Virus record (IMG/VR): IMGVR_UViG_3300021197_001230
Location: 1 to 32,115 of that record
DNA: 32,115 bases
Source: a virus
Strand: one strand, 5' to 3'
A program made the translations under genes and the position numbers. This document shows positions 1-32,115 of this stretch, piece by piece. Under the pieces are notes generated by a model. It was not told the origin of the DNA. It worked only from the letters and a program-made list of their open reading frames with translations, and searched no databases. The stretch's first letter is position 1; the number at the start of each line of letters is the position of its first letter.

Positions 1-652
1 ATCGCTCGCTCCTTAGAATCTGCCAACATTTCGTCGACTTCTCGCACTCGTCGTGCTTCATCGATTGCCATGTCTGTCAATTCCCTGCGGGCATCTGCCG
101 CATTTTCACTCTGTGTCTGCTCCGCCTCTATGCGCTCTGCGATTTTCTCGGCCAATTCCATTTCCAACTCACGCCGCGTTTCCAAGTCGTTTTCAGTAGA
201 CATTCTCAGCCTTAGCAACTCCTCTTCCGCTGCAAGCGCCGCGATAGCACCAGCATCTAGAGTCTTTTGGATTTCGATAGCCTCTTGGAGGGCCTTGTTC
301 CTTTGTGCGTATGAAAGCCTCTCGTTGTCGATGATGGCCTGCCTATCGGCTAGCTGTTTGTTCAGCGCTGCATCGGCCTTAAGATTCGCCATTGTCGCCA
401 GCCGCACCTCCTCTGCCAAGTCTACGGCGCGCATTGATTCAGCAACAGCAGAAGACGCCGCATCGGCCACACCCTCCAATCCGTCCTTTACCGCGCCCAA
501 GGCATCGGTCACGCCGTCTTTGATGGTCTTGGCATTTTCAACGGCCTCCTTTTTGACGTCTTCTAGCTTTTGACGCGTTTCCTCTAGCTGTGCGTTGAGG
601 GCTGTGGCTTCGCTTCCAAAGAACTCGGCGGTTGCTGCCGCCACAGAAAGAA
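1..652. repeat. Terminal overlap, left copy (pairs with 31464-32115)
   Basis: These bases align without gaps to 31464-32115, with mismatches at 126, 138, 212, 231, 255, 309, 346, 387, 456, 465, 471, 479, 489, 495, 507, 510 and 525 (about 97.4% identity). All but position 346 are synonymous in the tape measure frame. The pattern fits two population variants of one locus at the ends of a circular or circularly permuted assembly. Confidence 0.97.
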
Positions 653-1346
653 TCGTTTCCTTAAGGGTCAGGAAGTAGAACTGCAGCGCGTTCAGGTATA
701 GAGCAGGGAAAGCTTTGAGAAAGTCGCCTAGTCCTTGGAACTTGTCGCGCAAAGTGTCAAGTGCCTCTTGTGGGTTGGTGAATGCGTTTACTATGAACTC
801 GCCTAAAGATGCGAAATAGTTAGTAACCACGCCCACAATGGCCGACAGCCCCGCCATGCCTTTTTTCAGCATAGCCGCCCCAGCCTCGGTGTTCTTGAAG
901 TACGAAATCAAGGAAGCGAGAAGGGTGATAAGTAGACCCACGCCCGACATGGCAACAACAGTGTTAAGCCCCTTGAACGCACCAGTGAACCCCTTGACGG
1001 AATCGATGGTGTCTGTGATTCCCGTGCCTAGCCCCTCGAATTGTGTAAGGGCAGTATCTCCCAAGGCAGAAAAGTCGTTGGCCACGCCATCCAGCGTTTC
1101 GCTTACCGAGTCAATTTTATTGTTGACCGTTTCAAACTCCGACGATATCTGACCGCCTACTCCCGACACTTCGTCGCCTACAGATTTGACAGAAGCCTCC
1201 ATGCGCTGGAAACTCGCGTCTACTTTGCCGCCTAACTCCGTGATGCTGTTGGTGAGGTCTTGTACTTTGCCCTCCAGCCTATCTACCCGTTTTTGTGCTT
1301 CGCCTGTTTCTGCGTCTATTGTGAGAACGATGTTGCCATCTGCCAT
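1..1346 (-). CDS. Tape measure protein, N-terminal part (3' end cut by window edge)
   Basis: This is the N-terminal 448 codons of the tail tape measure protein, which sets tail length inside the tube. The ATG is at 1346, 31 bases inside the end of the small membrane-protein gene before it. The protein opens with MADGNIVLTIDAETGEAQKR and then runs through long heptad-like helices. A hydrophobic stretch lies near residues 128-150 (VVAMSGVGLLITLLASLISY), as tape measures commonly carry. Alanine/glutamate-rich coiled coil follows. The frame runs off base 1 and continues in frame at 31463 once the terminal overlap is collapsed. The joined protein is 841 residues, which by the usual rule of about 0.15 nm per residue suggests a tail near 125 nm (inference). 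Family assignment rests on length, helical composition, the membrane segment and position after the tail tip gene. Confidence 0.85.
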   Translation of the reverse strand, partial: MADGNIVLTIDAETGEAQKRVDRLEGKVQDLTNSITELGGKVDASFQRMEASVKSVGDEVSGVGGQISSEFETVNNKIDSVSETLDGVANDFSALGDTALTQFEGLGTGITDTIDSVKGFTGAFKGLNTVVAMSGVGLLITLLASLISYFKNTEAGAAMLKKGMAGLSAIVGVVTNYFASLGEFIVNAFTNPQEALDTLRDKFQGLGDFLKAFPALYLNALQFYFLTLKETILSVAAATAEFFGSEATALNAQLEETRQKLEDVKKEAVENAKTIKDGVTDALGAVKDGLEGVADAASSAVAESMRAVDLAEEVRLATMANLKADAALNKQLADRQAIIDNERLSYAQRNKALQEAIEIQKTLDAGAIAALAAEEELLRLRMSTENDLETRRELEMELAEKIAERIEAEQTQSENAADARRELTDMAIDEARRVREVDEMLADSKERA

Positions 1347-1510
1347 GTTGCTGAGATTATCATGTAAAGAGCATATCCAAAGACTGCTGTATATAAAACA
1401 GTCGCCACAAGGTCAAACGCAACCATATACCATGGGCGCCTTTTGATGCGGGCCAAAAAGATGGCTAGCTTGATGCTTCTCTTAATCATGTTCGGGTCTG
1501 GTATTCTCAT
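1316..1510 (-). CDS. Small one-helix membrane protein upstream of tape measure
   Basis: A 64-residue protein with a basic N-terminus (IKRSIKLAIFLARIKRRP) and one strongly hydrophobic segment at about residues 29-55 (VAFDLVATVLYTAVFGYALY). It starts nine bases after the stop of the large tail tip gene, and its 3' end overlaps the tape measure start by 31 bases, so it fills an otherwise empty slot in the operon. The residue before Met8 could give a shorter form. I do not recognise the family. A role in tail assembly, or as a small lysis or membrane protein, is possible but not shown. Confidence 0.6.
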   Translation of the reverse strand: MRIPDPNMIKRSIKLAIFLARIKRRPWYMVAFDLVATVLYTAVFGYALYMIISATWQMATSFSQ

Positions 1511-1519
1511 TTGGCTAGA

Positions 1520-4500
1520 TTAGACTGCGGCAATTGTGATTACTGCCGAATAGATAAAGACTGTCGTGGCTCCAGGCGTTACTTTGATGACTAGGGCGTT
1601 GTTCGCTGCTGAAGTCATGTCGGTGATGTCAATGGTACTAATGGTGTCGCCTGTTGTCGAGTTGGTCGTGGCTCCTGTTCCGATGTTGTAGTGCAGCACA
1701 TCTACTCCGTTCGACACCGTGCTGCTGGCGTTCACTTTTACGTGTGTGGCCTTGTAGCCCGTCGGGATTTCATTAAACGCGAAAATGCTGCCAGTGGATG
1801 AGTCGCATTGGGCGCCTAGAACATTTGCAGTGTCATCCTCGATTCGAATCTTGACAATAGCCCTTCCAACGTCGCCACCTACCCACTCGGTGGGGAGCAC
1901 CTTAATCTGGGTGGTGCTACCATGCCACCCTCCCCCGCCACCCGACGCCGCAGCAAAGGACAGATTTCCACTGCCATCGGTCTTTAGAAAGTGGCCCGCT
2001 GAACCGTCTGCGACCTCTGACATTATGCCTGCGTTGGTGATGGTAATTAGCCTGTCGCCCGTTACGCCTGTTCTTGTAGCGGTGCCACCAGTGCCGCCCG
2101 AAAAGAAATTGCCTACGTCGTCCCCCTGAATAACAACTGTATCGCTAACGGTGATTTGCGTGATGCCTGTCGCGTCGGCAGATAGAAATCCGACTTTAGT
2201 CAAGTTAGCCGCAGTAGTGAACTTGTTGGTACCACTAGCCGACACGTTATCTGCGTCAATGACAGTCCCTGTTACAGATATGCCCGTCACGTTGCCTGCT
2301 CCGTTGACCGTGATTGCGTCAGTGACATCTTTTACCGCATCTATGTCCGCGCTAGCAGTGACGGTGAGAAAGTTGATTTTGTTGACCTGCGCCTGCGATA
2401 CGAATTTGTTGGTGGTGCTGGTGGTGCTTACTTGGTCAGCAGTAAGTGGTTTTGCAGTGGCTGCGACCGTAAACCCGCTGATGCCTGCTGCAGTAGAAGT
2501 GATGTTGCCTACCGTTTCCTTGGTGTTGTCAAGGTCGTGCTGCTCGGTAATGTTTATGAGGTCAGTCTTGTTGTCTATGTCCGCAAGGGAACTCGCATGG
2601 CTTGCAAGCGTCAGGCCATTGCTTGCTATGTCCAGCAGTTGCTGCTGTGTCGCGAAATTCAGTGCCGTGGTGGTCAAAATCTTATCTGCCCTAATGACGG
2701 TGCCTTCAAGCGTCAGGCTTGTGATTGCGGTGGAACCAGCATTAAGACCAATCAAGTCGGTTTTGCCTTTGATAGCGTCTAAGTCGGTAGCACCCGAAAC
2801 CGTGATGTTATCGACCTTGCCTAGCTGCGTGTTGCTGGCGAACTGCAGCGCGGTGGTGGTACTTACCTTTCCTGCAGGTATCGGCTGAGCCGCACTGTCG
2901 AAGTTAATCGCGTCGATGCCGTCGTTAGTTACCGAAATCGCCTCAGTAACTGCGGTCATGGGCACACTCGGCACAGGGTTAGTCGGTCCAACGCCGTTCA
3001 CGAAGTCATCCAGCGCCGTGCCCACGACTGGCTCTGTCGGGCCTGGGCCTACAGGCATGGAGCAGGCGTTGCCATCCCAATTGTATCCGAAGTACTCGCA
3101 GCACTTCTTACTGCCTGCTAGTCCCGTGGATTTGGTAGCTGCGTTTGTGAAAGTAACAGTGCCGAAGTTAGACACCACTGGTTCGATGAACTCGCAAAGC
3201 TGAATGTTGCCTGCGACCATTATCAAAGTCAAGCGGCACGACTCCTCCGCATTGGCCGTGTAGTTATCTATGCTTAGAATCCTATATACCCCGTCCCGCA
3301 GCCGTATGCTCTGCGAGAAATCTAGCTGGTTGATGTCAGTGGGCGTAAGGAACGCGTTGCACTCCACAATCTTGCTTTCTGCAAAATACTGTTCTTGAAA
3401 ATAAGTGGCCCAATACTCATTGTACAGTGTGCGGCTGGGTTGCACGGCGTCATCTACAAAAACGTCAGGCCCAAACAGCAGGGCGGTGCTGGTGCTAGTG
3501 GAAGGCGAAGCCGAAAACGGTGAGAAAAACGCATATTGGCCCCTTGCAACGATATTGCCCGAGCGGTTTACTCTAAAGGATTGCGTGCGCGAAGCATCGG
3601 CCAAGTAGCACAGCATCGGCGGCTGATTGTCGATGATGTCCCCGTCGGTGTCGTAGGCGATGAAGGTGCGCAGACCTCCAACTGTATCCACCGCCACGTA
3701 TGCCGCGAACCCGTTCGAAATCTCTTCCGTTCCTGTGGACCAATCGTTATCGACGTCCACTATCCTCATCCTGCCCGCTGTCCTGTTGGCAGAATCTTGC
3801 AACGAAGCGTTTACATAGTCGTTGCCCTCTGCGTGTGCGAATTCATAGATGCGCGACTGTAAGTCAGTAGTGGGTCTGTGTACAAGCGGTTTGCTATAGT
3901 CTATCTTGGCATCCCAATCTAGCGTGGCACCCGTGCTAAGGTAGAGGCGCGCTGGTTCTATCTTGAATGTCTTGGTGCGCTCATCGGGCACGAACACCAA
4001 ATTGAAAGTCTTTTGGAGGCCTGCCAAAAAATCGATGCAGGTGGTGTCTGGCATGTTGGCAGCCACGTCCACATCGAAGAGATACGGGTCGCCCACACCA
4101 CCATCGAGGCCGTATGCTCTGCTTGGGTAGTTGCTTGTGTGTGCAAACCCTAGCTTCGTATTGCCACCAAAGCTGTTCAATCTTTTGACGAAGAATGTTA
4201 CTTCGTCGTTTGCATTTAGGTCTAATTCGAACAATTCCGTGCGCAACTGTGGCACGTACCACTGCGCGGGGCAGTATGTGGTACGGAACTCTGTGGCGAC
4301 GTTATTAACCTTGAGAATGATTTGTATTTGCCCCGACACGTCGGTGCGGTTCACCACCTGATTTCGCAGCCGCAATCGATACACGCGCCCATGGGGTGCC
4401 ACGAATTTGTGGTTGGCATCGTCCCACACTGAGTGCTCATCGTGGTCTGCAGAGCCATAGTCGGCGGCGGTGCTTGCGTATTTCAGCAGCACCTCCCCTG

Positions 4501-5338
4501 TGGTTGGTATGAGTTGCGCCGCATAGCTGTTGATGTTCAGCACTCCCTGAAAAGTACCGCCTGCTATTGTAGCATCGGTGTCTAACCCAGATGAAAAATT
4601 GGCAGGCACGTCGTCCTTGCAGATAAGGGAATACCTGCCTCCCCTAAATACTGGCATCCACACGTTTGCGCCGCCGCCTGAGTTGGCGAAGAAGGCGCTA
4701 GAATAGGAATAGCCAGCCAATGCGAAAATAGCGTCTAACACCTTTCGCACTTTAATGTATGGCACCAAGTGTGCCGCGTCGATTGGCTCTGTTTGGTAGT
4801 CCACACCCGTCGACCTCTTAAGCATCGGGCTGTAGCAGAACTCTCCTGAGTAAGTAGCCGAAATGCCAGTGCCCGTAATTGAGTTGTTTAGCAGATTGTT
4901 CAACTTCGTGTCACTGTCGAAATTGTGGTCAAGACCTGAGAAGTCTAGGTCTTCGAGGTTGTTGTTCCGCAGCGTGGCCGTCAAATCGCCAGTGTTGCCT
5001 ACAACCACGATTTCAAAGCTGACTGCCTTTCCTTTAGACTTTAGGATGCTGAGCAACTGCAAGCTACCCTGCAACACGGGCAATCCGTCGTCAGATATCC
5101 ATGCGTCGTATTTCCGCTTAGGGTTGAACGTAGACACCACCTCCCCCATGCCGTCGTAGTGGTCGAAAAAGTCGACGTTCTTGGGCGTTGCTGGGATTTG
5201 AAAATTCTGCGAAAACGCACCCACCGCTGAGTTGACCGCCTGCAAGTCCTGAAACCGCAAAGAGAGGCTGATAGGTTGCGATTCCATCAAGTCCAGGGCC
5301 ATGGTGGTTGTGCCCTTCAATACGTGTAGTGTCAACAT
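1520..5338 (-). CDS. Large tail tip / fibre protein with repeated stalk and C-terminal tip domain
   Basis: A 1272-residue virion protein, probably the tail tip with receptor-binding fibre. I start it at the ATG at 5338, which overlaps the preceding stop (ATGTTGA) and follows a purine-rich GAAGAAAG; the frame is open 12 codons further up. Roughly the first 730 residues look like a compact baseplate-type region. A cysteine-containing linker follows (SKKCCEYFGYNWDGNACSMP). Four to five repeats of about 45-80 residues then run over 2100-2888, each carrying a pattern like VSTTxxxxFxxxxQLxKI. After a GGGGGWHGS hinge (near base 1930) comes a 120-residue C-terminal domain beginning with TQIKVLPTEW, a style seen at the tips of marine phage fibres. 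It sits two genes before the tape measure. Host receptor and fold are unknown. Confidence 0.75.
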   Translation of the reverse strand: MLTLHVLKGTTTMALDLMESQPISLSLRFQDLQAVNSAVGAFSQNFQIPATPKNVDFFDHYDGMGEVVSTFNPKRKYDAWISDDGLPVLQGSLQLLSILKSKGKAVSFEIVVVGNTGDLTATLRNNNLEDLDFSGLDHNFDSDTKLNNLLNNSITGTGISATYSGEFCYSPMLKRSTGVDYQTEPIDAAHLVPYIKVRKVLDAIFALAGYSYSSAFFANSGGGANVWMPVFRGGRYSLICKDDVPANFSSGLDTDATIAGGTFQGVLNINSYAAQLIPTTGEVLLKYASTAADYGSADHDEHSVWDDANHKFVAPHGRVYRLRLRNQVVNRTDVSGQIQIILKVNNVATEFRTTYCPAQWYVPQLRTELFELDLNANDEVTFFVKRLNSFGGNTKLGFAHTSNYPSRAYGLDGGVGDPYLFDVDVAANMPDTTCIDFLAGLQKTFNLVFVPDERTKTFKIEPARLYLSTGATLDWDAKIDYSKPLVHRPTTDLQSRIYEFAHAEGNDYVNASLQDSANRTAGRMRIVDVDNDWSTGTEEISNGFAAYVAVDTVGGLRTFIAYDTDGDIIDNQPPMLCYLADASRTQSFRVNRSGNIVARGQYAFFSPFSASPSTSTSTALLFGPDVFVDDAVQPSRTLYNEYWATYFQEQYFAESKIVECNAFLTPTDINQLDFSQSIRLRDGVYRILSIDNYTANAEESCRLTLIMVAGNIQLCEFIEPVVSNFGTVTFTNAATKSTGLAGSKKCCEYFGYNWDGNACSMPVGPGPTEPVVGTALDDFVNGVGPTNPVPSVPMTAVTEAISVTNDGIDAINFDSAAQPIPAGKVSTTTALQFASNTQLGKVDNITVSGATDLDAIKGKTDLIGLNAGSTAITSLTLEGTVIRADKILTTTALNFATQQQLLDIASNGLTLASHASSLADIDNKTDLINITEQHDLDNTKETVGNITSTAAGISGFTVAATAKPLTADQVSTTSTTNKFVSQAQVNKINFLTVTASADIDAVKDVTDAITVNGAGNVTGISVTGTVIDADNVSASGTNKFTTAANLTKVGFLSADATGITQITVSDTVVIQGDDVGNFFSGGTGGTATRTGVTGDRLITITNAGIMSEVADGSAGHFLKTDGSGNLSFAAASGGGGGWHGSTTQIKVLPTEWVGGDVGRAIVKIRIEDDTANVLGAQCDSSTGSIFAFNEIPTGYKATHVKVNASSTVSNGVDVLHYNIGTGATTNSTTGDTISTIDITDMTSAANNALVIKVTPGATTVFIYSAVITIAAV
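2100..2888 (-). repeat. Degenerate protein repeats in the tail fibre stalk
   Basis: Within the tail tip gene, successive blocks begin with IPAGKVSTTTALQFASNTQL, IRADKILTTTALNFATQQQL, LTADQVSTTSTTNKFVSQAQ, IDADNVSASGTNKFTTAANL and a short last one, IQGDDVGNFF. Spacing is about 45-80 residues. The regular alternation of Thr/Ser-rich and Asp/Ile-rich parts suggests a trimeric beta-structured shaft (inference). Confidence 0.7.
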
Positions 5339-6540
5339 CTTTCTTCGAGAGATAGGGTCATGGACAAAGTGCAAGGCCGTAGCTTGCTGGTTCTTTGGAC
5401 GTTGTTATCAAAGTCGACCGAGTTAATCATCACAGGCTTAACATCTTCTCCTTTGGTCTTCATCCACGCCGCCCTGCTCCTCTGCAAGCTCGCTGCCAGT
5501 CGTACTTCGATGTCGGTCAGGTGCGTCTTGGTGACTTCGATTTCGGTGGTCACTTCGCGGCTGAAGCTTACTAAGTTGTGCCGATATTTATCTACCTTGG
5601 CCGAGGCGTCGAAGCCCCCCACTATGCCCTGCCTCTGCTCGTGTTCTACGTCCGATGTGGTTTTCAGTCTGCCGTCAAATAGCAGATAGTCCAAGCCGCC
5701 AAGTTCATTTAGCCAATAAACAGACACGTACGGGCTGCGCTGTTCGTGCTCGCCTATCTCGTTGATTGTCACCTTAAGTGTGCGCACGTCTGCAGGGCTT
5801 GCTATCCTGCCATAGAATGTGGCAGAAGCGCCCGTTATGTTCCACCTTGAGGCGCCCCAGCTCGCAGGGCCGTAATCTAAAACGTAAACGAAAGAGCCGT
5901 CTGTGAACGCCGAGTCTGCATTTGGCATAGAAGTCAAGTCCGCTACAGTGGCGCTGCCGCCTGTGTACGAAAATCTGTTGAGGTCGTCCCCCGTGAAGTC
6001 TTGCATCGGGATTACCACTGGGTATGGATGGTTCTCAGGCACCGACACGCTGAAATTTGCGGCCTCGTGCAAAGCCCGCACCGACAGGAATCCTGCCGCA
6101 GTGTCGATTTCAGGCGCGAACAAGTGCCTGTTGGCTACGATGCCTTCGCTCTGCTGCCCGTACCCTGCCACCACAAAGAAATCTACTGTGGTTTCAGAAC
6201 CTTGCACTGAGGCGGTGTAGTACTCTTGCACGCCCACCTGCACCTTCGCCCCCATCGACGGACACGCTGTGTCCCAGCGGTCCCATACCGACGTTCCATC
6301 GGCTGCTTCAAGCACTGGGTCGAGGTTGTTCTGCACGATGTCACTCAAGTCGGCCACGAGTCTGCCGCTAGCGTTTGGTCGAACGTACGTCTTAAACACC
6401 TCGGTGCCGTTCATGTCTACAGTTAACTGATAGCGGAACCCCGTTTGGCCTGTCTGGTCGCTTGAGAAGTCTACCAGCAAGTAGTCGCCCGCAAAGTATA
6501 ACGAGTTTGCCGTTGGTGCTTGGTTCGATGTTAGGCTCAT
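5332..6540 (-). CDS. Minor tail / baseplate protein, unknown family
   Basis: A 402-residue, beta-rich protein beginning MSLTSNQAPTANSLYFAG. The N-terminal 110 residues look like a beta-sandwich (DYLLVDFSSDQTGQTGFRYQ), and the C-terminal part contains RGLAAS-type charged segments. It starts with a four-base overlap with the gp10-like gene before it (6537-6540) and ends seven bases inside the tail tip gene, so the three genes form one translational block. By position between a tail completion protein and the fibre it could be a distal tail or baseplate hub component. I do not recognise a named family, and the functional part is inferred from context only. Confidence 0.72.
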   Translation of the reverse strand: MSLTSNQAPTANSLYFAGDYLLVDFSSDQTGQTGFRYQLTVDMNGTEVFKTYVRPNASGRLVADLSDIVQNNLDPVLEAADGTSVWDRWDTACPSMGAKVQVGVQEYYTASVQGSETTVDFFVVAGYGQQSEGIVANRHLFAPEIDTAAGFLSVRALHEAANFSVSVPENHPYPVVIPMQDFTGDDLNRFSYTGGSATVADLTSMPNADSAFTDGSFVYVLDYGPASWGASRWNITGASATFYGRIASPADVRTLKVTINEIGEHEQRSPYVSVYWLNELGGLDYLLFDGRLKTTSDVEHEQRQGIVGGFDASAKVDKYRHNLVSFSREVTTEIEVTKTHLTDIEVRLAASLQRSRAAWMKTKGEDVKPVMINSVDFDNNVQRTSKLRPCTLSMTLSLEERC

Positions 6541-7010
6541 TCGAAGATTTTAATCATGTCGTTTCCAAAAGTGGCAGCTATCGCCTGCCTGTAACGCGGC
6601 AACACCTTGTCAACTGCGTCGCGATAATAAAACGCTCCATCTATCCCTCTTCGCTCTATCGCCTTGCTGAACACTTGGGCCGCGCTCGCGACGCTGCTGG
6701 TCCAGGAGGTGTCGATGTTTCGAGTCTGAATCCATCGTACCAAGGCGGACACTGGTACAACCGTTCCGACTGGGGTGCCTTCTTCTACTTGCTTAGCGTA
6801 GTTGACACTCGCACCGAACACAAGCTGATACGTGGTTCCTGCCTCCCGAACGTCGGCAGTTAGGCTTTTTTTTAGTGTTCCACTTGCAACTTTGTTGGCT
6901 ACCACCTTGGTCTTGGTGTACTCTAGCCTCCGTGGGGTTTCCAGTTCCGTTTGCGCTTGCTTTATCACGTCTGCGGCCAAGCGTTCTAACATATTCTTTA
7001 AGTCTTTCAT
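6537..7010 (-). CDS. HK97 gp10-like neck / tail completion protein
   Basis: A 157-residue protein resembling the HK97 gp10 / minor head-tail joining family. Supporting features are an N-terminal helix (KNMLERLAADVIKQAQTELE), the central segment VFGASVNYAKQVEEGTPVGT followed by SALVRWIQTR, which is the typical core of that family, and a C-terminal helix rich in alanine. Such proteins sit at the head-tail interface or tail terminator region. It overlaps the upstream amidase stop by four bases and the downstream tail gene by four bases. An AAAAAAAA run near 6867-6874 lies inside the frame without breaking it. Assignment is by sequence pattern from memory. Confidence 0.68.
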   Translation of the reverse strand: MKDLKNMLERLAADVIKQAQTELETPRRLEYTKTKVVANKVASGTLKKSLTADVREAGTTYQLVFGASVNYAKQVEEGTPVGTVVPVSALVRWIQTRNIDTSWTSSVASAAQVFSKAIERRGIDGAFYYRDAVDKVLPRYRQAIAATFGNDMIKIFE

Positions 7011-7420
7011 AGGGCGTCATTGAAGCGGTCTTTCACATCAAACCCTGGGCAGGCCGTGTTCTTGAACTCGCGATGCGCATGGAGGGTGAGTGGGCCGTAC
7101 GCCACTTGCAAAGAATCGAACAAGTATCTTACTGCCTCTGCCTGGCACACCGTCATCGTGTCGTTGCCTTCTTGGTCTAGGCCACCGACATAGCAAATGC
7201 CGATGCTGTCGTAGTTTTGGCCTTTGGTGTGCGCCCCTACGAACCTGAGGGGTCTGCCAATGTTAATCACTCCCTCTGCATCGATTAGGTAGTGGTATCC
7301 GATGTCGGACCACCCACGACCTTTGTGCCACCGCCGCACCTCTTCCACCGTCACCTCGCGCCCGAGCGGCGTTGCAGTGTAGTGCAGAATGGCCCTGCGG
7401 GTGTGCTGGCGCACCTTCAT
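7007..7420 (-). CDS. N-acetylmuramoyl-L-alanine amidase (endolysin-type, Amidase_2)
   Basis: A 137-residue zinc amidase that cleaves the bond between N-acetylmuramic acid and L-alanine in peptidoglycan. The likely ligands His13 (ILHYTAT), His116 and Cys124 (AHREFKNTACPGFD) have the His-x7-Cys spacing of T7 lysozyme; the T7 Lys128 position is Thr122. The WSDIGYHYLI and SIGICYVGG motifs are typical. I chose the ATG at 7420 because it overlaps the previous stop (ATGA) and follows AAGGAACG, a good ribosome binding site; the frame is open 17 codons upstream. It has no signal peptide, so it would need the holin at 22565-22987 for release. Its place inside the tail gene block, far from the holin, raises the alternative of a virion-associated lysin. 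Confidence 0.92.
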   Translation of the reverse strand: MKVRQHTRRAILHYTATPLGREVTVEEVRRWHKGRGWSDIGYHYLIDAEGVINIGRPLRFVGAHTKGQNYDSIGICYVGGLDQEGNDTMTVCQAEAVRYLFDSLQVAYGPLTLHAHREFKNTACPGFDVKDRFNDAL

Positions 7421-7893
7421 CGTTCCTTTCTGAATCCGACCAACACTTGCACATCCATCCGTACCCCGCAAAGAACGTTGTTGCGCTCTTCTACCACTGG
7501 CGTGATGGAGGCGTTTTGGTAAGCCATTCCGAAGTCCGTACCACCCGCGACCATGCCTGCCCTTGTCTGCTGTGTGTCCTCTTGGGCCTGATTTTGGTGT
7601 AGATACAAATCACTCAGCAAGTCCTCTGCTACGCGCTCCATGTCGCTTACTATGTCGTTTTGCTTCTCGGCGTCTTGGTCGTTGGTAGGTAAAGAGAGGA
7701 AAAAGAGAGCAAAAGACATGGCCTTGGTCGCACCATCATAAGAAGCGCCTTCGTACACCATGTGCAGTCGTGGGTATTCGTCTGCTTTCCCTTGATTGAA
7801 GTCTGCCATCTTGCCCCTGCTGTAAACCCGCAGTTGAGCGTGTGCTGTGGCGAACTCCTGCAACCTTCTATCGATTGTTTTTAGTGTTAGCAT
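7417..7893 (-). CDS. Probable tail completion protein, unknown family
   Basis: A 158-residue protein beginning MLTLKTIDRRLQEFATAHAQ. Its middle (YPRLHMVYEGASYDGATKAM) and end (VRMDVQVLVGFRKER) resemble small tail completion or terminator proteins of Bacteroidota phages: an N-terminal helix followed by strands and a long helix (QNDIVSDMERVAEDLLSDLY). It is the first gene after a 45-base A/T-rich gap (7894-7938) and ends in an ATGA overlap with the amidase. Function is inferred from position and general shape. I know no catalytic motif in it. Confidence 0.65.
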   Translation of the reverse strand: MLTLKTIDRRLQEFATAHAQLRVYSRGKMADFNQGKADEYPRLHMVYEGASYDGATKAMSFALFFLSLPTNDQDAEKQNDIVSDMERVAEDLLSDLYLHQNQAQEDTQQTRAGMVAGGTDFGMAYQNASITPVVEERNNVLCGVRMDVQVLVGFRKER

Positions 7894-7938
7894 TTTGTTT
7901 TTGTATTTGTGCCGTGTCCCTTAAGTATGCGAGGTGTG

Positions 7939-8571
7939 TTAGCGCCCTTTCAATCGGCCATTTCTCCACTTCGTCCATGCGTGTTGCATCCTCGCCCGCC
8001 AAGATGTAAAACGTGTGATACCACCCATATTTACTGCCGAGTTCATTATTGCCGCCGCCGCCAAAGACCGCAGTATGCCGTTCCTGTAGGCTTCGTCGAT
8101 AACGTAAAAAAAAAGGAACGTCCCGCCTAGAACGTCCGCTGGCAAGGCTTTGAATGCCTCAGCATATATCGGTTTGTCGTACGGTTCAAGCTTCTTTCTG
8201 AATCTGTTGTCTATCGCCAGCGGGCGATACATCACTGAAAGAAACTCGTGGGCCATGGTGCTCAAATCGCTGCAAAAGAACTCTGCGTCTGCGTATTCTC
8301 CTGCAGTAAAGTCCTCCCAGCTTGGTATGAACACGAACCTTTTGCCCTCTAGCTTGAACTCGTGGTGCATCCTTCTTGGGCGCTGTGTCATCAGCGCGTT
8401 GCAGGCTTCGATAGCGACCGCGATGGCCTGAGCGCTGGCTTTGCGTAGCTCCTCGACTGGTGTGCCTGATACAGCAGCGACCAAGGACAAATCGTCCTCA
8501 GCCGCTTTTGCTTCCATCCACTGACCAACGCTTAATTGGCTCCAGTCTGTCGGGATTGTCAGTTTAGCCAA
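7939..8571 (-). CDS. Hypothetical protein; possible tail assembly protein
   Basis: A 210-residue protein starting MAKLTIPTDWSQLSVGQWME, a form (a strand, then W-x-x-L-x-x-x-Q) that recurs in phage proteins that count or chaperone tail components. The middle is helical (AQAIAVAIEACNALMTQ) and the C-terminus very basic (WRARMQHAWTKWRNGRLKGR). An in-frame run of nine adenines on the + strand at 8106-8114 encodes part of FLFFYV and does not shift the frame. It overlaps the previous gene by 13 bases and is followed by a 45-base gap. A tail assembly chaperone is one reading, but no frameshifted partner is seen. Confidence 0.65.
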   Translation of the reverse strand: MAKLTIPTDWSQLSVGQWMEAKAAEDDLSLVAAVSGTPVEELRKASAQAIAVAIEACNALMTQRPRRMHHEFKLEGKRFVFIPSWEDFTAGEYADAEFFCSDLSTMAHEFLSVMYRPLAIDNRFRKKLEPYDKPIYAEAFKALPADVLGGTFLFFYVIDEAYRNGILRSLAAAAIMNSAVNMGGITRFTSWRARMQHAWTKWRNGRLKGR

Positions 8572-8822
8572 GGCGTCCCGTTTTGCAGTGATTCCGTGAA
8601 ATCGTCGAACTGCCTCGGGGGCGTCCCAAGCGACTCGAATCTGGTATTGCTCCGTATTCTTGGGTCGTCATCTTCATAGAAATAGATTTCGTCGCAGAAC
8701 TGGTAATTGTGCTTCTCCATGTATTCGGGCAAAAGCGAATGCAGTTCTTCCCTGCTTTCGACTTTCATCCACACGGTGGCAGTACAATCGTACTTCGTGA
8801 AAAAAACGCACTGGAATATCAT
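8559..8822 (-). CDS. Hypothetical 87-residue protein downstream of datZ
   Basis: A small protein (MIFQCVFFTKYDCTATVWMK) with an alternating strand pattern, then a helix (REELHSLLPEYMEKH), and an acidic patch (FYEDDDPRIRS). It starts with an ATGA overlap on the datZ stop, so it is translationally coupled to the Z cassette. I do not recognise it. Its position may mean either a minor role in nucleotide metabolism or simply the first gene of the tail block. Confidence 0.65.
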   Translation of the reverse strand: MIFQCVFFTKYDCTATVWMKVESREELHSLLPEYMEKHNYQFCDEIYFYEDDDPRIRSNTRFESLGTPPRQFDDFTESLQNGTPWLN

Positions 8823-9418
8823 GATTGTAAGAGTTTAGCCCAAAATCTCATGCCTTCAGATTCCACTCCGCTGCGAATGCCATCGTAGCCTTCCACTTCG
8901 TCGTAGATAGCCACTTCCACCGCTGCTTGAAGCTTGTCCCTTTTTTCCTCGCTGATTTCCATCTTGGCTACGCGCTCAAATAGGAGGGACGTCAGGCTGC
9001 TTAAAACCGCCAACACCGCCCTATTCCCGCATGTCAGCTCTTCGGTCAGCTTTAGCACGCCTTCCAGTAGGTCGGCCACTTTAAGGATTTCATGCATCTT
9101 GGCGTCCACCGCACCTGTGTGCACGTCAAAGCGCCGTCGCATTATGTCGTCCTCGTACTCGCCAATGGCGCTCTTGTTGCTAATCGCACTTTTTACTGGT
9201 GATGGCAGGTCTCCCGTTTCGACTTCGGGCAAGTCGTGTTGCAAGCACTGCACCAGCAACTCGCCTATATCGCCGTCGTAGTCAATGATTTGGGCGATGT
9301 CGTATGCGTACATCGCTACCAAGGCCGTGTGCTCCAGCACGTTTTGCTGGCGGGTGAGTCGGACGATGCTCCAACGCGGAACACCGCCTAGCGTTCTGTA
9401 AAATCTATTCAGTTTCAT
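8819..9418 (-). CDS. datZ: DatZ: HD-domain dATP triphosphohydrolase
   Basis: A 199-residue HD phosphohydrolase that, in Z-genome phages, strips triphosphate from dATP so that the polymerase meets little adenine nucleotide. Metal ligands are visible as His30 (NVLEHTALVA), His61-Asp62 (QHDLPEVETGDLPSPVK) and Asp116 (KVADLLEG). Trp16 and Ile18 lie 14 and 12 residues before His30. From memory, this is the same spacing as Trp20 and Ile22 to His34 in cyanophage S-2L DatZ, where they help reject the 2-amino group. The fold is also that of the 5'-deoxynucleotidase YfbR, the main alternative, but linkage to purZ and a mazZ-like gene favours DatZ. The ATG overlaps the mazZ stop by 14 bases. Confidence 0.87.
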   Translation of the reverse strand: MKLNRFYRTLGGVPRWSIVRLTRQQNVLEHTALVAMYAYDIAQIIDYDGDIGELLVQCLQHDLPEVETGDLPSPVKSAISNKSAIGEYEDDIMRRRFDVHTGAVDAKMHEILKVADLLEGVLKLTEELTCGNRAVLAVLSSLTSLLFERVAKMEISEEKRDKLQAAVEVAIYDEVEGYDGIRSGVESEGMRFWAKLLQS

Positions 9419-9752
9419 CTATATCGTTTTGTCGGTTGTCATTTGCGTACATTCTATCGTCGAAGATTTTGTACTTATCGTGTCGCTCGAAATAAAGCAA
9501 GAACATGGCGTTGCAGGCCACGTGGGCAAGGTGGTGAAGGCCACTCTCCGAATCAGTCTGCGTGCCGCACTCAAAGGCGTGGAGGTGTCGCTTAAGGCTG
9601 TCCAGTGTGGTCGTGTATTCTTGGCCTTTGAACCAGTTATCACGCCCGTACTTTTTGGCGCCCATTTGAGCGACTTCGGCCACATCTTTGCAGAATTCGG
9701 GGTCTACTAGGCTCATTCTGATTTTGCCTCTATTGTGTCTATTAGCTGCCAT
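9405..9752 (-). CDS. mazZ: MazZ-like dATP/dGTP diphosphohydrolase
   Basis: A 115-residue protein matching, by motif, the phage dATP/dGTP diphosphohydrolase family (formerly DUF5664): GAKKYGRDNWFKGQ at 31-44, RHLHAF at 55-60, Asp67/Glu69 (GTQTDSESG) and LHHLAHVACNAMFLL at 72-86. The acidic and His residues would bind metal and the triphosphate. In the Z pathway, MazZ converts dGTP to dGMP, the substrate of PurZ, and may also act on dATP. I chose the ATG at 9752, which overlaps the purZ stop by 11 bases; the open frame extends 21 codons further into purZ but lacks family features. The family differs from the MazG-HisE form in S-2L, so the exact nucleotide preference needs assay. Confidence 0.84.
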   Translation of the reverse strand: MAANRHNRGKIRMSLVDPEFCKDVAEVAQMGAKKYGRDNWFKGQEYTTTLDSLKRHLHAFECGTQTDSESGLHHLAHVACNAMFLLYFERHDKYKIFDDRMYANDNRQNDIDETE

Positions 9753-10845
9753 GGTGGAACTGGAAATCGTCATGGTTCGGCCCCCACGTAGTACCACCGA
9801 GTTGCGCCCCCGCATTTTCGATATCCTTTTTCATGTCTTGGATTTCAGGGTGGTCCATGCCTTCCGTGTCTTCGCCATTTTGCAGCGTAACGTAGTCGCA
9901 AAAGGTCAGGATGACTTTAAGCTTTGACGGCATATTGGCCTCGATGGCCTCTGACACCTGCGTGCGGCTCCAAGAGAACACGCGCCGTGGCAACTTGGTA
10001 ACGGTCGTTTTCTCGGTTTCCTGCCCGAGGCTGTCGAACGTCGTTTCGTATTGGTCTTCGTAGTGTGGCCCGCTCCATCCTGTCATCACTCCGTCGGCAA
10101 ACCTATTCGCCACTCGAATCGGGTACGTCCTCGCACACCCAAAGACGGTGGTGATTGCATCGGGCGACACAAGGCAGTCGCTACACAGTTGAGCGATGGT
10201 GCACTCTCTGCTGGTGGTGAAGGGGTAGAAACCAGTGTGGACGCCCAAGCTGTATCCTTGCGCTCCTTCAAGCAGAATAGTCTTGCCTTCCCTTAGGATT
10301 TCTTTGTATTCGGCGTGTTTAACCACCCTGACTTCGACGCTCCCGCACTCGGTGCCGCCTATCATTCCATGCGGATAGTATTGTCCTGCCGTTACAGACT
10401 TTTGCGGGTCCCGCGTGATTTTTGCCATTATCGCCGCGCCGCTGCCCTTTTGGGTGCTGCCGATGCTTTTGATGTTGTCCCTTTCGAACTGGCTGTATTC
10501 GGGCTTGAGGATAGTGGCGTTCTCGTGCACCGCAATGCAGACTCCTTGCTTCATGTATCCAGCGGCGACTGCCTCTGACGCTTCGCGCAACAGAGCCTTG
10601 ACGTCGAGGACCGAGGCGGGAGCTATGAGCACCCACTTAAGACTTGGACTTACACAAGCGTTTGCCAACGCCGTATGCACCATCTTGTGCTTGTTGGCTG
10701 AAATGTACGTGTGCCCAGCGTTCGGCATCCACGCCGTTACTGCCACATCGTACTTCTTAAGTCTTGACATGAAGCCTGCGACAGCCCCCTTTCCAGTAGA
10801 CCCGAACTGCAGGTCTAGAATCGCATCGATTTCTCGATTTTCCAT
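9742..10845 (-). CDS. purZ: PurZ: phage adenylosuccinate synthetase-like enzyme making N6-succino-2-aminoadenylate
   Basis: A 367-residue relative of PurA that in Z-genome phages joins aspartate to dGMP using ATP or dATP, giving dSMP, which host PurB turns into dZMP. The loop GSTGKG at 15-20 has Ser16 where PurA has its catalytic Asp (GDEGKG), the hallmark of PurZ. Other family motifs are in order: NAGHT (42-46), GSTQKGSGA (129-137), EGAQGYSLG (193-201), PFTTSRECT (208-216), GCARTYPIRV (236-245) and KLPRRVFSWS (284-293). At 367 residues it is shorter than bacterial PurA (about 430), as is usual for PurZ. The start at 10845 follows a promoter and a 33-base A/T leader; the upstream open frame is only leader sequence. 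It heads the cassette with mazZ and datZ. Confidence 0.94.
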   Translation of the reverse strand: MENREIDAILDLQFGSTGKGAVAGFMSRLKKYDVAVTAWMPNAGHTYISANKHKMVHTALANACVSPSLKWVLIAPASVLDVKALLREASEAVAAGYMKQGVCIAVHENATILKPEYSQFERDNIKSIGSTQKGSGAAIMAKITRDPQKSVTAGQYYPHGMIGGTECGSVEVRVVKHAEYKEILREGKTILLEGAQGYSLGVHTGFYPFTTSRECTIAQLCSDCLVSPDAITTVFGCARTYPIRVANRFADGVMTGWSGPHYEDQYETTFDSLGQETEKTTVTKLPRRVFSWSRTQVSEAIEANMPSKLKVILTFCDYVTLQNGEDTEGMDHPEIQDMKKDIENAGAQLGGTTWGPNHDDFQFHHGS

Positions 10846-10878
10846 AGGTAAAAAATTGATGATTAAAAAATAAAACAG

Positions 10879-10918
10879 AAAACACAAAAATACGAAAAAG
10901 CTGTTAATCGCACAAGTC
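10879..10918 (-). promoter_or_regulatory. Bacteroidota-type promoter for purZ
   Basis: Read on the minus strand, CTTG (10913-10916) and TATTTTTG (10885-10892) are separated by 20 bases, fitting the Bacteroidota consensus TTTG-N19-21-TAnnTTTG. The eight bases GACTTGTG and the eleven bases CGTATTTTTGT recur at identical spacing in the early promoter near 18.7 kb. The predicted start lies about 33 bases before the purZ ATG. It sits in the 73-base gap right after the terminase stop. Confidence 0.75.
10900..10907. promoter_or_regulatory. Possible operator half-site GCTGTTAA in purZ promoter spacer
   Basis: The + strand GCTGTTAA lies between the two promoter elements and equals one half of the 12-base palindrome GCTGTTAACAGC found upstream of the early promoter (18746-18757). 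A shared regulator is plausible but unproven. Confidence 0.4.
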
Positions 10919-12085
10919 CTAGCCCAGTGCGTATGACCCATAGTTGGGATTTCTTTCATTCCACATAACGACATACCTCACCGCATCTAGCAAGTGGTCT
11001 ACTCCAACTGGCTTGTTCATTGGTTGGTCATTTTTGTCTAGACCCCAGCGATAGCTTCTCAATTCCTTGATGCCGTTTGCACTGCCGCTCAAGATGCTCA
11101 GCGGCTTACTCCGCAACATATCGATACCCGCGCGTACGCTGTCTGCCCCCTTCCTTGCTGGATGGATGTTGAAGCCCATGCCGTGGATTTGGTCTATCGA
11201 TTTTGGTTCTGCGGCGTCGGCTATGATTCTGTCATGCCTTCCTATCCCTGCCTCCCTCATCTCTCTGCCGATGTCGCTGTTGGTCATTTTGGTGGAGTAG
11301 AAAACTTCGTCAATGACGTATCCGCCGTCTGCTTCGTATACTGCCACCAGCGCGCTAGGGTCGACGCTGTAACCGAAGTCCAGGCCGTACGCTACCAACT
11401 TGGCTTCTGCTGGCAAGACAGGAATCTCTTTGTAGTGGCTGTACACGATGTTGCTCAGTGTCGCCCTTTCCCCTAGGCCGTACACCCTCCAGTAGTCGGG
11501 GTCTGCTTCTCTTAGGCGTTCGATTTCCGCCACGATGCTCGCGCCAAGGAACGGGTTGTCGGCATAAGTCGTCTGCCGAAATGTCGCGTCTTCCCTTGGT
11601 ATCACTTCTTCGTATATCCAGTGGTACGCATCTGACGGGTTAAAATCGATTATCACTTTCTCGGTGGTCCGCAGTGTCAACTGCAACCAGTCTTCGCGGC
11701 TGCACTCGTTCGCCTCATTTATGAAAAGGACATCGCGCTTCCTTCCTCGCACTTTCTGCGGACTGTCGCAAGACACGAACTCGATAAGGTTGTTATTCAG
11801 CTTGTATTCTAGATTCGTGCGATTGTGGAAGTCCACGTTGTACAGCCCAGCAGCATCTAGTATGCTCATGAAATCGCGCATCGCCGTAGCCCTCAAACTA
11901 GGACTGGTCTTTCGCACGATTGTAACCACCTTACCCGTGTGACGCAAGCAATACCCATATATCAGCCACGTGAGGATGTTATAAGTCTTACCACTCCGCG
12001 TGCCGCCCTGTTCTACCAAGATGCGCGTTTCGCAGTTGTCGCAGTGCGAATAAACGACGTTAGTCTGTACTCTTAATGACTTCAA
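10919..12085 (-). CDS. terL: Terminase large subunit (PBSX-type, Terminase_3)
   Basis: A 388-residue DNA packaging motor with an N-terminal ATPase and a C-terminal nuclease. The Walker A motif is GGTRSGKT at 27-34, and the Walker B-like strand is VLFINEANE at about 119-127, with Asn-Glu at its end. A coupling-type motif (IIDFNPSD) follows. The nuclease domain opens with LVAYGLDFGYSVDPSAL near 237-253, includes IIADAAEPKSI, and ends with VDHLLDAVRYVV, supplying acidic metal ligands. The gene overlaps the small subunit by 26 bases. It is the last gene before the purZ promoter. Unusually, the portal is not adjacent but lies far downstream on the circular map. Confidence 0.95.
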   Translation of the reverse strand: MKSLRVQTNVVYSHCDNCETRILVEQGGTRSGKTYNILTWLIYGYCLRHTGKVVTIVRKTSPSLRATAMRDFMSILDAAGLYNVDFHNRTNLEYKLNNNLIEFVSCDSPQKVRGRKRDVLFINEANECSREDWLQLTLRTTEKVIIDFNPSDAYHWIYEEVIPREDATFRQTTYADNPFLGASIVAEIERLREADPDYWRVYGLGERATLSNIVYSHYKEIPVLPAEAKLVAYGLDFGYSVDPSALVAVYEADGGYVIDEVFYSTKMTNSDIGREMREAGIGRHDRIIADAAEPKSIDQIHGMGFNIHPARKGADSVRAGIDMLRSKPLSILSGSANGIKELRSYRWGLDKNDQPMNKPVGVDHLLDAVRYVVMWNERNPNYGSYALG

Positions 12086-12401
12086 CTTCTACTTTTAGTG
12101 CGTTGTCTGTGTGGTCGATTTCCTGACGCTCGATGTAGCCCCTATTTTTGCCTTTGGTCTTAAGGTAGAAAATCGTGGCCGCTGGATTACCTTTCTGAAT
12201 GAGCTGGTGCAAGTGCGATTCTGCGAAGTCTACTGCGACTTCTTGTATCTCTTTCACTTTGTTCGCGTACTCTTCAGTGCTTTCCATCCACCGATAGTGA
12301 GTGGTTCTGCTGATGCCTGCCGCCCTACACGCAGTGCTAACGACACCAAGTGCAGACTCCAGCGCCGCCAGCATTGACTCTTGTTTACTCGATTGTTCCA
12401 T
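12060..12401 (-). CDS. terS: Terminase small subunit
   Basis: A 113-residue DNA-recognition subunit. The helix-turn-helix is at about 18-38 (LGVVSTACRAAGISRTTHYR). The segments DFAESHLHQLIQKGNPAATI and FYLKTKGKNRGYIERQEI are characteristic of small terminases from Bacteroidota phages. It would select the packaging site and deliver DNA to TerL, which follows with a 26-base overlap. It overlaps the ParB-like gene before it by 17 bases. The length is usual for the family. Confidence 0.88.
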   Translation of the reverse strand: MEQSSKQESMLAALESALGVVSTACRAAGISRTTHYRWMESTEEYANKVKEIQEVAVDFAESHLHQLIQKGNPAATIFYLKTKGKNRGYIERQEIDHTDNALKVEVEVIKSTD

Positions 12402-12873
12402 CTATTGTTTCGTTTTGCACGGACTCTACCAACATCAGTCGAACGATGTCTACATCTTCCGCGTTATTGCTTTTGAAAGTAACCTGGTATTCGCCCTCTT
12501 CCTTTTCTCTTAAGTCGGGCCATGCTGGCACGAAATCTGTGGCAGTAGCCACCTCGCCCCAACTGTTGGCTAATATGTCGTAATCCCAATTCCCAGCGTG
12601 GACGTTATCCAGCAGCACGAACTTCTCACGCAAAGACTCGGGCCAATCGCCGACTCTAATCGCGTTCACCTCTTTATACCCCAGCTCCTTCATCGCTAAT
12701 AGGCGCATATTGCCACCCAGCACCACGTTGTCCGCGTCGACCACTAAAGGCCGAGCCAGTAGCATTTGCGGGAACTCGTCTATGCTGCGTTTTAGCTTGT
12801 CCAAGTCGCTGCGCCTGATTTCGCGCGGGTTCTTTGGGTATGGCCTTAATTGGCTGATAGGGATTACTTCCAT
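12385..12873 (-). CDS. ParB-like nuclease-domain protein
   Basis: A 162-residue protein with a ParB/sulfiredoxin-like N-terminal domain: MEVIPISQLRPYPKNPREI, then IDEFPQMLLARPLVVD and the motif VLGGNMRLLAMKELGYKEV, where the GGNxR loop corresponds to the ParB nucleotide-binding box. The remainder is helical and acidic. I start it at 12873, where ATGGAAGTAA overlaps the previous stop; upstream codons in frame encode only a basic extension with no domain. Such proteins often sit directly before terminase in phages, and a DNA binding or nicking role in packaging or partition is an inference. Confidence 0.85.
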   Translation of the reverse strand: MEVIPISQLRPYPKNPREIRRSDLDKLKRSIDEFPQMLLARPLVVDADNVVLGGNMRLLAMKELGYKEVNAIRVGDWPESLREKFVLLDNVHAGNWDYDILANSWGEVATATDFVPAWPDLREKEEGEYQVTFKSNNAEDVDIVRLMLVESVQNETIDGTIE

Positions 12874-13286
12874 TCTATTCTGCCTTGTTTTAGTGCGATG
12901 CCTATGTCTGTTATCATGCTGGCGACGCATGGCGCGCACGCCGTTACTTCTCTCTTCTGCCCTGTAGCTTTCTCATAGTGCATTATGATTTCCCTCACCT
13001 CGGCCATCGTGAAGCGCTTCTTGCCCTTGTATCTTTCGAATGCAGCTTCTAGTGCCATGATTTCTGACTGTGACGCCTCTGCCCGCCACCGTCCAATCGG
13101 GCAAAACGCCAAGCGCAGTTTGCACTTGACAGGCATAACACACCCACAGACTTTGACTTTGGCGCCGTTGTGCATGACTTTTTTCCCGAAGCCCAGCGGC
13201 CCGCAGGTTTGGGTTTCCTTGACGAAGTGGGCGCACGCGCGACAGGCAGCCAAACGACCCTTGTATGTTTCTTTATTAACTATCAC
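12864..13286 (-). CDS. Cysteine-rich zinc-binding protein of unknown function
   Basis: A 140-residue protein with nine cysteines in its first 65 residues, arranged CRAC (15-18), CG (28-29), CGC (47-49), KCK and FCPIG. It probably binds one or two zinc ions. A C-terminal helical part carries another pair (ACAPCV) and ends GIALKQGRIEWK. Similar Cys-rich proteins lie between sigma-like and ParB-like genes in Bacteroidota phages. It overlaps the sigma-like gene by 11 bases. DNA binding or transcriptional control is possible; nothing shows catalysis. Confidence 0.78.
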   Translation of the reverse strand: MIVNKETYKGRLAACRACAHFVKETQTCGPLGFGKKVMHNGAKVKVCGCVMPVKCKLRLAFCPIGRWRAEASQSEIMALEAAFERYKGKKRFTMAEVREIIMHYEKATGQKREVTACAPCVASMITDIGIALKQGRIEWK

Positions 13287-13752
13287 GGAAGTGGTGTTTC
13301 AGTATCTTTGTTGTCTTGCGTATGCTGTAGTATATCGTGTGGCAGCTGATGCCGCTCTCTTTTGCCAAGTCTGTTAGGCTTTGACCGTCGAGTTTCAATT
13401 GAAACAACACTTTGTCGAACCAGTCCAACCTCGACAGCACCAAGTCCACCTGTTCACGACACAGTATTTTCACTTGGTCGTGCTCTTGTGGTATGTCTAT
13501 CATCCTGTGGTCGAGTATCTTGTATGTTTTGCTGAACTTGCCCATCTTTGCCTGCCTAAACATTGCCAAGATGTGGTAACCCCAAGGCTTCCCGTCGAGT
13601 ATCTTGTCCAAATGCGCCATCTCACGTATTCGTAAGTAGACTTCGTGCAACAAATCGTGCGGACACCTGTGATATCGTCGGGCATACTTCATCAATCCCC
13701 TGTAGTTCTCCTGTATCCAAGCGTCATACCGTCTTTTCGCGCAAGAGTTCAT
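13276..13752 (-). CDS. Sigma-70-like (ECF-style) transcription factor
   Basis: A 158-residue protein with two parts like regions 2 and 4 of ECF sigma factors. Residues 11-45 (WIQENYRGLMKYARRYHR, then DLLHEVYLRI) resemble region 2. Residues 108-150 (RLDWFDKVLFQLKLDGQSLT, DLAKESGISCHTIYYSIRKT) form a region 4 helix-turn-helix. It is short and its region 2 is weak, so it could be a sigma-like regulator rather than a true sigma factor. It is coupled to ninG by a 29-base overlap. It could direct host polymerase to late genes or to the twin promoters, which is inference. Confidence 0.72.
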   Translation of the reverse strand: MNSCAKRRYDAWIQENYRGLMKYARRYHRCPHDLLHEVYLRIREMAHLDKILDGKPWGYHILAMFRQAKMGKFSKTYKILDHRMIDIPQEHDQVKILCREQVDLVLSRLDWFDKVLFQLKLDGQSLTDLAKESGISCHTIYYSIRKTTKILKHHFRDS

Positions 13753-14128
13753 CGGAGAGTGCTTTGTATTTGTCGTATAATGCTTGCAAGTCTGGTATGC
13801 TGTATTTCAGTGTCTGTTTCGACGCCTTGACAATCCCATCGGCAGTACCTTCGCCGTGTTTTTCGTCGAGGTTTTTGGCGAACTGATATTGTTCACCGCT
13901 GCGGAATCCATTGCAGTACTTGCACTGGGCAGCACAATTATTTTCTTCCCATCGTGTTGACATACATCCTCGCGACATGAAGTGCCCGCAATCCACTTCT
14001 CTAAAGTGTCGTCGAGTACCACACGTAAAACAACGAGCATGACCAGTGTCGTCGCTATCACGCAAACGAATGTATATGGAGAATACTCTGTCAATTTTCT
14101 TGATTAGGGTTTGTCTTTTGCTTGCCAA
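13724..14128 (-). CDS. ninG: NinG/Rap-like recombination nuclease
   Basis: A 134-residue relative of lambda NinG (Rap), which acts on branched DNA intermediates in recombination. Zinc ligands and the core are visible: CFTC at 33-36, DCGHFMSRG at 46-54, STRWEENN at 57-64 and QCKYCNGFRSG at 68-78. The C-terminal third is helical. It is shorter than lambda NinG (about 200 residues) but contains the whole Cys/His core. It starts 38 bases inside the previous gene and its 3' end overlaps the sigma-like gene, showing tight coupling in the early operon. HNH-like nuclease activity is the family expectation. Confidence 0.88.
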   Translation of the reverse strand: MASKRQTLIKKIDRVFSIYIRLRDSDDTGHARCFTCGTRRHFREVDCGHFMSRGCMSTRWEENNCAAQCKYCNGFRSGEQYQFAKNLDEKHGEGTADGIVKASKQTLKYSIPDLQALYDKYKALSDELLREKTV

Positions 14129-14570
14129 CTGCTGCGATATTTAGTAAGTCCTCTTGCGTCAAAGATAAAAACTCCTTGTCTGGGCGCTGCGACAACCTGT
14201 CGCCCTGGGGCAAGTCCATGGTGTGGCGGCGTTCTCTCACATCACAAGCAGTGGTGCCGTCGTATTCTAGCAGAGCCTTGAGAATGTCTGGCGTCTTGAG
14301 GCGCCCATATGTTTCGATGTCGCCCCTTTCGAACTTGCGAAACACCAATTCCACCTCCTCGACCGTCAGGGCTGGCACTGCGGCCAAGATTTCTTCTACG
14401 CAATCGATGTACTCTTCGGTGGTGGTGAAGCGCCTAGTGCAGTCCACCCTATCAGACATCTGCATCAACCTGCCGAGGAAATATACTCGGAACTCCTTGG
14501 TTTTGCAAGCAGTGACTAGATTAGTGCCTTCTGCTTGGGCCTGTAGCGGTTGGAGTGCCATTTTAGGCAT
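14091..14570 (-). CDS. Hypothetical replication-associated protein
   Basis: A 159-residue protein starting MPKMALQPLQAQAEG. I start it at 14570, which overlaps the preceding stop by eight bases; an open frame reaches 31 codons further but lies inside the replication gene. The segment VEEVELVFRKFERGDIETYG with TPDILKALLEYDGTTACDV resembles a small helical domain seen after replication initiator genes in Bacteroidota phages. A helicase loader or initiator partner role is possible from position between the winged-helix protein and NinG. No ATPase motif is visible. Confidence 0.68.
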   Translation of the reverse strand: MPKMALQPLQAQAEGTNLVTACKTKEFRVYFLGRLMQMSDRVDCTRRFTTTEEYIDCVEEILAAVPALTVEEVELVFRKFERGDIETYGRLKTPDILKALLEYDGTTACDVRERRHTMDLPQGDRLSQRPDKEFLSLTQEDLLNIAAVGKQKTNPNQEN

Positions 14571-15228
14571 CGCTATTAAGCCACGAATCAAGGGCTTGAA
14601 GGTCTGGGGTAGCGTTTCCGCGAGTTCTACTCTTTTGTTTGGGGAATATGCCTTGATATCCATTAGCTATTGCATCTTTAATTGCGGTCATGGCCCATGC
14701 CATGTCGCCGCTGGTTTCTTGGTGTAACTTGTGTAGGGCTGCTTGTTCGCCTCGTGGTGTGTACTTTTTGATTTTCTTCAGTCGGCGTTCGTCTTTCCAA
14801 ACGCTCCACAAATCACGAAATTCTTGTGATTCCCAAGGAAACACCAATTCACTAGTTTGTTCTTTAGTTTTTTCATTTAGTTTTTTCTTCGGCAACGGCT
14901 TCCTATCAGGTCGGCTTCCCTTGCCTGCTGGCGCGGCAGCGTTTGCCGTATAGGTCGGCAGCAATGACCGCATGAAGCGTTTCCTTCCGTCGAATCCACA
15001 TCTTTCCAAAAGCCCTTCGTCCACTAGCCTGTTGATGCCTGTGCGCACACTCCTTTCACTTACCCCGACGAAATCTGCCAAGTATCGGTCGCTGAAAAAG
15101 CAATCTGCGCCGCGTTTGGTGAAGCTGTCAACTTCCATTATAATAATTTTGTCGTACCACTTGAGGGTGGGGTGAGTCCAAATCTCCCTTGGTATCCAAA
15201 TTCCTTTCCAGTCGCGTTCGGTGTTCAT
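14563..15228 (-). CDS. Winged-helix replication initiator-like protein
   Basis: A 221-residue protein with an N-terminal helix-turn-helix of the replisome-organiser type. GIWIPREIWTHPTLKWYDKI is a conserved opening, and RYLADFVGVSERSVRTGINR at about 48-67 is the recognition helix region, followed by LVDEGLLERCGFDGR as the wing. A basic linker (PDRKPLPKKKLNEKTKEQ) leads to a C-terminal helical domain, a layout like phage initiators that bind the origin and recruit host helicase. The N-terminus is clearly genuine although it overlaps the preceding gene by 101 bases. With no polymerase or helicase in the genome, this is the best candidate replication initiator. Confidence 0.8.
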   Translation of the reverse strand: MNTERDWKGIWIPREIWTHPTLKWYDKIIIMEVDSFTKRGADCFFSDRYLADFVGVSERSVRTGINRLVDEGLLERCGFDGRKRFMRSLLPTYTANAAAPAGKGSRPDRKPLPKKKLNEKTKEQTSELVFPWESQEFRDLWSVWKDERRLKKIKKYTPRGEQAALHKLHQETSGDMAWAMTAIKDAIANGYQGIFPKQKSRTRGNATPDLQALDSWLNSDA

Positions 15229-15403
15229 CGAGTCTTTGAATTTCTTGTCTGATTCTAATTCTTTCGTCTGTAGTCAAGCTGCGGTGGAAACTAGCAACGA
15301 GTGGTCCAACAGTGAGAGGGTCTTCGTAAAAATGTTCCGTAACTCCATCGCGCAGCGTTCGTTTCAGGTTGTCGCTGAGTTCCCATACTTGTTGAGGAGT
15401 CAT
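15128..15403 (-). CDS. Hypothetical 91-residue early protein overlapping the replication gene
   Basis: A small charged, helical protein (MTPQQVWELSDNLKRTLRDG, then TTDERIRIRQEIQRLDEHRT). It starts with an ATGA overlap on the HTH gene before it, which supports translation, yet its last 33 codons share bases with the start of the winged-helix gene in another frame. The shared tail is polar and unremarkable. The protein could be real with a non-critical C-terminus, or translation could mainly serve coupling. No family is recognised. Confidence 0.55.
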   Translation of the reverse strand: MTPQQVWELSDNLKRTLRDGVTEHFYEDPLTVGPLVASFHRSLTTDERIRIRQEIQRLDEHRTRLERNLDTKGDLDSPHPQVVRQNYYNGS

Positions 15404-15624
15404 GTGCGTATGTCCTTTTCTGCTTCAGTAACAGCTAGCACCAACATCCACAAAGAGTTGTCGTAGCCAAGGCCGTCTAGCATGATTTTCAGTTCAGGGC
15501 TGTACTTGAGAAAGCCCCTGGGATGCGTGCGCATCCAATGTCTTATGGTCGCTGGCGACACCCCCAACGCTTTCGCGATGTTGGGGATGCCTCCGAGCAT
15601 ACCAATTAGGCCTAGTAGCTTCAT
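15400..15624 (-). CDS. Small helix-turn-helix DNA-binding protein
   Basis: A 74-residue protein whose segment MLGGIPNIAKALGVSPATIR HWM is a helix-turn-helix (about residues 9-31). The rest is helical (MLDGLGYDNSLWMLVLAVTE). I start it at 15624, in an ATGA overlap with the previous stop; the longer frame upstream is the shadow of that gene. It is a candidate early regulator and could bind the palindromic sites near the promoters, but this is inference only. Confidence 0.7.
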   Translation of the reverse strand: MKLLGLIGMLGGIPNIAKALGVSPATIRHWMRTHPRGFLKYSPELKIMLDGLGYDNSLWMLVLAVTEAEKDIRT

Positions 15625-16058
15625 CCCTTGATGATTGCTTCTTTCACCTCCAGCAACCGAGTAGCGAAGTGCTTCACGTCGTCCCAGTAATCGGGGCCAG
15701 TCTGGTAATTGACGACTTCTGTCGCCCTGCCTAGTGCCCACTGCGTGCTGATTTCTTGTTGACGTCCACCGCTGGCGGCTGGAGTGCCCGATGGCAGCAA
15801 CACCGTGCCTTGGTTTTCCATCATCTCCTTCTTGATTTTCAGTTTCAAGCCATACGCAGACACCCGCGATTCGTAAAAGACTTCATCACCCACGGCATAC
15901 GGTGGACTCTGTGGGTCTGTGCTGCTGGCTTGCCCGCTGATTTCTTCGCCTGATTCCTTGTCAGTCAGTCCTACGGTGTAGTCGTGGAATGTGCCACCGT
16001 TGCGGCTGGTCCAGCTGTTGTTCTCGTTCTCGATTGAAGTAATAGTACCTGTTCTCAT
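15621..16058 (-). CDS. Possible OB-fold single-stranded DNA-binding protein
   Basis: A 145-residue protein whose first 75 residues alternate strands in an OB-like order (MRTGTITSIENENNSWTSR, TFHDYTVGLTDKESGEEISG, VGDEVFYESRV, GLKLKIKKEM). A flexible Gly/Ser-rich linker and a C-terminal helical part (STQWALGRATEVVNY and ATRLLEVKEAIIKG) follow. This layout occurs in phage single-strand binding or annealing proteins placed near replication initiators. No acidic tail typical of SSB is seen. The start is in an ATGA overlap with the gene before it. The assignment is tentative. Confidence 0.62.
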   Translation of the reverse strand: MRTGTITSIENENNSWTSRNGGTFHDYTVGLTDKESGEEISGQASSTDPQSPPYAVGDEVFYESRVSAYGLKLKIKKEMMENQGTVLLPSGTPAASGGRQQEISTQWALGRATEVVNYQTGPDYWDDVKHFATRLLEVKEAIIKG

Positions 16059-16264
16059 AAAATAATGTTTTGAATGTATTCGTTAATTGGTTGGCACTGC
16101 ACTTTGTCTAAGTTCAGCGTCGTTGCGTCGTTTGGTTCGTGTGCGACATACACGGCAGTCAAGTCGTCGTCGGTGTTTCCAACGATTACCCATGGAAAAT
16201 CTGCCGCCAGCATCTGAAGATACTCGGGGCTGGTGGCTTGTCGATAGTCCAGTTCTTTAATCAT
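16055..16264 (-). CDS. Hypothetical 69-residue early protein
   Basis: A small acidic protein (MIKELDYRQATSPEYLQMLA) with a strand pair (WVIVGNTDDDLTAVYVA) that suggests a compact alpha/beta fold. It is coupled on both sides by short overlaps (8 bases upstream, 4 downstream). No family or function recognised. Small early phage proteins of this size often modify host functions, but nothing here shows which. Confidence 0.6.
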   Translation of the reverse strand: MIKELDYRQATSPEYLQMLAADFPWVIVGNTDDDLTAVYVAHEPNDATTLNLDKVQCQPINEYIQNIIL

Positions 16265-16532
16265 GTCCGTACTTTTGGGGGTCGTAGTCGAATTGCATGG
16301 CGTTCAGCCTCTCTTTGCTGTCGTTAACCACGTCGAGCGCTTGTGCCACTTCTTCTAGCGAGAGTAGGATGTTGCGGGCTGCGTCGATGTTAGGCAAGTC
16401 GCTAACCGCTATGCGGTCCAAGTAGTGCTTCATTCGATTTAGATATGCCTCCATGCGATTGCAGTCTTTTTGCAATTCGTTCCAATCGTGTGGAAGAAGG
16501 CTGTGCGTGGGTTTAGTCCCAGATAATGTCAT
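16257..16532 (-). CDS. Hypothetical 91-residue helical early protein
   Basis: Almost wholly helical, with a heptad-like central part (WNELQKDCNRMEAYLNRMKH, then LSLEEVAQALDVVNDSKERL). It overlaps the gene before it by 20 bases and the next by eight. Function unknown. Confidence 0.6.
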   Translation of the reverse strand: MTLSGTKPTHSLLPHDWNELQKDCNRMEAYLNRMKHYLDRIAVSDLPNIDAARNILLSLEEVAQALDVVNDSKERLNAMQFDYDPQKYGHD

Positions 16533-16758
16533 GACCAGTTAGCTTGCCGTTGGTGATAAATACGTTTCCGAAATCGTTGTTGAACTGCTTAAACATATCC
16601 AGCCATGCACTTTTCAAATCGTTGCCATGTCCCATGCGGGTCTGGCGCTGCACTTGGCCGTCCGTGTCAAAGTCAATCACTGCAGACAGCTGATACTTCG
16701 TCGTGTGTGTCGGCGTCTGCATCATTCGTACAGCGCCTGTTACTCGTCCTCTATTCAT
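16513..16758 (-). CDS. Hypothetical 81-residue early protein
   Basis: Starts MNRGRVTGAVRMMQTPTHTT at 16758, in an ATGA overlap with the preceding stop; the open frame upstream is Lys/Arg-rich shadow sequence of that gene. The protein has strands (YQLSAVIDFDTDGQVQRQTR), then a helix (SAWLDMFKQFNNDFG) and a final strand (NVFITNGKLTGHDIIWD), suggesting a small alpha/beta domain. No family recognised. Confidence 0.6.
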   Translation of the reverse strand: MNRGRVTGAVRMMQTPTHTTKYQLSAVIDFDTDGQVQRQTRMGHGNDLKSAWLDMFKQFNNDFGNVFITNGKLTGHDIIWD

Positions 16759-17048
16759 TTTTTCGGTTTTGGTTCGATTGCGTTTTTCTTTTTTCGGTTT
16801 GATTGGGTGTTCCATTCGTCAAATAGCCCCACCATCGTGCGTAGTTGCTGCTTGGTGTATTGCGTGCTGATTAATCCTACCACTCCTTTCTCGCTCAAGT
16901 TCTCGGTTTCTGCCAACGCTTGGTGCAGCCCGATTTGTGCGGCGTACAAGAACAGCCAAGTGTCAACGATGTTGCGGTCAAGGTGCTTTTGGATGCTGCA
17001 CAGGAACTCATTCGGTCCCATATTTTTTACTAGCTTTCTTCGTCCCAT
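16755..17048 (-). CDS. Hypothetical 97-residue early protein
   Basis: A helical protein (NEFLCSIQKHLDRNIVDTWL) with a very basic C-terminus (SNRKKKNAIEPKPKK) that suggests nucleic-acid contact. It starts two bases after the previous stop and ends in an ATGA overlap. No family recognised. Confidence 0.6.
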   Translation of the reverse strand: MGRRKLVKNMGPNEFLCSIQKHLDRNIVDTWLFLYAAQIGLHQALAETENLSEKGVVGLISTQYTKQQLRTMVGLFDEWNTQSNRKKKNAIEPKPKK

Positions 17049-17050
17049 GA

Positions 17051-17527
17051 TTACGCGTTTTCGGTTTGTGTGTTCTTATGCATTTCCATTTCTTCTTTCT
17101 GCTTGCGCGCCATTTCTAGTGCCACAGTGAGGCCTCGGTCGGTTTCGACCAGTGCGCCTTCCCAGTTATTGAGGCGACCCCAAATCTCGCATTGACCCGA
17201 GTCGTTTTTCGGTACGATGGTCCAAACCACGTCGCCCGTGATGCCGTCGCAGATTCGCAGGTCGTCGTAGGTGCCATCAGCCATGCCCCTGCAGTTATTC
17301 TTGAAGAACACGTACGTCTTGCTGGCATCAACACCTAACATGAACATCGCTTTCATCGCTTGAGGAAAGAGGGCGTTTGCGCGTGACAACAACTCGTCAT
17401 TGGGGCAAAACCAGTCGTAAAAAAGGAAGAACTTGTCGATGCGACCGCTGCTATCCAGCCACGCGTCGCGCTCTAGATAGGCCGTTTTTTGGTCGATGAA
17501 ATTGGTGAAAGTAAGGGAGTTACTCAT
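17051..17527 (-). CDS. Hypothetical 158-residue early protein
   Basis: A mixed alpha/beta protein beginning MSNSLTFTNFIDQKTAYLER. It has aromatic-rich segments (FFLFYDWFCPNDELLSR) and a strand region (DVVWTIVPKNDSGQCEIWG), and it ends in a charged helix (ALEMARKQKEEMEMHKNTQ). It starts in an ATGA overlap with the 52-residue gene before it. No conserved domain is recognised. Confidence 0.65.
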   Translation of the reverse strand: MSNSLTFTNFIDQKTAYLERDAWLDSSGRIDKFFLFYDWFCPNDELLSRANALFPQAMKAMFMLGVDASKTYVFFKNNCRGMADGTYDDLRICDGITGDVVWTIVPKNDSGQCEIWGRLNNWEGALVETDRGLTVALEMARKQKEEMEMHKNTQTENA

Positions 17528-17682
17528 CTTTGCTTTGGGGTATTAAAATATTCGGGAAATGTAATTTCGAGTCGGAACTTGTTGCCACCATCGGCGGCCT
17601 TCCACGTTTCGTAAAGTCTGGTGGCAAAGCTGCCTAGACGACCAGATTCTAACTGCGTGTGTACGTGTGTTGTCGTGTCCAT
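17524..17682 (-). CDS. Small 52-residue early protein
   Basis: A short gene filling a 154-base space. It begins MDTTTHVHTQLESGRLG, continues SFATRLYETWKAADGG and ends EITFPEYFNTPKQR. The ATG shares its first base with the previous stop (TAATG at 17682), and its own TGA overlaps the next start (ATGA at 17524-17527). This exact fit supports translation. It has no recognised family. Confidence 0.65.
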   Translation of the reverse strand: MDTTTHVHTQLESGRLGSFATRLYETWKAADGGNKFRLEITFPEYFNTPKQR

Positions 17683-18032
17683 TACTGTGCAGCGTTTTTA
17701 GCGTTCAACTGCTCCAGTACGTCGTCGATGTGGTAGTCTGCTAGCGCCATCCAGTCAATTTGGATGTAGAACTGCTCGGCGCAGGCTTGCGTGAAACCAG
17801 TATTGGCTGTCGCTTCGCTGGAAATCCACTCGTGCACTTCGTCCATCATCAAATGAGCGACTACGCCCATCATATTCAAACGAACCTGCGGGCCTAATTC
17901 TCTTCGCCGCATCTTCTCGCGCCAGTCTTCGTCTTCGTGCGCCATCCAGTGCGCCTCAATGTGCTCTACGAAATCATCGTATTCTCGCACTGCATAAACG
18001 TGGTCATTAATCCACTGTGTTGCTTTGTCCAT
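17682..18032 (-). CDS. Hypothetical 116-residue early protein
   Basis: An acidic helical protein beginning MDKATQWINDHVYAVREYDD, with a central segment (RLNMMGVVAHLMMDEVHEWI) and the end DYHIDDVLEQLNAKNAAQ. It follows an intrinsic terminator and a 53-base gap, so expression may depend on readthrough. Several His, Asp and Glu residues could bind metal, but no known active site is evident. Confidence 0.62.
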   Translation of the reverse strand: MDKATQWINDHVYAVREYDDFVEHIEAHWMAHEDEDWREKMRRRELGPQVRLNMMGVVAHLMMDEVHEWISSEATANTGFTQACAEQFYIQIDWMALADYHIDDVLEQLNAKNAAQ

Positions 18033-18049
18033 TGTAAGTAAGTTAATTA

Positions 18050-18079
18050 TAGGTAGAAATTAAAGGGGCCGAAGCCCCT
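18050..18079 (-). terminator. Rho-independent terminator inside the early operon
   Basis: On the minus strand, AGGGGC-TTCG-GCCCCT (arms 18074-18079 and 18064-18069) forms a six-base-pair stem with the very stable TTCG tetraloop. It is followed by TTTAATTTCT. It lies right after the stop at 18086, so it should cut transcription of the distal early genes unless read through. Confidence 0.75.
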
Positions 18080-18085
18080 GGGGGT

Positions 18086-18361
18086 TTAGTCGAAATCTAG
18101 TGTGCTAACGAAACGGTCGTGCAAAAACTGGTTCAGATTATTGAACAGGAGCGAACCCTTGGCATCACCTGAGTGAAGCGTGTGGCCGCCGTTCGATTCG
18201 ATGAACTCGTGCCACGCCCCATGCCCCCTGCACACTGGCACCTTGTCGGTGCTGATAGGGGAGATGGTCGCAAGCTCGTCAGTGGCGTAAGTCTTGCCTA
18301 GAGCGAAGGCGTCATCGATGATGTCAATCAACTGCGCCGTGGTGAGGGTGAAAGTATCCAT
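18086..18361 (-). CDS. Hypothetical 91-residue early protein, second gene after the early promoter
   Basis: Begins MDTFTLTTAQLIDIIDDAFA and ends LFNNLNQFLHDRFVSTLDFD. It is a small, slightly acidic alpha/beta protein. Its start is coupled to the first gene by TAATG (shared base 18361), and it is followed directly by the TTCG terminator. Being upstream of that terminator, it and the first gene should be the most strongly expressed early products. Function unknown. Confidence 0.65.
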   Translation of the reverse strand: MDTFTLTTAQLIDIIDDAFALGKTYATDELATISPISTDKVPVCRGHGAWHEFIESNGGHTLHSGDAKGSLLFNNLNQFLHDRFVSTLDFD

Positions 18362-18651
18362 TACTTGGCCTCGATTTCGGCGACGAACTGCTCGGCGTCG
18401 GCAACTAACTGCTCAAACATTGGCGATTCGGTCCTCAGGACCACGGTACCAACTATCGGCTTACCACAAATCGCGGTAGCAGTAGGATTAAAAGGGAGGC
18501 CCTGCATCTTGCCTTCTTCATTGCAGAAGACGTCGCCGTGGCGAGTGATAAGCAATTCGAGCCAGCCGCCAACCGCGTCCTGCATGGAAATGGGGTCGGC
18601 TACCAACATCGTGGTCCACTCGGCCTTAGGGGTGATTTTGTAAATAAACAT
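18361..18651 (-). CDS. Hypothetical 96-residue protein, first gene of the early operon
   Basis: Begins MFIYKITPKAEWTTMLVADP, carries PISMQDAVGGWLELLITR and LPFNPTATAICGKPIVGTVV, and ends in an acidic helix (FEQLVADAEQFVAEIEAK). Proteins with a QDAVGG..E segment and a small Asn-Pro turn occur widely in phages as DUF3846-like products, and this may be one; that match is from memory. It starts about 40 bases after the predicted transcription start, in an A/T-rich leader without a clear Shine-Dalgarno site. Confidence 0.68.
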   Translation of the reverse strand: MFIYKITPKAEWTTMLVADPISMQDAVGGWLELLITRHGDVFCNEEGKMQGLPFNPTATAICGKPIVGTVVLRTESPMFEQLVADAEQFVAEIEAK

Positions 18652-18691
18652 TAATTAAAAATGAAAGTAACTAGGGAATCGTGTACGCCCT

Positions 18692-18730
18692 ATTTTTACA
18701 AAAATACGACACAAAGTGTCCCCCCACAAG
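18692..18730 (-). promoter_or_regulatory. Bacteroidota-type early promoter
   Basis: On the minus strand, CTTG (18727-18730) and TATTTTTG (18699-18706) are 20 bases apart, matching the TTTG/TAnnTTTG consensus. The flanks GACTTGTG and CGTATTTTTGT are identical to those at the purZ promoter. It lies in the largest intergenic region (123 bp) and would transcribe 18651 downwards. Confidence 0.75.
18708..18720. promoter_or_regulatory. Inverted repeat in early promoter spacer, possible operator
   Basis: GACAC-AAA-GTGTC is a perfect five-base inverted repeat lying between the two promoter elements, where a bound protein would block polymerase. It is not present in the purZ promoter, so control of the two may differ. 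Confidence 0.45.
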
Positions 18731-18745
18731 TCGAGAACGTTAAAG

Positions 18746-18765
18746 GCTGTTAACAGCTTGTTAAC
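18746..18765. promoter_or_regulatory. Palindrome GCTGTTAACAGC with second GTTAAC, possible operator or origin element
   Basis: A perfect 12-base palindrome (18746-18757) is followed by another GTTAAC at 18760-18765. The two GTTAAC cores (18749 and 18760) start 11 bases apart, about one helical turn. They lie just upstream of the early promoter and downstream of the last late gene. Either an activator or repressor site or part of an origin would fit. Confidence 0.45.
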
Positions 18766-18774
18766 AATCGGGTG

Positions 18775-19590
18775 TTAATGAGCAGGCTCCCAAAGATGAA
18801 CGGCCTTTCCGCTAGTGGTGTTCGAACCAATGTAGTCGCACGCCAAAAACACAGGTGCTGAGTCGTGGTACCAAGTGAAGGTAATCGGGTCGAAGTGCCT
18901 TGACACCAAGGCTACTTTAAACGTGCCACTTTCGAAATTGTCTGCGGTAACGGTAAAAGTAACAGTCACATCTCCAGCGCCAGCGGCATTATCCGCTGTA
19001 CCTGAGAACGTTTCGGTGTGATTTGCACCCGTGATGGCACTCGTGAGGGCAAGGGAGGTTATCGTGAACGTCCCTCCGACATCAGCCATCACCACCCTGG
19101 CAGTGCAAGTAGCAGAAGAGTCGTCGCCCGTGAAAGTGATGGTTTCGTCGAAAGCGGCATCGTTGCCTGTCGGAGTCGTATCGTCGCAAAGTGCAAGAAC
19201 GTTCGTGCCTGACAGCACGGTGCCTGTCTTTGCCACACATGAAACTTCGTCGTGGTACTTGTACCCTGACCCGTCGTTGGTGCCGTCGATGGTGATTGCG
19301 GCGGTGCCTGCTGTCATCGTCACGTCGAAATCCAGGCCAGTGCCTGAGCCGCCAGTCACGTCGAGGTCGGTTTGGTTGGTGCTATGTGGAAAATCGAACG
19401 TTCCGATTAGCTCATCAGTTACGTCGATGCCCGTTTTTAGGTCCTGACCATCGGGTTGCAAAGAAGGCCACACTAACAGAGCCAAGTCGCCACTGTAAGG
19501 ATAAACAGACTTTCCGTCTGCCGCGATGTATGGCGGGGTGGCATTGTTCGCTGGTGCGGTTGTCTGCTTGTGATACTTAATCTTGTTCAT
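18775..19590 (-). CDS. Beta-rich virion-like protein, last gene of the late region
   Basis: A 271-residue protein with low lysine content and many Thr, Gly, Ser and Asp residues, as in capsid fibres or decoration proteins. The N-terminal part (YIAADGKSVYPYSGDLALLV) precedes Ig-like or beta-helical strands (GTAAITIDGTNDGSGYKYHD, DVTVTFTVTADNFESGTFKV). The C-terminus (PITFTWYHDSAPVFLACDYI) looks like a compact tip domain. It starts in an ATGA overlap with the small membrane-protein gene. A head fibre or tail accessory role is inferred from composition and place at the end of the late region. No family recognised. Confidence 0.65.
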   Translation of the reverse strand: MNKIKYHKQTTAPANNATPPYIAADGKSVYPYSGDLALLVWPSLQPDGQDLKTGIDVTDELIGTFDFPHSTNQTDLDVTGGSGTGLDFDVTMTAGTAAITIDGTNDGSGYKYHDEVSCVAKTGTVLSGTNVLALCDDTTPTGNDAAFDETITFTGDDSSATCTARVVMADVGGTFTITSLALTSAITGANHTETFSGTADNAAGAGDVTVTFTVTADNFESGTFKVALVSRHFDPITFTWYHDSAPVFLACDYIGSNTTSGKAVHLWEPAH

Positions 19591-19763
19591 TTCTTGCGTC
19601 GGTCGCCAGTGATGGCATTAATGAGCAAATCGACATAGCCGAAAACGGCGTTGTCTGACTCGGTTGGTGTGAGATTAACTACTACCTTGACAAAGGCCAT
19701 GGCAGCAATCAATAGGGCTGCCCAATTTTCGATGATAAAGTCCATGAGGTCGTTTTGAATCAT
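19587..19763 (-). CDS. Small membrane protein, 58 residues
   Basis: A short gene with exact ATGA overlaps at both ends (19760-19763 and 19587-19590). It encodes one hydrophobic helix (ENWAALLIAAMAFVKVVVNL) followed by TPTESDNAVFGYVDLLINAI and a basic end (TGDRRKK). The order helix, then TPT(E/K)xD, then a short amphipathic part recurs, as I recall, in small marine phage proteins of unknown function. It may be a second holin or antiholin, since the main holin lies 3 kb upstream, but this is inference. Confidence 0.75.
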   Translation of the reverse strand: MIQNDLMDFIIENWAALLIAAMAFVKVVVNLTPTESDNAVFGYVDLLINAITGDRRKK

Positions 19764-20077
19764 AAGAGTTTTTTAATAGCGTCGTATATCTTGTCAGTCT
19801 GCGTGTACATCGTGTCAGCGTCTTGCGCGAGTTCTTGCAGCTGGCGGTCGTAGATTTCGAGTTCGTCGTTGATGTCTTCCATGTTCAACTCGCGTGCAGA
19901 AGCCATGGTGTGCTCGCATTGGATTTGTGCCTCTGCCAATCGGGCAGCAGCTTCGTCCAAAGCGTCCACAGCGTCGCGCAGCTCCTTTTCCAGCTCCTTT
20001 GCATCTTTTTCCAAAGCGTCTACGCCAAGATGCACGGCGCGCGTGTGGCGCATATAGATTTGTTCGGTCTTGTTCAT
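19760..20077 (-). CDS. Coiled-coil array protein 7 (MNKTEQIY type)
   Basis: A 105-residue, almost fully helical protein beginning MNKTEQIYMRHTRAVHLGVD. Long heptad-like runs follow (LEKELRDAVDALDEAAARLA, then DELEIYDRQLQELAQDADTM), ending IYDAIKKLL. The opening is nearly the same as in the protein at 21298-21600 (MNNTEQIYREY), so they are paralogs. It is separated from the other array members by two unrelated small genes and is coupled to both neighbours. Function unknown; a helical hairpin that assembles with its paralogs is the likely form. Confidence 0.75.
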   Translation of the reverse strand: MNKTEQIYMRHTRAVHLGVDALEKDAKELEKELRDAVDALDEAAARLAEAQIQCEHTMASARELNMEDINDELEIYDRQLQELAQDADTMYTQTDKIYDAIKKLL

Positions 20078-20262
20078 GCTAGGGTCAGAAATGTATAGTG
20101 TTCAACACCATCGTAAAACGTACAAAGAAAAACACTGTCAGGAGGCTCGTCAAGTAGGTCGCCGCTGAGGTCCTGATAGGCGCACACCACGAACCCAAGA
20201 CGCTCCATCTCTTGCAACTCCACAGGCTGAAGGTACGAGTTCGGTATGTCGAAGTGCTCCAC
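20074..20262 (-). CDS. Hypothetical 62-residue protein within the coiled-coil region
   Basis: A small alpha/beta protein, MEHFDIPNSYLQPVELQEME then FVVCAYQDLSGDLLDEPPDS and the strand VFLCTFYDGVEHYTFLTL. It ends in an ATGA overlap with the next gene and starts ten bases after the previous stop. It is unlike the coiled-coil genes around it. No family recognised. Confidence 0.62.
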   Translation of the reverse strand: MEHFDIPNSYLQPVELQEMERLGFVVCAYQDLSGDLLDEPPDSVFLCTFYDGVEHYTFLTLA

Positions 20263-20271
20263 AAGTTCATG

Positions 20272-20592
20272 TCAGAGTAGGTCCATCACGCTTTCGGGGT
20301 CCAATTCGTAGGCGCAGTAAATCACGCCGTTTTTCACTTTGTGCGTGATTTTCTTAAAATCCAAGCGCGTGGTACGCATCAGATAGTCTGCAAAAGCGTC
20401 TTGCGCTTTTTGTCCTTCGTCTTCAGCTATGTCTTCGTTGCCGCTGTCTGCGGGGTCGATGATGGTCGCCAGTCGCAAACCCCGCATATTAAAACGCACC
20501 ATGTAGCCGTCTACCTTGCGCTTCTTTCCCGCGAGGTCTACCGCAATCGGCGTTTTCTCAAGTTCAAGCTCGAAAATGTCTTTAGTGTCCAT
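20272..20592 (-). CDS. Hypothetical 106-residue acidic protein within the coiled-coil region
   Basis: Begins MDTKDIFELELEKTPIAVDL and continues with strands around GYMVRFNMRGLRLATIIDP. An acidic helical middle (SGNEDIAEDEGQKAQDAFAD) is followed by HKVKNGVIYCAYELDPES. The mixed fold differs from the coiled-coil neighbours. It lies three bases after the previous stop. Function unknown. Confidence 0.65.
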   Translation of the reverse strand: MDTKDIFELELEKTPIAVDLAGKKRKVDGYMVRFNMRGLRLATIIDPADSGNEDIAEDEGQKAQDAFADYLMRTTRLDFKKITHKVKNGVIYCAYELDPESVMDLL

Positions 20593-20594
20593 GG

Positions 20595-20966
20595 TTAGTC
20601 CTTTACTTGCATTATCAACCGAGTAAACAAGCCATTGGCGTCATCTAGTACATCGCGCAGATTTTCGGCCATGTCGTGTGCGTCACTGATTTCCATGCCA
20701 CGGCGCTCAGCCTTTTTGGCTTCGTCGTTTCTCTCCCCCTCTGCTTCGATGATGTCCATAATTGACTGCATGGCATTGTCTAGCGACTTAAGCACTTCAT
20801 CGACAGCATCTTCTGATTTGTTCAAATGCTTCATGGCCTCTGTTGATGCGTTGCGCGCGTCTTTCATTGCAGCCTTGAGGTCGTTGTCAAAGTCATCTTG
20901 CAGACGCACTGCTCGCACCGACGTGGCCTCAAAGTGCTCTCTGTAAATTGCCAGTGTCTTTTTCAT
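20595..20966 (-). CDS. Coiled-coil array protein 6 (MKKTLAIY type)
   Basis: A 123-residue helical protein beginning MKKTLAIYREHFEATSVRAV, with heptad-like stretches (DDFDNDLKAAMKDARNASTE, HLNKSEDAVDEVLKSLDNAM) and a C-terminal helix (NGLFTRLIMQVKD). The start at 20966 is set by the ATGA overlap; the frame upstream of it is shadow. The first seven residues almost match those of the protein at 20963-21301 (MKKTLEIF), which points to duplication. No catalytic motif is present. Confidence 0.75.
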   Translation of the reverse strand: MKKTLAIYREHFEATSVRAVRLQDDFDNDLKAAMKDARNASTEAMKHLNKSEDAVDEVLKSLDNAMQSIMDIIEAEGERNDEAKKAERRGMEISDAHDMAENLRDVLDDANGLFTRLIMQVKD

Positions 20967-21301
20967 TTGACGTATTTGATGCGGCTTCGGCTCATAAGCG
21001 CAGAGTTCTCGAAAGCACCAAGGCAATCGTTCATGCGGTTGCGCAAGTCGTTGATGTTGCGGGACAGTTGATTTTGGTCGTTGGCGATTTCTTTGCTGGC
21101 GGCGTCGTCGTTTTCATCGCGAAACTGGTCGCTAATGCGTCCAAGGTCGTCTTGCAGTCGCGACAAAGCCTTTAACGATTCTTGCATTCCCTTGGCATGA
21201 AAGTTAGCCACTTGGCACGCGTCTTTCATTAGTTTCTGAGTGCTTGAAAAAGCAAGGTCCGTTCTGTTAGCGGCCTCGAAAATCTCTAGTGTCTTTTTCA
21301 C
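20963..21301 (-). CDS. Coiled-coil array protein 5 (MKKTLEIF type)
   Basis: A 112-residue helical protein beginning MKKTLEIFEAANRTDLAFSS, with central heptads (ESLKALSRLQDDLGRISDQF, ANDQNQLSRNINDLRNRMND) and a basic end (MSRSRIKYVK). It is joined to both neighbours by ATGA overlaps. The opening motif and size agree with the other array members, while the rest has diverged strongly. Function unknown. Confidence 0.75.
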   Translation of the reverse strand: MKKTLEIFEAANRTDLAFSSTQKLMKDACQVANFHAKGMQESLKALSRLQDDLGRISDQFRDENDDAASKEIANDQNQLSRNINDLRNRMNDCLGAFENSALMSRSRIKYVK

Positions 21302-21600
21302 AGTGAAAGTTTTTTCATGCCTTCCACAGCGTCCTCGAAGTGGCTTTTTGCCTCTTGGGTGCCGAGATATGCGCGCTCTACGCTGTCAAAAATGCGCTGT
21401 ATCGGGCGCAATAGGTCGTCAGGCAGTGCTTCGTCCTTCATCAAGTCGTCAACCGCCATTTCCATGTCGCTCAAGTAGACTTCAGTGTTATCGAAAGAGC
21501 TGTCGCACTTGTTGACTATTTTTTGGAACTCTTTGACCGCTCGGGCCATGTCTTTCACTCCAAGTTGGTACTCGCGGTAGATTTGTTCTGTGTTGTTCAT
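21298..21600 (-). CDS. Coiled-coil array protein 4 (MNNTEQIY type)
   Basis: A 100-residue helical protein beginning MNNTEQIYREYQLGVKDMAR and ending FEDAVEGMKKLSL. The centre (EVYLSDMEMAVDDLMKDEAL) breaks at a proline turn (LPDDLLRPIQRIFDSVERAY), suggesting a hairpin of two long helices. The opening is close to that of the gene at 19760-20077, and the end (MKKLSL against IKKLL) is also alike. ATGA overlaps link it to both neighbours. Confidence 0.75.
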   Translation of the reverse strand: MNNTEQIYREYQLGVKDMARAVKEFQKIVNKCDSSFDNTEVYLSDMEMAVDDLMKDEALPDDLLRPIQRIFDSVERAYLGTQEAKSHFEDAVEGMKKLSL

Positions 21601-21917
21601 CGTGTCAGTTTTTTTAGTTCCTTGTTGATTCCGATAATAGCGCTTCGTGCGTCTTCGATGAGTTTATGGGCGTCCAGTGCATCGCGCAGCACCCTGCTTA
21701 ATTCTTTGCCCTGTCGGTCATCGCCAACCGTTTTCGCATATTCTTTTTCAGCATCGGCAAGATACTCCGTAAGACCTTCAAACACGGTGATGTCCAAGTT
21801 GTCTAAGTCTTTTTCGGCGTCGTAAGCGTATTGGTATGCCGCATCTAGCATATCCATGTACTCGTTCATCGAGAGCGAGGCGTGGATTTCTGAGAATCTC
21901 TGTCTTGTAATCGTCAT
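21597..21917 (-). CDS. Coiled-coil array protein 3
   Basis: A 106-residue helical protein starting MTITRQRFSEIHASLSMNEY, with acidic helices (AAYQYAYDAEKDLDNLDITV, FEGLTEYLADAEKEYAKTVG) and a basic end (GINKELKKLTR). The phrase LDNLDITVFEGL is close to MENMDISGLDKVE of the next gene upstream (21914-22228), supporting common origin. It is coupled by ATGA on both sides. No domain recognised. Confidence 0.72.
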   Translation of the reverse strand: MTITRQRFSEIHASLSMNEYMDMLDAAYQYAYDAEKDLDNLDITVFEGLTEYLADAEKEYAKTVGDDRQGKELSRVLRDALDAHKLIEDARSAIIGINKELKKLTR

Positions 21918-22228
21918 ACGTTCATAAGTTTGTCGTCATCGAAAGAGCCGTCGAGCCTTCCGATTTCGCGGTTGCCTTTGTCAAAGACCTTGGCGAGGTT
22001 CAGCGTCGCCTCTCTCATGTCCGAAGCGATTTTCTCCCATTGACGAGCCTCTACCTTGTCGAGGCCGCTGATGTCCATGTTCTCCATGGCCTCATACGTC
22101 TTTTTCCATGAGCGAATCGCGTCGTTCAAAGAGGCGCTACCATCTTGCCATTCACGATACAAGTCCTTGGGGTGTACTTGCCTAAGCTCTGTTCGAAGGC
22201 TCGCTAGAAGTTTGTGGTCTATTTGCAT
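21914..22228 (-). CDS. Coiled-coil array protein 2
   Basis: A 104-residue helical protein starting MQIDHKLLASLRTELRQVHP, with SLNDAIRSWKKTYEAMENMD, then WEKIASDMREATLNLAKVFD and an acidic end (GSFDDDKLMNV). It shares the approximate size and helix-turn-helix-hairpin plan with the other array genes and the MENMDI phrase with array protein 3. It starts four bases after the previous stop. Function unknown. Confidence 0.72.
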   Translation of the reverse strand: MQIDHKLLASLRTELRQVHPKDLYREWQDGSASLNDAIRSWKKTYEAMENMDISGLDKVEARQWEKIASDMREATLNLAKVFDKGNREIGRLDGSFDDDKLMNV

Positions 22229-22232
22229 TGTG

Positions 22233-22568
22233 TTAGAGGTCTGTCATTTCACCCATCTTGCCCATGAACTCGTCGTGGATGTCCATGACGTTTTTCATTG
22301 CTCGCTGTATGTTCGTGAGTTCTTTATCCAAATCGCGGGTTAGGCCGTCTGCGGTTTTTTGAATGTCGCGCTTATAGTCAGGCGAACCTTCGATAGCCGC
22401 CTTTGCGATGTCTTCTATATGCAGGAACACGTCGCCCAGCAAAGAACCTGAAAGTTGCAAGTTGTTTTCGACGTCGTTGAACAGCCTGTCGGTCTTTTTC
22501 ACCAGCCCGCCGCTGAGGTGGGTTTGGCGCGGCTGTTGCGCCGCTAACTTTTGTAGTACGGTCTTCAT
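22233..22568 (-). CDS. Coiled-coil array protein 1, next to the holin
   Basis: A 111-residue protein starting MKTVLQKLAAQQPRQTHLSG at 22568, in an ATGA overlap with the holin stop; the open frame upstream is shadow of the holin gene. The first 30 residues are basic and Gln-rich, followed by helices (VENNLQLSGSLLGDVFLHIE, GLTRDLDKELTNIQRAMKNV) and the end MGKMGEMTDL. It is the first and most divergent member of the array. Contact with the holin or membrane is possible but not evident in sequence. Confidence 0.7.
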   Translation of the reverse strand: MKTVLQKLAAQQPRQTHLSGGLVKKTDRLFNDVENNLQLSGSLLGDVFLHIEDIAKAAIEGSPDYKRDIQKTADGLTRDLDKELTNIQRAMKNVMDIHDEFMGKMGEMTDL

Positions 22569-22987
22569 TTTCTTTTGATTTTTTCCACGCTTCTTAAGCC
22601 AAAATAGCCGCCTACCACCGAAGCCATTGCCACCTCCCACAATTGAAAATATCTTTTGGATAGTTCAAAAGTGCCAGTGCCGTCGGCCCAAGTGAAGAAC
22701 ACGAGGGATGCAATCACCAATAAAACGCTCAATGGGCGGATGTTTTTAGTTAGCCACGTAGTGTCGGCGTCTTTTGTCCATCTCTCCGTCACGGCGCTGT
22801 TTTCGTTCTGCACCGCAATGTCTATCCCTTCCCGCCTTTGTCGCGGCGTCAACATGTCGTCATTTAAAATCATTTTCTTGATAATCCCAAAAGCACCAGC
22901 GTCTGGGTCGGCGTCGCCAACCTGCGTCAGAATGCGTGGTGCAAAGCGCCTCAACCATCCCCCGATAGGTAGGTCTTTTATTGCCAT
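22565..22987 (-). CDS. Holin (GTA_holin_3TM-like)
   Basis: A 140-residue membrane protein of the type annotated as holin in Bacteroidota phages. A soluble N-terminal half (RRFAPRILTQVGDADPD) leads to the signature RWTKDADTTWLTKNIRPLSV at 69-88. Two hydrophobic helices follow at about 84-101 and 114-132, and the end GGYFGLRSVEKIKRK is also typical. Holins time the release of the amidase and the end of infection. The amidase lies elsewhere (7007-7420). The gene overlaps the phosphoesterase before it by ten bases and the first coiled-coil gene by four. Confidence 0.82.
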   Translation of the reverse strand: MAIKDLPIGGWLRRFAPRILTQVGDADPDAGAFGIIKKMILNDDMLTPRQRREGIDIAVQNENSAVTERWTKDADTTWLTKNIRPLSVLLVIASLVFFTWADGTGTFELSKRYFQLWEVAMASVVGGYFGLRSVEKIKRK

Positions 22988-23802
22988 GGTGTTGCTGCTG
23001 CTGAGAGTTCTCTTGTGGTGAGGTTCTTATCGACTTGCAACATGTAGCAGCCCATCGGTTTTGGTGGGCGACCGCGTTCCACGTGGAAATCCATGTATCC
23101 TCCGTCGTATTCCTCTTTATAACTAGGGGTGCGTATGTGCAGTACGTTTTTTAGAATGGGCTTCCATTTCCTGTTCAGCGATTCTATCGTGTGGTACATC
23201 GTGTACATCTCGTGGACGTGGCCCATCCAAATGCAATCCATGCCTTCGTGCATCGCCATACGGCGTTGGTTTTGTATCACGCCCTTGGTCACTGGTCCTC
23301 CTCCACCGCTACCGTGGAAGTACTTGATTTTATAGGTGTAGTCGCCCATCTTCAGAAGAATCCACCCGCCGTATCCGCCAGTCATCAGCTCGGTACCGTG
23401 GGTGGCATTGAACAAGTCCACGAATCTTTGCAGCGGGTCCGTTTCGCAGTTACGCACAATGCTGGTTTCGTGATTACCATAGCCGAACAGCCGCAAGATG
23501 CTCTTGTACGGCGCGAACCACTCGACAGCGCTCTTAATTACCGCATCCAAGTAGTTGTTGACGTTGTGCTCGGGTCGCACATTCTCCTTGCTGCGTCTCG
23601 GGTCGAATTTGCCCTGCATGAGGCAGAAAAAATCGCCGTTAATAAGCACAGGAATGTTCGCTTCCAGCGCTTTGTCTAGGTGAGCACGCAGTAATTCACG
23701 GTCGCAGTGTGGGTTGTCCCAGTGGATGTCGGACATGAGTAGCCACTGGCTGCTGTTTGCGTCGCTGTCCAGCCTGTGGACGTTCCTGTGAAGTTCAATC
23801 AT
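22978..23802 (-). CDS. Calcineurin-like metallophosphoesterase
   Basis: A 274-residue phosphoesterase with the complete metal-binding motif set in order: SDIHWD (24-29, Asp25 and His27), NGDFF (55-59), GYGNHE (107-112), HGSGGGG (163-169) and GHVHEMY (194-200). These residues bind a two-metal centre and cleave phosphoester bonds. A short internal segment around 65-80 (FDPRRSKENVRPEH) is basic. The fold is shared by DNA nucleases (SbcD/Mre11 type), cyclic nucleotide phosphodiesterases and protein phosphatases, so the substrate is open. It is late-region encoded, next to the holin. Degradation of host nucleic acid or signalling nucleotide is a guess. Confidence 0.9.
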   Translation of the reverse strand: MIELHRNVHRLDSDANSSQWLLMSDIHWDNPHCDRELLRAHLDKALEANIPVLINGDFFCLMQGKFDPRRSKENVRPEHNVNNYLDAVIKSAVEWFAPYKSILRLFGYGNHETSIVRNCETDPLQRFVDLFNATHGTELMTGGYGGWILLKMGDYTYKIKYFHGSGGGGPVTKGVIQNQRRMAMHEGMDCIWMGHVHEMYTMYHTIESLNRKWKPILKNVLHIRTPSYKEEYDGGYMDFHVERGRPPKPMGCYMLQVDKNLTTRELSAAATPWQ

Positions 23803-24007
23803 CTAAGTTTTTACGTGCTAATAATAGTTTAATCTCTTGAATCTCGTTATACAACTTGGACAACATATCTTGCACCTTGTTGTCGGCGGCCTCTAGTGCC
23901 TTGACACGAACGTGCAAGTGTCCTACTTCGCTGTGTAGTTTGACATAGATGCCCACCAGCGCTGCTGCGAGCATGACTGCCTCATACGTTGAAACGCCTA
24001 TCTCCAT
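23795..24007 (-). CDS. Small membrane-anchored coiled-coil protein
   Basis: A 70-residue protein with an N-terminal hydrophobic segment (YEAVMLAAALVGIYVKL, about residues 8-24) followed by heptad-like helix (VRVKALEAADNKVQDMLSKL, then NEIQEIKLLLARK). This plan resembles XhlA/hemolysin-type or spanin-like accessory lysis proteins. It overlaps the phosphoesterase by eight bases and lies one gene from the holin, which supports a lysis role by context. A 62-base A/T-rich gap lies upstream (24008-24069), in which I see no gene or terminator. Confidence 0.7.
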   Translation of the reverse strand: MEIGVSTYEAVMLAAALVGIYVKLHSEVGHLHVRVKALEAADNKVQDMLSKLYNEIQEIKLLLARKNLDD

Positions 24008-24069
24008 TTTTCTTTTTCTTCTTCAGCCATGCCTTCAGCCTGTGGACGTTTTTAACCCTTTTTTCGTTT

Positions 24070-24453
24070 TTAGTCTTCGAATTCGCCATTGTCTTTTGCT
24101 TTTTGGAATGCGTTGAACAGGTCTACATAGGCATTATCCGCTATGCTTCCTTGCTCCCACCTATCTTTTGCAGTATATCGACTGTCTATAAATCGCTTCA
24201 TTATTTTCACCACCTCTTTCTTGCTCTCGAACTCGTTAGACTTGTTTGCAACAAATCGCTTGATGGTTTTTTCCGCCATCCTGTACCAGTGTTCTACTTG
24301 GTCGTCTTCTTTCCCTGAACGCTCGATGGCTTTGGTCACCTTTAGCATTCGCTTTTGCACGGTAGCCAAGTCTTTTGCCACTACGTTTTTGCGAACTAAA
24401 GCAGTTCGTTTTTGGCGTAAACCTACGCGTAAGGTGTTAAGAGCCTGACCCAT
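24070..24453 (-). CDS. Hypothetical helical protein after the head-tail connector
   Basis: A 127-residue basic, helical protein beginning MGQALNTLRVGLRQKRTALV, with ATVQKRMLKVTKAIERSGKE and KEVVKIMKRFIDSRYTAKDR, ending in an acidic tail (FQKAKDNGEFED). It starts 17 bases inside the connector gene and is the last gene of the head block. A neck or head completion role is possible from position. I see no conserved domain. Confidence 0.62.
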   Translation of the reverse strand: MGQALNTLRVGLRQKRTALVRKNVVAKDLATVQKRMLKVTKAIERSGKEDDQVEHWYRMAEKTIKRFVANKSNEFESKKEVVKIMKRFIDSRYTAKDRWEQGSIADNAYVDLFNAFQKAKDNGEFED

Positions 24454-25024
24454 TGGAAAGAGGGAATATAGCGTTGTAATAGTTGCGAAGGTCGCGCAAG
24501 TTCGTTCTGCCCGAGATAGTCATGCCACTTTGGTAGTATGCGCTAGTTTCTGCTGGCATCTCCTCCTCGGTGGCCTTGGTGTACTCAGGGTAGAGATTCT
24601 GATTAAATAGCAAGTAGTCTATCATTCTCGTGGTGTAGAAGGCAGCATTTCCTCGTGCTCGTTCGATGTGCTTCGACATCTGCGCGGGGTCGAGTGCCTC
24701 CGAGCCTTCGGGCGCCCTCGTGAGCAAGCCACCAGCATCTATGTAGGTGTGCAGGTCTGGCAGCAATTCCACCACTGTCCACCACACCACCACCCTGCGG
24801 CAGTGTGTGTCTAACAGCAGTGTTTCGTTGGCGCTTGGAGAGGAGCCTGATAGAACCGCCAAGAGGCGGTCGTACAGTCTGGTGCCCAAGTAGGGCTGCA
24901 GATGCTTGTCTTGCGCAAGGATAATCGCGGGCACGATGCGGTCGTCATCTACCGCAAGGTTCACTTGCGTGATGCGGCGAACGTATTCGGGCGAAGCGAA
25001 CAGATGTATCTTTGGTATTGCCAT
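24437..25024 (-). CDS. Head-tail connector protein (DUF6712-like)
   Basis: A 195-residue protein typical of Bacteroidota phages, beginning MAIPKIHLFASPEYVRRITQ. The core VDDDRIVPAIILAQDKHLQP with YLGTRLYDRLLAVL matches the helical connector fold (gp6/gp15-like, DUF6712 as I recall). The C-terminus includes GRTNLRDLRNYYN. It would form the ring under the portal. It follows the portal gene directly (shared base 25024), as expected for a connector. Confidence comes from the core motif plus position. Confidence 0.8.
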   Translation of the reverse strand: MAIPKIHLFASPEYVRRITQVNLAVDDDRIVPAIILAQDKHLQPYLGTRLYDRLLAVLSGSSPSANETLLLDTHCRRVVVWWTVVELLPDLHTYIDAGGLLTRAPEGSEALDPAQMSKHIERARGNAAFYTTRMIDYLLFNQNLYPEYTKATEEEMPAETSAYYQSGMTISGRTNLRDLRNYYNAIFPLSNGSGS

Positions 25025-26658
25025 CAGAAGTTAGTCATTCCCATATCCCTTGGCGCGATTCCGACTTCTCTCTGTTCGTCGGCGATTTCGTTGGCGCGGC
25101 GCTCTTGGGCGTCTAGGTCGTTTAACAATGAACGCAGGTTGGAGTCGCTAATCTTGCGGCCAGTGCGCTTAAGATAAGTGCGACGTGTCCAAAAGTGGTA
25201 GCAATTAACACCTCCTTTGTGTAGCCAGATGTCGTGGCCCGAGGACATTTCTGCGATGGAGCCTCGCGCCTGTTCGATGTCTTCGCGCTTAAAGACTTTG
25301 TTTGCGCGCTTCATCAGTACGCAAAACTCGCGGCTATTGTCCTTTGGGTTGTCGCCGTCGTAAATGTATCGCACCTTGAACAGGGGCGTGTCGAATGTGC
25401 TGCCACCAGCGCTGTCAGGCACGATTTTCGCGAACTTCGTCAAGATGTCGCGCTTGTCTTCGAGTTCGTAGTCTACTGGTCTTTCGTCTACTAGTTCGTA
25501 TTCGCTTTCATCGACCTCTTCGCCTTTAGACAACAGCCACTCCAAATCGTATTTTGGTGTCGCTGAGTACTTCTGCTTCTCTTCCTTCGGCAAGAAGGGG
25601 CTAGCGCTTTCCATGCGAACGTCGCTAGGCATTCCTGCGTCGGACAGCAGGCGCTTGAAGGTGTTACACAACAACATCCGCGCTGGAGCTACCACCTGAC
25701 GGTCGAACAATTGACTCGCGATTTGCAGCTCCTCGGTATTGCCCAGCTCTCCAGCGGTTTTGACTCCAAACATCGCAGGACTCACCACGCGGTGGCCCAC
25801 CATGATTTTATCAGTCGTTTCGGTGCTTAGGAACTCGAACTGTTTGTCTGCGTCTGAAAGCGGAAACGGCTCGAAGTCTGGCTTGCGGTCGGGGTCGTCG
25901 CTGTAAGTGATAATGAACTTGCCCGCGTTTTGCGACCCTGACATCTGCATCTCGATGTCGCGGCGGATACGCTCCCTTTCCTCAATGGCTGGCTGTCCGT
26001 TCTTGAAAGCGATGTGGAACGAGGGGCTGAGTCCGTTCCTGATATTGTTGATGTGGAACTCGCTGATGCTCTTTTCCAATTCGACATAGTTGACAGAGCC
26101 GATGTAGTCGGGTTTGGGGTAGTACTGGCTCCCTACACTAAACGGTCGCACCACGAGTACCTGCAGGGGGTGCTCCTCTTTGTCGTCGACGTGAAACGAA
26201 CGAATCTTCTGCGGTGTGTGGTCAGGGTGGTGCGCTTCTTCCCAGTTCGTGCTGTAGTAATAGTGCCGCACACGCTCGTCGATGTCTTGCAGCCCGCTGC
26301 GCAGATTCTCGAAGGGTAGGTGGCGAACGTTGCTGATGGTAGAGCGGTCTAGGGACCATCTGACCTCCAAAGCAAACCCGCCTTGTATCTTAAGGTCGAG
26401 CGCGCATTTTGGCAGTTCCTCGCCAGAGTTCCATTCGGAAAGCTTTGTAATCACAGAGGTATTGGCGCTCAACAGGCCAGTACCCGCGAACATCTGCGCA
26501 ATGGTGTTGCACAGGGCGCCGTGTGTGGCGCTGCTGTTGTAAAGGCCGACTAGGTACTGCGGATAGAGGTTGTCTTCTCCGTATTGCACATACCCATCGG
26601 GCAATTCGTACTCTTCGTAAGAACGCTCGACATACTTGGCCAGATTTAGTAGTTCCAT
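25024..26658 (-). CDS. Portal protein
   Basis: A 544-residue portal, the dodecameric ring through which DNA enters and leaves the capsid. Family features include the N-terminal YGEDNLYPQYLVGLYNSSAT, a hub with SQYYPKPDYIGSVNYVELEK and ISEFHINNIRNGLSPSFHI, and the stem/crown part SQLFDRQVVAPARMLLCNTF. The C-terminal 110 residues (FKVRYIYDGDN, FCVLMKRANKVFKREDIEQA and the GGVNCYHFWTRRTYLKR motif) form an extra domain frequent in Bacteroidota phage portals. The ATG shares a base with the previous stop (TAATG). Unusually it lies after the capsid and tail tube genes and far from terminase. Confidence 0.9.
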   Translation of the reverse strand: MELLNLAKYVERSYEEYELPDGYVQYGEDNLYPQYLVGLYNSSATHGALCNTIAQMFAGTGLLSANTSVITKLSEWNSGEELPKCALDLKIQGGFALEVRWSLDRSTISNVRHLPFENLRSGLQDIDERVRHYYYSTNWEEAHHPDHTPQKIRSFHVDDKEEHPLQVLVVRPFSVGSQYYPKPDYIGSVNYVELEKSISEFHINNIRNGLSPSFHIAFKNGQPAIEERERIRRDIEMQMSGSQNAGKFIITYSDDPDRKPDFEPFPLSDADKQFEFLSTETTDKIMVGHRVVSPAMFGVKTAGELGNTEELQIASQLFDRQVVAPARMLLCNTFKRLLSDAGMPSDVRMESASPFLPKEEKQKYSATPKYDLEWLLSKGEEVDESEYELVDERPVDYELEDKRDILTKFAKIVPDSAGGSTFDTPLFKVRYIYDGDNPKDNSREFCVLMKRANKVFKREDIEQARGSIAEMSSGHDIWLHKGGVNCYHFWTRRTYLKRTGRKISDSNLRSLLNDLDAQERRANEIADEQREVGIAPRDMGMTNF

Positions 26659-27128
26659 TAATTAATGACGATTGTGGGCACGCCGATGGTGGCGCTATCC
26701 GTTGGCGTGTTGATGAAGTCCACGTATTCTTGATTCTTCACGAACAAAAGCGTGCTGCCTATCTTCTCTGTTACGGTGACTACAGTGGTACCATCAGAGG
26801 CGAGGAGCGTTTGATGCGTAAGGCTGTCAACAGTGATTGCCGTATGCCTGTAGAGTTCAACGTCGTAGTACCCTTCTTTCAAAAGCGTGTACACTTCTAG
26901 GTTGCCCATGGCGCAAAGGCGCGAGTTCGTGGTGTCCCAGCGCGGCGTCTGCCTGTCCGCTTCATCGAGATAATGCGAAGCTGTCCAAAAGAAATCGGTG
27001 CCCGTGCGGCTAACGAACTTTGCCACGGTGTACTTTAATTCGTCTTTGTGCGTGTTCCGAAATTGATGCATCGTGAACAAGTCGACAGTAATCTTGTCGG
27101 TGGCGTTGTTGTTAGTGAAGTAGAGCAT
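26658..27128 (-). CDS. Beta-rich structural protein of unknown role
   Basis: A 156-residue protein starting MLYFTNNNATDKITVDLFTM. It is rich in strands (DELKYTVAKFVSRTGTDFFW, NLEVYTLLKEGYYDVELYRH, TVVTVTEKIGSTLLFVKNQE) and ends TIGVPTIVIN. I start it at 27128 because the 20 codons upstream in frame read through an intrinsic terminator and mimic a signal peptide. Lying between tail tube and portal, it is probably a minor virion or head completion protein. No family is recognised. Confidence 0.68.
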   Translation of the reverse strand: MLYFTNNNATDKITVDLFTMHQFRNTHKDELKYTVAKFVSRTGTDFFWTASHYLDEADRQTPRWDTTNSRLCAMGNLEVYTLLKEGYYDVELYRHTAITVDSLTHQTLLASDGTTVVTVTEKIGSTLLFVKNQEYVDFINTPTDSATIGVPTIVIN

Positions 27129-27130
27129 CC

Positions 27131-27177
27131 ATACAAAAAAACAAAAAAGGGCCGCAGCTTTAACACTACGACCCTTT
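27131..27177 (-). terminator. Strong Rho-independent terminator after the tail tube gene
   Basis: On the minus strand, arms at 27166-27177 and 27146-27157 pair over 12 bases without mismatch (two G-U pairs). The loop is eight bases (27158-27165), followed by a T-rich tract broken only by one G. It lies 22 bases after the tail tube stop and should separate the very abundant capsid and tube messages from the low-copy portal genes. Confidence 0.85.
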
Positions 27178-27198
27178 CCAATCATCAACTCCTATCTA

Positions 27199-27765
27199 TT
27201 ACGTAATAGTAAACGATGCGGTCAATCCGTCAAGTGGATAGTTGGCTGTTCCGACTCCTGATGTCGCGGCGAGGAATGGCGCGGGGAATGTTTCACGGCC
27301 TTCGAACGTCATGGTAGTGCCGTTCAATTCACCGAATCCTGCTCCTGTCTGGAATGAACCACCCACCATTTCCATTCCGTTTCCAAATCCAGCGGCAATA
27401 ACATTGTCGTTATTGTCGTGAATGAGCAAAGTGGAACGCGTTTTGGCTAGTGCGTCGATAAGCGTCTGCGTCGCGACGTCGATTTTATGCAAAGTGAACT
27501 CCAGCGACATACTGTAAGAGTATGTGCCGTTGTCCAATGAGCCTTCCACCGACTGCGTGAATCCGCCAGCACCCCGAAGGATATCCAGCCTGTACGCCTT
27601 TCCGCTTGAAACGGCAGTAGTTGAAATCGCGTTGCTTGCACGAGTGCAATTCGAATCATCCAACAATAACACCACATCTGAGGAAGTAGTAACGACGTAT
27701 ACCGCTTTGATACCACCAATGGCATCGCGGTCTTGTAGGGCGCGCCCTGCTGTGATAGTTGCCAT
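27199..27765 (-). CDS. Major tail tube protein
   Basis: A 188-residue protein with the form of Bacteroidota siphovirus tail tube proteins. The pattern GTYSYSMSLEFTLHKIDVAT is followed by a long helix region (QTLIDALAKTRSTLL), then IHDNNDNVIAAGFGNGMEMV, the motif GSFQTGAGFGELNGTTMTFE and GRETFPAPFLA. Tube subunits stack into rings around the tape measure. It follows the capsid gene by ten bases and is closed by a strong terminator, which fits a product needed in many copies. Its place next to the capsid rather than beside the tape measure is unusual. A decoration protein is the alternative. Confidence 0.72.
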   Translation of the reverse strand: MATITAGRALQDRDAIGGIKAVYVVTTSSDVVLLLDDSNCTRASNAISTTAVSSGKAYRLDILRGAGGFTQSVEGSLDNGTYSYSMSLEFTLHKIDVATQTLIDALAKTRSTLLIHDNNDNVIAAGFGNGMEMVGGSFQTGAGFGELNGTTMTFEGRETFPAPFLAATSGVGTANYPLDGLTASFTIT

Positions 27766-27775
27766 CTTTTATCTA

Positions 27776-28795
27776 TTATGTGGTAGCGTAACGTGAAACC
27801 AAAGAGCAGTCGCCTGCAACTCCGACCTGAGTACCACCAGTGAAGCGGTAAGCGATACGAACGTTGTCAGAACCGTCTTGGCCTGTCATGTCGATGAACA
27901 CTGCGCTGTTGTGGTCGCTCTTCAAATCTGTGCCGAAGAACAAGTTGTCGGGGCGTGCTGCCACTACTGCGTCGTTTGACATCCCTGGGCAAACGTGGAG
28001 TTGGTATCCCAAGTAGTTGTTGTTGATGTCAGTAGCGTAGTTAAACCCTGGGTGAGTTCCTGCAGACACCAACTTGCGGTAGTAGATGTAGTAAGACTTA
28101 GGACTCATGTAAATCTTCACTTCTTGGTCGCCCTGCAAAGCAGAGGGCAAAGCGTCGATGCACGTGTCCAAGTTCGTCAAGATGTTGCTAGTAGAGAACA
28201 CGGCGCCTGAGCCTTCGCCCTGTGTGTTAGAGCCGCCATCAGAGATGCGCTGCAACAATCCTGTGAAGTGGTTGTTATCAAACGTGTCAGTCAAGCTATC
28301 GCCAACAACAGCACCTGAATCACTACCGTCTGCGGCTGCGGAAACCAAGTCGTTGGTAGAACCTCCTGCAGAGTCCCACGTGCCACCTTTCCACACGTTG
28401 TCCTCCATGGACTCGCCAATCTTAGATGCGACGTGGAGCAGAAGGTACTGCTGGAACTCGGGTGGGAGCTGGTCGTTAATGAAGCCACGGCCAGTGTTGA
28501 GTGCTTCCCAGTCAGCGCGGAAATCCTTCTTGCATAGCTGCAAGTTAGACATCAGCTCGGTGGGTTCGAGCACGACCTCCGAAAGGTCAATAACTCCAGC
28601 AGGCGTGAAATCACAAGCGGCTGCTTGTACGATGCCAGCGGTGTCCAGCTTGCGCAGCACCTCGCGGTATTTAACGTTTTCCTTAACGGTAACGCGGCCC
28701 TCGCCGATGGTCGGCGCGGACTTAATTGCAGCAGCGATATACGGGCGAGCGAGTTCGCCAGCATACGTTTTGCTATTTGAGAGTGTAGTTGCCAT
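27776..28795 (-). CDS. Major capsid protein (HK97 fold)
   Basis: A 339-residue capsid protein. Features seen are an N-terminal arm (LSNSKTYAGELARPYIAAAI), an acidic-Cys segment (VQAAACDFTPAGVIDLSEVV) and CKKDFRADWEALNTGRGFIN. The P-domain helix is rich in QQYLLLHVASKIGESMEDN. The A-domain part includes EVKIYMSPKSYYIYYRKLVS and NNNYLGYQLHVCPGM. This order (scaffold, capsid, then a structural gene) is the common phage order. It lies six bases after the scaffold stop and ten before the tube gene, with expression presumably high. The four cysteines could permit cross-links, though none is shown. Confidence 0.92.
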   Translation of the reverse strand: MATTLSNSKTYAGELARPYIAAAIKSAPTIGEGRVTVKENVKYREVLRKLDTAGIVQAAACDFTPAGVIDLSEVVLEPTELMSNLQLCKKDFRADWEALNTGRGFINDQLPPEFQQYLLLHVASKIGESMEDNVWKGGTWDSAGGSTNDLVSAAADGSDSGAVVGDSLTDTFDNNHFTGLLQRISDGGSNTQGEGSGAVFSTSNILTNLDTCIDALPSALQGDQEVKIYMSPKSYYIYYRKLVSAGTHPGFNYATDINNNYLGYQLHVCPGMSNDAVVAARPDNLFFGTDLKSDHNSAVFIDMTGQDGSDNVRIAYRFTGGTQVGVAGDCSLVSRYATT

Positions 28796-28800
28796 TGTTC

Positions 28801-29490
28801 TTATTTGTATTGATTAAAAATGTCGAAAGCAGCTCCCATGGCTTTAGGTTCGTACTGCTTCGTAGGGTCTTCTTGGTGGCGCAACTTGGCGCGGCGCACT
28901 GGCTTCGTGCCTGCGCGGCGTAGTTGGCGCTTTTGGTTGGTAATGCGCTTTTTGAGGGCGGCGACTTCCATGCGATGCTCCTTGGCGACGTCTTTGACGA
29001 CTTTGCGCACGAGCGCCTGCACTTCTTGTCGATTGTACAGCTGCTTGCTGAACATCTCTTCTTCTTCGTCCTCCATTTCTTCGTCCTCTTCTTTGGTCAT
29101 CTCCTCCTCTTCCTCTTCTTCGTCCTCCATGTCTTCCTCTTCTTCGTCCTCCATTTCCTCTTCTTCTTCGTTGTAGTCGTCCTCTTCTTCTTCGGCGGCC
29201 ACTTCTTCTTCGACTTCTTCCTCAGCTTCTGCTTCTGCGACCATGCCATCTTCTACAGACAGGGTGCTGCCGTCGTCCATGACGTACTCCCCAGTAGGCA
29301 GTGGGATATGTTCGCCTTCTTCATTGACTACGAACACGCTACTGCCATCGGCAAAGTCGCCGTCTGAAAAGATGCTGTTGCCGTCTTCAAGCTTGCGCTC
29401 GCTAACTGCGGCTTCTTCAGCCGCTGGTGCCTCTCCGTCAGCAAGATTGTACTTGGTGAGGATGGCTTCGATTTGTTGTAATAGTTTCAT
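28801..29490 (-). CDS. Capsid scaffold protein with long acidic low-complexity region
   Basis: A 229-residue protein with three parts. The N-terminal region begins MKLLQQIEAILTKYNLADGE and has a small beta-type domain with SDGDFADGSSVFVVNEEGEH and PTGEYVMDDGSTLSVEDGMV. The middle, about residues 87-145, is nearly all Glu, Asp and Met. A basic helical C-terminus (ALVRKVVKDVAKEHRMEVAA, then KKRITNQKRQLRRAGTKPVR) probably binds the capsid subunit. This plan fits scaffolds that are later removed by the protease encoded just before it. It starts 11 bases after the protease stop and precedes the capsid gene. Confidence 0.83.
   Translation of the reverse strand: MKLLQQIEAILTKYNLADGEAPAAEEAAVSERKLEDGNSIFSDGDFADGSSVFVVNEEGEHIPLPTGEYVMDDGSTLSVEDGMVAEAEAEEEVEEEVAAEEEEDDYNEEEEEMEDEEEEDMEDEEEEEEEMTKEEDEEMEDEEEEMFSKQLYNRQEVQALVRKVVKDVAKEHRMEVAALKKRITNQKRQLRRAGTKPVRRAKLRHQEDPTKQYEPKAMGAAFDIFNQYK
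29056..29232 (-). repeat. GAA/GAG-rich low-complexity tract in scaffold gene
   Basis: A stretch of mostly GAA, GAG and GAC codons, with recurring units that on the + strand read close to TCTTCGTCCTCCAT. It encodes the acidic scaffold middle. Such a tract can change length by slippage and may assemble poorly. Confidence 0.8.
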
Positions 29491-29501
29491 CGTCCAAAAA
29501 A

Positions 29502-30287
29502 CTACTTCTTTGCGTGATTTTTAACCGCTTCTTCTATTTCGTCCAGTAGCGAGGTTTGTTTGGCGAATGTTTCATCTTCTGCTTGGCCTACCGAATAGTA
29601 CAGCTTGTCCAAATCGTCCTGCACACGCCTCAGTTCGCGGTTTATGTCGCGGGCCACTGCCCCCTCGCCCATGTCGTCTAAATCGTCTTCCATGTTAAGC
29701 AGGCGCTTGCGCACTTTGTGCAATCCAGATGATGCCAGGTCTAGCGATTTTTGTAATTGCTGAGGAGTAGCCGAAAATAGCTGGCGGTCCATGAAATATC
29801 CTTCGATGCTGAATCCTCGAACGACGCCTGTCTTGACAAACTCCGCCCATACTTCGAGGTTGTTGACCTTGGCGGCCACCATCCACGTGCCTTTTGGTAC
29901 GTCAAAGCCGTACAGTTTGCTCTTGTCCATGGCTGTGTCCTCGACTATCCATGACTCCACAACCGCGACATCTTCGATTTTGAACTCGTGGTCTTGAGTA
30001 AAAGAACGGTTATTGCCGCGACCCATGTACAACTCCATGGCCTTGGCGACAGTCTTCTTGCTAAAATACACGCTGTAATCGCCGCGCTCTTCGTCGTTGC
30101 GATATATCATTTTGTCGGGGATGAGTGCTGGGCCAATTAGCATTTGGCGCTCCTTGACCTGCTTGAACTTGCGGTGCTTCGATAGGGCAATAAAGTCCGT
30201 TTCAATCGCGGGTTCGTCCACAAGGGAGATGGCATCTACTCCGCCCTGCTCGGCGTCTTCGTCTATGACTAGTTCTATGATTTTCAT
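29502..30287 (-). CDS. Prohead serine protease (XkdF-like, Peptidase_S78_2)
   Basis: A 261-residue protease that should cleave the scaffold and possibly the capsid arm during head maturation. The likely catalytic His100 lies in NNRSFTQDHEFKIEDVAVVE, and Ser160 in VRGFSIEGYF. The motif ESWIVEDTAMDKSKLYGFDV with PKGTWMVAAKVNN is typical of the XkdF group. The C-terminal 80 residues are helical and acidic (SLDLASSGLHKVRKRLLNME, DDLDDMGEG) and are not needed for catalysis by family standards. It is coupled to the tape measure by a four-base overlap, an unusual pair of neighbours, and is followed by scaffold and capsid. Confidence 0.9.
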   Translation of the reverse strand: MKIIELVIDEDAEQGGVDAISLVDEPAIETDFIALSKHRKFKQVKERQMLIGPALIPDKMIYRNDEERGDYSVYFSKKTVAKAMELYMGRGNNRSFTQDHEFKIEDVAVVESWIVEDTAMDKSKLYGFDVPKGTWMVAAKVNNLEVWAEFVKTGVVRGFSIEGYFMDRQLFSATPQQLQKSLDLASSGLHKVRKRLLNMEDDLDDMGEGAVARDINRELRRVQDDLDKLYYSVGQAEDETFAKQTSLLDEIEEAVKNHAKK

Positions 30288-32115
30288 GATAGGTTCACTT
30301 TGTTCTCGATTAGTGTTTGTTGCATTGCTGCATTCTGTACTTCCTGATTGACGACATACGCCCGCAGTGGCTCTGTGGATTCTGCATCTCTCTGCAAGAA
30401 AGAAAGGTCGATGGGGGTAATGCTTGAACCATCCGCGCTCCCTAGTCCGTCGTCTGCGGTAAAGCTGGAACTGTCGAATTTCTGCTTTTCAATTTCCGAC
30501 ACGCTAAAGGCGGTGGTGGCGGCGACCATTGCGGCCTTGACAAAGTTGGCGCCAGTAAGCGCATCCTGGGGAACGGCAAGTTGTTGCACCACGCCTTGTG
30601 CTCCTGCGATAATGGCACTGGCCTTTTGATACTTCTTATTCTTTTCGAACTGACGCCGTGCAGATGCCTCGGTATCGGCTTCCATGTCTTCGTTTCTCTC
30701 GCTCAGCATAGACAGGATTTCGTCGCCAGCAGAGGCGAACATGTCGAATTGCTGGCCCGCTTGCACGCGTTGTATGTCCTTGATTTTGCCCGCCGAGTCG
30801 CGCTCTATGTCTAGCCGAAGGTCGGCATAGTACCTAGCCATTTCCAGCTTCTGCTCTTCGGTAGCTTCCATCATCTCAAGGTCTTGCATCGACTGTAGCT
30901 CCGCCATGTCGAGTTCCTCTAGTCTTTGTTCTGCCGCAAATTCTGCTTCTGCCTTTTGTCGGCGCCCAAAGGCGTCTGACATCATCGCAATGCCTAGTTC
31001 CTCGCCCTGCCTTCTGACTTCTGCCATGGAGTCGGCCAGTTCCTGCTCTCGCAGTAGCCGCTGGTCGGCGTGTTGTTCCGCCATGTCGATGGCCTGCTGG
31101 TCGAAGCCTGCCTGCATGCGTGCCTTTTGTTCTTCTGTCGCACCCATCTCTTCAAGGTTGCGCATCTCCGATTGCCTCTGCATCTCTAGCTCTAGAAGCT
31201 CTTGCTCTTGGGTAATAGAAAGCCTGTCGCTAAACACTTGGCCCTGAGCATCCGTTATCATTTGCTCGATGTCCTGCTGCTCTGCAGCCCTTTCCAATGC
31301 GTACTCGTTAGCTATCTTCAGACGCTGCTTCTCGTAGTTTTCTAGCAGTTCGTTCTTCTGTTCCTCTGTGGCCTGTATCTCTACCATAGTCGCCATGTCC
31401 CGCTTGAGCATCGATTCTAGGGCCAAGAGGTCGGCTTGTTCTTGCGCGTCAACGGTGCGCGCCATCGCTCGCTCCTTAGAATCTGCCAACATTTCGTCGA
31501 CTTCTCGCACTCGTCGTGCTTCATCGATTGCCATGTCTGTCAATTCCCTGCGGGCATCTGCCGCATTTTCACTCTGTGTCTGCTCCGCTTCTATGCGCTC
31601 CGCGATTTTCTCGGCCAATTCCATTTCCAACTCACGCCGCGTTTCCAAGTCGTTTTCAGTAGACATTCTCAGCCGTAGCAACTCCTCTTCCGCAGCAAGC
31701 GCCGCGATAGCACCAGCGTCTAGAGTCTTTTGGATTTCGATAGCCTCTTGGAGGGCCTTGTTCCTTTGTGCATATGAAAGCCTCTCGTTGTCGATGATGG
31801 CCTGCCTAGCGGCTAGCTGTTTGTTCAGCGCTGCATCGGCCTTAAGATTTGCCATTGTCGCCAGCCGCACCTCCTCTGCCAAGTCTACGGCGCGCATTGA
31901 TTCAGCAACAGCAGAAGATGCCGCATCCGCCACGCCCTCCAGTCCGTCCTTCACCGCACCCAAGGCATCAGTTACGCCGTCTTTGATAGTCTTGGCATTT
32001 TCAACGGCCTCCTTTTTGACGTCTTCTAGCTTTTGACGCGTTTCCTCTAGCTGTGCGTTGAGGGCTGTGGCTTCGCTTCCAAAGAACTCGGCGGTTGCTG
32101 CCGCCACAGAAAGAA
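30284..32115 (-). CDS. Tape measure protein, C-terminal part (5' end cut by window edge)
   Basis: This is the C-terminal portion of the tape measure protein and the continuation of the gene at 1-1346. It is almost entirely charged coiled coil, with many repeats of the type EEQKNEL/EEQKARM/EEQKLEM spaced along residues roughly 240-440 of this segment. A less charged C-terminus contains a hydrophobic helix (ASAIIAGAQGVVQQLA). Bases 31464-32115 duplicate 1-652 with 17 mismatches, one of which changes Asp to Ala in LADRQA/LAARQA. A GTG at 32107 can be read as a start but lies inside the conserved reading frame and is not the real start. The stop overlaps the ATG of the protease gene by four bases (30284-30287), so the two are translationally coupled. 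Confidence 0.88.
   Translation of the reverse strand, partial: LSVAAATAEFFGSEATALNAQLEETRQKLEDVKKEAVENAKTIKDGVTDALGAVKDGLEGVADAASSAVAESMRAVDLAEEVRLATMANLKADAALNKQLAARQAIIDNERLSYAQRNKALQEAIEIQKTLDAGAIAALAAEEELLRLRMSTENDLETRRELEMELAEKIAERIEAEQTQSENAADARRELTDMAIDEARRVREVDEMLADSKERAMARTVDAQEQADLLALESMLKRDMATMVEIQATEEQKNELLENYEKQRLKIANEYALERAAEQQDIEQMITDAQGQVFSDRLSITQEQELLELEMQRQSEMRNLEEMGATEEQKARMQAGFDQQAIDMAEQHADQRLLREQELADSMAEVRRQGEELGIAMMSDAFGRRQKAEAEFAAEQRLEELDMAELQSMQDLEMMEATEEQKLEMARYYADLRLDIERDSAGKIKDIQRVQAGQQFDMFASAGDEILSMLSERNEDMEADTEASARRQFEKNKKYQKASAIIAGAQGVVQQLAVPQDALTGANFVKAAMVAATTAFSVSEIEKQKFDSSSFTADDGLGSADGSSITPIDLSFLQRDAESTEPLRAYVVNQEVQNAAMQQTLIENKVNLS
31464..32115. repeat. Terminal overlap, right copy (pairs with 1-652)
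   Basis: This is the second copy of the 652-base overlap. Collapsing it gives a circular map of 31,463 bp and one continuous tape measure frame of 842 codons including the stop. A physical direct terminal repeat of one phage would be expected to be identical in both copies, so the 17 differences argue for strain variation between the reads at each end. Confidence 0.97.

Follow-up and report, generated by a model that had tools for sequence, protein, structure and literature searches.

We propose that three overlapping genes in a metagenomic virus record (IMGVR_UViG_3300021197_001230) work together as a cassette for 2-aminoadenine (Z) and that the phage which carries them is a Bacteroidota phage; we put the probability of this at about 80%. 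The window that we analyzed is the whole record, 32,115 bp. The genes lie at 8819..10845 on the minus strand: purZ (9742..10845), which encodes a predicted succino-2-amino-deoxyadenylate synthase of 367 amino acids; a stand-alone DUF5664 gene (PF18909; 9405..9752) in the mazZ slot, for a predicted dNTP pyrophosphohydrolase; and datZ (8819..9418), for a predicted HD-domain dATP triphosphohydrolase. The overlap is 11 nt between purZ and the DUF5664 gene and 14 nt between the latter and datZ, and the three are one operon. An initial annotation had reported three adjacent, overlapping genes at these positions, which we confirmed. It had also described the cassette as complete and its middle gene as mazZ-like, and there we differ: the mazZ slot holds only a DUF5664 domain, without the MazG/DUF550 part, and the Z-selective polymerase DpoZ is absent. 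Judging from the sequences, what is most likely new here is that a MazG-type MazZ and DpoZ are both missing, and that the phage lineage is of Bacteroidota type.

We favor a working Z cassette because of PurZ's model score, its serine in place of a catalytic aspartate, and the position of its clade among phage PurZ; because of the conserved residues of DatZ (including Q29 and I22), the known order of purZ, mazZ slot, and datZ, and the conservation of the block; and because the DUF5664 protein of phage Wayne is active (PMC12884076) and the trio of phage S-2L puts Z into the DNA of E. coli (PMC8342488). Counting against it are the lack of a MazG-type MazZ and of DpoZ, the best PDB match of DatZ (YfbR), and two residues of PurZ (Thr314 and Asp317) that are unlike those of other PurZ.

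The ends of the record (1-652 and 31464-32115) overlap over 652 bp at 97% identity (17 mismatches), and joining them gives a single tape-measure-like ORF of 841 amino acids across the join. Also, another contig (G007, about 88-95% identical DNA) spans 15439-32115 and 1-6217 unbroken, through the join. The mismatches look like strain variation. The genome is therefore about 31.46 kb and essentially complete, with a circular map. Given the end overlap, the ORF across the join, and the continuity of G007, it is unlikely that the record is a fragment and that DpoZ lies on a missing piece. Every gene is on the minus strand, the G+C content is 51.5%, and intergenic sequence makes up 1.4% of the record. 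We also noticed about seven small ORFs (roughly 100-140 amino acids; 19760-22640, minus strand) of similar, coiled-coil-like composition. Some of these are missing or divergent in the near-identical G007, and they are perhaps a tandem family. Between the capsid-like gene and a protease gene is a very acidic protein, rich in Glu/Asp repeats and likely scaffold-like (28801-29490, minus strand), with imperfect DNA repeats at 29057-29241.

On the curated NCBI model for PurZ (NF038379), the product of purZ scores 322 bits, above the cut-off of 300; on PurA models, which require 368 bits or more, it reaches no more than 104 bits. It matches PHROG 1211 (phrog_1211, E = 3e-77), and the nearest solved structures are the PurZ of phages phiVC8 and S-2L (PDB 6fm1/7odx). 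In the alignment, its GSTGKG lies opposite the GDEGKG of E. coli PurA, so that a serine (Ser16) replaces the catalytic aspartate of PurA, as the initial annotation had noted. The TTVT loop and the majority of residues in the dGMP pocket, as known from S-2L, are also retained (PMC8342488). In a quick tree of 77 PurZ and PurZ0 sequences, whose inner branches are partly open, the protein is nested among phage PurZ rather than PurZ0. It forms a clade of five (SH-aLRT 97) with proteins from four metagenomic loci (L019, L020, L022, and L024), and this clade falls within a larger group that holds phages SH-Ab 15497 and PMBT28. On the model scores and the tree, we reject PurA as the identity of 9742..10845. 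Our analysis supports that it is a true PurZ, and its use of dGMP is predicted.

The product of datZ matches models for YfbR and HD proteins and the PHROG family "dATP triphosphohydrolase" (phrog_7076, E = 1e-23). The residues with which S-2L DatZ binds metal and substrate are conserved in it (R15, W16, I18, Q25, H30, H61, and D62, and further E65, G69, D70, P74, K76, K113, and D116; S-2L residues per PMC8065100), which bears out the original reading of an HD-domain DatZ. The base-pocket residues W20, I22, and P79 (S-2L numbering) are present, as are the HD metal ligands and the phosphate ligands. The Q29 and I22 of S-2L are E and L in E. coli YfbR; the window DatZ keeps Q and I. In S-2L DatZ, I22 confers the rejection of the 2-amino group (PMC8065100). 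A32, which is reported to be strictly conserved among close DatZ homologues, is a leucine in the window's clade. The best PDB match by phmmer is YfbR, not DatZ. In the DatZ tree, the window DatZ takes a basal position with weak support. Overall, these comparisons support a DatZ-type HD protein and a predicted dATP triphosphohydrolase. As an aside, in Rhodoferax phage P26218 (L217:1431-3016) a DatZ-like HD protein adjoins thymidylate synthase, and no purZ is annotated in the vicinity.

The middle gene matches PF18909 (DUF5664, E = 1e-29), and we found no MazG-like domain in it (PF04447, PF03819, or MazZ-2). DUF550 (PF04447) occurs in S-2L, SH-Ab 15497, and locus L023 but not in the window or its close relatives. 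Among the isolate PurZ phages that we examined, the mazZ slot takes several forms. In SH-Ab 15497, DUF5664 is fused N-terminally to the MazG-like DUF550 (also in VLCpiS6a, PMBT28, and Kokobel2); in S-2L, BUCT555, and Bm1, the MazG-like domain stands by itself; and in phiVC8-type phages the slot holds MazZ-2 (PMC8342488). An AlphaFold model of the window protein is all-alpha (pLDDT 87). Among viral proteins, it is best matched by other members of DUF5664, the diphosphohydrolase of SH-Ab 15497 among them; a fold search of the PDB gave nothing significant, with S-2L MazZ among the weak matches. The DUF5664 tree is compatible with a DUF5664-2 that has lost DUF550 or with a separate recruitment.

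By family, then, the sequence of the window DUF5664 protein indicates that it is not MazZ. It plausibly does the job of MazZ, because the stand-alone DUF5664 of Arthrobacter phage Wayne hydrolyzes dATP, dUTP, and dGTP, with a roughly tenfold higher kcat for dATP than for dGTP (PMC12884076). Like the window, Wayne has DUF5664 without DUF550 directly after a gene of the PurZ family. Unlike the window, it is a PurZ0 phage with DmtZ-DutZ, DNA polymerase I, and no DatZ, and its protein (DUF5664-1) groups elsewhere in the DUF5664 tree.

The activities of the three enzymes are extrapolated from characterized relatives. On this basis, DatZ would strip dATP to deoxyadenosine, and the stand-alone DUF5664 would provide dGMP by cutting dGTP (and also dATP) down to the monophosphate. 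PurZ would join dGMP to aspartate, and host enzymes would complete dZTP. With dATP depleted, the replicative polymerase of the host would incorporate Z opposite T.

The order of purZ, mazZ slot, and datZ is the same in the window, SH-Ab 15497, S-2L, and phiVC8. SH-Ab 15497 and PMBT28 (PurZ 43-45%, DUF5664 domain 37%, and DatZ 26-29% identical) have two things that the window lacks: the MazG-like domain DUF550 and, beside the cluster, a family-A polymerase. S-2L resembles the window in lacking DpoZ, in its compact overlapping trio next to terL, and in the active site of DatZ. It differs in that its MazZ is of the MazG type and that it has a PrimPol of its own, and its PurZ is only about 40% identical.

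A scan of viral contigs with the single PurZ sequence found no matches, and an alignment-based scan found 371 relatives. We kept 80 PurZ loci from viral contigs and searched them with DUF550/MazZ-2 and polymerase models that were built from isolates. There was a family-A polymerase near purZ in 70 of the 80 loci and DUF550 or MazZ-2 in 68. The window's clade (L019, L020/L021, L022, and L024) has the layout terL-purZ-DUF5664-datZ, without DUF550/MazZ-2 and without a family-A polymerase, and this block is common to four distinct metagenomic relatives. The E-values and the recurrence of the same three-gene block in these lineages exclude a chance trio. Seven other loci lacked a match to DUF550/MazZ-2. 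In L025, L028, L070, and L095, purZ and datZ are separated by a small ORF that looks like MazG on visual inspection; the one that was tested had no match in Pfam. L037 (8962-10249), L073 (4402-5611), and L094 (8923-10228) have no MazG-type gene beside purZ or datZ and carry a stand-alone DUF5664 two genes past datZ, so DUF5664 may have taken over from MazZ more than once.

Some loci from the survey deserve mention in their own right. A contig that was binned as Verrucomicrobia (L099:4340-6268, an assignment by binning alone) has the order polA-purZ-DUF550-datZ, which hints at a further host phylum. Also, L101 (9269-13615) and L102 (9174-13665) contain a PurZ-like gene with GSTGKG in a bacterial chromosomal context, at 206-209 bits (below the PurZ cut-off). 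It lies between the genes for cytidylate kinase and ribosomal protein S1, and L102 adds a Ham1/RdgB-type purine NTP pyrophosphatase before S1. We found no other PF00709 protein in these two genomes, which are perhaps not complete, and the PurZ-like protein is possibly a cellular homologue of PurZ.

The cluster behaves as a unit that is gained or lost between terL (10919..12073, PF04466, minus strand), which is directly upstream of purZ, and the next conserved gene (7939..8571, minus strand), because there is a clean empty site in relatives without the cluster and because the block is kept within the clade. G001, at 29.2 kb, is co-linear with the window, with identities of 70% for the capsid and 57% each for the portal and terL, and it has the cluster (PurZ 55%, DUF5664 64%, and DatZ 56% identity). 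In G009 and G012 (terL 51-52% and portal 46-47% identity), terL is directly followed by the homologue of 7939..8571. Among the 80 best terL relatives listed, which are a sample with many short loci, purZ was beside terL in one (L161, on the same contig as L020).

We did not find the family-A polymerase domain of DpoZ (PF00476) in the window or the records of its clade, of which G002, G004, and G006 are fragments and give weaker evidence. Nor did we find PF07733 or PF00136, from other polymerase families, in the window, G001, or G003; together, these three models cover families A, B, and C. By phmmer there was no homologue of S-2L PrimPol in the window, G001, G003, or G004. PF09250 (PrimPol) did not match the window, but it did not match the S-2L control either. 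The only clear replication gene in the window is an O-like initiator (14563..15228, minus strand; phrog_270/678, HTH_36). With no detectable phage DNA polymerase, Z-DNA would have to be written by a polymerase of the host, probably that of its replisome.

We infer that Z is present in the virion DNA. Its full replacement of A is beyond the evidence and cannot be assumed, because DpoZ is absent. Indeed, the cassette could be active but leaky, giving a mixture of A and Z in the phage DNA that is perhaps enough against restriction enzymes. We consider this a serious contender, at somewhat less than even odds. It would fit with the apparent lack of a family A, B, or C polymerase or an S-2L-type PrimPol, and when the S-2L trio alone was placed in E. 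coli, Z entered only part of the DNA (PMC8342488). On the other hand, S-2L's PrimPol makes no distinction between A and Z, and yet S-2L DNA is without A because DatZ removes dATP (PMC8065100).

Several observations point to a Bacteroidota host for the phage with this putative cassette. The portal protein (25024..26658, minus strand; phrog_33693), the capsid-like protein (27776..28795, minus strand), and a tail protein matched 19, 5, and 2 phage-isolate records, respectively, and all of these are Bacteroidota phages, so the Bacteroidota-type structural backbone that had been recognized earlier stands. The best terL matches listed are from Bacteroides and Flavobacterium phages, and terL also matches many others. 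Shine-Dalgarno matches are missing from 48 of 55 genes, and from 29 of 34 in Nonlabens phage P12024S, which contrasts with SH-Ab 15497, PMBT28, and phiVC8 (1/24 without a match in phiVC8); S-2L also mostly lacks them (8/11), so scarcity alone is not specific to Bacteroidota. Finally, the 73-bp gap before purZ contains a promoter-like element, GACTTGTG...TATTTTTG (10885..10918, minus strand; TTG-N20-TAnnTTTG), and TTG-N20-TATTTTTG fits the Bacteroidota -33/-7 consensus TTTG/TAnnTTTG (PMC6847099, PMC9723704). A second copy with the same 20-bp spacing is in the largest intergenic gap (18699..18732, minus strand). By count, such promoters are not significantly enriched across the window, and the information lies solely in where the two copies sit and how alike they are.

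It is unlikely that the host lies outside Bacteroidota and that the phage has only distant structural genes in common with Bacteroidota phages. The G+C content of 51.5% and the low identity to isolates could suggest this: the Nonlabens phages P12024S/L (Inhavirus, Flavobacteriaceae host) share the portal at 30% and the capsid at 24%. In contrast, the portal, capsid, and tail match Bacteroidota phages only, there are hardly any Shine-Dalgarno sites, and purZ is preceded by a -33/-7 element of Bacteroidota type. P12024S/L are also like the window in having a metallophosphatase gene and few Shine-Dalgarno sites. They differ in their primase, helicase, and recombination genes, and they were not among the PurZ matches as tallied. 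More broadly, our PurZ search of phage isolates had no Bacteroidota phage in its tallies or among the matches listed.

The donor-nucleotide site of the window PurZ is unusual. It has LTFCDY where nearly all PurZ have LNFxNY, and in place of the Asn or Gln at the ATP-binding position (phiVC8 N297, S-2L Q308) it has Asp317, as do PurA and PurZ0 (and also L029 and L030). This residue aligns with Asp333 of E. coli PurA (counted without Met), which sets the preference of PurA for GTP. So, judging from Thr314 and Asp317, the window PurZ may accept GTP as the donor. One sentence in PMC12884076 assigns ATP preference to PurZ0 and GTP preference to PurZ, which contradicts its own introduction and the work on S-2L and phiVC8; we set that sentence aside. 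The departure at Asp317 is a feature of the site and not of PurZ's defining reaction. It is very improbable that this protein serves host-like purine synthesis as PurA does, beside two ordinary nucleotide-pool enzymes in a phage with normal DNA: Thr314/Asp317 match the PurA donor-site motif, and many phages that lack PurZ have PF18909 and YfbR-like genes, but the catalytic Asp is Ser, the PurA models score far below their cut-offs, and the trio is kept as a block in the order of Z clusters.

Returning to the Z cassette, we tentatively suggest, as a possibility that falls a little short of an even chance, that it is a minimal, portable module of about 2 kb that works without a Z-selective polymerase or a MazG-type MazZ. 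A lone DUF5664 would feed PurZ, DatZ would clear dATP, the Bacteroidota replisome would write Z, and the PurZ donor may have switched towards GTP (Thr314/Asp317).

If our proposal is correct, then Z-DNA would extend beyond the host phyla that are named in a 2026 survey of Z-phages (Pseudomonadota, Cyanobacteriota, and Actinomycetota; PMC12884076), and a whole phage lineage would manage without DpoZ or a MazG-type MazZ. This would open a direct question: whether depletion of dATP alone lets an ordinary replicative polymerase copy a genome with Z. The sister phages, with their clean empty site, offer a natural comparison with and without the cluster.
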